Source: Monosporascus cannonballus (Eukaryota > Ascomycota > Sordariomycetes > Xylariales). Taken from it: 64,000 bases of DNA. Shown here in pieces: positions 1 through 64,000 of the stretch. The notes beneath the pieces are model-generated. The model was not told the origin of the DNA. It made no database searches and saw only the letters and a list, made by a program, of their open reading frames with translations. The DNA is taken from positions 62,001 through 126,000 of the forward strand of contig QJNS01000190.1 of assembly GCA_004154925.1 (NCBI GenBank), written 5' to 3'. Made by a program: the position numbers and the translations under genes. How positions within the stretch are numbered: position 1 is the first letter of the stretch; every line of letters starts with the position of its first letter.

Positions 1-1789
1 TTTTATATACCCGAATTTTGAAATTTAAAATTATTTACATAAAAATAATTAAAAACCAATTTAATAAAGGCAGTTATCTGGGAAATAATAAAGTTTTAAT
101 ATAAATAACGGGCAAACGAATTATTTTTTATACGGTCGTTTTCCTTTAACCGTAAAAAGGCAAAATAAATATTTATTTTTACTAAGTTTAAACGGTTTTT
201 ATTTAATACGTTTCCGAATAAATTAAACAAAATTAAAAATCTAAATTTAATTCAAAATATAATTGAATTAATTAAGGCGGTTTCCGGTTTCGATAAATAA
301 TAATATTAAGATATTTTAAAAAAACCGCTTATTTTTTGTATTATATATAATATACGAAAAAATTATATTTTCGATTTTATAAAAAATATAAATAATTTTC
401 CGCAAATAACGAAATTCGCTTAATTGGAAATAACGGCGTTATATCTTTATACCATAAACCGATCCATATATATTACGGACTAATAATATGTTTTAAATTT
501 GACAAATATCGGAAAAAATTATAAGGCCGTTCCAAATTACGCCCCGTTTTAATTAAAATATACCGTATACAGTTATTCGGTTTAAACTTGTAACTAATAG
601 TTTAATAATAATCCCAAAAATTTAAATATTAAATTAGCATATAATTTATATGTTTTTGCATTTTGGAATTATAATTTTAATTATAATAACGCCCATATTT
701 TTATGTATAATTCGTAATACATTAAATAATTTTAATTAGAAACTAATTTCGTTATTGTATTTATAATATCGGCGCAAAATTAATTATTTTTTAAATATTT
801 TTGATTTTCCAGCCCCGCTTTCTTTACCGTATTTATATTTGCATAATTCGTTTGCTTTTATATCGTTACCAAAGTCGCCGGCGTCGCCAAAACGTAATAA
901 TTCGCAGCTTAATATTATAAATAATATATCGAAAAAAAAATTAAAATAATAATCTTTATTAAAATTAAGAAAATACGAATTAAAAATAAATAATATTTGT
1001 TAAATAATAATATTAATAACAAATTAAAAAATAATTACGATATTAGGATAAAAATTAAAAAACGAAATTTTGCCGGTTTTAATTAAGGCCGATAACAAAA
1101 AATACATTCGATTTTGGCATAACGTTACGGTCGTAAAACGCGATAATTGTAAATATTTACATAATAGTAATTAAAGCCATTAATATATTATTTACTTATT
1201 AAATTCGTTATTTTATTAATTTTTAATTCGTTAAATTTTATACGGGATATTAATTCGTTTTAATTTGGACTAATTATATGCCGTAATAAATATATAATAA
1301 ATCTTTTTAAGTAGAAAAATTAACGGAATTTTATATTACGTAATTCGAATTATAATATATTGCAATTTATTAACAAATTATCCTTTTAATTTATAACCCT
1401 TAATTTATAACGCCGAATTAAAATCTTTTAAATTCTATTTTCCGGTTTTTTTTCGAACTTATCGCATTAGCTTTTAAAATATGTTTATCTTTTTTAACCC
1501 TTAAAATACTTTAGTTCGGGTCGAATAACTAAGGTAAAAAATCGATTATGCGGGTAAATAAATAATATAAATAATCTTTTGCTCATATTAAAAGAGATAT
1601 TTTTTTATTATTAACATAATTATTTTAACATTTATTTCTTTTTAAATATTAATTGGAAATATTTAAAATTTTAAGTTTACAATAAATCTTTATTAATTAT
1701 GTTTTGTAAGTATATTTTTTTTATTGTTAGGATTAATATCTGTCGGCATACGGTCCTAATCAGTATTTTTCGAAATTGCCCGTATACCT

Positions 1790-2045
1790 TATTATTATTT
1801 TATTAAAAACTTTAATAATTATTTTTTTTCGAACTAAGGTTTTTTAGTTCCCTTAAGAAAGGTTAACGGCCGGATCTAACTTTTTTTCCCTTATTGCGTT
1901 TTCTCTTTATCGGCGTAATTGGGTCCCTAGCTGGTTCTAAAAATTCCTTTGCATTAAATTCCTACATAGGTATAATAACAATCGGATATTCCGGGTAACT
2001 GCCGAAATCCTCAATATTAACACCGAATATACTGCGATATTTAAA
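1790..2045 (-). pseudogene. coding relic, unknown product
   Basis: Read on the minus strand, this patch gives about 80 codons interrupted mainly by TAG and TAA. It contains IEDFGSYPEYP followed by a basic block (IKRKRNKGKKVRSGR). The GC content is higher than its surroundings, as expected of a former coding segment. I do not recognise a domain. It could be a gag-like N-terminal region of a retroelement or a captured host fragment. The ends are arbitrary. Confidence 0.3.
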
Positions 2046-3599
2046 AATCTAATTTTAATAAAAAATTATTTATTCGGCAGCTAATTCTGTATAATTACGA
2101 AATTTCCTTTCGTTCAATATTATAAAAATAACGTTTACATACTATATACTATAAGATATATTGCGGTTTTATATTCCTTTTAATTAAAACCATAAAATTA
2201 TTATATTCCTAATATTATCTATTTTATGCAAAACGTTATAAATTATAAATTGCTAAAAACTGTTAACGGCTTAAATTATATGATTTTTTAGAAAATATAC
2301 GCTAATTAAATTTATAATATAAAGGAAATTTATTTTGCGTTTTTAAAAACTTATTATTTAATAATCCGTATTATCCGTATTAATAATTTTAATATTATAT
2401 CTTAATATAAGAAAAAAACGAATAATAATATATATTATTTAATAAACTTTTTGGGATTTAATAAAAACGAAATTTAAAAATATTAAAATATATAAATATA
2501 TTGATATTTAATTTTTCATAAATTATATATATATAATCTAAACCCCGAAATATTTATTCAAATATTATTCTGAAATTATCGTAAATAAAATATATATTAA
2601 TATATATATACCGGTAAGCGATTTATATTTTTTGGCATATAATAATAAAAATCACTTTATTAAAACCTTATAATATTAAAACTTTATCGAATAATTAATT
2701 AATTTAAAGAAAGTTTATTTTGTACATTAAGGCAAAATTTAGAACAATAATATATATAATAAAAAATAAGGTACGGAAAATAACGCTATAATTAATATAA
2801 TTCGTATCAAAAAGTAACTTAACGACGTTACGATTTTTATAAATGTTTTAACTTTTTGCTAAATCGCTATATATTTTTTAAATACGATTATCGTATTTTA
2901 TTTTATTAAACGATAACAATACTATTATAATAATTATATAATATTAAGCATATATAAATACATAATTATAATTAGAAAATTTAATAATATTGTAAGTTTA
3001 CCGATATAAATTCGGTTTAATCAAAACCAAAAATAAAAATAAAAAATATAAAATATAGGAAATAAGATAAATTTCGTATATTAAATAAGTGCCGAATATA
3101 TTATTAATATTCATAAAAAATATATAAGGATTCATAATATACGTATAAAGCTTACGGATAATTAATAAATTATAAAAATATTTTAAAGTAATATATATAA
3201 TTAGTATTAAGATATATATAAATTTTAAGATTATGTAATTATAAAAATATAAATTATTAAGTTTATGTAAATTATTAAATATAAGTAAAAAGATTAACCT
3301 TATTTTTTTTATAATGAAAGAATAATATATAAAAAAAACTCACTAATTATAGGCAAATTATATAAAATTTATATTTTGTTATAAACTTTTTAATAGAATT
3401 CAACAAAGTATTTGGATTAAATATATATTAAATAAGTTTATTATAATTAATTAATATATACTAAATATTATTAACTTAATTAAAATTTTTTATCATTGTA
3501 AATATCTGTTATATTTCAATATATAAAATTAGGTTATTTATAACATAATAATTATTAATTAGTTTTTCTTTTATTTAATACCCAAAATCCATATTATAA

Positions 3600-4030
3600 T
3601 ATATACCTTTATATATTTGACGATAGTATAAGGGATAAATAAATTCCCTGCCGATATAACAAAGGTAATTTTTATTATAATTCCTAATAATATACTCGAA
3701 ATATACCCAAAAAACTTTGTTCGCTCGGCTAAAGGAATTAAATTCGATAATAATATCCCCGAAAATTAACTTGCCCCCGAAAAATAATTTGCTCCCGAAA
3801 AATAACTTATTGTCGAAAAATAACTTACCCTTAAAAAATAACTTTAAAAACAGGTAACAAAATTTCGGACCAAAAAACAGCCGAAATAAGTACTAAAACA
3901 AAAATAATCTGCCTCCGAAAAACAACTTTAAGAACGGGTAATAAAATCCCTAACCAAAAAATAACCGGAACCGGTATCAAAATAACCTGCGATAAGGCGA
4001 AACTAATAACGTAATCTTAATTAAGGCAAT
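3600..4030 (+). pseudogene. glutamine-rich low-complexity coding relic
   Basis: One plus-strand frame runs through this stretch with stops that are almost all TAA at positions where the repeat predicts CAA (Gln). It carries several PEK-stop-L repeats, then more Lys/Gln-rich sequence. The product would have been a low-complexity hydrophilic segment, such as a linker in a retroelement polyprotein. A link to a Ty1/copia polyprotein was considered but not established. Confidence 0.35.
3758..3847 (+). repeat. 18-bp tandem repeat, five units
   Basis: Five consecutive 18-bp units of the form cccgaaaaataacttgct follow each other with a few mismatches. A further related unit lies near 3912. In the plus frame each unit gives Pro-Glu-Lys-stop-Leu-Xaa, where the stop is TAA. 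The period is a multiple of three, so the array keeps frame and was probably a six-residue protein repeat before mutation. Confidence 0.7.
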
Positions 4031-5279
4031 TTCGTATTAATTAAATAATATTCGACTATCTTAAAATATAGGATATTTTTTACGTAAAGTACATATTATG
4101 CGTAATTAATTCCAAATACCAAATATATGCCATAAAGTTATATTAATATGGCAAAAAATTAAAAGGAAATAAATACCTTACGTTTTTGTATTAATCTAAA
4201 TACATATTAATTAAAAAAACGTTACGATTATTAAAAATTTATAAACTTAATAATACTATAAAAAGTTTATATTAGGAATAAAATTTTTTATTACTGAAAA
4301 ATACGGCATTTATATAAATATTAAATTTTAATAATATAATTTAAAATATTTTCCGTAATAATAAGCGGTAAAACAAAATTTACGTTATAGCGCATTATGT
4401 TAATTTTATAAATTATTAATTACCAAACTAATTCCGAATTTTCGATTAATTACGGTTTTCGTAATTTAATAAAAAAGATATATAAATTAGGTATTATGTA
4501 AGTAATACAAAAAAGAATTTATAATTTTATAAATTAGGTCGCCTGGCCAGGAAATACATATTTTATGGCTATTTTATGGATTTATAATTTACGGAATTAT
4601 ATAAGCAATAAATATACAAATTATATATAAAAACGCGGCGAAAGAATTTATATATAATCTTTAAATATTCGGCATTATTACATAATCCGAATAAAAATTC
4701 TCAAAAAATTTAAACGTAAATATTACGCCTAAAACGAACAAAGCTTTAAAACCCAACAATATAAAAAGAATTATTAATACATAAGTTATAATAACGTACA
4801 AAAAAAATAAAATAAAAGGGAAAAATCTTACAAAATATTTAAAGCTATTAAATAATAAATTAATTATAAAGGAGATATACGCATTAACCCGAAATTATAC
4901 GTTATATTTAATTATAAATAATATAATATTTTATATTACTTTATAAAAAACAAAATATTTAATTAAAATATAATTAATTAAAATTACGCAAGTTATAAAC
5001 CTAATTATTTATATTAAATTCGTTAATAATTCTTTTATGTACCGTAACATAAAATATTATCTTTTTATCTGTAATTCCACTACCGAAAGCAAATATATTA
5101 CGTTAATATAATAACCACATAATTATAATAATATAAAAAACAGTTCCCAAATTAATTAATTCAAATTAAGTAAGTAATAAAATTATGTTAATATTAAAAT
5201 TATGATATGAATGCTATATTATTTATAAAAAGGTATAAAATAACAAAAAAATAAAAAATTATATTAACGGCTTCTTTTC

Positions 5280-6600
5280 GTCGGACAAATCTTTATTTTG
5301 CTTATCCGATAATAACGAGGACGTTAACAAACCGCCTTAATTAAGACCATTAATTAAATTATTAACAATTTACACCATAAAATCATAACTTTTTTCCGTA
5401 TATAAGATATTACGGTTATTAGAAATCAAATTATTCTTAATAAATTTAATATTAAAAGTTTTTCAAGCCGTTAAATTAAAATTATTTATAAATTAATTTT
5501 CGTCTTTTGCCGTATCCAGCTAATTAAGCCTACCTACATCGTTAATAATAAGTACGGTATTGTTAAAATCGACAAACTTAATTGCCATAATTTTACGGCT
5601 TACGGCTAAAATATTTTCGGAATTCCAGCCGTTTCCTTTAATCCAAGACGGATATCTTTTATTACGCCAGAAATTCCGAAATAAAAAATAAACGCGTTCG
5701 AAAGTTTCGTTATAAAAATCCCGAATAACGTAATATTAATTTCGCAAAAAAATATTACGGGCATAAAATTCGCGTTATAATGATATATAATACTTAATTA
5801 AAAACGAATTTCGGAAAAAATAATATTAATATTATATATATTGTTTTTCAACCGGCGAAATTCGTTAATAAATTATAAATTATAATATTCGCCCTTTCGA
5901 TTAAATACTTTTTATATTTTTTCCCTAGATTTTATCGGAATTAAACTTAATATTAAAATCGAATTAATAAATATTTAATTTAATATTTTAAAACGTAATA
6001 ACAAGGCCAAATAACGTATTTTTTGGTTAAAATTAAATTAATTAACCCCATATAAAATAATATAGGTATTAATTACTTAATGTAATTAATATCGTTATAT
6101 TATATAATATATAAAAAATATAAATAAATTTAAATTTCTTAAAAAAACGACAATACTTTCGAAATGTTTTATTGATAAAAACGGCATTAATTAACGGTTA
6201 ATTATTATTTTTTAATAAAATTACAAACTTTATCGCCTTATAGAATATCGGCCAGATCAAAAATGTTTCCGGTTCCGTAATTATCCGATAAAAAAATTTT
6301 ATTCGGTACGTTTTAATTAAAGTTAGGCCTTTTAAAAAATAATATAAATAAGTTATATTTCCGAATTAAAAAATAAAATATTTATAAATTATTTGTAAAA
6401 TTATTTATATAATTAAATAACGTATTATTAATAAATAATAATAAAAACCTTTTATCGAAAAAATCCTTATTTATTAATACGTCCTAATTAAAACCCCGCA
6501 ATATTTTCCTCATTTATCCGATACGACCAAAATATTTAAAAATTACGTTATATACGATAAACTTAAGTTCGGGAACTGTTAACCAAGAATATATATATTC
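5280..6600 (-). pseudogene. long coding relic on minus strand, unknown
   Basis: On the minus strand, two well-preserved blocks sit in this interval. The upstream block (about 6460-6600) reads TVPELKFIVYNVIFKYFG; the downstream block (about 5280-5720) contains a segment rich in Arg, Trp and Asn (near FRNFWRNKRYPSW) and later an acidic and basic C-terminus. Between them the frame continues with TAA and TAG stops. I do not recognise the family. It may be an accessory or gag-like protein of an unidentified element. The strand call rests on the few stops and biased residue content in this frame. Confidence 0.35.
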
Positions 6601-7959
6601 CATAAACTCGGTAAATTCGGCTTTCGAAAAAAGGTTTTCGATCAAGGTATTCCCGAAAATTTCATATATATTAAATGCATTTATTATAAATGGTTTTTAT
6701 CGAATACGTGATTCCTACGAAAATAATGCAAATATATAAATATTATATATATAAAAAAAGTTCGAAAAAATAAAATTTTGGTAATTTTTAATATAATTAT
6801 ATTATTTTATTTAAAAATTAATAATTTATTTTTAAAATTACTTATATTTTATATATCCCGATTATATTATCGGGCCAATAAATACGTATAAATATAAGCC
6901 AAAAATCTATTTATATATAAAACAAAACAAAAACCAAAAAAACTACCGTTTCCTATTATATAAATCAATTATTTCCGCTTAATTAACTTATATTTTCCAA
7001 ATATAACTAATTATTTTTTAATTTTTATAAATAAGATAAAAACGTTCCGAAAACCAATAAAATTATTTTTTTTAAATCCATATATCCTTTAAAAAAATTT
7101 TCGATAAACGTTACAAGTATCGTCGATAATATCTTTATTTTCGTTAATTACATTTAATAAAATTAAATAGGATTTATTATACGGAATATGTTTTAATTTA
7201 AAAAAACCAGGGATTTTTCTTTACTATATTTTTAAAACGTATTAGTAAAAATAAAAAATAAAGTCCAGATAATATTAATTACGAATCAATAAAAAATATT
7301 AAACGGTACTAAATATTAATATAACGTTTTATAAATTTATTTTATTTTATAATATTAATAAAGTTAAAATATAAAGTATTTTTATTACCTTTTAAGGATG
7401 TAATTATAATAACGGGCAATAATAGTAATAATATTTCGCATAATAACACCATATTAAAACATTATATTATAAATATAAACTTTAATATTAAAATTATTAT
7501 ATTAAAATATAATATTACCTTATTATACTTAATTATAAAACGTAATTTATCCTAATTTAAATTATATAATTATAAAGGAATTAATATAGTTATTTTAATT
7601 TTTTTCGTTAATCGAATTATATTTTTATTTAACGTATAACAACTTTTGCAAATCCTTAACCCCCTTAACATATTAATATTATCTCGTAATAAATCCGAAA
7701 TTAATCAAAATTTATTTAATTAATAAGGCAAATAACTACCGTTAATTTTGGAAATTATGTTAACCATATTAATTAAAATTATAAAGAAAAAATATATAAA
7801 AATATCCAGATCGTTATTATTACGAAACCGTTGCGTTTTTTATTTTGTATTATATAATTACCATTTTTTCCTAAGGTATATAATTACGTAATTTAAAAAT
7901 TTAAATTAATTAAAGATAAACATTTTTATAAAATATTAATTTTTGTCCAAAATAATCTG

Positions 7960-8450
7960 AATTATTTTAACTTTAAATAATACTTTTTCCGATAAATAAT
8001 GGAATTTAGGCCTTTTTACGAAAGTTATAAATTTCCCGCATAATATATTATAATATTTACGTATAATAGGGTCCTAATTAACCGGAATTAAAAATTCTTA
8101 TTAATTTTTGCATATTAATAATTTTTCGCATATTTGTTTTTCCTTTAAGATATCAATTAATCGGTTAATCCGAACGGTCGAATTAGTAATTCGGCCTAAA
8201 CTATTATAAAAAACCTAATTACGAATAAAATTTTTAAACGTTATATTAATTTTTTTATATTAATGTCAAAAATTTAAGGTACGCGTACGTATATTTTGTT
8301 CTAAGGGCGTAACCCGGGAAAACAGGGAAAATTCGGATTTATCGTATTTTAAAAAAAGGGATAATAACGTAACGGGCTCGGGCTATAGCTATTATACGCA
8401 TTGCGGTTTAAAAATAACAAATAGGTCGTAATTAGAACCAGAATATTATT
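7960..8450 (-). pseudogene. possible coding relic, unknown
   Basis: A minus-strand frame shows long stretches between stops, including a segment near RKYYNILCGKFITFVKRPK. Most interruptions are TAA. Nothing identifies a family. In such AT-rich sequence a frame of this kind can occur by chance, so this is a weak call. Confidence 0.2.
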
Positions 8451-8560
8451 AATAATAAGCTATGGCAGAAATAACGATATATACATATATATATTTATAA
8501 ATAAAAGGTTTTATTATTAAGTTATTACGGATTTTCGTTTTTTTTAAAAAATAAATGCAC

Positions 8561-8808
8561 TAAACGAAGCCGTTTTTACGCAATTACAACTTAGGCCTCG
8601 TTGGCTCGTTACGGGGATTTGGGATTTGATTAGTTAATATTTAGCATTATGGAGCGGTACTTGAGTGACTTTGAAGAAATTGGGAAAACCAGCCAGAGAG
8701 GCCTGAGCTAGCTGAGGTAAGCGAACGAACGAAAAACGATAAAAAGGTACTAGCCCTAACAGTCACAGTAGTATAGACGGACTAGGTAAACAGCATACCC
8801 TTAATTAA
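8561..8808. other. intergenic, no feature seen
   Basis: Base composition becomes more balanced here than in the block to the left. I see no repeat copy, open frame or terminal motif. It leads directly into the coding relic that starts at 8809, so promoter or 5' sequence of that relic is possible but nothing specific is visible. Confidence 0.3.
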
Positions 8809-9330
8809 TTGTCGATAAAAACGCTATACGTATATTCGAAAACGACAAGGCCGAAAAAAAAAGATAAAACTGCTAATACCGAAGTTAACGAACAATGTCG
8901 TCTTGCTTGCGATGTCATAATCCGGATTGGCGCCAAAAATGGCCGACCGAATATTATTACGCGAGTTATTTTCGAAAAGTAGCTATCGGCCCATCCCAAG
9001 GCCGTAGTTGATAGCCGTAAGCATACTATCTGGGACGGGAAAACCTTTATCGCTTATGTTAAGAAAGCGGTTAAGAAATCGCAACTTTTTAATCTGTGTT
9101 ACTTATCCTCGCTCAAAAAAGAGAAAGCTTAGTACGAGGCGGTCGGCGTACGACGTTACATGCTTTCTTTTAAGAACGAAAATGAAGACGAAGCCGGCGA
9201 TAAGGAAAAGAATAAAATTAAAGAAGAGGGCGGCAAACGCGACGCATCCAAGCCGAAGAAAACAAACGAGCTTTTGTTCAATGCTTTATCTGGAAAAAAC
9301 CTAGCCGTAATTATAAGCTTTTTATTTTAA
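8809..9330 (+). pseudogene. lightly mutated coding relic, unknown charged protein
   Basis: One plus-strand frame runs 174 codons with only two internal stops, both TAG, which fit CAG-to-TAG changes. The protein has a basic N-terminus, a central region with WDGKTFIAYVKKAVKK, and a highly charged Glu/Lys-rich segment toward the end. There is no initiating ATG at the left edge, so the start is unknown. No known domain is recognised. It is less mutated and less AT-rich than its flanks, so it is either younger or protected. It could be a host gene fragment or an ORF of another transposon. Confidence 0.45.
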
Positions 9331-9410
9331 AAGGATATTGGTATTTCGAGCTAGGTCGAAAACAGACTAGAATTTGCAGAAATAACATTGCTTACTTTAT
9401 AATATCTTGC

Positions 9411-9615
9411 TTGCAGTTAGTTCCTAAACGTTAAGCGCGCCTACAAAGCTGCCTTACAGATATTTTCTATTAACGAATTAAAGAAGCCGGCGAATTTTTT
9501 ATCGGTGCGTACGTTAGTTAATATGTGGTCGATATTCGGTTAGGTTAACAACGCGGTACGAGTTTACGAAAAACTTAATTAATAATTGCATCGACGAAAA
9601 CTTTGAAAAATATAA
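9411..9615 (+). pseudogene. second coding block, possibly same gene as 8809-9330
   Basis: A plus-strand frame here reads NVKRAYKAALQIFSINELKK and continues to the LTR boundary at 9616, broken only by TAG or TAA. It is in a different frame from the block at 8809-9330. The gap between them ends in a pyrimidine-containing tract and CTTGCAG (to about 9417), which could be a splice acceptor. I infer one gene with an intron, interrupted by the G1 LTR. Function unknown. Confidence 0.3.
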
Positions 9616-10005
9616 TGTGACGGCTAAGCGCTATAACCAACTATTAAATCTAAGTCGTACGGGTTTATGTTAGCAGGGATATCGTGGGATTCTGAGCAAT
9701 AAATATAGTAACTTATTACGTCTCGTAATATCAAGGGCGTTTTAGGTAACGAATTATTATTGCAAACTGAAATTATTTAAATTACGGCAATGAACGTATT
9801 TATATGTTATTATTTTGTATAATTAACTCTTTTTGTTTAATTGTGCTTAATTAAATAGTCTGCTTAATGATATTTAGCTAAGTAATCGTCCAGTTGTGAT
9901 TAGTTGATTTTTATTAAACAATTATTACGTAACTTAACTTATTTGGGCCTTACTTTAGTCGTAAGGCGACCGTTTCCAAAACCTGCGCCTAATCGAATTA
10001 TAATA
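9616..10005 (-). repeat. G1 LTR (left end of copy 1)
   Basis: Starts TGTGACGGCTAAGCG and contains the block shared by every G1 LTR in the window (..CGTACGGGTTTATGTTAGCAG.. and ..GTAACGAATTATTATTGCAA..). It ends at ATAATA, where other copies end ATGACA. The next bases, CGATT.., match the internal 3' end seen after the other left-hand G1 LTRs. It is the 3' LTR of a minus-strand element. No matching duplication of the preceding TATAA is found, because the other end of copy 1 is missing. Confidence 0.75.
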
Positions 10006-10073
10006 CGATTTTCTTTTTCTAAAACTTTTCATTCCGAAGATTTTTTTCCTTTGGCGGGTTTTTTTTGCTTATC

Positions 10074-10680
10074 ATATCGAGTCGTATTATTAAAACTCGT
10101 CGTCAGGATCTATTTTTTATAGTTCATCGCCAAAATCTATTTTTTATTTTTGACGAATGTCATTTTAAAATTATCCTGTATTCCTTATGCTTTTTAAAAG
10201 GTTGGAAACATAAGATGATAATGGACTTTATGAAATATAAGACCTATGTTAGGTGTAGTTATCTATGCAATAGAATACATATTTTCTTATCTTCGTTAGA
10301 AAATATCTATGCCGAAAACTAACGTTTAAAGCGTAAAAAATAATTACGGAAAAGCGTTTTCTCGAGCTCTAAAAACGTTATTAATAGAAAATGAATAAGG
10401 TAATTGCGCGCTTAATTCGTTTCGTAAATAAAAGGTTTCTTTTCGTTTTAAGGGCGTTAAAATAGTATAGCGGAAATTGCAATTTTTGAAAAAACCGGAA
10501 AAGCAAGAATGCTAAAAACAAGCTTCCGCTAAAGCTTTTATTACCGCTTTATTCTTTTCTTACGATTTAATTAATTGGTTTTTTACGGCTACCCTGGAAA
10601 CCGTGGATTAGGATGCCATTATTTTCGGCGATTCCGTCGTTACTAATAAAAGTTCTTTAATAAGCGCTAGACGTTTATAA
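10074..10680 (+). pseudogene. opposite-strand accessory ORF of G1, copy 1
   Basis: Lies on the strand opposite gag-pol between the 3' LTR and the chromodomain. The start aligned with the ATG of copy 2 is ATA here. The frame carries Cys or Tyr at the spacing C-x2-C-x6-C-x8-C-x2-C-x6-C: several of the six positions read Tyr, which is one G-to-A change from Cys, and the third reads His. A Lys/Arg-rich segment follows (RLKRKK), and the C-terminus ends SSLISARRL, close to the ends of copies 2 and 4. The total span is not a multiple of three, so at least one frameshift is present. The spacing resembles the fungal Zn2Cys6 cluster; function is unknown. Confidence 0.55.
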
Positions 10681-13600
10681 GATTCTTTACTAGTTCTTAG
10701 ATATTTTCGGAATTTAGATATTTTTTCCATTTGATTAAATATAAAGTAAGTCTGTTTTCTTTTTGTATATTAAGGATTTTTTCTATTTTGTATACCGTAT
10801 CATTTTTTACTTTTATATTATTTCGTTCCGTATAAACCTTAATAATATCTGTTGTTAATTTAAGTCGGAAAACGTAAAAAACTGGGTGAAGTTTAACTTT
10901 TGGTAAAAGTTTTAACCGATAATTGTTTTCCGAAATTTTCTTAATAATTTTGTATAGATTAATATATTTGAAATTAAGTTTTTTACTGTGTCTTTTAATG
11001 TAAATGTTTTTTTATAGCGAGGTAAATTATTTTTCCTTTTTAAAAGGTTGGTTTTTTTAACCGTTTCTTATTTTAATATTTGTTTATCTAGCTGCGTACG
11101 AATTTTAATTCTGTTTTTATTTTTTAGTGCAGTTGTTTAAGCTGTTTTAATATAAGTATTACTTTAACGTTAATTGGTTTATTATATGCATTTTTGTAAA
11201 TATCCGGTATAAACCTAAAATTCGCCTTTGTTGGAATTGTTTTAATGTTCTTATAATGACTGGTGTTATAGGTTAGCTAGGTAACAGGTAGCTTTTTAAC
11301 CCAGTTGTTTTGTTCGTAGTTGATGTAATATTGTAAATAAATTTCCAATATCTTATTTAAACGTTCCGTTTGTTTATTTGTTTAAGGTTTAAATATGTTG
11401 GATAATTTATCATTTCAGCCGATTTACGTTAAAAGGCTTTGTTAAAATTTTAAGATAAACATTATTTCTTTGTTTGAAATAATTTGGTATAATAATTCGT
11501 ATATATTAAAGATGTTTTTTTTAAAAAATATATGTTATTTGTTCGCTCTTGGTATTCTTTTAATATGGTAAAAAATAGGAAAATTTCGTGAATCGATCGA
11601 CAATTACGAAAATGCTATCGTAATATATTTCTGTTGCTAGATATTCGGATAAGGGAAATTTGATAATAAAATCCATAATAATCGAATTTTATGATTTTTT
11701 TGGGAAATTGATAGGGATTATAGTTTCCTATAAGGTTTATGTCGTTATATTTTAGTTTTATTGTAAAGGTTATATTATTTTCGTACTTTTTGAAATATTA
11801 TTTTTATTTTAGGAAAGTAATAAGTATGTTAAAGTCGTTTTAAAGTTTTGTAAATTCCGAAATGTTTATGTAATTGATGTTTATATATGTCGTGTATTCA
11901 GTTTTTCTGGCATTTTTCTGGAACCTATAGTTGGTTTATTTTTTTTGTTTTTTGGTAAATTGTTATTGTATTTTTTGATATTTTAATATATGTCGTATAA
12001 TATAGCCTGTATTGTCGCAAGGTTGTAAAGGAATAGATATGTAAGCGAGGTGATGACCGCGCAGTCGCGGACCATTCCAAGAAATAGGTGTATTGACAGA
12101 CTTCTATCTGGGTTGTATGTGTATTCGCCCGGGTATGGGATTTTGTAGTTGTCCCAAGCAGGTGGGTCGGCGACTGGTCGCCGACATTTAGCCGTACCTC
12201 CCGTGTTCTCTCATTTCCTTACAAATTTGTCGTAGGCGTAAGTATTTTTTTGGCGAAATATCGAAAACCGTATAGTTAATTTTAATTAATTTTTTTGAGG
12301 TTTGGTTACCTGCGTAAGGTATCCGTTTTGTTATTTTTTGAGTTTTTCCTGTTGATAATAACGAAGTCGAAGTTCGCCATCTTTTTTACGTATTATAATT
12401 GTTATTCCGTAAGTTTTCTGATCGTAGTAAATCGGTTAAAATTTTGATGATCCGTATAAATTTTAACTTGATGGAGATTTTTCTTAAGAAAGTGCCTAAA
12501 CTTTCGAAAAGTTATGATAATGACCATACATTCTTTATCTGGAATGGCGTAGTTGAACTTGGTTTTCTTTAATTTATATAAAAAAATATAATAGGATATA
12601 ATTTGCTTTAATTATTTTGTTATCCGATTATTGCGTTTAACGTATAATTCGAAGTATTGGTTTTTAGTTCGACGAGGCGTGCTGGATTGTATATGATTAA
12701 TATTGGTTTGTTAATAATTGCATTTTTGATTCTTTGGAATGATTTTTCCGTTTGTAGTATTTATTTGAATTTTTTTGATGAAATTGGTTAGGGGTATAGT
12801 AATTCTGCTAAAATTTTTGATAAACGTTTTGTAGTAATTACCAAATCCAAGGAATACTTGTACTTTTTTGACCGTAGTTAATATCTGTTATTTTGTAATT
12901 GCAGCGATTTTTTTAGAGTTTATTTTGATATATTCTGGAGTGATAATATGTTCTAGGTATTTTACTTTTTGCTTGTAGAATTGATATTTTTCTGCGTTAA
13001 TTAATAGTTTAACGTTTTTTAAAATTTGAAGAACTTTATAAACGTATTTTACGTATACTTTTTCCGTTTTTGAGTAAATGAAAATATTGTCGAGGTAATA
13101 TATAATAAAAACGTCGAGGTATTTTTGTAATAGATAATTTATTATTCGTTAAAAGGTAGTTAGTATGTTCGTAAGTTTTATTAGCGTAATTAAGTATTTA
13201 AATAATTTGTATTTTGTTCTAAAGATTATTTTTGACTTGTGTTTTTTTTAAATCCTAATAAGGTTGTATTTATTTTTAAAATCGAATATTGTAAATTATT
13301 TGGTTTTATGGAATCGGTTCTTTATTTTAGTAATTAATAGTAATAGCGTTCGATTTTTGACAGTTATGTCGTTTAGTTGACGATAGTTAACTATAAGTCG
13401 TAATTTGCTATTTTTTTAGGTACGAAAAATATAGAGTATTTTGCGGGTAACTTTAAGGGTCGAATTTATCCTTTTTGTAATTAATTTTCCAGATATTTCC
13501 TAAATATTCGTAATTCGTTTTTATTGAGGTTGTACATAAGGTAAAATTTCGTAAATAAACCTTTTTTTAAAACTATTTTATAATCTTATTCGCTATATTT

Positions 13601-13748
13601 TAGTAATTTTGTGTTAAGTTTCTTTTTAAAAAGCTGCTTATATTTGTAATATTATAATGGTATATAGGTTAGATCTTTTGATTTCGGGGGTTATTATTTT
13701 AGATCGTTCTTTAGTTGCTTAAATTTTGTTCGGATAGTAATAATGATA
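10620..13748 (-). pseudogene. G1 copy 1 pol relic (chromodomain, integrase, RNase H, RT)
   Basis: Minus-strand pol in the order, reading leftward from 13748: reverse transcriptase, RNase H, integrase, chromodomain. The RT active-site tetrad at 13086-13097 reads Tyr-Leu-Asp-Asn, so the second catalytic Asp is lost. Integrase core lies near 11390-11680 and aligns with the better-preserved copy at 27194-27487. A 200-bp insertion interrupts it at 12024. Stops are dense and mostly TAA/TAG. The copy is intermediate in damage between copy 2 (worse) and copy 4 (better). Confidence 0.65.
12024..12223 (-). mobile_element. 200-bp LTR-like insertion in G1 copy 1
   Basis: Starts TGTAAAGGAA and ends TTCCTTACA, so it has TG..CA ends and a short imperfect inverted terminal repeat. 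It interrupts a G1 stretch that is continuous in copies 2 and 4. It is GC-rich and not RIP-mutated, unlike its surroundings. Read in reverse, its GTCGCCGACCCACC segment resembles CTACCGACCCACTT in the 206-bp G4 LTR, so it may be a solo LTR of a G4 relative. The flanks AAGGT and AATTT agree at three of five positions only, so a target-site duplication is not proven. Confidence 0.55.
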
Positions 13749-14122
13749 TATAACGGCTAAGCGGTTTGACCAACTATTAAACCTTAGTCGTACGGTTTTA
13801 TGTTAACAGAAATATCGTAGAAGTCTGAGCAATGAATACAGTAACGTATTACGTTTCGTAATACAAAGGCTATCTTGGGTAACGAATTGTTATTATAAGC
13901 TAAAGCTATTTACATTATGGGAAATAACGAACGTATATATCCATTTTAGGTTAATTGAATTTATAATGGATTTTAACGTTATTACAAATCCAATATTACT
14001 GGATTCGATTGGTTCTATATGGATTCACTTAGATCTTAACGCCAAAAAAGATCCAAATTACGTAACCCTTTTATGTAGGTCCCGATCGTTTTCCGCAACC
14101 GGTTTTAAGTTAGGTCGTAATA
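13749..14122 (-). repeat. G1 LTR, left end of copy 2
   Basis: Begins TATAACGGCTAAGCGG (TGTAAC with one G-to-A) and ends CGTAATA before CGATCTCC. It shares the first ~200 bp with all G1 LTRs. Its distal half, containing several GGAT/ATCC words, is unlike the LTR at 20675. Confidence 0.7.
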
Positions 14123-14196
14123 CGATCTCCTTTTTTTAAAAAAAATCTTTGCCCTTAAAGATTTTTCTTTCCTGGTAAGTTCTTAATCCTTTTATA

Positions 14197-14800
14197 ATGG
14201 CGGATCGTATTACTAACTATAAGCTTCGCAATTGTCCTAATTAAAAAGAAGGCTTAAAGTTTTTGGCTGTTTATATTATTAAATTTGGTTTTAAAATAAT
14301 GCCGTATATTCCTTGCTTCGAAAATGGCGCCAAATGTTAAATAATAAAAGAAATTCGACATTATAATAAATATATTAAGAGTCGTTATCGCTATAATGGT
14401 TTTGGCGTCCCGATTAATTTCTTTCGTCGTAATAAGAAAAAAAAATCGTTTAAATCGTAAGGAAGCTGTTATTAAAAAAAGTTTTTTGCGTTTTTAGCAA
14501 AAGTTAAAAAAAAACTTGGTACCTAAATAACGTAATATCGATAAAACCATTAGTCGCCTTTTTCCATTTTGTTATTAGAAGAAATCTTTTTACGTTAAAG
14601 AAGTCAAAATTATTAATTGCGGATTTTAGTTAATGGATAAACTGGACGAGCATAAATGCGCGGAGGCCGAGGCCCCTTTACCCGTGCCGCCTATTAATCT
14701 TTTTGATTCGTTTATTTCTGAGGACCTTAATTAGGGGTTTTTCTTTAGTGAATTCGTTACTGCCGGTGAAAATTCTTTAGTAAACGCTGGGCGTTTATAA
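14197..14800 (+). pseudogene. opposite-strand accessory ORF of G1, copy 2
   Basis: Starts with an intact ATG at 14197, on the strand opposite pol. The six-cysteine cluster has spacing x2, x6, x8, x2, x6; four of the six Cys now read Tyr (start of the cluster near MPYIPCFENGAKC). A basic region with RRNKKKK follows and then a long charged segment. The last ~55 codons (from an ATG near 14633) are in another frame, and the span is 604 bp, so one frameshift is present. The end, NSLVNAGRL, matches the other copies. Other breaks are mostly TAA or TAG. Likely metal-binding by spacing; role unknown. Confidence 0.6.
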
Positions 14801-17800
14801 GATTTTTGGCGGATTCATAAGTATTTTCGAAATCCGGACATTTTTTTTATTTAATTAGATATTAAGTAAATCTGTTTTCTTTTTTCATTTTAAGGTTTTC
14901 TTCTATTTCGTATATATTTTTGTTTTTAATTTCCACGTTTTTTTGCTTTTTGCGAATTATAATGATATTACGTATTAATTCGAATAAAAAAAATTAAAAA
15001 ACTGGATGGAATTTAACCTTAGGTAAGAATTTTAGTTAGTAATTGTTTTCTGATATTTTCTTAGTAATTTTATATGGACCGATATACTTAAAGTCGAGGT
15101 TTTTTCTGGGTTTTTTTATCTGGATATTTTAATAACGAGAAGAACTATTTTTCCTTCTTAAAAAGTTAATCCTTTTAATTGTTTTTCGTTATAATATTTG
15201 CTTATTTGATTACGTACGAATTCTAATTTTATTTTTATTTCCTGATGTAATTATTTTATCTGTTTTATCGTAAGGATTATTTTAAGGTTAATAGATTTAT
15301 CGTATGTATTTTTGTAAACATTTGGTATAAAACCAAAATTTGCGTAAGCTAGGGTTATTTTAATACTTTCGTAATAATTGGTATTATATATTAATTAAAC
15401 AGTAGATAACTTTTTAACCTAATTATTTTGTTCGTAATTAATATAATATCGTAAATATGTTTTTAATATTTGGTTCAGCCGTTTTATCTGTTTATTTATC
15501 TAAGGTTTAAATGCGTTATATAGCTTATGATTTAAGCCGATTTATTATATAAAACTTTGCCAAAATTTTAAAGCGAACGTTGTTCTTTAATTTAAGATAA
15601 TTTCGTATAATATTCCGTATATATTAAAGACGTTTTTAAAGAAAATATATGTTATTTATTCTGTACTAATGTCCTTATAATAGGGTGAAAAATAGGAAAA
15701 TCTCGTAAATCAATCCACGATAACAAAAATATTATTATAATGTATTTTTGTCGCTAGGTTTTGGGATAAAGGAAGTTTGGTAATAAAGTTTATAATAATC
15801 GAATTTTACGGCCTTTTTGAAATCGGTAACGGTTGTAATTTTCCATAGAGTTTATGTCGTTATACCTTGGCCTTGTTACAAAAGTTATATTATCGTCGTA
15901 CTTTTTAAATTATTGTTTTTATTCTGGGAAAAAAATATGTGCGCCGGAATTGCTTTAAGGTTTTGTAAACCTCTGGATATCCGTATAATTAATACTTATG
16001 TATTTGTCGTACTAAGTTTATTCGATGTTTTTCTGAAACCTATAACTTTTTTAATTTTTTATATTTAGGTAAATTATTATTATATTTTTTGATCTTTTCG
16101 TATATATCGTATAGTATAGCCCGTATTGTCCTAATCTGTCGTAAACGTAGGTATTTTTCTAAAATAATGTCGAGAATTATATAATTAATTTTAACCAGTT
16201 TTTTCTCGAGATTCGGTCGTTTGCTTAAGGTATCTGTTTTACTATTTTCTAAGCCCTTTCTGTAAATAATAACGAAATAGAAATTCGCGATTTTTTTACG
16301 TATTATAATTATCGTTTTGTAAGTTCCCTAGTCGTAATAAAACGGGTAAGATTTTGATAATCCGTATAAACTTTAACCTGGTATAAACTTTCTTTTAGAA
16401 AATATCTGAATTTTCGAAACGTCATAATAATAGCCATAAATTCCTTATCTGGAATGCCGTAATTAAGCTGGGTTCCTTTTAACTTGTAAGAAAAGAATGC
16501 AATAAGATATAGTTTGCCTTAACTATTTCGTTACCCGATTACTACGTTTAACGCGTAATCCGAAACATCGGTTTTTAATTTAACGGGGCGTACTAAATCG
16601 TACATAATTAATATTAACTTGTTAATAATCGTATTTTTGATTTCCTAAAACGCTTTCTTTATTTCGGGCGTCCATATAAATTCTTTTTTTTTCTTAATAA
16701 GGTTGGTTAAAAGTATGGCAATTTTGCTAAAGTTTCAGATAAACTTTCTATAGGAGTTGGCGAATTTAAGGAATACCTATACCTTCTTAGCTTTCGTTAA
16801 CGTCTGCCATTTTGTAATTACAGCGATTTTCTTAGAGTTCATCCTAATATGTTCCGGAATAATAATATGTTTCAAATATTTTACTTCCTGCTTATGAAAC
16901 TGGCTTTTCTTTATATTAACTAACAGCTTTACGTTCTGTAAAGCTTAAAAAGTCTTATAAACGTATTTTGCATATATCTTTTCCGTCTTTAAATAAATAA
17001 GGATATTATTAAAATAATATATAACGAAAAAAAACGACATATTTTCGTAATATATAATTTACTATTTGCTAAAAAAATTACTAATACGTTCGTAAATTTT
17101 ATTAGCGTAATCAAGTTCTTAAATAATCCGCATTTCGTTTTAAAAGCTGTTTTTTATTGTTGTCCTTTTTTAATTTTAATAAAATTTTATCTATCCCTAA
17201 AATCGAATATTACAAACTATTAAACTTCGTAAAATTGATTTTTTATATTTATAATTAAAACTAATAATGTTCGATTTTTAATGGTAATATCGTTTATTTA
17301 GCGGTAATTAATTATAAATCGCAGTTTCCCATTTTTTTAAATACGAAAAATATAAAATATCTTGCTGGTAATTTCGAAAGTCGAATTTATCCTTTTTATA
17401 ACCGGTTTTTTAGATACTTTTTAAATGCTCGTAATTCGCTGCCGTTAAAATTATAAACATGGTAAAACTTCGTTAAAAAAAACTTTTTTTAGGATAGTTT
17501 CGTAATTTTATTCATTATATTCTAGTAATTCTATATCGAATTCCTTTTTAAAAAATTATTTATATCGTTAATATTATAATAGCACATTAATTAATTTTTT
17601 AACTTTTAAGGCTGCTGTTTTAAATCGTTATTTAGTTACCGTAATTTTATTCTGATAATGGTAACGATATGTCGTATTCTTTTTTAATGTCCGTTTCTTT
17701 TTTGTATTTTGTTTCTTTAAATAATAAGGTATTTATCGTATCTTTATGCTTGTACTTGTCGCCACTTTCGATCGAATATTAAGATTTTATATTTTTCTTT

Positions 17801-20640
17801 CGTTTGTTAATAATGGGTAAAACGAATTTTACCTAATTAATTTTTCCGTTAATTAAAACTTCATATTAGCGTATTCATGGTAATCCTAAGATCATATCGT
17901 AATTCCCAAATGGAACGATATCGAAATTAACCGTTTAATATCGTCCTTAAACAAAAATCTCGAAGTAATTAATTTCGCGTAAAATTTTCCCGTTATCGTA
18001 AACGAATTCCTAATTTTTCGCGTTCGTAACTATGTAAGGTTTTAACTTATATCTTTATAATAGTTTAAATTTATTAACGATATCCGGAATAATGTAATTT
18101 CCGCCTAACGTTTCGCAATCTATTATTACGTTATATTAATATGGTCGGATTCGTATTTTCAAAGTAATAAAATTATTAACGGCTTTTATCGTTGCGTTTA
18201 AAGCCCTTTTTTTAGGAATTTCTTTTAATTCTTTTAGGTTTTATTATTTTGCGGCTCTTTTACAGGTAACCTTTTTTAACTTTTTTTTAAGTTTGTCGAA
18301 CCTTATCTGTAATTCTTTATATAGCGCGTTAAGCTGCTGTATTTATCGTTCCTACCGGCGTATTATTTTTTCGAATCGTATTAATTATTCCTAATTTTAT
18401 TATAATTCCTTTTTCTACTGGATAAATTATTCCTTAATATGGTATATGGCTTCCTATTAAACCTTATCTTTTTCTTATTAAAAATTCGAATAAAAGGTTA
18501 AATTTCTTTTTTCAAGATTTATCGCTTATTAAAGTCTGTAATAAATACTAACTAAAAATGAAAATCCGTAATAACCTTTTAACAATATTTCTTTACGGTA
18601 CGCTGGATTAACTTTCTTTTCGTTTAGTAATTATATTATTTATAATAATAAAAAGGGTTTTCTTGCGGGCACCATTTTTCTTTAAGCTAATTTTCCGTTA
18701 CGGCCAGCGGAAAAAATTTATTTTCTAAGACTATCGATCGAAAATATCGATATTTTTATTCATCGTTCTTATTATTTCTCTTTTTGTTGTGAAAATCGAA
18801 TCCCTTATAATATATACGGGTAATTGTGCTATAAATATATCGTTTCCATTTTTCGTAATAAGAGCAGTTTTAACGTTAACAATGAATAACGTATTTTTTA
18901 CTATATTGGTTAAAGGTCCCAGAGTAAATTTTCTTTATCCAGCTCTAATATTCCTCTAGCTATCCTTTAAAGGCATTCTGTTATTCCTTAATTACTTATT
19001 AAGCCAAAATTGTAACGAACCTGTCATACATCCACCTGGAGGTATAAGCAGTATCCGAAAAGGGTCTTAATTTGCAAGTAACAATAGGGCGAGGAATAAT
19101 TCAATAATCTATTCGTTAAAAAGATTTAAAGACTCTTCCCTCAATTAGAGAACGATACAGTTGCCTCTTAATTAAGAGCTTAGGTTGATAACTAAGGAAC
19201 GAAACTAAGTAGGTGGCTATCTACATAAGAAACCTAAAGCTTTTATACCTCCTTCCATTCTACTGGTGTAACACTAATCTCTTGGATCTGTTAGATCACC
19301 CAGATCACAGTGATCTATGTAATCTAATAGATCAGTTAAATCACTCTAAGTCACGTAACTTAGAGTATGGAGCTTTCCCTCTTCTGCAGCCCTGGGGCCT
19401 CCAGAACGGGTCTACTCGGGGATCCGTAACAAAAATTCGGGTTTCTCGAATTCCTTGCTAAATTTGTCGTTACCGCGGTCTTACCAAATACTTAATTTAA
19501 ATTATATTAATATTTTTATCGTTTTTTGGTTATTTTTGAATTATTTTTTAATATAGGTTTTTAATTATTTTATTGTAATTTCTTGGGCGAAAAATACTTG
19601 TAAGCTTTATACCCTTTTTTTCGTAATTATAACACTTAATTTGGCTCCAGGCTTTATTATAAATGGCCTTAAGTTTTATAAGGCCTGGCTTAATACCATA
19701 AGAAATATTGCTACGCCGAAAAAAGTTAATATTAGTTATATATCGAAATTTGTTATTATTTTTTCCTTTAGTACTTTTAATATACCAAATATATTATTTC
19801 TCGTTAATTTTAACTGCCATAATAATATAATTTAATAAGTAATTAGGCCGATCGAACTTAAAAAGGTTTTTTATACTATTTTTTAGGTAATCAAAAAAAT
19901 TTAAACATTAATATTTTTTATTCCTAATTTGACTTAGATACTAGTTAAATAAACGTACTGCCATAACTAGATATTAGTCCTTTTTATAATAACTGCTAGA
20001 TTTATATTTGGGCTTTTATTTTTTCGTTTATTATTCCGAATACCTTTATTAATATTTATTCGAACTGCTTATAATTATTATAAATTTGTATAATTTCCGG
20101 ATTTTGTTTTGCCGGAAACAAAATAACATATTTTTTCATAACGGGCTTAAACCAAATAATTGCGTTTTCGGTAAATCGTTTAACCGCAAATTTCACGCAT
20201 ATAATAAACGTAATTAATTAAATAAGGAAATACCCAAAATATGTTCGGTATTAAATTAAAAACATTTATAATTTAATTAAAATTCCGTTAAAAGGTTTTG
20301 GCTTAAAAGATTTAAAGATTTTTTTTAAAGTTTTGGTAAGATTTAACTAAATAATCTGGCTTAATCGAAAAAACCTTTTTAATTTCGGAAGCTTTTTCTT
20401 ATTCTTTAATTTTCTTATAAGCAGCTTGGAAAAACATAATAAAATTATTCTTATCTTATTTAAATTAAAGGATACATTTGTTTATAATATCCAGTTATCG
20501 GAATACTTCTTTTCAAAAAACGCGAAACCGATCCTTTTTTTTTCTCAGATTTTATCCCGGTATTAAAATTCTTAAAAACTCGATAAATAGGCTATTCGTA
20601 TTATTTGCTAGTAAATATGATGTCGGCGATATTACTTAGA
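14780..20640 (-). pseudogene. G1 copy 2 gag-pol relic
   Basis: Reading leftward: gag (about 20640-18200), protease (to about 17600), RT (17500-16600), RNase H (16560-16170), integrase (core about 15480-15800) and chromodomain (14960-14800). The gag start aligned with the ATG at 56844 of copy 4 is ATA (20616-20618), so translation initiation is lost. The RT tetrad at 17005-17016 reads Tyr-Phe-Asn-Asn, both catalytic Asp lost. This is the most heavily mutated of the G1 copies. A solo LTR interrupts gag at 19011-19431. Confidence 0.65.
19011..19431 (-). mobile_element. solo G2 LTR with 5-bp target duplication
   Basis: A 421-bp sequence starting TGTAACGAACC and ending GGATCCGTAACA, the same length and ends as the two LTRs of the complete G2 element at 34749-42031. 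It is flanked on both sides by AAAAT (19006-19010 and 19432-19436), and the flanking G1 gag sequence joins up cleanly across it. It contains GATC words and a GCCCTGGGGCC segment. It is a typical product of LTR-LTR recombination after insertion. Confidence 0.9.
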
Positions 20641-20674
20641 ATTTAACGGTATTACTAAATACAAATTTGTATCG

Positions 20675-21059
20675 TATAACGGTTAAACGGTTTAATAAAT
20701 TATTAAACTTAAGTCGTACGGGTTTATATTAATAGGAATATCGTAAAAATTTAAGTAATAAATATAATAACGTATTACGTTTCGTAATACTAAAAGCGTT
20801 TTAGGAAACGAATGAATATTATAAATTAAAGTTATTTAAATTTATAGAAATAATAAACCGTTATATATTATTAATTTGTTAATTACGTACTTTTATTTAA
20901 TGTTTTCCTACTAAGCGATTGCTTTGTATTATTTAACTAAACAATAATTAGTTTTTTTTACTTAGTAGATCACCACTGAGCACCTAGTTACGTGATCTTG
21001 TTGTCCGTGCCACCCCGGTCCGACCGTTTCTTGGACCTAAGGCTGGTTGGGTTATGACA
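20675..21059 (-). repeat. G1 LTR, right end of copy 2
   Basis: Begins TATAACGGTTAAACGG directly after the gag leader and ends GGGTTATGACA. It is the 5' LTR of the minus-strand element. Its first ~250 bp are RIP-mutated, while the last ~110 bp (from about 20950) are GC-normal. The following bases (TTTAAATAGCC) are RT sequence of another G1 copy. Confidence 0.7.
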
Positions 21060-23498
21060 TTTAAATAGCCTGTATTTCGTCCTGAAAGCTGTTTTCCATT
21101 TGTGTTCTTTTTTAATTCTGATAAGGTTATATCCATTTTTAAGATAGAAGGCTGTGAACTATTTGGCTCCATGGAATCGGTTTTTTATTTCAGTAATTAA
21201 AGGTAATCGTATTCGGTTTTTAACGGTGATGTCGTTTAATTCGCAATAGTTAACTATAAGTCGTAATTTGCTATTTTTTTGGCACGAAAAACATAGGATA
21301 TTTTGCGGGTAATTTCGAGGGTCGAATTTATCTTTTTTATAACCAATTTTCTAAATATTCTTTAAATATTTGCAATTTATTTCCGTTAAAGTTGTAAATG
21401 GAATAGAATTTCGTAAATAAACTTTTTTTAAAAACTATCTTATAATTTTATTCGTTCCGTTTTAATAATTTCGTATTAAGTCTTTTTTTGAAAAGCTGTG
21501 TGTATTTGTGATATTATGGTAATATATTAATTAAATCGTTTAACATTTGGAGGTATTGTTTTAAATCGTTATTTAATTACTTAAAATTTGGTTTGATGAT
21601 AATAACGATACGTTGTATTTTTGTTTAATGCTTATTCTTTTTTTTGTATCTTGTTTTTTTTCGGTAGTAAGGTGTTTTTCGTATTTTTATATCTGTACTT
21701 GTTGCCATTTTTGATTAAGTATTGAGATTTTAATTTTTCTTTTTTTTTCTTTATCGACGGAGTATAAAGCGAACTTTATCTAGCTAGTTCCTTTATGGAC
21801 TAAGGCCTTGTACTGGTGTATTTATAGTTTTTTTAAGATTATATTGTAATTTTTAATGAAACGATATCGAAATTATCTGTTTAATATCGTCCTTAAATAA
21901 AAATTTCGAGGTGATTAATTTTGCGTAAGATTTTTCCGTTACCGTAAATAAATTCCTAACTTTCGATATTTATAATTGTTTAAAGTTTTAACTTATATTT
22001 CTATGGTAACCTAAGTTTATTGATTATATTTGGTGTAATGTAATTCCCGCCTAGAGTTCCGTTGTTCATTATTGCGGTATACCAGCACGTTTTAATTTGT
22101 ATTTTTAAAGTAATAAGGTTATTAACGATTTTTATTATCGCGTTTAAGGCTCTTTTTGAAAGTTTTTTTTTTACTTTTTTAAGTCTTGTCGTTCTGCGGC
22201 TTTTTTACAGGCAATCTTTTTTTTAAATTGCTTTTCGAATTTGTTAAGTCGTTTTTGTATCCGCGTATATAACGCGTTAAACTGTTACATTTCTCGTTTT
22301 TGTCGTCGAATAGGTTTTTTAAATTATATTAGATATTTTTAATTTTATTATATCTTTTTACTTTATTTAGTAAACTGTTTTCTAATATAATATATAACAT
22401 CTTATTAAGTTTTTTATGATTTATTGTTTCTTAAATAAAGTTTTTAAGTAAACTGTCGAATTTTTTCTTTAAAAGCTTGTTTTTTTAAGGTCGGTTATGA
22501 AAGCTAATTAAAAGTAAAGGTCCGTAATGGCCTTCTGATAATGCTTTTTTACGGTATATTAGATTAACTTCTTTTTTGTCTGGTAGTTATACCATTTATA
22601 ATAGCAAAAAGGGTTTTTCTGCAGGCATTATTTTCCTTTTCGCCAGCTTTATAAAGCGGCTTATCATCGATATCATCTTATAATATAATGGTCCGAAAAT
22701 GTTAGTACCATTACTTATCGTTTTTGTTTTTTCGCGTTTAGTTGGGGAAATCCAATCCTTTTTGATACATACCCATAATTCGCTGATAAATTACTTTCTT
22801 CCATTTATTATGAAAGTGGCATTGCTGCCGTTTGCAATAGATAGCGTGCATTTTGCCGTGTTGCCCTGGCGTCCCAGGACAGACATCCTCTATCCACTCC
22901 TGATGTTCCTTCAACTATTCCTTCATGGCGTGTTATTGTCTTCCTGGCGCCTTCTGGGCTAGTTTCTTGGCTTTTCGCATTCCTTGTTGGATTTCTCGCC
23001 ATGGTGGGCCTGGTGCGTACTTGGCCTAGATCATGTTGATGGCCTGGCCGTCGTTCTTCTGGTTTTCTTTAGGCTGTCCTTCGGGGACTGGTTTCCATTT
23101 ATCTTGTCGTGGCTTCTTGGGTGTTTTGCACTTGTAGGCCTTGTGTCCTATCTTACCGCAGTTGAAGTACTGGATTTGGTTCCAATCTTTCCTCTGAACC
23201 GTTCCCAGATCTATAGGTCCTGGTGCTGTACCATACGAAGTATTGTTGTGTCGGGGGGCACTGGTATTGGTGCGGGGCTTGTTATTATATTTATTTTTGG
23301 TATTTCTGGTACGCCAGGCATACTGTCTGTTATCGATCTTGACGGCCATGGCGATGTAATCTAACAAGTATTCGGGCCGGTCCAGCTTGAAAAAGTTTCT
23401 TTTAAACATTTTTCTTTAAGCCATCGAAGAACTTGGCCATTAATGCCTTTTGTTCCTAGTTCAGCTTAAAAGCTATCTGGATAAGTATGCTGCCGTAG
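21060..23498 (-). mobile_element. G1 copy 3 fragment (RT, protease, gag)
   Basis: A piece of a minus-strand G1 internal region, beginning inside RT at the edge of the LTR at 21059 and ending in the N-terminal half of gag where the LTR of copy 4 starts (23499). It aligns with 17110-20590 of copy 2 and 54300-56190 of copy 4. Its gag part (22700-23490) is GC-rich and only lightly mutated, while its protease part is more damaged. Confidence 0.7.
23026..23409 (-). pseudogene. G1 copy 3 gag fragment with zinc knuckle
   Basis: A 127-codon open stretch on the minus strand with a basic, Asn- and Pro-rich segment followed by a nucleocapsid-type zinc knuckle at 23128-23169. The knuckle reads YFNCGKIGHKAYKC; the first position of the Cys-x2-Cys-x4-His-x4-Cys pattern is Tyr (TAC), one transition from Cys. 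Downstream it is Lys/Pro/Gln-rich. In intact elements this domain binds element RNA during packaging. It is the best-preserved gag segment of G1 in the window. Confidence 0.8.
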
Positions 23499-23897
23499 TG
23501 TAACGGCTAGGCGGTTTAACCAACTATTAAACCTTAGTCGTACGGGTTTATGTTGGCAGGAGTATCGTGGGAATCTGAGCAATGGACACAGTAATCGTGT
23601 CACGTCTCGTAATACCAAGGGTATCTTAGGTAACGAATTATTATTGCAAGCTGGTGTTATCTAGATTATGGAAATAACGAATGTTTTTATACTTATCCCA
23701 AATTACCTCGTTTTACCTGGATTATTACAATTTTGCAAAATCCTAATGATTTTGTTTTTCGTGGATTTCGCAAGATCTTAATAATCCTGTTTTTCGTGGA
23801 TTTCGTAAGATCCTAATGATCCTGTTACGTAACTTCCCCCTTATGCTCCATTTGTTTTGACTGTTTCTGGATATGTTAAGTACGTTAGGTTATGATA
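23499..23897 (-). repeat. G1 copy 4, 3' LTR
   Basis: A 399-bp LTR starting TGTAACGGCTAGGCGG and ending GGTTATGATA. The shared G1 5' block is intact; the second half carries about 2.8 units of a 35-bp repeat. It is one repeat unit shorter than its partner at 56901. Confidence 0.8.
23728..23824. repeat. 35-bp tandem repeat inside LTR, about 2.8 units
   Basis: Units of the type tttcgcaagatcttaataat..cctgtttttcgtgg repeat head to tail. The partner LTR at 56901 has about 3.8 units of the same repeat. Confidence 0.8.
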
Positions 23898-23900
23898 CGA

Positions 23901-23913
23901 TTCTCCCTTTCCC
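23901..23913 (-). promoter_or_regulatory. polypurine tract of G1 copy 4
   Basis: The plus strand reads ttctccctttccc, so the element strand has a 13-base purine run just upstream of the 3' LTR. This is where plus-strand DNA synthesis would be primed in a retrotransposon. It confirms the minus orientation of G1. Confidence 0.65.
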
Positions 23914-23945
23914 AGGATTTTCGTCCCGAAGATTTTTATTCTGTA

Positions 23946-23988
23946 AGTCAAACACCCGGTCAACGCACCACCCCCTCAACGCCCCACC
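23946..23988 (+). repeat. pogo1 left terminal inverted repeat
   Basis: 43 bp, identical in reverse complement to 25837-25879. GC-rich, with CACCACCCCC and CAACGCCCC words. It shows no RIP damage although the interior of the element is heavily mutated. Confidence 0.92.
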
Positions 23989-24068
23989 GAATTTTCGAGA
24001 CACCCAACGCACTGACCCTAACTTCAACTATATATATCTTCATCAAATAACGTCTTATTGGAAAAAGA

Positions 24069-25760
24069 ATGATACCTTTTTAATCTCCAGAATTAGGCGA
24101 TTTTAACGATATGGGATTTGCTGCTCAATTGCGTACTGCGAAGGCGATTAACGAGGTCGCAAATGGGAGGTCCATCCGAACGGCCTTTAAGCTACACCAG
24201 ATCGAACGCATTTATCTTCGTCGCAAAATCGACGGCATACGGACCCGGGAAAAACGTAACGAGGACCGTTAAAAGGTACCCAAGGTCTTAGAAAATTATT
24301 TAGCTAAATGGGTCGTAATCCAAGGCCAGCTTAAATACGCTCCTCCTTATTCCCGATTCCGTACGTACGCGTAACGCCTCCTTATTAATTCCGGTAACCG
24401 CGAACGGCTAAGAAAAAAATAAGTAACGCGATTTTTTTAACGTTATTATAAAATTAAGACTTTTAAGCGTTGGGCTATTAATTATCGGTATTTGAACGGG
24501 GTTATTAAGGCCGCATATACCGTATTATTCGATTACTTAGCTTTACTAGAAATACGGAAAATATATTCCCGGAATAAATATAACGTAAATAAATTCGTAA
24601 TAATAGAAGGTATAGGAAAAAACTTTTTTATACTTGGTAAAACCTTTAAAAAGTATATTTTCTTAAAAAATGCCTTTAAACGCGCTTAGATATCCGTTGT
24701 AACTTATATTAGCGCAAATAAACGCGTTTTTTTTTCGTTAATTATATTTAACGGCGTTAACGTATAATAATAATGATTTTCCGATACGGAAAATTAACCA
24801 TATAAAGATTAATATTTTACAATATCTTTAAATAGCTGGATTAATACCGATATTGGATTATAGTAATTGCGAAAAATATTTATTTCCTATATTAAACCTA
24901 TTAATCCGTAGGAATAAAAATTCCTTATTATCGATGGCCATAATAACTATATGATTAAAAAATTTATATGGACTTACTTAATTAATAAAATTTATATTAT
25001 TTTTTTACTCTTATATTTATCGTACATATGGTAACCGCTTAATGTAAGTATTTTTTCCGTTTTAAAACGTAAGTTCCGTTATTAGTTCTGAGAGCGCTAT
25101 TATGAAAGGGTTTTGGAGGTAACAAACAAAACGGATTTTCTATAGGCATTTGCCAAGGCCTGAAAGAAGGTTATAAAAGTTTTATAATATATAATAAGTG
25201 GTTTTAAGGCGACAGGAATATGGCCTATTAATCGGGATAAGGTTTTAAAAAATAAATATATAAAAAAAACGAAAGTACGGGAAATCGACCGGCTGCCGAA
25301 TTGCTTATTATTTTAAAATAACCCGATTTTCTTTCGTTATTCACTTTAATAAATTTTAATACATTTAAATCTTTAAAGGATATAAGGATCTTTAAGAAAA
25401 CTTTGATTAAAATCGACCTAGTTTTCGGGAAAATTACCGTTCGGCTTTTTTTTCGTAAGGTTAGCAAAGTATTTAACGTATTTAATAGCGAATTAACCGC
25501 TTTCGAAACTCATAACAGCTAATTAACTTTAGCCCTTAAAAAGGTACGCTTAAAAAAGCTAAGAAAGGTAAAAACTGACCCCAATAAAGAATTTGTACGG
25601 TTAAAGAACGTTAGGCAAGTAAAAGCCGGGCTAAAGGGGAACGCGCAAGGACCTTCCGTTATTACTTCGTAAAACGAAGCCCAAGACGAAAGAAATAAAA
25701 AAAGCGAATATTATACTAATGATCCTGATTGTATAGTAATGCGATTTTGTTAAAACCCGA
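24069..25760 (+). pseudogene. pogo1 transposase, RIP-inactivated
   Basis: The likely start is the ATG at 24069, in frame with a second at 24111. The N-terminal part (24111-24250) is helix-turn-helix-like (RTAKAINEVANGRSIRTAF). A CENP-B-type DNA-binding part follows to about 24480 and then the DDE catalytic part. The first catalytic Asp, in the position after YNV, reads Asn (24588-24590). Later blocks include FSVLKRKFR, the TNKTDFL-stop-AFAKA segment and SGFKATGIWPINRDKVLK. The C-terminal tail is Lys-rich. Stops in frame are nearly all TAA/TAG. The enzyme would have cut and pasted the element at TA sites; it is clearly dead. Confidence 0.85.
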
Positions 25761-25836
25761 TATGGGTTACTTAATTGGTTGTTAAGTTATTGATTTTTGA
25801 AGTATATAAATAGCTTGGCGATAGCCTCAAATTGGG

Positions 25837-25879
25837 GGTGGGGCGTTGAGGGGGTGGTGCGTTGACCGGGTGTTTGACT
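25837..25879 (-). repeat. pogo1 right terminal inverted repeat
   Basis: Reverse complement of 23946-23988 over all 43 bp, ending GGGTGTTTGACT next to the duplicated TA. Confidence 0.92.
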
Positions 25880-25900
25880 TAAGTCTTTAATCTTATTATA

Positions 25901-26494
25901 ACGGGTCGTATCAAGAAATATGCTAAACTTTTTTTTAAAGCAAAAACCGCTTAGCGTAACTCCTTAGTGGCCGCGGTGCTTTTTGCAAACCCTACCAAAA
26001 TAACGCCTTGTTTTTATTGCGAACGAAGGAAACTGGAATGTAAACTGGCTGAGGACGACTTTTCCCGCTATTTGTCCTGCATTCAAAACAATTAATCCAA
26101 CTGTGACGTACGGGGCCTCAGTCCCGAATAACTGCAACGCGTCGCCGCTTAATATCGAAAACTTAAGCTGGAGTTGGAGGCTGCCGAAAAAAAGGCTGAT
26201 TAGGTCAACGTCCGTCTGCGCCGCTTACGGAAGCAAAAAAGAATATGGTATAATAAAATGATAAAAGCTGTGTCCCGTGGTATCGACAACCTGGAGGAAT
26301 TGGAAGAGTTGGAGCGTCAAGAAAAACGGGCCGAACCGAAGGCCACCAAGGCCACGTCAGCAGAGGCCGCGCTTCCCCTCGACTGGTCCAACCTTAAGTC
26401 CACCGATTGGTCGTCTATTGGCTAGGGGGCTTTTGACCCCGCTGACCTCGGTGTTGCTGATAAAAGTTCCTTAATAAACGCTGGGCATTCATAA
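25901..26494 (+). pseudogene. opposite-strand accessory ORF of G1, copy 4
   Basis: A single unshifted frame of 197 codons plus stop on the strand opposite pol, with six internal stops, all TAA or TAG. The position of the ATG in copy 2 reads ACG here. The cluster CFYCERRKLEC is followed after nine residues by a second half in which the first Cys reads Tyr, giving spacing x2, x6, x9, x2, x7. Next comes a long Glu/Lys/Leu-rich stretch (KLKLELEAAEKKAD, RRLRKQKR, ELEELERQEKR) that should form a coiled coil, then an acidic tail ending SSLINAGHS. It overlaps the pol stop (26415) by 80 bp tail-to-tail. The layout resembles Zn2Cys6 cluster plus coiled coil in fungal regulators, but the function is unknown and the strand is unusual for a retrotransposon gene. 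Confidence 0.75.
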
Positions 26495-27651
26495 GATTCT
26501 TGGCTGGTTCCCAGGTGTTTTCGGAGTTTGGATGCTTTTTCCATTTGATTAGATATTACGTAAGTCCGTTTTCCTTTTTTACGTCAAAATTTTTTTTTAT
26601 TTCGTAGGTAGTTTCGTTTTCCGCTTCCATATCGTCTTATCGTTTGCGTATTACGATGGTATTTGCCGTTGACTTAAGCAAGGAAATATGGAAAACTGGG
26701 TGGAGTTTGATTTTGGGTAAAAGTTCTAGTTGGTAATTGTTTTTTGAAATTTTCTTAATAATTTTGTATGGACCGATATACTTGAAATCGAGTTTTTTGC
26801 TGAGTCGTTTTGTCTGGATATTTTTTGTAGCTAAAAAAACCATCTCCTTTTTTTCGAAGGTTGGTCTTTTAACCGTTTTTAATTGTAATATTTACTTATC
26901 TGGTTCCGTACGAATTTAAACTTTGTCTTTATTTTTTAGTATAGTTATTTAAGCTTTTCTAATATAAAGATTGCTTTAATATTAACAGGTCCGTCGTACG
27001 CATCTCTGTAGACATCCGGTGTAAACCTAAAATTTGCGAATGCTGAAGTTGTTTTAATGCTCTTATAGTAATTTATATTGTAAGCTAACTGAGCAATTAG
27101 TAACTTCTTAACCCAGTTATATTATTCGTAATTGATATAACATCGCAAATACGTTTCCAATATTTGGTTTAACCGTTTTATTTGTCCGTCCGTCTAAGGT
27201 CTAAATACGCTGGATAACTTGTGATTTAAATCGATTTGTGTCGTAAGGCCTTGCCAGAATTTTGAGGCAAACGTGGTTCCTTTATCTGAAATAATTTCGT
27301 ATAGTAATCCGTATACGTTAAAGATATTTCTGAAGAAAATATATGCCATTTGTTCGGAGTTAGTATCCTTTTGATAAGGTAAAAAATATGAAAATTTCGT
27401 AAATCTGTCGACGATTACGAAAATGCTATTATAATGTATTCCTGTTACTGGATCTTTGGATAAGGGAAATTTAATAATGAAATCCATAATGATCGAATCC
27501 TATGGTTTTTTTAAGACTAGTAGTAGTTGTAATTTTTCGTAAGGCTTATGTCGTTATGTCTTAATTTTGTTATATAGGTCGTATTATTTTCGAACTTTTT
27601 GAACCATTATTTTCATTTTTAAAAAGTAATATATGCGTTAAAGCCGTTTTA
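26415..27651 (-). pseudogene. G1 copy 4 integrase and chromodomain
   Basis: The minus-strand end of pol. Integrase core (27194-27487) keeps two catalytic Asp, in VDRFTK and SDKGT. The catalytic Glu expected after the TDGQ motif reads Lys (AAA, one G-to-A change). The C-terminal domain at 26637-26843 has KLDFKYIGPYKIIKK and HPVFHISLLK. A chromodomain follows (about 26480-26640) with [17 protein letters not shown], keeping its Trp residues. Pol ends at TAG 26415-26417. A chromodomain at the end of integrase targets integration to marked chromatin in this group. pogo2 interrupts the upstream side at 27652. Confidence 0.82.
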
Positions 27652-29584
27652 AGATGACCTCCCCATCCGCGCTTCACCCCATCAACGCTCCACCCAATTT
27701 TGAAGCCATCGCCACAACAACCTTTTTATTCAAATAATAATATCTTAATAACCACTTTATCAATTAATTCCATATTAAGTAGAACGTATAACGATGTAAT
27801 CCGCTTCCATTTCGTGATCCTCGTTGTTTCCGAAAGGCTCGTTTTCCTGTTGATTTTGCCCAGTGACGGTGGAACGTCCTTTCGTAAGGGCCTTCCGCCC
27901 TACTTTTACCTTCCTGACCGAGATTATTTTTACGAAGCCCTTATTGGGCTCGGGCTGTACCTTCCTACGCTTCTTAGGTTTCGCTTTTTTAAGAGCTGCA
28001 GTTATTTAATTATTAAGAACTTCGGTAGCAAAAAATTTGGCGGTTTTATCGTTAGGGGCTTTGGCGAACTTGCGGAATAAAAGGCGTACGGTAAGATTTC
28101 CGTAAGCTGGATTAACTTATATTAAGGCTTTTTCGATTCGGATTAATTCCTTAAATGATTTAGATATGTTAATACTTAAAGCAGCTATTTAGGATAAAAA
28201 GTTAAGTCGTTCTAAGGTAAAAATTATTTTCCGGGTAAATATATTTATTATTTCCCCCTTTTTTCTTAACGTACTTATTATTTAATATTTTCGCCTTATT
28301 ATTAAGACGTAAACTTATTATTTCTTAACCTTTTATAATATATTTTAAAATTATTATGATTTCTTATTACGTTTTTGCGAATATTTAAAAAAATCAATTT
28401 TATTTGTAATTTCGGAAACCTATCTATAATAACGTTCGCGGAATTAATAACGGTATTTCCGTTTTAAAGTAACAAATATACTTATATTAAAAAGTTAAAA
28501 AATATAGAAAATATAAATAAATAAGAAAATAATATATATCTTATTTTAAAGGCATATTTATATAAATTCCTCGGTAATATGGCTTTTATAATCGTTAATT
28601 ATTAATAGTTTTTATTTATTCGAATTTTCGGATTTAATAAAAGGAATAAAAATTTTGCGAAATTATTTTAAGCCGATTTCGTTATTCGTCCAGCCGTTTT
28701 CTAACGTAATAAAATATTAGCTTTCGTATATTTTATTGTCCGAATTAAGGAATTATTGTTATTATACATTAAAGCCGCTAAGAATTACGAAAAATAATAT
28801 TAAATACCCGTTAGCATTAATATAGGCAATTATAGTAATTTATCTTTTTTTAAACGTATTTTTTAAGAAAATACTTTCCTTAAAGGCATTTCCAAGGACG
28901 AAATAATTTTCGCCTATATTTTTTATTATTCCGATTTCGCCCGCATTAAATCGGTTCCTTTACGTAATAACTTTAACCTCCGGCAAAGAAAAGCGCCCGA
29001 ATAAGACGTTAATAAAGGCCGGGAAAACGTCTTTTAAATACTTATAGTTAATAAATTTGCCTTTAAAAATCCTGATTCCAGAATAGCGACGCAAAAATCG
29101 GGCTACCCAACCTTTTCCTAAGCGTTTAAGGCTGTTATTATTAATTTGGAGGCGTTATACGTATAAACAGAATCGCGAATAAGATAATACATAACCTAAT
29201 TAACCCTATACGATAACCTAACAGGTTAAAGCTTTTTTTTTGGATTCGTAATAATTTCTGATAACTTTTATTAAAATCTTCTTTCGTCCGTATACCTTGG
29301 ATACGGCAAAAGATATATTTTTTGTCAACTTAATAACCCTTAGAAGCTAAACACAAAAACTTCTTACGTATTACTTCATTAATCGCCTGCGCCGTACGGA
29401 ATTAAGCTGAAAGCTGCATATTATTCAAAAGCGCAAATTCTGATAAAAAAAGATGTTTTTTTTAATTTCTTAAAGCGTTATTAAAAAGCTTTTTATAGAG
29501 AAAAAAATCAGTAGGTGAATTAACGCGTAACGCGGTTGTAGGGTGGCGCGTTGTTAAGGTAGAGCGCGAATGGGGGCGTTATCT
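27652..29584 (-). mobile_element. pogo/Fot1-type DNA transposon (pogo2)
   Basis: A 1933-bp element flanked by TA (27650-27651 and 29585-29586). Its inverted ends of about 45 bp are similar but not identical (AGATGACCTCCCCAT against AGATAACGCCCCCAT). They share the overall C-rich pattern of the pogo1 ends, but it is a different subfamily. Transposase is on the minus strand. The flanking G1 integrase-RNase H region rejoins across it, matching 11820-11850 of copy 1. Confidence 0.85.
28080..29500 (-). pseudogene. pogo2 transposase, RIP-inactivated
   Basis: On the minus strand the DNA-binding domain ends with GKGWVARFLRRYSGI (near 29110) and leads into the catalytic domain. The block NAGEIGIIKNIGENYFVLG has Gly at the position of the first catalytic Asp. 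A later block reads ITIIAYINANGY, the usual beta-strand before the second catalytic region. Layout, spacing and element length match pogo1, but the sequence is clearly divergent. Stops are frequent and mostly TAA/TAG. The plus-strand open frame at 27700-28080 is a shadow of its 3' part. Confidence 0.75.
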
Positions 29585-30145
29585 TAAGGTTTTGTGGATC
29601 CCTGGGTGTTTATGCAACTAGTGTTTATGTATCTTTCGTATTAGGTTTTCCTGATATTCTTCTGGCACTTGTATTTTGATTATTTTCTGGGTTTCTGGTA
29701 AATTATTATTATATTACTAGATTTTCTAATGTATATCAAGGGGTACGGCTCGTATTGTCGTAATCTGTCGTAGGCGTAAATGTTCTTTTGCGGTAATATC
29801 AAAAACTATATAACTAACTTTGACCAATTTTTCTTTAAGGTTTGGTTATCTGCTTAAAGCGTCCACTTTGCCGTTTTCTGAACCTTTTTTGTAAATGATA
29901 ACAAAATTAAAGTTTGCCAATTTCTTTACATATTTTAACTGTCGTCCTGTAAGTTTTCTAGTTATAGTAAAACGGGTAAAATTTGAATAATTCGTATAAA
30001 CTTTAACCTAATATAGATTTTTTTTCAGGAAGTACTTGAATTTCTTAAAAGCCATGATAATAGCCATAAATTCTTTATCTGGAATGCCGTAATTAAGCTC
30101 GGCTTTTTTTAACTTGTATAAAAAGAATGTAATGGGATATAGTTT
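29585..30145 (-). pseudogene. G1 copy 4 RNase H segment, left part
   Basis: Minus-strand pol between pogo2 and the G2 insertion. At 30008-30145 it reads AELNYGIPDKEFMAIIMAF, the RT/RNase H connection. The frame then passes into LTR sequence at 30146, so the apparent 70-residue open frame there is a chimera. The rest of RT resumes at 45009 after the G2 composite, with AGTTT on both sides. Confidence 0.75.
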
Positions 30146-30565
30146 TGTAACGAACCTATCATACATCCACCTGGAGGTATGAGCAGTATCCGAAATGGGG
30201 TCTTGATTTGCAGGTAACAATAAGGCGAGGAATAATTCAGTGGTCTATTCGTTAAAGAGATTTAAAGACTTTTTCCTTAATTAAAGGACGGTATAAATTT
30301 CTTTGGATTAAAAGCTTAGATTAATAGCTAAGGAACGAAACTAAGTAAGTGCTATTTATATAAAAAATTGATTTATTATATATCCTAACTCCTAAAGTAA
30401 ATGTGGCGTAAATTTAGTGGATTTATATAATCTGGTCTCCAAATTACCCAGATTAACCAGATTTTTTTAAGAACTAAGCTTTCCGTCCGAAATTTAACCG
30501 TAATAAGTCCGCGTTAAGCCTTAAAGGTTGGTTTCCTCGAAACAGGAACCCCTATTCCTATAACA
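30146..30565 (-). repeat. G2a 3' LTR (subtype with GGAACCCC end)
   Basis: 420 bp, TGTAACGAACC to CCTATAACA. The first half matches the other G2 LTRs. The second half (ending in AACAGGAACCCC) is shared with 44304-45008 but not with the LTRs of the inner G2 copy. A purine tract on the minus strand follows at its right edge. Confidence 0.85.
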
Positions 30566-30666
30566 TTATTTTCCCTTTCCAAAAATCTTTGTTCTAAAGA
30601 TAAGAACCGTAGGTCGCCATTTTATTTTTGTTGAAAAAAATTGGAAGTATCCCAGCTAACTTTACT

Positions 30667-31375
30667 ATAATAGGTCGTATCCAAAAAGAAAAAAGAAAAC
30701 CCCGGTTGAATTAATGCGGTTTCCGCGATATTTATATTAATTTAATTAAAAATTTGGTATTAAGGCTTTTTCTTATTCGAATTGTGTCCGATTTAACGAA
30801 ACCAATTTTTTTATTACGAAATATTTAAATTATAATTGTTATATCCGTCGGTAACGTTTTTTTATAACGTTTTAATCATAAATTTGCTGCAAAAAATAAA
30901 CGAAACGCAAAACCGTTTATTGCCCGAATAACGTAAAACCGAAAATAGCTTTTTGTTATACTAAGAAGTTGCAAAAAAAAAATAAAAGGCAGTAAAAAAA
31001 AGGTTAGCCGAATTATGCCGTTAGTAAAACGAAAAATCGAAGGAATTTGTTTAAAAATTAAGGCGTTTACGCCTTTAATAAAGCTTTTTTAAAAAAAGGG
31101 CCGTAAAATTATTAAAAGAAATTTGAATTTAAATTAATTAAAAAAACGGGAAAGAATGAAAAAAAGCGGCGCTACGTAGACGTGAAGCAAGTACAGTTTA
31201 TATCTAAGATGGACGTTATTTTAAAGGCGTTTATTTTTTTAACTGGAACGCCGAAAGTTTGGATTTAAATAAGGGACCGTTATCGCCCGTAACTTTAGCC
31301 GTATTAAAAACGGTCGGTTAGGATTTTGTCGGTAAAATGTTTTAATTAAGTCTATCGTATACGTTAAATTATTAA
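30667..31375 (+). pseudogene. opposite-strand accessory ORF of G2, outer copy
   Basis: Aligned with the inner copy at 35265-35930. The start codon reads ATA. A segment equivalent to the first half of the cysteine cluster (FSYSNCVRF) and one equivalent to the second (CYIRR) are visible, but in a different frame from the start. The span is 709 bp against 666 in the inner copy, so frameshifts or small insertions are present. The C-terminal block AESLDL and the following conserved segment are recognisable. It is more degraded than the inner copy. Confidence 0.5.
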
Positions 31376-34300
31376 ATGATTTTTATATGTTTTATTTATA
31401 TAAGTATTTTTTTTATTTAATTAGGTATTACATCTTATTTTTGATTATTTTGAAATTTAATATTTATTCGATTTTGTATTTGTTAAAAATGTTTTTAAAT
31501 TTTCGGTCTTTTCTAATAAGGCGTTTATAAATGCTAATTTTAATAAATAAAATATGAAAAATAAGGTGTATTTTTATGTTTTTGGGTAGTAATAATTAAT
31601 AATTAGTTCTAGAAATAATTTCTTTAATTTTAAGTAGGTTAAAATTTTTAAAATTAAATTTATTACTAGGTTTTTTTATTTTGATTTAAAAGATGTTCAA
31701 AGTTACGTTTTGCCTCTGGTGTAATAGATATATTTTATTTCTTTTTGTTAAAATTATTTTTTTAATTCCTTTCTTATTATAATATTAGGTTTTTTAGTAT
31801 TAAAGAAATTATAATTCGTTTTAAAGACGGGCTTAAATCGTTTTAATTTCTGTTATTAATATTTTTATTTTTAAAATAATCGTAACAATTTTTGGTACCT
31901 TATTAAGATATTGTTTGAGTTATTTTGTTTTTATATTATATTGGTATATTGTTATATAAAATAACAAATTTATATTTTTGTTAACAGATATATTATAAAC
32001 GATTTGCGCCAGTGGTAAAAATTTTACCTAGTTATTTTGTTAATAATTATAATAACCTTTAAAATATTATTTTATAATTTGGTTTAATTATTCAATTTGG
32101 CCGTTTATTTAAGATTAAAATGTTATTAAGAATTTAAATTTAATATTAATTTGTTTAAAAAAGCTGGTACCAAATTTAAAGTTAAAAACGTATTTTTGTC
32201 GGAAATAATTCTTTTGGTATTCCGTATTTGTTAAAGTAATATCTAATAAAGGCATAAACTAATTGCTTTGTCGTTACGTTTTTTTTAAAAGGTAAAAAAT
32301 ACCCATACTTAATAAATCTATTAACGATTACCTACATTCCGTCATATTGGATTTTAATAATTAGATTTTTTTAATGGAAATAAGTTAATAATAAAGTTTT
32401 AAATTAGGGTATTTTATATTTTGTTAGGAATGTCCGTAAGTTATAACAGTCCGTAGTGCTTATGGCGTGTTACCTTGGCCTTATTGTAAATATTGCAATT
32501 TTTAATAATTCTTTTGACCATTCGACGTAACTTTGAGAAGTTGTCTTTTTCTTATAACCGTCGGATGGTTTTAAAATTTTCTTAATGTTTATATAATGGA
32601 TTTTCGTAAAATTCCTTTACGAATCGTTTTTGTTGATTTTTTTGGAATAAAATCTTGTTATGGTATAATAACTGGTCCATTGGTTATTCCTTTAACTGTT
32701 GAATCTTTTCTTATTCCTTCGTATTATAAAAATTCCGAAACCGTTTTAAAAGTTTGGGGAATAGTTTTTCTAGGATTTCGTATAATTATATAATGTTATC
32801 CTTATTTTATTATAGTATTTGCATATTCTTTTGGGAATTTCGGTATCATAATTGTTTTTGCAACTAAAAATATCTGCTTGGATATTTTTTTCCTTTAATA
32901 TAATATATTTTAAAATTAAATCTGAATAGGAAAATTATCTAAGTTTTCTATTTTTTGTTTAAGCGTTATACTTTTATAAATCGGGTAAGATTTTTATAAT
33001 TAAAGTAAATATTAAAAGGTTTTTTTGTTCCGTTAAAGAAAGGTTTTTATTCCTTAGAGGTATTAATAATTATTAATAATTCCTTATCATAAATTAAATA
33101 TTTGGATTTTGTATTTTAAAATGCTTTTAAGTAATATACCATTAGGTACCATTTGCCGTTATTTTTTAATTATTTTAAAACGGTATTTAATATATAGTTT
33201 AAAAAATCCGTTTTTAAGCGTTTTTTTTTCTGTCGGCGTTAGGTAATCTTATTATGGGTCCGCTAGTAATTGCATTTTTCAAAATTTGGAATGCTTTTTT
33301 CGTTTTCTTTTAGGAGTTCAAATATTTTTCCCATATATTCTTTAATAATAAGTTTCGTTAATAGCTTAATTATATTTCCGTATTTCTTAATTAGGCCACG
33401 GACGTAATCCGTAAATTTTAAGATTTGTCGGATATTTATAATAATTATTTTGTTAGAAATAGGTCAGTTTTTAATTATTTTTATCTTAAAGAATTAAATT
33501 TGAATTTGGCCGGAGATGAAAATATATTTCAGAAAATCTAGTTTTTATATATGTTATACGTTTTTGGCAGAGATAATTCAGATATTTACTTTGTTTAACG
33601 TTTAAAGTATTTAAATAATTTGCTTTTTGCACTTCTTAAAGGTTTCAAAATAAATAAGAATGTTGTCGAAATAAACAAATATAAACTTATCTAGGAATTT
33701 TCTGAAAATAGTTATAATTAATCGTTAAAAACTGGCGGGAGCATTAATAAGTCCTATAAGTATTATTTTGTATTCGTAAAGTCCATATATTGTTTTAAAT
33801 GCCGTTTTTCATTTTTTGGCCATTTTACTACGGTAATAACCGTTTCGAAAATTAAATACGATAAATTATTTAATTTTACTAATGTTTTTTTAATGTACTT
33901 TTTAAAGTTAAAGAATATCTGTTTTTAATCGTAATGTCATTTAATTATTTATAGTTAATTACTTTCCTAAAAACCAAATTTTCGATTTCGTTAACTTTTT
34001 ATTTTTTATCTTTAGGTTTTAATATTATTAAAACGGGGTATTCCGTAAGAAAATCAAAAAAATTAAATATATTTTCTTTTTAAATTAAATTAAAATTTTT
34101 ATAATGTCTTTAACTTATTCGGATTTATATAGTAAATCTTGTAAACTTTAGAATAATATTTTTTTAATATGAATTTTATAATCCTATTATCCGTATAATA
34201 ATAATTTATAGGTTTTTTTTTATTTTTAAACAATTTTTTAAATCGTTAATATTTAGGCGGTATCATGGAAGCTTAATTTGCAATCTGGATTACCTTAATA

Positions 34301-34748
34301 ATATAGCAAACTTTTTGGTTATTTTTTAAGTAATTTGTTTTTTTATAAAAGTATTTAATATCATTAATTAATATATGCATTACTGGACCTGAATTATGAT
34401 ATTCTCAAAATAATGTCGTACCTAAAAATATCTGCAATATTTAACGAAATCCGTTTTTAATATCTTTAAATCCGTATTAAAAGTATTTTAATTTTTCGAA
34501 AAGTTCGTCCGTTTTCGTACGTAAATAGATTTTCGTACATTATACGTAATTTATAAAACCTTAATTTATATTTTTAAGAAATCTTATGTTTTTTTATTAT
34601 TATGAAAAAGATAAAAATTTTTGGAGTTTTTAAGTTAATTATAGCTTTAAACGTTTTGTCTTTATATCGAAAAAAATGTTTATTTAATTGTATAATTTTT
34701 TAAATACCTTATATAAGGTTTTATATGTTGGGGTTTTTCGATACTTTA
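31270..34748 (-). pseudogene. G2a pol relic
   Basis: Minus-strand pol of the outer G2 copy from protease/RT (right) to chromodomain (left), aligned with 35842-39100 of the inner copy and considerably more AT-rich. The RT tetrad at 33662-33673 reads Tyr-Phe-Asp-Asn, losing the second Asp. The inner G2 is inserted at 34749, near the protease-gag boundary. Confidence 0.7.
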
Positions 34749-35169
34749 TGTAACGAACCTGTTATACATCCACCTGGAGGTATGAGCAGTATCCGAAAAG
34801 GGTCTTAATTTGCAGGTAACAATAGGGCGAGGAATAATTTAATGATCTGTTTGTTAAAAAGATTTAAAGATTTTTCCCTTAATTAGAGAACGATGTAATT
34901 ACCTTTTGATTAAGAGCTTAGGTTAATAGCTAAGGAACGAAATTAAGTAGGTGGTTATTTACATAAAAAACTTAAAGTTTTTATACCTTTTTCCATTTTG
35001 CTGGTATAACATTGATTTTTTAAATTTGTTAGATTATCCAGATTACAGTAATCTATATAATTTAATAAATCAGTTAGATTATTTTAAATTACGTGACTTA
35101 AAGTGTGAAGCTTTCCTTTTTTTGCAGCCCTGGGGCTTTTAAAACGGGTTTACTCGGGGATCTGTAATA
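34749..35169 (-). repeat. G2b 3' LTR
   Basis: 421 bp, from TGTAACGAACC to CTGTAATA (CA end changed to TA). It keeps the CAGCCCTGGGGC segment near its right end. Confidence 0.92.
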
Positions 35170-35172
35170 TTA

Positions 35173-35185
35173 TTCTCCTTTTTTC
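35173..35185 (-). promoter_or_regulatory. polypurine tract of G2b
   Basis: On the element strand this reads GAAAAAAGGAGAA, three bases from the 3' LTR edge. It marks the plus-strand priming site and confirms that gag-pol is on the minus strand. Confidence 0.75.
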
Positions 35186-35264
35186 AAGATCTTTATCCTA
35201 AAGATAAAAAGGTAAGCACTTTTTTTTTCTAATTGAAAATTATTTTTCTTATTGCCAACTTACT

Positions 35265-35930
35265 ATGGCAGGTCAAGCAGAAAAATTAACGCGTTAATCC
35301 CGTGCGAATTAGCGTTAAACTTGCAATAATCGGTTTGCTTACATTTTCAAGTTTGGGTTCGAGGTGTTACCTTATTCCAATTGTTTTTTATTCGGGGAAT
35401 TTAAGTATTTCATAACGGAAAACATTTTAAGCTGTTATTATTGTACCCGTCGTTAACGTTATTATGACGGATTAACAATTATTATGTTTTTATTAAAGAA
35501 TATCGGTTTTGAACGCGACCGCCTTTAAAGGGAACGTCGTGCTACTAAAGATAAACTTATGGAATTGCAGCGAAAATTTCAAAAGAAGATATTAAAAAGA
35601 ATAAACAAATTATAACGTTTGCGTCGCCAGGAAGACTTTTTAAAGGAAAAAAGGTTATAGCTACTTTTTAAGGGTTACGAATTAAACTAATTAAAGGAGC
35701 GGAAAAGGATGGAAAAAAAACGACGTCGTGTGGAAACGGAATAAACGTAACTTATTTTAAAAATAAACGCCATAATAAAGGCGTTTACTTTTTTCGACTG
35801 GAACGCTGAAAGTTTGGATTTAAAAGGGGGGCCTTTATCGTTTACGACCTTAGCTGCGCTGGAGACGGTCGGTTAGGATTTTGGCGGTGGAACGTTTTAA
35901 CCAGGTCTATCGCATTCGTTAAGTGGTTAA
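35265..35930 (+). pseudogene. opposite-strand accessory ORF of G2, best copy
   Basis: From ATG 35265 to TAA 35930 there are 221 codons in one frame with no frameshift. The 12 internal stops are all TAA or TAG and never TGA, which fits CAA/CAG-to-TAA/TAG mutation of a real reading frame. The N-terminus is basic. Cys or Tyr fall at the spacing x2, x7, x8, x2, x6 (segments LPYSNCFLFGEFKY and SCYYCTRR), close to the G1 version. A long Lys/Arg/Glu/Leu-rich region follows (FQKKILKRINKL, RRQEDFLKEKR, LKERKRMEKKRRR), probably a coiled coil. The C-terminus has DWNAESLDLKGGPLS, also seen in the outer copy. It overlaps the end of pol (stop 35842-35844) by 89 bp tail-to-tail. Role unknown: a nuclear DNA-binding or RNA-binding helper protein is possible. 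Confidence 0.8.
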
Positions 35931-38900
35931 ATGGTTCCTAAGTATTTTTTTATGTAAATATCCTTCTTATTTAATTAGGTACTGAACTTTGTTTTTGACT
36001 ATTTTGGAGTCCAGTATTCGTTTAATTTCGTATTTGTCGGAATCCTTTTTAAGTTCTAGGTCTGTTTCTAACGGGGCGTTTTTAGGTATTGGTTCAAGTA
36101 AAGAAATGTGGAAAATAGGGTATATTTTCATGTTTTTGGGTAACGATAATCGGTAGTTGGTTTTGGAAACGACTTTTTTAACCTTAAACGGGCCAAATTT
36201 CTTAAAGTCGAGTTTGTCGCTAGGTTTTTTCGTTTTAATCTGTAAAATGTTCGAAATTACGTTTTATTTTTGGCGTAACAAATAAACTTTGTTTTTCTTC
36301 GTTAAAATTGGTCCTTTAATTCTTTTTTTATTATAATATTAAGTTATCCGTTATTAAAAGAATTACAATTCGTTTTGGAAATGGGCTTGGATTGTTTTAA
36401 TTTTTGTTATTAATATTTTTGCTTTTAAAGTAATTATAGCAATTTTTGGTGCCTTATTAAACGGTTATTTAGGTCGTTTTATCTTTGTATTATGCCCGTA
36501 TATAGCTATATAAAGAGATATGCTTATATTTTCGTTAACAGATGTATTATAAGCGATTTGTGCCAGTAATAAAAGCTTTACTTAATTATTCTATTAATAA
36601 TTAACGTAACTTCGGAGATATTATTTTAAGGTTTAGTTCAGTTTTTCGGTTTGGCCGTCCGTTTAGGGATAATAAGCTGTTGAAAATTTAAATTTAGCAC
36701 CGATTTATTTAAAAAAGCTGGTACCGAATTTCGAAGTAAACAACGTATTTTTGTCAGAAATAATCTTTTTTGGTATCCCGTATTTATCGAAGCAATACCT
36801 GATAAAGGCGTAGGCTAACTATTTTGCCGTTACGTTTCCTTTAAAAGGCAGAAAATACCTATATTTGGTAAATTTATTAATAATTACCTATATTCCGTCG
36901 TATTCGACTTTAGTAACTGGGTTTTTTGATAAAGGTAAACTAGTAATAAAGTTCTAAGTTATAGTATTCTATATTTTATTAGGAATGTTAATGGGTTATA
37001 GTAGCCTATAGGGCTTATGGCGTAATACCTTCGCCTTGTTATAAACGTTATAATCCTTAATTATTTTTTTAACTATATGTCGTAACTTTGGGAAGTTGTA
37101 TTTTTCTTGTAGTTGTTAAATGGTTTTAAAAATTCCTTAATATTTATACAACGGGTTCTCGTAAAATTCTTTTATAAACCGTTTTTGTTAATCTTTTGGA
37201 ACATAAATTTTGCCATGGTATAATAATTAGTTTTTTGGTTATTCCTTTAGCTGCTAAATCTTTTTTTGTTCCTTTTCGTTATAGGAATTCCGAAACCGTA
37301 TTAGGAGTTCGGGAAATGGTTTTTTTAAGATTTCGCATAACTATATTATGCCATCTTGGTTATACTGTAATATTTACATGCTTTTTTTGGGAATTTTAAA
37401 GTCGTAATCGCTTTTACGATTAAGAATATCCGCCTGGATGTTTTTTTTTCTTTTGATATGATATATTTTGAAGTTAAATTTTAATAGAAAAATTATCCAA
37501 GTTTTATGTCGTTTTTTCAGTTTTTATGCTTTTATAAATCGGGTAAAGTTTTTGTGGTTAAAGTAAATATTAAAGGGTTTTTTCGTTCCGTTAAAGAAAA
37601 GTTCTTATTTCTTAAAAGCGTTAATAATTGCCAATAATTCTTTATCGTAAATTAAGTATTTAAATTTTGTATTTCGGAATGCTTTTAAATAATATGCCAT
37701 TAGGTATTATTTGCCGTTATCCTTTAATTATTTTAGGACGGTACTTAATGTATAATCTGAAATATCCGTTTTTAGTCGTTTTTTTTTATTTGCGTTAAAT
37801 AATTTTATTATAGGTCCGTTAATAATTATATCCTTTAAAATCTGGAATACTTTTTTTACTTTTTCTAAAAGTTCGAACTTTTTTCTTACGTACTTTTTGG
37901 TAATAAGTCTCGTCAATAATCTGATTATATCTCCGTATCCTTTAATTAGGCCGCGTACGTAACCCGTAAATCTTAAGATTTATCGGATGTTGGTAACGGT
38001 CGCCTTATTAAAGATAAGCCAGTCCTTAACTGCTTTTATCTTAAAGCGTTAAATCTAAATTTGGCCGGAGGTGAAAATATATTTTAAAAAGTTTAGTTTC
38101 TGCGTATATTATACATTTTTGGCGGGGTTAATTCGGATATTTGTTTCGTTTAACGTTTGGAGCACTTGGGTAATTTGTTTTTTGTGCTTTTCCAAAGTTT
38201 CGGAATAAATAAGAATATCGTCGAGGTAAACAAATATAAACTTATCCAAAAATTTTTTAAGCGTAATTATAATTAGGCGTTAAAAGCTGGCGGGAATATT
38301 AGTAAATTCTATAAGCATTATTTTGTATTCGTAAAGTCTATATATTATTCTAAATACCGTTTTCCATTTTTCTCTTTTGGCCATTTCAATACGGTAATAA
38401 CTGTTTCGAAAATCAAATGCAATAAATTATTTAACTTTATTAACGTTTTCTTTTAACGTATTTATAAAGGTTAAAAAATATCCATTTTTAATCGTGATAT
38501 TATTTAACTATCGGTAATCGATTATTTTTTTGAAAACCAGGTTTCCGTTTTCGTTAATCTTTTGCTTTTTATCTTTAGTTTTTGGTACTATAAAAACAGG
38601 ATATCCCGCAGGAGAATTAAAGGGTTAAATATATTTTTTTTTCAAGTTAAGCCGAATATTTTTTTACAAAGCCCTTAATTTATTAAGGTTTATATAATAA
38701 ATTTTATAAAGTTTAAGATGGTATCCTTCCTTAATAGGTATCTTATAGTCCCATTAACCATATGGCGGTAGTTTATGATTTTCTTCATCTTTAAACAATT
38801 TCTTAAATCGTCGATACTCAGGTGGTATCGTAAAGGCTTGATTTGTAACTTGGATTTCCTTAATAACATAACAAATTTTTTGGTCGTTTTTTTCGGGTGG

Positions 38901-39350
38901 TTTTCGTTTTTGTTCCCATAAGAATGTTTGGTTTTTCCAATTAATATGTAAATTGCTGGATCTGAACCACGGCATTCCCAAAATAATGTCGTACTTAGAA
39001 ATGTCGGTAATGTCCAGCGAAATCCGTTTTTGGTATCCTTGAATTTGTATTGGAAATTTTTTAGTTTTTCGTAGAATTCGTCCGTTTTCGTATATGGATA
39101 AATTTCCGTTTACTATACGTAATTTGTAGGACTTTAACTTATATTTCTAAGAAATCTGATATTTTTCTGTTATTAAAAGGGAAATAAAATTTCTTTCGGT
39201 TCCTAAGTCGATTATGGCTTTAAACGTTTTGCCTTTATATCGAAAAAGAATCTTTATTTGATTACGTAATCCTTTTATTACTTTACATAAGGTTTTGTAT
39301 ATTAAGGCTTTTCGATACCTTATTTTCGAAGGCTTTTATCGTTTTTTAAC
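35842..39350 (-). pseudogene. G2b pol (protease, RT, RNase H, integrase, chromodomain)
   Basis: Reading leftward: the protease-RT linker at 38754-38981 has GMPWFRSSNLHINWKNQTF and PPEYRRFKKLFK. The RT tetrad Tyr-Leu-Asp-Asp is intact at 38217-38228. The RT/RNase H junction lies at 37728-37916 (PIIKLFNANKKKR, TDISDYTLS). In integrase (about 36340-37190) the first catalytic Asp, in the segment before KFTKYRYF, reads Asn. The chromodomain lies near 35950-36070; the Trp after YLIK is a stop (TAA). Stops are mostly TAA/TAG. Although one active site survives, the polyprotein cannot be made. Confidence 0.82.
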
Positions 39351-39399
39351 TGGTATGGTTTTGCGAAAAGGCGTTTCTATTCCCGAGTTTTCTTGGCTG

Positions 39400-41560
39400 C
39401 ATACTTAGTACAGTGGTCGTCTATGTACTTATACCATTTCTTTCTGCCCAACTGGCATCCGAAAGTAACCATTTTTTTCTGGCTTATCCCTTGGTTTTAT
39501 ATTTTTTAAATCGTAAGGTCGGAAAAGTATATTTCCGAAAGAGGTATTCCTATATTTAGAAGTTCGTATTGAATATAAAGCGTTAAGGCATAATATAAAT
39601 ATCTTTGCAATATGGCCTTTTAACTCTGTTTTGAATTGGGATATAAGTAATAAAATTTGGGGTATTTTAACCATTAAGGGTTTTTTGTGCATTTATACTT
39701 GTTATCAGGTTCGGTAAATATCTTCTCGTTTTATCCAGGCCAAAAATTATTGTTTTTTTTAGCTTTAAAATAAACGAAATAATCGTCGAGGTAATAAGCA
39801 ATAAAATGCAACGAATTGTGATAATTTATTTGGGGTTTCTTGATATGCATTAAGCATTCGGGAAGCTTACAAAACTTTAGGGATAATTATTTATAATTAT
39901 TAACGTCGGGTCGGAACTAATCGTTTTCGTCGTGCATCTCATATTAAGATAAATCGAGATAGCAGCGGCATCTTAACTTTATAATTATCTTAAAGGCCGT
40001 TTGTCCTAGGTAATATTTATAGGCTTTAACCTTAAAATTCTGGCAAACTGGATAATTTTTGTATTTTGGGATATCACTTTAAATCTGAATAATTATGGTA
40101 ATAATAAATTCTGGCTAGGAAGAAGTTAAATTAATTTCTTTTTCCTTTTTTTCTGCCTTACTGTTAATTTTTTATTCAATTATTTTAACTTTTTTCTGGG
40201 GTTAAGGAATTCCTTCTTTTTTGGAGTTCCTTTTAGCAGGAAAGCAATATTCGCTTTTGAAATATCCCTTTTTGCCACAGTTAAAACATTTTACGTTAAA
40301 CTTATCCTTTTTGGGTTTTTTCGAAACGGCATTCGCTTTTTTCTAAGGCTTGCCCTTATCTTTCTTGTTTCGGCTATTAAGGCCTTTATCGTTACTTCGC
40401 TTATTAATCTTTTTCTTCTCGAAATATCGGTCGAAAATGCGCCGGTCGGCAATAATAACCTTATTGGTATATTCCGGGAAAAATCCAATCTTAGGTACTT
40501 TATACATTTCATCCTTAATTAAAAGCTTTAGGCCATCGTAATAAAAATAAAATAACGCATTTTTTAACAAATTGGAAATAGCAGCAAAGCGGTTAAATTC
40601 CGTCGTATATTCGGCGGCTAACTTAATTTACTGAAAAAGATGTAACTGCTTAACAACATCTTATTTTTTATCAGGGTTTCCGAATAAAGTTCGTATCCGT
40701 TTTTCGAAATAGTCGTATTTACTGAAAATATAATTAGTTATATCCGAAAAATTATCCGGGTAATTCTTTAAGTAATCTTTTATAATAAACTCGAACTACA
40801 AAAGGATTTTCCCGATAAATAACTAAAAAATAACTATCACCTTTTAATAATTTTTAATCAAAGAATTATCGTAAAACTTAAGGTAAAGCCTGGCCTAAAC
40901 CAGGAATCCTTTTGGGTCCTTAGATTTATCATAGGGCTTGGGGGGATTCGGCTTGTAGCCCTTAACGTTTGGCATTCCATAGTAAATAGGCAGTGGTATG
41001 GTTCTTTCGCGAATCTGGTTTGCTCCGAACAGTGGTAAAGTTAAAATTCCTTCTGGAATTTATCCTATTTCGATCGAAGGTGGTCGAAAATTACTTCCTT
41101 AATTTTATTCTTTAGGGGAGCCAAACTGAAACAAAGTCGTTTTTTTTCCTTTGGCGAATTGAATATTCTCTTACTCTAAACTTTAAACCTTTTGGGCCAA
41201 GAAGTCCAATCTTTTTTCCGTAATAAGTTTTTTTTCTTTTCCCTTTAGAACCTCGGTTCTATATTTTTCCTTAACCCCTTTTTTAATTACCTTCTTTTCC
41301 GACTCCTTTCCCTGGACTTCGATAATGTCCTTAGGGGTCGGGATAAATTACTATCTGGGCTACGAGAATAATCCTCCCTAAGATCGAATAATAAAAGGTA
41401 CCATGTTATTAATTAATTGAAAAATTTCTTTAATAAGGGGTAAATTATCTAATCTAGTTATTAATCCTTTACTAACTAATAATAAAGATCGGATATGCTA
41501 TTTATTTTCTAAACGTCGTCCTATAATATCATTTTTATTAAATTCAGGAAAGCTTATATC
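39400..41560 (-). pseudogene. G2b gag with degenerate zinc knuckle
   Basis: The minus-strand gag starts near 41400, just downstream of the 5' LTR and a short leader. A long Lys/Arg- and Glu-rich region leads to a CCHC knuckle (about 40244-40288) reading CFNCGKKGYFKSEYC: the His reads Tyr and the fourth Cys position reads Tyr, with a Cys one place later that was probably Arg. Upstream there is KKKINKRSNDKGLNSR. Beyond the knuckle are Lys/Glu-rich sequence and the protease. Gag forms the particle and its knuckle binds RNA. Confidence 0.75.
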
Positions 41561-41610
41561 CAACTGGGCCTTAAATTATTCGTCGGCTATTAATTAAGGA
41601 ACTATCAAAA

Positions 41611-42031
41611 TATAACAAACCTGTTATATATCTACCTGGAGGTATAAGCAGTATCCGAAAAAGGTTTTAATTTGCAAGTAATAATAAGGCGAGGAATAAT
41701 TTAATAATCTATTCGTTAAAAAGATTTAAAGATTTTTCCCTTAATTAAAAAACGATGCAATTACCTCTTAATTAAAAGCTTAAGTTTATAACTAAGGAGC
41801 AAAACTAAGTAGGTAATTATTTACATAAAAAACCTAAAACTTTTATACCTCCTTCCATTCTGCTGGTATAACATTAATCTTTTAGATTTGTTAAATTACC
41901 TAGATCACAGTGATCTATGTGATCTAATAGATCAGTTAAATTACTTTAAGTCACGTGACTTAAAGTGTGGAGCTTTCCCTCTTCTGCAGCCCTGGGGCCT
42001 CCAGAACGGGTCTACTCGGGGATCCGTAACA
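41611..42031 (-). repeat. G2b 5' LTR
   Basis: 421 bp starting TATAACAAACC (TGTAACGAACC with two changes) and ending GGATCCGTAACA. The first 280 bp are RIP-mutated and the last 140 are nearly clean. It contains GATCACAGTGATC and CTTTAAGTCACGTGACTT, both palindromic. Confidence 0.92.
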
Positions 42032-44303
42032 CTTTATTTTCAAAGGCCTTTATCGTTTTTTAATTAATATGTTTTACTTACGCAAAAGCATTTTAATTTT
42101 TGAGCTTTTTTAATTACGTACTTAGTATAATAATTATTTATATATTTATACTATTTTTTTGCCCGATTAATATCTAAAAATAATTATTTTTTTAATTTAA
42201 TTTTTGGTTTTATATTTTTTAAGTTATAAGATCAGAAAAGTGCATTTTCGAAAAATGTATTTCTATATTTAGGAGTTCGTATTAAATATAAAGTGTTAAA
42301 ACGTAACATAAGTATTTTTGCGATATAGCTTTTCGATTCCATTTTAAATTAGGATATAAATAATAAGATTTGAGATATTTTGGTTATCGGGGGGTTTCTG
42401 TATATTTGTATTCGTTATTTGGTTCGGGAAGTATTTTTTTATTTTATTTAGGCCAAAAGTTATTATTTTTTTTAGCTTTAAAATAAACAAAATAGTCGTT
42501 ACGGTAATAAGCGGTAAAATGCAATAAATTATAAGGATTAGCTTTGGTATATACTCAGTATTTAAAGAATTTACAAAGTTTTAAAAATAATTATCTATAA
42601 TTATTAACGTTGGGTTGGAATTAACCGTCCTTGTTGTATATTTTATATTAAGATAATTCGAAATAATAACGGTATTTTAGCGCTATAGTTATTTTGGAAA
42701 CCGTTTATCTTAAATAATATTTACAGGCTTTTATTTTAAAATCTTAGCAAATTAAATAATTTTCGCATTTTAAGATGTTGTTCTTGGTTTGAATAATTAT
42801 GGCAATAGTGAATTCTGGCTGGGGAAAAACGAATTAATTTTTCTTTTCTTTTTTTACCTTATTATTAATTTTTCACTTAATTATCCTAACTTTTCTTGGG
42901 GTTAAAGAATTCCTCCTTTTTTAAAGTCCTTTTTTGCAGAGGATCGATATTCGCTTTTAAAATACCCCTTTTTGCCATAGTTAAAATATTTTACTTTAGA
43001 TTTGTTTTTTTTTAGACTTTTTCGAAGCGGCATTTGTTTCCTTTTAAGGTTTACCTTTATCTTTCTTAGTTTGGCTATTGGAACCCTTATTATCGCCTTA
43101 CTTGTCGGTTCTTTTTTTTTCTAAGTACCGATTAAAGGTATATCGGTTAATAATAAGAACCTTATTTATATATTTCGCAAAAAATCCCATTTTAAATTTT
43201 ATATATAATTCGTTTTTAACTTAAAGTTTTAGGCCGTTATAATAAAGATAAAATAATATATTTTTTTGATAAATTGAAAATAATTGCCAAATAATTAAAC
43301 TTAATTATATATTCGAATATTAATTTAGTTTAACGAAAAAAATGGAATTGCTTAATTATATATTATTTCTTATCCGGAATTTCAAATAGGGTTAATTTTT
43401 TTTTCGAACTATTTATATTTGCTAAAAATATAATTGGTTATATCCGAAGATTTTTGGGGGTAATTTTGCAAATAGTTTTTTATAATATTTTCGAATTATA
43501 AAAAGGTTTTTCCAGTAAATAATTAGGAAATAGCTATTATTTTTTGGTAAATTTCCGATCAAAAACTTTTATAAAACTTAAGGTAAAATTTGACTTATAC
43601 TAGAAATTTTTGTATATTCGTAAATTTATTATAAGGCTTAAAAAACTTAATTTATAATTTTTGACGTTTAGTATTTTATAATAATTAAGTAATGGAATAT
43701 CTTTTTTTATAATTAATTTACGCCAAATAATAGCAGAATTAAATTTTTTTTTATTATGGTTATTCCGTATCGAATAAAGGCGGTTAAAAACCACTTTTTT
43801 AATTTCGTCCTTTAAGGAAGCCGATTTGCGAAAAAATCAGTTTTTTTTCCTTAAGCGAATCGAACATTTTTTCGTTTTAAACTTTGAATTTTCTAAGCTA
43901 AAAAATCTAATTTTTCTTTCGTAATAAGTTTCTTTTTCCTTTAAAACTTCGGTTTTATATTTTTCTTTAGCTTTTGTTTCATTATTTTCTTTTCCTATTT
44001 CTTTTTTTGGATTTCGATGGTATTTTTATGAGTTAAGGTAAATTATTATTTAAATTTCAAAAATAACCTTTTTAAAATAGGATAATAAATGGTGTTATAT
44101 TATTTATTAATTGTAACGTTTTTTTAATAAATAATAAATCGTTTAATCTGGTTATTAATCCTTTACCGGCTAATAACAGGAATTAAATATATTATTTATT
44201 TTTAAACGTTATTTTATAATATTATTTTTATTAAGTTTAAAAAGATTTATATTTAATCAGGCTTTAAATTTTTCGTTAGTTATTAATTAAAGAATTATTA
44301 AAA
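42032..44303 (-). pseudogene. G2a gag relic, 5' part of the outer copy
   Basis: Continuation of the outer G2 after the inner copy, aligned with 39340-41610. The knuckle near 42944-42988 has the first two Cys, the His and the last Cys all reading Tyr. Heavily AT-rich. It ends directly at the LTR at 44304. Confidence 0.72.
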
Positions 44304-44722
44304 TATAACAAATCTGTTATATATTTATCTAAAAATAGAAGTAATATCCGATATAAGGTTTTAATTTGTAAATAATAATAAAACGAAAAATAATTTAATA
44401 ATTTATTCGTTAAAAAATATAAAATCGTTTTCTTTAATTAAAAAATAATATAATTACTTTTAGATTAAAAGCTTTAATTCATAATTAAAAGGCGGAATTA
44501 AGTAAGTATTATTTATATAAAAAATTAATTTATTATATATCTCAATTCTTAAAATAAATATATCGTAGATTTATTGGATTTATGTAATTTGGTCCCCAGA
44601 TTACCCAGATTAACCAGATCTTTTTAAAAGCTAAGTCTTCCGTCCGAAGTTTAACCGTAACAGGTCCGCGCTAGGCCTTAAAGGTTGGTCTCCTCGAGAC
44701 AGAAACCCCTGTTCCTGTAACA
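44304..44722 (-). repeat. G2a 5' LTR (complete)
   Basis: 419 bp, TATAACAAATC to GTTCCTGTAACA, same subtype as 30146-30565. The first ~290 bp are strongly RIP-mutated; the last ~110 bp are GC-normal. Confidence 0.85.
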
Positions 44723-45008
44723 AGTTGCCTCTTGTTAAGAGCTTAGATTGATAGCCAAGGAGCGAAACTAAGTAGGTGCCATTTACACGAGAGACCGATT
44801 CATTATATATCCCAATTCCTAAGGTGAGTGTGTCGTGGATATATGTGATCTATGTGATCTATGTGATCTGGTCTAGATCACTTAGATCACCTAGATTAAC
44901 TAGATCACTTTAGGGCCAAGCCTCCCTGTCCGTAGTTTAGCCGCGACAGGTCTGCGCTAGGCCTTAAAGGTTGGTTCCTTCGCGACAGGAACCCCTGTTC
45001 CTGTAACA
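44723..45008 (-). repeat. truncated second G2 LTR abutting the first
   Basis: 286 bp that begin at AGTTGCCTCTTG, about 150 bp into the G2 LTR, and run to the LTR end GTTCCTGTAACA. The outer target duplication AGTTT follows at 45009. It is the least mutated G2 LTR copy in the window and carries a clear run of GTGATCTAT words (44844-44878) and inverted AGATCAC words (to 44908). Confidence 0.82.
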
Positions 45009-46466
45009 AGTTTGCCTTAATTATTTCGTTATCCGATTACCGCGTTTAACGCGTAATCCGAAGTATCGGTTTTTAACTTAACGGGGCGTATTGGATCGTA
45101 CATGATCAGCACTAGCTCGTTAGTAATTACATCCTTAATTTCCTGAAACACCTTTTTTGTTTCGGGCGTTTATGTTACGGCTTGGTCCACCGTAAGAGCT
45201 CCAGTATATATGCAGCTGTAAGCACCAGGATGATTGCCACAATTGCGATCATTCCACTGATTTTTTGCCCTGGTGGCGTAATGGCATGGTGCAGCCATAA
45301 CAGTTTATTTGAACTTTTTTTCTTTTTTCGTAAGATTGGTTAGGGGTATAGCTATTTTACTAAAGTTTCGAATAAACTTCCTATAATAGTTGGCGAATTT
45401 AAGGAATGTTTATACCTCTTTAACTGTAGTTGGCGTTTGCTATTCTGTAACTACAGCGATTTTTTTAGATCCATTCTGATATGTCCCGAGGTGATAATAT
45501 GTCCCAGGTATTCCATTTTTTATTTATAGAACTAATTTTTTTTTCTGTGTTGACTAATAGCCTAGCGTCCTATAAAGTTTGAAGGACCCTATGAACGTGT
45601 CCTACGTGTGCCTTTTCCGTTTCTGAATAGATGAGAATATCGTCGAGGTAGCACATAACAAAAACGTCGAGGTATTCCCGTAACATATGATTCACCATCC
45701 GTTAGAAGGTTGCTGGTACGTTCGTAAGTCTTATTAGCGTAACCAAATACTTAAACAGTCCGTAATTCGTTTTAAAAACTATTTTCTATTCGTATCCTTT
45801 CTTAATCCTAATAAGATTATATCCATTTCTAAGGTCGAATGCTATAAATTATTTGGCTCCATAAAATCTGTTTTTTATTTCCGTAATTAAGGGTAATAAT
45901 ATTCGATCCTTAATGGTAATTTCGTTGAGCTGTCGATAATTAACCATAAGTCGTAATTTCCCGTTTTTTAAGCACAAAAAAATATAAAATACCCTGCCGG
46001 TAACCTCGAAAATCGAATTTATCCTCTCTGTAATCGATTTTCCAGGTATTCTCTAAAAACGTGCAATTCGTTTCCGTTAAGGTTATAAATGGGGTAAAAT
46101 TTTGTCGATAATTCTTCTTTAAGGATAATCTTATAATCTTATTCGTTATATTTTGATAATTTCATATCAAGCTTTTTTTTTAAAAAAGCTATTTATATCG
46201 CTAATATTATGGTGACATATTAAACAGATTTTCTGACTTTTGAGATTGTTATTTTAAATTGTTATTTAATTGCCTTAATTTTGCTTTAATAATAACAATA
46301 ATACGTCGTATTGTTTTTAATGCCCATTTTCTTTTTTGTATTTTGTTCTTTTAAATAATAAGGTATTTGTTGTATCCTTATGCCTGTATTTATCGCCATT
46401 TTCGATCGAATATTAAGATTTTATATCTTTTTTTTATTTGTTAATAAAAAGTAAAACGAATTTTTC
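45009..46466 (-). pseudogene. G1 copy 4 RT segment
   Basis: Minus-strand pol resuming after the G2 composite. The RT tetrad Tyr-Leu-Asp-Asp is intact at 45639-45650, in the segment CYLDDILIYSE. The region is close to normal base composition until about 46100. A 130-bp insertion interrupts it at 45173, and G4 is inserted in the protease part at 46467. Confidence 0.8.
45173..45302. mobile_element. 130-bp mini-element with 5-bp target duplication
   Basis: Absent from G1 copies 1 and 2. It begins TGTTACGGCT and ends AGCCATAACA (10-bp inverted ends with one mismatch, TG..CA), and is flanked by GTTTA on both sides (45168-45172 and 45303-45307). Composition is normal and not RIP-mutated. The features fit a very small solo LTR or a TRIM/SMART-type retroelement remnant; a MITE is possible. 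Confidence 0.75.
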
Positions 46467-46672
46467 TGTGAAAATACAGCCCCTATAAGGATGAGGCTGG
46501 TAGCCGACCAGCCACCGATTAGCTACCGACCCACTTATTAGTATAAATCTAGTATTTGGCAGCTAGTGGGGAATTCCAAATGGAAATATTTTAATATATT
46601 TATTTTTTGGAATTTGTTTTACGACTGATCGGAAATTATCTTATTTAATTTATAGTTATTTATTATTTTACA
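46467..46672 (+). repeat. G4 5' LTR
   Basis: 206 bp, TGTGAAAATACAGCC to ATTTTACA. It contains the paired words GTAGCCGACC and GCTACCGACCC. The gag ATG lies only 15 bases beyond its end. Confidence 0.88.
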
Positions 46673-46687
46673 ATTTTTTTATTTATT

Positions 46688-48480
46688 ATGGAAAGTAACG
46701 TAATAATTACCAAAAGCAAAGTTTGCCGATTATAAAACGAATTTAGGTTATTAGTCGAAAAGACCGCCGATTGGAACTTAACCGACGAATGATTGATTAC
46801 GGTACGGAAATAGGCGAAAAAGCTTATAACGGAGCCTTAATAAGCAAAGGATTATGGTTTCCGGGATTTTGAATCCTTTTATATATATAATAGGGATGCG
46901 TCCCGATAACCGTTAATTAAACGGTCGGAAAACGGGCGTAATATGTTAGGACCTAACGATCTTGGCTTCTTACGGACGGTCGGAACCACAAAAGGATCAA
47001 GTTCCGACCCAAGCCAAGGCGTCACGTAACTGGCTCAAAGGTTTTAAAGCGCCAAGCGCCTTGAGCCCCTTGAGTCGGCAGAAAAGCTCAAAGGGCTCAA
47101 GGGACTTAAGGGTTTAAGCCGCTTAAGCACCTTGAGCCAAGACAAGGATATATACGCTCGTTATTTCCATAGTCTAGATAGCTTCAGCTTGTAATGGAAT
47201 ATCGTTATCCAAAACGCCCCTGGTATTACGAGACGTAATACGTTATTACATCCATTGCTCAGAATCCCACGATACTCCTGCCAACATAAACCCGTCGACT
47301 TAGGTTTAATAGTTGGTTAAACCGCCAAGCCGTCACATAATATAACGAATGCGTCCCGGAATTTAAAGTAAAAAAGGGTTAAGTTTTTTTTAATAATAAT
47401 TAGATTTTGAAGATTATTTGTTACTAAAATAAATGATATTCGAAATTATTCCGATAATTAGCTAAATAATAAGTAATGGTATAAGTTAAAAAAACAAAGT
47501 TTTATAAGTTAATTACAATATCGTCGTAAAAGCTTAAGAGCGATAAGCGAATATCGTATTATAATTGCCCGAAATTTTCCGAATACGCATTAATTAAAAA
47601 AAAGAAAATTAAATAAAAATTATTATAGAAATTTACGTTAAAACACCAGGGCGAAATGCTTTTATTTATATCTAATAGGCTATAAGTTATATAAACGTTT
47701 TGATTACGAATATTTAACGATTATACCGTATTATATTTAATTATTTTAATTACGAACGAAAATTAAAAATAGAATATTTATAGATTTTTATTAGAAAAAG
47801 TTATATAAATCTTAATGGTTTCAATAGGGAATATAGGGAATAATTTATAGAATTACGATAATAATCCGATTAATTATTATTGCATTTTTACATTAAATAA
47901 AGAGTTTTAGTTTATAAAATAAAATATACGGACGTTTTTAACCCGGAAAATAATTAAGATAATAACCGTTTTGTTTTTAATTACTTTTATAAATTAATAT
48001 TAAGGTTACGAAATATTTTATTACGAAAAAACGTTAAGTTAAAATAAGTTAATAACGTAATAAATAAGGTAAAACGTTATTAGAACGTTTGGAAAATAAT
48101 AAAAGAAAACCGATTATTTTCCGCCAAAGGTATTAATAAAGATAAACCATTTTATTTTAATGTTTTCGAAAAAAGAAATTTTTAGAACAAATTAAAGGCG
48201 ATATATAGAAATAATAAGGATTACGAGCGTTTTTATATTCGGAAGGTAGATAATTGCCGATTTAATTCCGATTAAAATAAGTCCGTACGATTTAATATCT
48301 TTAACTTTTATAAGGGCTTATTTAAATGTTATAATTGTAAGAAGCTAAATTATCAAAACGTAAATTGCAAATTTAAAAGGGATACGAAAACCTTGTTATC
48401 CCGGCTATATGGAAATAGATTTCCAAAGGCCGTATAAAATGTCATAATATATAACGATAAATTAGATTAATTCTTAGACG
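46688..48480 (+). pseudogene. G4 gag with solo LTR insertion and mutated zinc knuckle
   Basis: The ATG at 46688 opens a frame beginning MESNVIITKSKVCRL, continuing with TAA/TAG/TGA stops. The frame is resumed exactly across the solo LTR (46944-47337) once one TAATA copy is removed. The knuckle at 48327-48368 reads CYNCKKLNYQNVNC, with Tyr in place of His. The rest is basic and Asn-rich after mutation. Gag forms the particle. Confidence 0.78.
46944..47337 (+). mobile_element. solo G1 LTR, inverted, nearly unmutated
   Basis: A 394-bp G1-type LTR in the orientation opposite to all other G1 copies (its left edge on the plus strand is TGTTAGGACC, its right edge CCGTCACA). The exact target duplication TAATA lies at 46939-46943 and 47338-47342. 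It is GC-normal with a distinctive series of CTCAAGG/CCTTGAG words, while the G4 gag around it is very AT-rich. It therefore inserted, and lost its internal part, after the RIP wave that hit G4, or escaped it as a short sequence. Confidence 0.92.
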
Positions 48481-51400
48481 TAAACCCAAAAAAGGAGCCG
48501 GAATAGGCGTATATGTCCAGTTTATTTCGGCTAATAATTATAAAACGGTTAAAATAAAGCCGCCTTTTAAAGGAAGGGTATTTATCAAAAGAAATATGGG
48601 GAATATAACAGTATAAATGGATATAGATACCGAAACATAGGTAAATATTGTAAGTAAAAAGTTAGCGAAAAAACTTAATTTTTAACCAGTTTCTGTAAAT
48701 ATTCTAGGTTTTATCGGCGTTAATAGCGCATATATAAAATGTTATAAAGTTTACGAAATTCCTGTTAGCATAATAGATAATAACGGGAACTAATAAAAGT
48801 TTAAGTAAATTTATTTTATAATATGCTGTAATCGAAAAGTATTTGATTTTTTTATTGTTCAAATCCGAAATAGGTAAATTAGAGATTTTGCTAAATATAG
48901 TTATATATTAATAGTTATATAAATTATTATAAAAGGTTAATAAATAGGAAATCGTAAATTTAACGGTTTCCTGTAAGTAATTTTATACCGTTAATTTAAT
49001 AAGTTTAGCCGAAGAGTTAGATATTCCGGAATTTGAGAAATAATAAAAATAAAAAATAACTGATTTTTTTGTATGCGTAAAGAATTTCTGGTAGGTATAT
49101 TCCAAAAAATAATAAGAAAAATACCTTAATTAGTAGGGGCAAAATATATAATAAATTTAATTCTAAGGAAAATGCCTTTATTCGGCTTAATTTATTTTAT
49201 TTCGGAGGCCTAAAGGAAAAAATCCGAAAAATATATCCGAAAAAACCTAAAAGTAGGCCGGATACGTTATTTAAAAGCGGACGTAAAGGTATTAATATTA
49301 TTTATGTCCAAAAAGAACGCTAATTTTCGATTATGCGTTAATTATAAGGGGTTTAATCCGGTAACGATAAAAAATTAATATTTTTTATTTTTAATTTTAA
49401 AAATAATAAATTGCTTAAGATTAATTAAAATATTTTCGAAAATTTATTTTAAGGATATTTATTATTATATTAAAATTAAAAAGGGCGATTAGTAAAAAAC
49501 CGTTTTCCGAACGTAATATGGGTAATTTAAATATGCGGTTACGTTATTTGACTTTATTAATGCGTTAATTACGTTTCAGATTTATATATATAAGATATTA
49601 ATTAAATGAATTAATTATATATACATAATATATTGAAATAATATAATTATTTATTCGGATAACCAAACAAATATGCAAAATATTTTTAACTAATTTATAA
49701 ATAATTATTGTAATATTAATTATTTATTAAAACGTTTAAGTACGAATTTTTCAAAAAAAGGTAATATTTTTAGGATTTATAATTAATATTAACGGTTTGG
49801 AAATAAACCGTTAATGGGTTAATATTATCAAAACGTAATTAAAACCACAATTAATTTATAATATTTAAGTATTTTTGTGATTTGTAAACTTTTATCAAAT
49901 ATTTATCGCTTATTATTTATATATTACCGAACTTATTATTAGGTTTTTAAAAAAAGCGTAAAGTAAAAGTAAAATAATAAAATTTCGGTAACCCGAAAAA
50001 GTTAAAAAGGCGTTCCGATATTTAAAAGATATTTTTTAATTAATAATTATTTTTCGATATTAATATAATATTAAAAATATTAGAGTGAAAATAACCGTTT
50101 CGGTAAAATTTATATTAGGGATATTTCTATAAAAATACCGAAAATATTAATGTTTAATCGTATATTAGTTGCAAAAGTTAAGTTTAACCGAAAGCAGTAA
50201 GTTATAAGATAATAAGAATTATTAGCGATTATAAAAAGCTTAAAATATTAACGGTAATACCTTAAGAGTACGGAAAATTTTTTTTAATATTTACCGATTA
50301 TATGGCGTTAAAGGATATAGTAAAGGCGCCGGTACGTAATTTTAGGAAAAGGTTAGTCCGATAGGTTTATTGTTTTACGGAATTTGATTTTAAGATCTAA
50401 TATTAACCGGGCGCCGTTAATCCGGCAGATAAGCTATTTAAACGCCCGGATTATATATTAGAGGAAATCGTATTTAAAAACGTAATTTTTACGTTATCTA
50501 AGAAATTCGAATTTACGAATAATATGCTAGAAAACATACGAAAAATAATTATAAATATATAATATGATTTAATATATTATAAACGGGTAAAAGGCCTTAT
50601 AAAAGTAATACAAAATTTGTTTGTTATAAATTCTTAAATAAATTTTAAATGGCGGAAGTTTAGGTAATCATTATTTACGTAAAAAAAGCGAAGAACTTTC
50701 GTTATACGATTGTAAAAAGTTTTTGAAAAAAAAAGAAAATAAGGAATTATATATTTGCCGAATTTATCGTTTGCAAAATAATAATGTAAATATGAATCGT
50801 AATACTAATATAATTAGTAATTAAATAATAATAATTATAAATTATAACCGTATTACGATCGAATTCCAAAAAATTCAAAAAGAACGAAATTAATATTAAA
50901 ATTATTATTTATAATTAATATGTTTTACGTTCCTTAACAAAAAAGCTGGCTAAAAACGAAACAGTATTTTAGCCGAAAATTTTTAATACTCTTACGATTA
51001 AGCCCGAAGGCTGCAGATTAAGAATTCAAATACTATGGAATTAATACGGATAGCTGGACGCTAAGCCGGAATAAAAGGAGGATACTTCCTGGATTCAAAT
51101 AAAGTTTTATATTATCGAGATAAATTCGTAACTTTGTTATAAAACGTTTAACGGAAATAATTAATTAATTAATATTATAATAATTTAAAAATAAAATATA
51201 TAGGATATATTTATACGTTAAAATTAATAATTAAAAAGTTTTATTAGAAAAATATAGCGAATAATATCCGAAAATATATTAAGTAATATCTAAATTATTA
51301 AGGCATAATAAATTTACGTTATAAATTATATAGATATTTATAGTTTTTACCGTTATATAAATAATTATTTTAAAAAATCAGGTTAAATTTTATCACGGAA

Positions 51401-52450
51401 TTTTCTAAAAGCTTAAGTTTAAACGGGTTAAAATACGACGTAATTCTGGTAATTGTTAATTGCTTTACGAAATTAAAACTGTTTATTTTTACCGTTAAAA
51501 CCTTAATTATAACCAAATTAACCCGATTATTTTACGATAAGATTAAATGTAGATTTAATACGTTAGCAGGAATTATTAACGATTAAAATAAGTTATTAAT
51601 AAATTAATTTTAAGCAGAATTTTGTAAAAAGCGAAAAAGAAAACGGCGAATATTAACCGTTTATTATCCGTAAACCGATAAACAAATAAAATATATTTAT
51701 TAAATCTTAAAATATTATTTCCGTAATTAGGTTAACAAATATTAAAAGAATTAAATAAAGTTATTACGAAATGCGGAATTTGCATATAATAATATACGGA
51801 ACGCGTTTACCAGCCGTTTTCCGTTTAAAGCCTTTTATGGGTATTATTTAAAGATAATAAAATATTTTTTATAAAGGTTTAAAGGATAAATATAAGAAAT
51901 TAAAAAATATTTCGAAAAAGTAACGGTTATTCGTTAAGTAATATATAAATATTAGAGAAAAAATAGCGGTAACCCAGAAAAAATATTATAATTAATATTA
52001 CATACCTATAAAATTTTACTTAAGGTAATAAATAAATTTATTAATTAAAAATTTTAAGTTTAAAAATAAAAAGTTCGTATTTATTTATATCTGAGTTAGG
52101 ATTAAGGAATAAGTAAGTTTTTAAGCGTATAAAATAATCCTTTTTATTAAATATTAACGGATGCATAATATATTTTTAATATTTTTGTTAAAATTATAGC
52201 CTAACCGGAAACCGGGCGACGCTCAGATAGCGTTACCGGACCTAATAAAGGAATAGAAAAAATGGGTAATAAAAGATATTATCCGTTACCGAAATAACCA
52301 AGGGCAATATAAATATCTGATTAAATAAGAAGGTTAGCCCGCCGAATATAATATGTAAGAACTTCGAAAATATTTCGAATATATGCTTAAGATATTATAA
52401 CGTTACGAAAAAAAAAAGAATTAAATACATATATAGGAAATAGGACGATC
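48480..52450 (+). pseudogene. G4 pol (protease, RT, RNase H, integrase)
   Basis: Protease near 48600 has Asp-Thr-Glu where retropepsins have Asp-Thr-Gly (GAA for GGA). RT spans about 49260-49950, with segments KKNANFRLCVNYKGFNPVT and FKYAVTLFDFINA; the YxDD motif near 49633 reads Tyr-stop-Asn-Asn. Integrase is seen at about 51390-51760 (YDVILVIVNCFTKL, with Asn in place of the catalytic Asp). Stops are TAA/TAG/TGA throughout. All three enzymes are inactivated at catalytic positions. Confidence 0.8.
52250..52385 (+). pseudogene. G4 chromodomain
   Basis: Follows integrase in the plus frame: WVIKDIIRYRNNQGQYKYL, then IK-stop-EG-stop-PAEYNM. Comparison with the G1 chromodomain (KWK..W) places Trp at the two stops (TAA and TAG), each reachable from TGG by G-to-A. 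Chromodomains bind methylated histone H3 tails, so the aromatic cage was destroyed. Confidence 0.75.
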
Positions 52451-52579
52451 CAAAAATTATAGGATAATAATAATCCGATCGGAAATTGATCGCTTAATAA
52501 TTATAAAAATTACAAAAAATAATTTTAAATAAAATTAAGATATTAATATTAAAATATTACTTACTTATATAATTATTTT

Positions 52580-53600
52580 TATGTTTTTGGCGAATAATTA
52601 TTTTGTCGTACACCGGTTAAAAATTTATGAAAGATATAAAAAAAATTAAACTTTTATTTCGAAAATAAAACCTTTTATTTAAGTGTTAAGTTTTATGTTA
52701 ATTAGCTTTTAATAAATATATTAAGGAAATTAATATAGAAATATCGGAAAATAATTAAAGAATATATAACGGCAAAACGTAAGTACGTTTATTAAATTTA
52801 TTAGGCGTAAGATTCGGAAGGAATTTAAGAATGTTTTATTTTTTACGAAAGGCAGGGCTTAAATAATTAAAATATAATTTATTATTAGTCGGAAATAAGG
52901 CGCCGTTTTTAAAGCGTTTAATATATTTGAGTTTAGTAATAATTTTGCCGAATAAAACCGTTTTTTAATTATAATTATTAATAAGTATTAAAATTTGGTT
53001 AAAATAACAGAAAACGGGCGGAAAGTATTTATAAGTAAGGAATATAACGGTATATCGGTTTTCGAAAATTACCTTATTTATGGGAGTATTTTATAATTGC
53101 GCTTAATCAGAAATTAATTACAGAATAATAAAAAAAGGACCGTAATATTTATAAAAAAAACCTAAATTTGCAAATATATAAAACGGCGTTAAAATTGGAT
53201 TTCCGTAACCATAATAAACGATTAAAGGTTAATTTTTGTTATATTAAGGAAATAATGCTTTTTAATAATAATTGCGTTAAAAACGAATTCGGTTTCGCGA
53301 AGGACGTCGAATCGACGACCGACCGTAATTACGTTAAAACGTTCGTATTAGGTACCCGTAATACGAACCTTTTCAAATTAATTAATTAACTTTTAATTAT
53401 CGGTACCGAATTAAGAAATCGTTTAGGCGGTACTTTAAGAACGATTAAAATTTAAACGGAAATTAAATAACGATATTAATAATATTAAGAATAATTATTT
53501 ATTATGCGAAAGGTTTTATCAAAATAATTAATAATAACGTAATTTAAGGCGTTCGGAACTTAAACGCAAACCGTACGGTAATCGAAATAACGTTATATTA
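52580..53600 (+). pseudogene. extra sense-strand frame after G4 pol, unknown
   Basis: Between the chromodomain and the 3' LTR a plus-strand frame runs from about 52600 to 53165 with nearly all interruptions TAA, including VSTFIKFIRRKIRKEFKNV and KAFNIFEFSNNFAE. A second frame continues at 53168-53600 with IKEIMLFNNNCVKNEFGF and a Gln-rich, possibly coiled-coil stretch (TAA in place of CAA). This would be an accessory protein on the same strand as pol, unlike G1 and G2. I do not recognise a domain. The minus strand here is also relatively open, so strand is not certain. Confidence 0.4.
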
Positions 53601-54076
53601 CGTAAATATAGTACGGCTTATTATCGCCCGTAACATAATTAATATTTATTTCGCTATCGGCGTTAAAGGCATAACGTTTAAGGAAATCCTAGTCCTTCTT
53701 AATGTCAAAATATTATTTTTCTTGGAATTCCTTACGAGAAAAAAATATGGCGAACGGAGATAATACGTAAAACAGTCGGAGAAGGCGAAATGAAAATAAA
53801 GAAAAACGGGAGACCGAACAGAACGCGTATGCAAAAAGAATAAAGATATAAGCGTAAAGGAAAAAAAGAAAAAAAGGTAAACAAAATAGGGTTAAAAAAG
53901 GATTATAATAGGAAATTGGGCGGAACATAATTAATCACGTAATATGGTACGTATTAATTATTACGGTAATTATTTATAACATAATATAACGGTAAATTAT
54001 CGGCAAGTATACGTAATTAGATTTGCGAAGTACGTTATATCAAATTAATGATGATACTGTTAGGAATTAATAGTTT
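53600..54076. other. G4 3' untranslated region, no gene seen
   Basis: Minus-strand open frames here (53646-53834, 53713-53928) are hydrophobic, aromatic-rich translations of an A/G-rich stretch and look like shadows. Nothing else is recognised before the polypurine tract. Confidence 0.4.
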
Positions 54077-54093
54077 AAAAAGGGGGGAATAAT
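54077..54093 (+). promoter_or_regulatory. polypurine tract of G4
   Basis: AAAAGGGGGGAATAAT lies directly upstream of the 3' LTR at 54094, on the plus strand, as expected for a plus-oriented gypsy element. Confidence 0.8.
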
Positions 54094-54299
54094 TATAAAA
54101 ATACAGCTTTTATGAGAATAAGGTTAATAACCGATCAGCTACCAATTAGCTACCTACCTATTTATTAGTATAAATCTACTATCTGGTAGCTAATGGGAAA
54201 CGCCAGATGGCAGTAACTTAATATATTTATTTCTTGGAATCTGCTTTACGACTGGTTAAAGATCATCTTACCCAGCTTACAGCTGTCTATTATCTTATA
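54094..54299 (+). repeat. G4 3' LTR
   Basis: 206 bp, TATAAAAATACAGC to ATCTTATA (CA end changed to TA), aligned end to end with 46467-46672. It differs from its partner mainly by C/T and G/A changes, on different sites in each copy. Confidence 0.88.
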
Positions 54300-56844
54300 T
54301 TTACCTGGATAATTCTTTCGTTAATTAAAATTCCGTATTAACGTATCCATTGTAATTTTAATATTATATCGTAATTCTTAAATAGAACGATATCGAAATT
54401 AATTATTTAATGTCGTCCTTAAACCAAAATCTCGAAATGATTAATTTTGCGTAAGATTTTCCCGTTATTATAAACGAATTCCTAATTTTCAGCATTCGTT
54501 ACTGTATAAGGTTTTAACTTATATTTCTATAATAATCTAAGTTCGTTAACTATATCCGGTGCAATATAATTTCCGTTTAAAGCTCCGCAATCCACCATTA
54601 CGGTGTACCAATACGTTCCTATTCGTATGTCCAGAGTAATAAGGTTATTAATAGCTCTTACTGTCGCATTTAAAGCCTTTTTTAAAAGTTTTCCTAATTC
54701 CTCTAAGTTTCGTCAATTTGCGGCTCTCTTATAGGTAACTTTTTCTTTTAATTTCTACTCGAATTTATTAAACTTTATTTATATTTCTTTATATAGCGCG
54801 TTAAGTTACTATATTTGTCGTTATTACCGGCGTACTATTCTTTCGAGTTATATTAGTTGCTTTTGGTTTTATTATAGCTCCTTTCCTTATTAGGTAAACT
54901 GTTTCTTAATATGGTATATGGTTTCCTATTACGCCTTATCGCCTTCCCATTAAAGGTCCCTAGTAAATCGTTAAATTTCTCCCCTTAAGGTTTGTCGTTT
55001 ATTAAGGTCCGTAATAAATGCTAGCTGAAAATAAAGATCCGTAATAGCCCTTTAGTAATACTTCTCCACGGTGTACTGGATTAATTCTTTTTCCGTTTGG
55101 TGGTCGTATTATTTATAATAACAGAAGGAGTTTTTTTGCGGGCACCACTTTCCTTTAGGCCAGCTTTTTGCTGCAGCCAGTTAATAAATATCGTTTTCTG
55201 GGGCTATGGATTAAAAGTATCGATATTTGTGAGATAACGAAGGTGCGACGCTAGCCACAATACCAAAAGGTCAGCAATTCCAAACCCTTCTGGGCTATAT
55301 CAGCAACTAGGTACTGTTCTTGATATTTGGAGACGTCTTATCAGGATATATGGGGTCCTGTTCTAGCCCTTTTGGCTGGCTACAGGGGGCTGCATTATCT
55401 TACAATATTATTGTTTATCGTTTTTGTTATTTCCCGTTTTATTTGGAAAGTCGAATCCTTTATAATACATACGGGTAATTCTGCTGTGAATATGTCGTTT
55501 CCATTTTTCATGATAAAGGTAATTCTGTCGTCGACAATAGATAGCGTACATTCTGCCATGTCGATCAGGGGTTCCAGGGCAGATCTTCTTTGTCCAACCT
55601 TGGTGCTCCTCTAACTATCCTTTTAGGGCATTTTATTGTTCTCGTAATGCTTTTTGGGCTAATCTCCGAGCCTTTTGCATTCCTTATTAAATCTCTCGCC
55701 ATGGCGGGCCCGGCGCATATTTGGCTTAGATTATGTTAATAGCCTTATCGTTTTCTTGGTTATTTCTGGATTATCCCTCTGGTACAGGCTTCCAGTTATC
55801 CTATCGTAATTTCTTGGGCTTTTTGCAAATGCTTTAGTAATGTCCCATTTTCCCATAGTTATAACATTTGACCTAACTTTTGTTTTTTCGTTAAATCGTT
55901 CCGAAATCTATAAGTCCTGGTGCAATACCATGTAAAATGTTGTTATGTCGGAAAGCATTGGTATTAGTTCGAAGTTTGTTGTTATTTTTTCCCTTGGTAC
56001 CTCTGGTACGTTAGGCATATTATCAATTATCAATCTTAATTACTATAGCGATATAATTTAATAAGTAATCGGGTCGATTAAATTTAAAAAATTCCTTCTG
56101 TATGTCCTTTTTTAAACCATCGAAAAACTTGGTTATTAATATTTCTTGTCCCTAATTTAATTTAGATACCAGCTGAATAAGCGTATTGCCGTAACTGGAT
56201 GCTAGTCCTTTTTATCGTAATTACTGGATCTGCATTTCGGCTTTTATCTTTTTGTTTACCATTCCGAAAGTTTTCGTTAATACTTATTCAAACTATTCGT
56301 AATCCGTATACATTCGTACTACTTCCGGGTTCTGCTTTTCTGGAAATAAAGTAATATATTCCCTTATCGCAAGCTCAAACTAAGTAACCGCGCTTCCAGT
56401 AAGTCGTCCGACTGCAAATTCGATTCGTATAATAGGTGTAACGAATCTAATAGGAAAGTACCCAAAGTATGCTCGGCATTAAATTAGGAACAGTTGTAAT
56501 TTGGTCGAGGTTCCGTCAAAAGGTTCCGGCTTGGGAGGCTTAAGAACCTCTTCTGGTTCCTTGGTAAAATTCAACTAAATAACCTAGTTTGCTTGCGGAA
56601 GCCTTCCCGTCTCCGGAGCCTTTCCTTTTTCCTTAAGCTTTTTATGGGCGGCTTGGAAAAACGTCGTAAGGTTATTTTTATCTTGCTTAAGCTAAAGGAT
56701 ACGTTCATTTATAGCATCCAGGCGTCGAAGAACTTCCTTTCGAAAAAGGCGAAATTATTCCTTTTCTTCCTCGGATTCCATTCCGGTGTCGGGGTTATCA
56801 AGGACCTAGTAAGTGGGCTGTTCGGGTTGCTTGCTAATAGACAT
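54300..56844 (-). pseudogene. G1 copy 4 protease-gag segment
   Basis: The 5' part of the outermost G1 on the minus strand. The gag ATG is at 56844 (first residues MSISKQPEQPTY), 56 bases from the 5' LTR. A Glu/Lys-rich region follows (GMESEEEKE). The zinc knuckle at 55825-55866 reads CYNYGKMGHY-stop-SIC, with Tyr for the second Cys. The protease portion lies toward 54300. It is interrupted by a 177-bp solo LTR at 55228. Moderately mutated: parts such as 56590-56900 remain GC-normal. The plus-strand frames at 55327 and 56593 are shadows. Confidence 0.78.
55228..55404. mobile_element. 177-bp solo LTR with 5-bp target duplication
   Basis: Begins TGTGAGATAACG and ends CATTATCTTACA (imperfect inverted ends, TG..CA). 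Exact target duplication ATATT at 55223-55227 and 55405-55409. Other G1 copies lack it. Unlike the G1, G2 and G4 LTRs in sequence, so it represents a further retroelement family known here only from this LTR. Not RIP-mutated. Confidence 0.88.
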
Positions 56845-56900
56845 AGTGTCGGCGATATTGCTCAAAGTCTGACGGTATTACTGAACAAAAGCTTGCAGCG

Positions 56901-57333
56901 TATAACGGCTAAATAATTTAACCAATTATTAAACCTAAGTCGTACGGGTTTATGTTAACAGGAATATCGTAGGATTTTAAATAATAAATATAATAACGTA
57001 TTACGTTTCGTAATACCAATGGCGTTTTGGGTAACGAATTATTATTATAAACTAATGCTATCTAAATTATGGAAATAACGAATGTTTTTATACTTATTCC
57101 AAATTACCTCGTCTTACCTGGATTATTGTAATTTCGCAAAATCCCAATAATCCTATCTCTCGTGGATCTCGCAAGATCCCAATAATCCTGTCTTTCGTAA
57201 ATCTCGCAAAATCCCAATAATCCTGTCTTTCGTAAATCTCGCAAAATCCCAATAATCCTGTCACGTGACTTTCCCCTTGTGCTCCACTTGTTTTGACTGT
57301 TTCTGGATATGCCAAGCACGTTGGGTCATGACA
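56901..57333 (-). repeat. G1 copy 4, 5' LTR
   Basis: 433 bp, TATAACGGCTAAATAA to GGGTCATGACA. Partner of 23499-23897, with one more 35-bp repeat unit. The last 200 bp are nearly free of RIP changes. Confidence 0.82.
57130..57263. repeat. 35-bp tandem repeat inside LTR, about 3.8 units
   Basis: Head-to-tail units containing tctcgcaaaatcccaataat and cctgtctttcgtaa. The unit count differs by one from the partner LTR and accounts for the 34-bp length difference. Confidence 0.85.
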
Positions 57334-57338
57334 CTTTT

Positions 57339-57598
57339 AACAAATATATTAATATTTTCTATAAGGCGAGGTTAATTTGGTACTTTTTTATTTTGACCGC
57401 AAAATATACGGATATTAACGTTAATTTAACCTTATTAAATTATTGTTATTTGTTAATTATATAAAATATGTTGTTATTTTGTTTTTCTTTTTTCAAATAT
57501 TGTTTTTGTTAATTAGTTATAAATATACGGGTTTCCGGATTTTGTATGGGAAACCCCCGGCGCGTGAAGGGGGTGGCGCGTGACCTGGGTGTCTGACT
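57339..57598 (-). mobile_element. end fragment of a third pogo/Fot1 element
   Basis: Ends GGGTGTCTGACT next to TA (57599-57600), closely resembling the right end of pogo1. A GGGGGTGGCGCG stretch corresponds to its inverted repeat. Only about 260 bp remain; the other end is cut off at the G1 LTR boundary (57333). No transposase motif is preserved. Confidence 0.7.
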
Positions 57599-57600
57599 TA

Positions 57601-57950
57601 AACTAAGGCTCAGTAGCTGATTAATAGCTAGGGCCCTTTAGAAGTCAACCAGATAAATCTACTTCTTCAGTTGCAAATGTTTCCGTGTATCATGCCAAGG
57701 TGTAATAGGTGAGTAAGCAGTTATGTTCTTGAAACGGAGCGGCCACCGTGTCAGAGGTGTCAGCAGTGACGATGATTCATTGGCTAGATGAGCTGTCGCT
57801 TTCGAGAATTCAAGTGCCCCTGGGAGCTTAAGGTGAAGGCCCCGCCAGGAGCTATTGCTGTCGCCCTGAGAATGCAGCCTGCGTGGCGCTTGACAGGCTA
57901 TACAATATCTTGCTATGTGCCGAGCGATACGCCAAGTACAACGTCTTCAT
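57601..57950. other. normal-composition island, left part, no gene seen
   Basis: Balanced GC and not repetitive within the window. A short plus-strand open frame at 57788-57970 has no recognisable features. It partly opposes the fragment ending at 57951 and may be a shadow. No splice or promoter signal is clear enough to call. Confidence 0.35.
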
Positions 57951-58150
57951 TTAATCATGCAACGAGATGATCTCAGGCGCGGCATCTTTGACGAGTTGCT
58001 CGACTTCTTGCCCTTGCTGCTCCCTATATAACCGAACTTGAAGTACCTTTTCGTCGATGCCAACAAGACTTTCTATTTTGCCTTTTTGATGGCCGATCTT
58101 GTCACCGATATACCGATCTATACCGGCAGAATTTATATAAAAAAAAAGTT
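57951..58150 (-). CDS. C-terminal gene fragment, unknown
   Basis: A minus-strand frame of about 66 codons ending at TAA 57951-57953. It contains IDRYIGDKIGHQKGKIESLV and VLQVRLYREQQGQEVEQLVK and then DAAPEIISLHD. The residue mix (charged, Gln-rich, helical) is like a real protein and there is no internal stop. There is no ATG at the start; upstream sequence turns AT-rich with a poly-T run, so it could be a last exon or a truncated gene. I do not recognise the family. Confidence 0.45.
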
Positions 58151-58683
58151 GAGATAAAGATTAAATGATCTATACCCTTTACGGATATATAGTTATATAA
58201 TCCTTTACACATTAACGCTGGTTATCTGCTATGGAAGTTAACGGGTATTTAGCTTAGTTCTGAAGAGTAAGTCCTAGAATAGGTACCCCGTTAGCCTCTA
58301 ACTTTAGAACATGTTGCGCTTCTCCTTTAGTAGGACTTGTGATGTCATATTTGGCATGATTAAGAAATTATATGGGATGTTAGGAGAGCCACTGCGTCAT
58401 CCTGGGCTAGCTTGAAATCATATCCCGTCATGAGTTGGACGAACATGAGCCCCAGATATCGTGAGCAAGGTACCTCCCTGACAAGCGAGGAAGGCAACAC
58501 CGAAAGATACATATGTATTCTGCTTTATAATTGCAGCCAGTTCAACTAATATCGTTCTATTGGTCGTCGCACAGGGCTGGCGCGGTAAAGGTTATGATTT
58601 ACATAGGTTAGACCATTTGATTATGACTGAAAGCTCCCCTGAGGATGTTTGTCCAGCTGGTCGTTAGTTCCAAAGGCATCAGA
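58151..58683. other. normal-composition island, middle part, no gene seen
   Basis: No open frame of convincing length on either strand and no repeat. It could hold introns or intergenic sequence between the two minus-strand fragments. Confidence 0.3.
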
Positions 58684-59301
58684 CTATGGCGGCACGGGTT
58701 TCCTGTAGTCGTACGGCGGTGGTTGGCCCCTATATATCGGGTCAAAGGTTAAAAGGACAAAGGCCGGGTCATTGGGAGCGACTGCGGCAGGCCAGCAGGG
58801 GTTGACCCACAAGCCGTAATCCGGCTCCGGGTTAGGATCGTGGCCCCACCTGCCCCAGCTGAACTCGGGCCGCCCTCCGATGGTGACATAGGCGTAGGTC
58901 TGCGTCACGCCCGATATTATCGCATGCTGCCTGTTGGGCGCGGCGACGAACTTGTTTTCAAACTTTCTATCCGACAATTCTTGAACCGGAGGAACGAAGC
59001 ACACCCCTTTCCAGAGTCTGCCGGCGGGCTCATTCTCTTCCGCGGGTAACCAGCGCACAGCTTGGCCCCTGCTGTTTATCCTGCCCTGGAGATAGGCCGG
59101 ATGTTGGTTGTGCAGGAGGTAAGCTGGCGGGTATTCGTTTTTGTCACAGTCTTCTGCTATCCTGTGGGCTAAATCCTGCCATCCAGGTGTCAGGTGCCAA
59201 GGTGCGACCCCCTTTCCGGGGCCCAGCGCCCCACCAGTATGGCTCCAATTTGTGTATATATAGGGGGGCTTCGCCCCCGAGTAGTTAAAAGAGGGCAGGC
59301 A
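58684..59301 (-). CDS. partial gene, possible NucA/NucB-type nuclease domain
   Basis: A 206-codon frame on the minus strand with normal GC, no internal stop and TAG at 58684-58686. It has no in-frame ATG; GTG near 59058 is not a likely start in a eukaryote, so the 5' end (earlier exons) is missing or lies beyond the G3 boundary. The N-terminal half contains HRIAEDCDKNEYPPAYL and VRWLPAEENEPAGRLWKGVC. The Cys-Asp-x-x-Glu-Tyr-Pro block followed by a Pro-Ala-Glu-Glu-Asn block resembles the DNase NucA/NucB-like domain found in some secreted fungal proteins. The C-terminal half is rich in Pro, Trp and Gly (RPEFSWGRWGHDPNPEPDYG) and ends YDYRKPVPP. The domain call is from memory of the motif and is tentative. 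Confidence 0.5.
   Translation of the reverse strand, partial: CLPSFNYSGAKPPYIYTNWSHTGGALGPGKGVAPWHLTPGWQDLAHRIAEDCDKNEYPPAYLLHNQHPAYLQGRINSRGQAVRWLPAEENEPAGRLWKGVCFVPPVQELSDRKFENKFVAAPNRQHAIISGVTQTYAYVTIGGRPEFSWGRWGHDPNPEPDYGLWVNPCWPAAVAPNDPAFVLLTFDPIYRGQPPPYDYRKPVPP
59264..59278. repeat. GC-rich hairpin next to TATA-like sequence
   Basis: GGGGGC-TTC-GCCCCC forms a perfect 6-bp stem with a 3-base loop, right after TATATATA. It lies at the edge of the GC-normal island where AT-rich G3 sequence begins. It could be part of an LTR, or chance. Confidence 0.5.
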
Positions 59302-59449
59302 TTAATGGTTATCTATTTATTATCCATATTATGAATTACTTATTAAGTTATTTTTTCTGCTTTTTATTTCGTATTTTATTATTTTCCTTAATATATTAAT
59401 ACCTTTACTTATTTACGTAAACCGTTAGGTAAAAAATAGTTTGTAACGA

Positions 59450-60640
59450 TTAACAAGCGAAGATATTATAGGATAACAAAATACGGAACGATTTTTACGC
59501 GGGCTATAATAAGCTATTTAGAAAACTCCCAGATAATAAGGCTAGAAATATTCCCCGAATTACCGGCTTTAGATCGGATCTCAGAAATTATCGCTGTACT
59601 GTCGGAGGAAAAATTAAATCGCAAAATCTAAAAAAGGAAGAAATAAATAAAGCTACAAAAAAACGATAATATTTGGCAGCTTTAAAAAAAGGAAAAACAC
59701 CGCCTTTTAAGCTAAAAGATATTAACGCAGAAAATTACGATAAACCTGCGAAATACGGCCGTAATAAAGGAAAATTTAAATTATCGTTATTTAATTTGCG
59801 GTATAAGAGATTTTTCCGGGTAAAATTAACGATATTTTTCATTAACTTAACGGCCCGTTTTATGTTATTAACGATAAATTTCATTACGGATATAGCGAAA
59901 GTAATATACGTTAATACTTATTTTGAAAATCCGTATATTAAACGGTAATTAAAATTTTTAACGATAAAAAAAATAATAACCCGGGATTATTAACGTAATA
60001 AAAATTTAAAACCTAATTGGAACATAATATCGGAAATAAAAACATCCATAATTTTACTATTTATATTAAGTTAATAAAATTATAATAATAATTCGGAAAA
60101 AAGTTTTAACTTTTTTTGATCGATATAAAATAATGGAAGTAAAAAATCCCGATAATTTTTTAAAAAGGATATAAATAATACGATTATTAATTAAACTTAT
60201 TTCCGAATTATATAACAAAATTATTAAAGATATTATATTGGAAATAAAATAAAAGTTAATAATAAAAATATAATAAATTAAATTTATTTTAATTATTTTA
60301 TATAAAGGAAATTTAGCTAGGAAAAAAAGAAATAAAGAAATAAAAAGGGTTATACCGGCTTACGGCTAAAACTAAAGTAAATACGTAACGGCGAACCGTT
60401 AATTTTTTGGTTTTACCGGCTTTATTATTTTAATTAAAAAAGAAGTTAATATAGAACTTATTTTAAATTAAAAAAAATAACGTAAAAGATTTATAAGCCT
60501 TTTATAATATTTTTATTACGGAAAAAAATATATATAAAACCCGATTACCCCGAAAGAAAATGTTTCCGGTATAGGAAATTTAGATATTAAATAAAAAGTT
60601 GTTCGCAAAATAATAATAACGTTTTTATTAGAGCGAACGA
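59450..60640 (+). pseudogene. G3 gag with mutated zinc knuckle
   Basis: The plus frame includes KTPPFKLKDINAENYDKPAK (in the open stretch 59673-59948) and, further down, a CCHC knuckle at 60561-60602 reading CFRYRKFRY-stop-IKSC. The second Cys and the His read Tyr, and two Gly read Arg. All are single G-to-A or C-to-T changes. The start codon was not identified. Confidence 0.65.
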
Positions 60641-60739
60641 AATATTATTCGGCATGTAAAAAACCTAAATTACAAAATAAGGATATTTAGTTTTTCGGTC
60701 CAGATTTAAAGTAACGGTACGGCTTTAAATCGAAAAAAA

Positions 60740-63700
60740 GTAAATAACGTATAAAAGCTTAATAAATAATAGTAGTAATTATGATTTAATACAGAAAAAG
60801 CTATTTCCAAAATGAACGGTTTAAGAATTAAAAGGGAAAACGATAATAGAAAACGTTTTTATAACGGGGGTATCGTTAAAGAAATTTAATATATTATCCG
60901 AAATAATGGACGATTAAGGGATAAAACGAAAAATGCGAAATAATTTTTATGTTTTAAAAGACCTTTAAAAATATAATGTAATTTTGAGATTTCCTTAAGG
61001 TAATATTATCGACCCGGACCTAAATTTTAAAAAAAAAAGTCGTAATATTTTCGGCTAAAGAAAGGAAATATTACCTTAGTTATTATAAAAAAAGAAATAT
61101 AAAAGGCGGCGAAAAAATCCAGAAACATAATGACTTTAATATTGGCGGACGTATTAAAAATATAATATGTAAATAATTAAAAAAAGAGATCAAAAAACAT
61201 ATTACGGCGTTTTCGGAGGGCACCGGCGGCGGAATAACGTTTTTCCTTAAATATCAAAATTATCAAAATATTTTTAACGTATTTTCCGCGGAAATTTTTC
61301 CTTAATATTATTATATAGAATATTATATCGACTTTGAAAACGAATAAATATTATCTTAAGGATTAACATATCCTCTTTAAAAAAAATAAAAAATACTAAG
61401 AGAATATATAGCGCATATTTTCGCCAAAAGATGGATTCAGTTTTCTCGTAGCTTAATAAAGGCGTCCGTTTTATTTATTCCTAAATTAAGGGGTAAATTA
61501 TAGTTATACGTAAATTATCGAGAATTTAATAAGATTATCCGAAAAAATAAAACGGTATTATTTTTTATTAACGAGATATTAAATAAGTTTTCGAAAGCGG
61601 TAATATATATTAAGTTAAACCTAAAAAACGTATATTATCAATTACGTATTAAGAAAAAAATAAATAAAAAACGGTTTTTCGCACGAAATACGGTTATTTT
61701 GAATATTTAATAATAATATTTGAATTTATTAATATTTCGGTATCTTTTTAAAATTACATTAACCGCATATTAATAAGGTTAGTAAATATTATTTATATAA
61801 CATACTTAGATAATATCCTTATTTATTTAAAAAATAAAATAAAATATATATAATATATTTATAATATTTTAAAACGTTTTCGTTAATAAGACTTTTACGT
61901 AAATCCGGCAAAATACGTTTTTTTATATAAAAAAACTATCGTTCCTAAGATTTGTTATTAACTTAAAAGGTATTAATATAGATCTAGAAAAGGTTAAGGC
62001 GATTTAGGAATAAAAAAAACCTAATAATATTTACGATATCTAAATTCTTTTGAGTTTCGCAAAGTTTTACAGAAAGTTTATTAAGGAGTATTCGAAAATA
62101 ACGGCCTTTTTAACGGATTTGTTAAAAAAAAACCTAACCGGCAAAAATTAAACTAAAAGGTAATAACTTACTAATATTCCGCAAATTAAAAATATTTTTT
62201 ACGAAAATATTATTATTTTATTATTTTAATTTACGGTTATTTATTAAGGTAGAAATCACCGTTTTAAATTTCGTTATTGGTATTATGTTTTTATAATTAT
62301 ATGGCGACCGATAATACCTAATAATTTTTATATTTCGGAAATTAAAAAAAAACGGAATTACGTTATTATATTCTAAATATCAAGTTATTAATTATTATAT
62401 GGGCCTTTAAATAATAAAAACATTACTTAATTTATATATAATATATTGTATAAATAATTACAAATTATTTAAATTATAAATACCTAATATTTAAACTTTA
62501 GCCAAACGCAAAATAAATAAGATAATTGAAATAGTTAACAAATTTCGATTTTAAAATTTATTACCGGAAAGGCCGGCAAAACCCCATAAACGGGTTATCG
62601 AGGCGACCGGACCTAAAGGATATTATTGCGAAATAGCAAATTAACAAATAAATTTTACCTTTGTTTTTAAAGAAATTTAAAACGGGACCGGAAGGATAAT
62701 TAATAATAAATATTAAAATAACGGAAATTCCTAATTACTAACGGGTTTGCGGTTATTTAATAGTAATCCAGAAAAAAGAATACGCCTTAATATTAATTAT
62801 ATTAAAAAATTAAAATAAATTAAAAAAACCCATTATAGAATTTATATAGATAACTTAATAAAAGGATAAATTTATAAAATCGTTAATATGGAAAAAGTGT
62901 TATGATGAAAAGGTTATTACAGAATGTATTTAGCAAATAGGTACGGATTTTTTATTACGGTTTAAGGACCGAATTTATATATTTAAAAATTACCCGTTAT
63001 ATAAAAAGTTGTTACGGAATACCCATGACGACCTAACGGCAAAGTATTAAGGAATTTCAAAAACTTTAAAGCGGCTAAATACCAATTATTTTTGGGAAAA
63101 TTTAAAAAAAGATGTAAAAAAGTATATGGCAATATATACGGTATGTTAACGGTTGAAAACCAGGTACCATTTACCGTATAGGAAATTAAATTCTTTACCG
63201 GTATTTATAACCCCTTTTTAAGAACTTTCGATAAATTTCGTTACCGATTTACCGGATTTATGGTTATAAATAAGGAAACGATATAATAATATTTTAATAA
63301 TAATAAACCGTTTTATTAAGTACGCCTTTTACATCTTAACGTTTAAAGATTTTATTATATATGGGCTAACGGATTTTTTTTCGTTTATATATTTTTTTGT
63401 TTTAGCCTTTTTTAAAAATTCGTATTAAATAAGGGTTTTTTATTTATTAGCTGTTTTTAAATTACTTTATATTATTAAGTAATAATTTAAAAACGATTAA
63501 ATATTGCGTTTTACTTATAGATAAATAACCAAACGGAGCGATAAAACTAAAACTTAAAATATTATTTATAAACTTTATATAATTTTAAATAAAATATTTA
63601 AGTCGAACAACTTTTATTAATAAAATAAGTATATAATCCGTTAATATATTGAGCCCACAAATAATTATTAACTTATATTTTATATAGGTATTAATTTTGC

Positions 63701-63900
63701 GAACTTATCGACTTTATGAAAAAATTAGCGAAAACTAACGTAATTAAGATATCCGAAAAAATAACAAAAATTATAAATAAAAAAAAAGAAAATATAACCG
63801 AGTTATTAAAAATTAATAACTAACAATACCTAAACTAATATAATTTAAGGCATATATAATAATTATTTAAGGCTAAATAATTAATTTTTTTATCGATTAA
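60740..63900 (+). pseudogene. G3 pol (protease, RT, RNase H, integrase)
   Basis: The protease C-terminal part is near 60940-61010 (FYVLKDL, YNVILRFP). RT spans about 61420-62000: FSRSLIKASVLFIPK, YVNYREFNKIIRKNKT, then IYIKLNLKN with Asn (61618-61620) for the first catalytic Asp, and Tyr-Leu-Asp-Asn at 61803-61814. Integrase runs from about 63050: a zinc-binding part ending near KTRYHLPY, then the core, where Asn replaces catalytic Asp in the segment before RFIKYAFYI. Stops are mostly TAA/TAG. Confidence 0.75.
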
Positions 63901-64000
63901 AAATATTAATTAAAAGCGGCCGTATAAGAAATTTACAAATAAGTACTTAAAGTCTTTCGAAATAAAAAAGGTAATAAGTTATTAAAACTTGATTTACAAA

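What the first reader, a model, noticed from the sequence alone, without database searches (positions are those of the whole stretch)
35265..35930. Opposite-strand accessory gene in a gypsy retrotransposon (G2)
On the strand opposite gag-pol there is a 221-codon frame from ATG to stop without any frameshift. Its 12 internal stops are all TAA or TAG, exactly what RIP makes from CAA/CAG. A random antisense frame in this AT-rich DNA should show TGA and frameshift-like drift. It has a six-Cys cluster pattern, a basic coiled-coil-like region and a conserved C-terminus. An antisense gene with a metal-cluster-like domain in a chromovirus is unusual and I know of no function.
Basis: partly seen in the sequence, partly recalled or inferred. 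Interest (0 to 1): 0.88.

Follow-up and report, generated by a model that had tools for sequence, protein, structure and literature searches.

The report
Backward regulator gene in a retrotransposon
A fungal jumping gene carries, on the strand opposite its own replication genes, a second gene that is riddled with stop codons in this copy but whose protein family is predicted to be a zinc-cluster DNA-binding factor that likely controls the element itself.

Summary
It lies antisense to pol, between pol and the 3' LTR of a 7.3-kb Ty3/gypsy element (34749-42031, 5-bp target duplications). The same 88.8-Mb fungal genome has at least 163 matching places; annotated relatives exist in other fungi. Codon-position constraint is significant; in 44 copies the in-frame stops are 289 TAA, 102 TAG, 2 TGA. 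Of 51 database hits, 41 show full Gal4-type Zn2Cys6 cysteine spacing (most others are truncated); models show a long helix behind the cluster, and the cleaner model matches zinc-cluster structures almost only, each weakly. Corrections: the conserved C-terminus overlaps the 3' end of pol (146 bp), so it is largely dual-coded; antisense accessory genes at this spot are known (brtn of Boty, gene23 of Grande, TRP28 of Retand). New here: the Zn2Cys6-like identity, and codons 1-135 differing deeply between elements with nearly the same pol, like an exchangeable cassette; U3 differs with them only across the deepest split. Best explanation: an element-encoded Gal4-like regulator acting on its own LTR. 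The gene is well supported and the fold fairly so; DNA target and function are inferred. Homology to brtn could not be tested.

The parts
35265..35930 (+). antisense accessory gene, RIP-type mutated copy (221 codons, 12 internal stops)
   Evidence: copies; codon constraint; relatives
35373..35465 (+). six-position cysteine cluster (CX2CX7CX8CX2CX6C in this copy's alignment; here 3 C and 3 Y)
35502..35759 (+). basic region matching the long helix (coiled-coil-like) modelled in relatives; limits approximate
35265..35669 (+). codons 1-135: half that differs deeply between elements with nearly the same pol
35785..35930 (.). 146-bp tail-to-tail overlap of the antisense gene (codons 174-222) with the 3' end of pol; pol stop at 35787-35785 on the minus strand
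35785..39221 (-). pol: RVP_2 about 39221-38922, RT about 38522-38085, RNase H about 37790-37476, integrase zinc binding about 37202-37029, SH3_Tf2-1 about 36239-36090, chromo-like from about 36032; frame changes near the chromodomain in this copy
34749..35169 (-). 3' LTR of the element (left); about 34749-34900 taken as the R-U5 side, about 34900-35169 as the U3 side
   Evidence: blocks
35170..35184 (-). purine-rich tract (minus strand) next to the 3' LTR, polypurine-tract-like
   Evidence: sequence
41611..42031 (-). 5' LTR of the element (right)
34744..34748 (.). left copy of the 5-bp target site duplication CTTTA
42032..42036 (.). right copy of the 5-bp target site duplication CTTTA
30667..31372 (+). 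second copy of the antisense gene, in the outer element of the nest; frameshifted, other cassette type

Best explanation
The frame at 35265-35930 is a copy, riddled with TAA and TAG stops, of a codon-constrained gene that lies antisense to pol and next to the 3' LTR of a Ty3/gypsy element; its protein is predicted to be a Gal4-like zinc cluster followed by a long coiled coil, and it likely binds DNA as a dimer, most likely in the element's own LTR, and so would tune the element's transcription. Shown: location and orientation, LTRs and target duplications, the multi-copy family, codon constraint outside the pol overlap, transition-type decay, relatives with Zn2Cys6 cysteine spacing, and the old divergence of codons 1-135 on a nearly uniform pol backbone. 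Predicted: zinc-cluster fold and long helix. Inferred and untested: metal binding, dimerisation, DNA binding, the LTR as target, a promoter in or near the 3' LTR, and whether it activates or represses. Proposed route to the mosaic: strand transfer between two packaged RNAs. A jump to the 3' end of a second RNA, copying of its U3 and of the antisense gene's 5' half, and a switch back near codon 136 would keep R-U5 and pol and replace promoter and DNA-binding half together.
For: Minus-strand protease, RT, RNase H, integrase zinc-binding and SH3_Tf2-1 domains over cut-off; LTRs 34749-35169 and 41611-42031 with CTTTA duplications. 163 matches at E<=1e-3 in the own genome (150 of 1149 candidates scored), listed ones down to 41% identity. 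R/Y-polymorphic sites in codons 1-175: 49, 29, 68 of 175 at positions 1, 2, 3, p=2e-5; codons 76-175 p=3e-4; codons 1-75 p=0.03. Stops over 44 copies 289 TAA, 102 TAG, 2 TGA; window copy against 29 close copies 3982 transitions, 170 transversions. Relatives: 6 hits and 51 hits including the query itself; 41 of those 51 have the full CX2CX6CX5-12CX2CX6-8C spacing. Zn_clus is the commonest Pfam match, 21 of the 33 scanned, best E 0.001. Second model: 11 of 12 Foldseek rows, and 11 of 11 rows listed by VIA-align, are structures with a zinc cluster (titles, two by recall), e.g. rmsd 1.4-1.6 over 33-36 residues to 1pyi, 2er8, 1cld. Third-position transversions, gene codons 1-135 against pol: 0.172 v 0.048 (10 pairs), 0.294 v 0.043 (5 pairs).
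Confidence: 0.6

Rival explanations
1. The frame is an accident of antisense composition, or of constraint from pol on the other strand.
For: Codons 174-222 do overlap pol, and lack of TGA in this one copy is not unusual.
Against: Codon-position constraint holds in codons 1-175, nearly all of it outside the overlap. Annotated proteins in other genera share the cysteine cluster, the RLxRLR-type motif and the DW motif. TGA share is lowest in this frame over 44 copies.
Confidence: 0.02
2. The gene is a real element gene, but its protein acts on something other than the LTR promoter: nuclear import, target-site choice, RNA packaging, or countering host silencing.
For: Grande gene23 is reported as nuclear, and roles of the antisense ORFs discussed are undetermined (PMC7264820, passages read). 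The basic residues in loop 1 typical of Gal4-type DNA contact are mostly missing (pattern recalled).
Against: Cluster plus adjacent long helix resembles the layout of Gal4-type DNA-binding modules, and the gene abuts the 3' LTR.
Confidence: 0.25
3. The role is carried by the antisense RNA: convergent transcription over the overlap yields dsRNA that silences or tunes the element; the protein matters little.
For: Tail-to-tail overlap of 146 bp; dsRNA regulation is proposed for antisense ORFs in PMC7264820 (passages read).
Against: A protein-coding constraint would not be needed: positions 1 and 2 vary less than 3, and the cysteine spacing is kept in 41 of 51 database hits.
Confidence: 0.08
4. 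A host zinc-cluster gene was captured once, and what looks like constraint is host selection on domesticated relatives, the element copies being passengers.
For: Relatives in other species are annotated as ordinary hypothetical proteins, three named Zn(2)-C6 by a source.
Against: Constraint is measured among element copies of one genome, B-B pairs included, and the order LTR, leader, gene, pol recurs in the six loci read with longer flanks, one of them with pol homology over its first kilobase only.
Confidence: 0.05

Closest known systems
brtn of Boty-like elements, Botrytis cinerea (Zhao et al. 2011, not held; known here only through passages of PMC8365987, PMC7264820, PMC4227169)
   Same: antisense gene between pol and the 3' LTR of a gypsy element of a fungus; Boty-like gag-pol has a CHROMO domain (PMC4227169)
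   Different: homology could not be tested: no Botrytis name was among the hits and no brtn sequence was at hand; no zinc cluster is mentioned in the passages read
Retand, Grande and RIRE2 antisense ORFs of plants (TRP28 domain, gene23)
   Same: antisense, between pol and 3' LTR, predicted DNA-binding or nuclear (PMC11963269, PMC7264820, passages read)
   Different: other domain (TRP28, flowering plants only), Retand is a non-chromovirus lineage, and its pol-3' LTR region is far longer (2.9-6.6 kb against about 0.6 kb here)
HBZ of HTLV-1 (named in PMC11963269; promoter and bZIP details recalled)
   Same: works-like analogy: antisense gene next to the 3' LTR coding a coiled-coil nuclear regulator
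   Different: bZIP, not zinc cluster; unrelated; no antisense transcript shown here
Gal4-type Zn2Cys6 DNA-binding domains (Put3, Hap1, Ppr1, Gal4, Leu3)
   Same: cysteine spacing in most relatives, predicted cluster fold, helix following the cluster
   Different: protein ends after the helix and a short tail, loop-1 basic residues mostly absent, below the Pfam cut-off, X7 first loop in the window's subfamily

Membership tests
Zn2Cys6 binuclear cluster (PF00172) | CX2CX6CX5-12CX2CX6-8C in relatives | tested here: met
   41 of 51 hits; 33 of 33 in A3, a subset I chose for completeness. The 10 misses: most lack the N-terminus, P0037 and P0056 have Tyr for a Cys
Zn2Cys6 binuclear cluster (PF00172) | same spacing in the window's own subfamily | tested here: not met
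   first loop X7 in all four of 44 copies that keep six Cys; six positions C or Y in 44 of 44
Zn2Cys6 binuclear cluster (PF00172) | score over the curated Pfam cut-off | tested here: not met
   best printed 18.1 bits against 21; 21 of 33 match at E<=1, best E 0.001, bits not printed
Zn2Cys6 binuclear cluster (PF00172) | cluster fold | tested here: inconclusive
Zn2Cys6 binuclear cluster (PF00172) | zinc and DNA binding | not testable with these tools
   needs bench work
Ty3/gypsy chromovirus | protease, RT, RNase H, integrase order with LTRs and 5-bp duplication | tested here: met
   (rve core itself below cut-off)
Ty3/gypsy chromovirus | chromodomain at the end of pol | tested here: inconclusive
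   Chromo 17.7 bits against 25.1, match cut by the end of the piece, and the frame changes there
antisense accessory gene of gypsy elements (brtn-like layout) | antisense, between pol and 3' LTR | tested here: met
antisense accessory gene of gypsy elements (brtn-like layout) | protein homology to brtn | not testable with these tools
   brtn sequence not at hand; paper not held
RIP-mutated repeat | transition excess and CAA/CAG to TAA/TAG stops | tested here: met
   3982 transitions to 170 transversions; 391 of 393 stops TAA/TAG

The most novel reading that the evidence does not exclude
Fungal Ty3/gypsy elements carry an exchangeable control cassette: the promoter part of the LTR (U3) plus an antisense gene for a self-specific Gal4-like DNA-binding factor, swapped as one unit between elements with the same pol by strand transfer during reverse transcription. 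Elements would fall into regulatory groups, as phages fall into immunity groups, with each factor reading its own U3 (for instance the GATCTG/CAGATC array seen there).
Probability: 0.2. Interest if true: 0.85.

Novelty: new variant of a known kind. Interest (0 to 1): 0.6.

Why it matters
Antisense accessory genes of LTR retrotransposons have no assigned function in the passages read. A zinc-cluster plus coiled-coil protein, recognisable in several fungal genera and annotated there, gives a concrete and testable function: an element-encoded transcription factor. The mosaic layout makes self-regulation and its specificity testable with LTR reporters.

Tried and rejected
Chance frame: rejected. 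Constraint from pol alone: applies only to codons 174-222; one of 44 copies has CAA where pol's stop is read, so that stop could itself be a mutation product, though 40 of 44 have TAA or TAG there. Element L097 first looked like the same cassette on a different pol; its flanks are other repeats, so it was dropped. It is still in the 253-pair correlations, which I do not use. L093 loses homology to pol beyond about 1 kb and was left out and of the last Mantel set. U3 against cluster half: Mantel r 0.88, p 0.001 over 13 elements (U3 against pol in the same set r 0.27, p 0.11), but inside the B group of ten r 0.14, p 0.16, while U3 against pol is r 0.65, p 0.03; strict co-evolution of factor and promoter is not shown. 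CGG/CCG triplets in U3 gave no clear pairs by eye. The GATC array was noticed first and counted afterwards in a stretch chosen around it: 2 or more GATC in 9 of 23 rows, none in 10 of 23, the window among them (base-shuffled expectation). Viral contigs: 10 pattern matches, none a relative. PDB by sequence: best E 0.23 with the A3 profile and 0.73 with the window protein. Pfam with the window protein and five own copies: nothing over cut-off. In one search one of 33 members matched WAV3_C at E 9.7e-5 (bits not printed); not followed up.

Not in print, as far as searched: searches returned no paper; some searches listed the brtn and plant papers cited, and only the listings of the others were seen; (Monosporascus) listed two unrelated papers. 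Papers PMC8365987, PMC7264820, PMC4227169, PMC3248453 and PMC11963269 were read as passages only; Zhao 2011 was not read.

Rows dropped: 6 of 50 loci (L080, L081, L082, L085, L086, L087: partial, frameshifted or other N-terminus) before (own copies), so those counts lean towards in-frame copies. A3 holds 33 of the 51 hits; the other 18 were left out as short, partial or near-duplicate, and all 51 were counted. Loci L009-L038 were not used, and L001-L008 only.

Full report
What is there. The window is part of an 88.8-Mb, 618-contig assembly, probably a Monosporascus or close relative, because the nearest proteins come from Monosporascus species (inference). The frame lies in a 7.3-kb LTR element at 34749-42031: LTRs 34749-35169 and 41611-42031, 86% identical with 60 of 61 differences being transitions, flanked by CTTTA on both sides. 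Protease, RT, RNase H, integrase zinc-binding and SH3_Tf2-1 domains over their cut-offs lie on the minus strand, with rve and Chromo below cut-off and no gag domain recognised. So the left LTR is the 3' LTR, and the + strand frame lies antisense to pol between pol and the 3' LTR, its ATG 95 bases from the LTR edge. The element is nested in an older member of the same family (30146 to about 44722), which has its own frameshifted copy of the antisense gene at 30667-31372.

Is the frame a gene? In the window copy there are 12 internal stops, 9 TAA and 3 TAG. Against 29 close copies there are 3982 transitions and 170 transversions. At the 12 stop columns those 29 copies have CAA/CAG in 102 of 348 cells and a stop in 228, and 11 of 12 columns have at least one CAA/CAG. 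RIP makes no transversions (recalled), so transversions report older evolution. Among 44 of 50 loci (six dropped), R/Y-polymorphic sites in codons 1-175 number 49, 29 and 68 of 175 at positions 1, 2 and 3 (chi-square p = 2e-5; codons 1-75 alone p = 0.03). A protein search of the own genome gave 163 matches at E<=1e-3, with 150 of 1149 candidates scored, so a lower bound.

The conserved C-terminus. On the minus strand pol runs through a chromodomain-like end and a tail (FHRQNP...) to a stop at 35787-35785, where 40 of 44 copies have TAA or TAG and one has CAA. Codons 174-222 of the antisense gene therefore overlap the last 146 bp of pol, tail to tail. Their conservation cannot be credited to the antisense protein alone. 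In the window copy the pol frame changes near the chromodomain, while the antisense frame is unbroken by indels.

Mosaic elements. Between the window and five far elements (L089-L092, L094), transversions per site are 0.14-0.29 in U3, 0.23-0.28 in the leader and 0.20-0.33 in codons 1-135, but 0.00-0.01 in the R-U5 side of the LTR and 0.00-0.06 in pol. A sixth, L093, is intermediate and loses pol homology after about 1 kb. At third positions the antisense gene (codons 1-135) shows 0.172 against 0.048 in pol among the five (10 pairs) and 0.294 against 0.043 between the window and those five. Both genes are constrained, but the 5' half of the antisense gene is several times older in divergence than the pol beside it. 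Recombination is the simplest cause, and the boundaries (R to U3, and near codon 136) are where strand transfers of reverse transcription could place them (inference). U3 and the cluster half vary together across 13 elements (Mantel r 0.88, p 0.001), but not inside the ten-element B group (r 0.14, p 0.16), where U3 goes with pol instead (r 0.65, p 0.03) and the cluster and coiled-coil halves still co-vary (r 0.74, p 0.0002). So the exchangeable half is shown; a matched promoter-factor unit is only suggested. Less mutated U3s contain clustered GATCTG/CAGATC motifs (6 GATC in 99 bases in L090, 0.41 expected after shuffling; 2 or more in 9 of 23 rows, counted after the motif had been noticed), a candidate binding array.

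Comparison with the known. Antisense ORFs between pol and the 3' LTR are known: brtn in Boty (PMC7264820, PMC8365987), gene23 in Grande, and TRP28 ORFs in Retand, where DNA binding is predicted and a regulatory role proposed (PMC11963269, passages). No function is assigned in the passages read. The searches named under Tried and rejected found no report of a zinc-cluster antisense gene. Whether this gene is homologous to brtn is open; if it is, the present data give brtn a likely function. The finding is thus a new variant of a known kind.

Mechanism and its weight (my estimates). Gene: about 0.97. Zinc-cluster fold: about 0.85. DNA binding as a dimer: about 0.65. Own LTR as target: about 0.5. 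Activation against repression: not decided.

Noticed in passing
window 30146-44722: Nested insertion: the 34749-42031 element sits inside an older member of its own family whose antisense-gene cassette is of another type (R-U5 side of the LTR and pol align with the inner element, most of U3 does not).
   Followed up: partly
window 19007-19431: A solo LTR of the same type as the inner element, 85-89% identical to its two LTRs.
   Followed up: no
window 9616-9791, 13753-13940, 20679-20873, 23498-23677, 47123-47344, 56917-57099: An unrelated repeat of about 180-220 bp that flanks locus L097 recurs in these six places.
   Followed up: no
window 23026-23409: 127-aa open frame on the minus strand with a weak CCHC zinc knuckle match (17.3 bits, cut-off 20.8), perhaps a gag remnant; a 126-aa frame (22984-23364) overlaps it on the + strand.
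   Followed up: no
P0007, P0010, P0012-P0014, P0016, P0017, P0019, P0023, P0044, P0046: Insertion of about 15-20 residues after the cysteine cluster in 11 of 33 relatives, most likely an unspliced intron in the antisense gene.
   Followed up: partly
window 39600-41600 (minus): No Pfam gag domain found in any of three frames where gag should lie.
   Followed up: no
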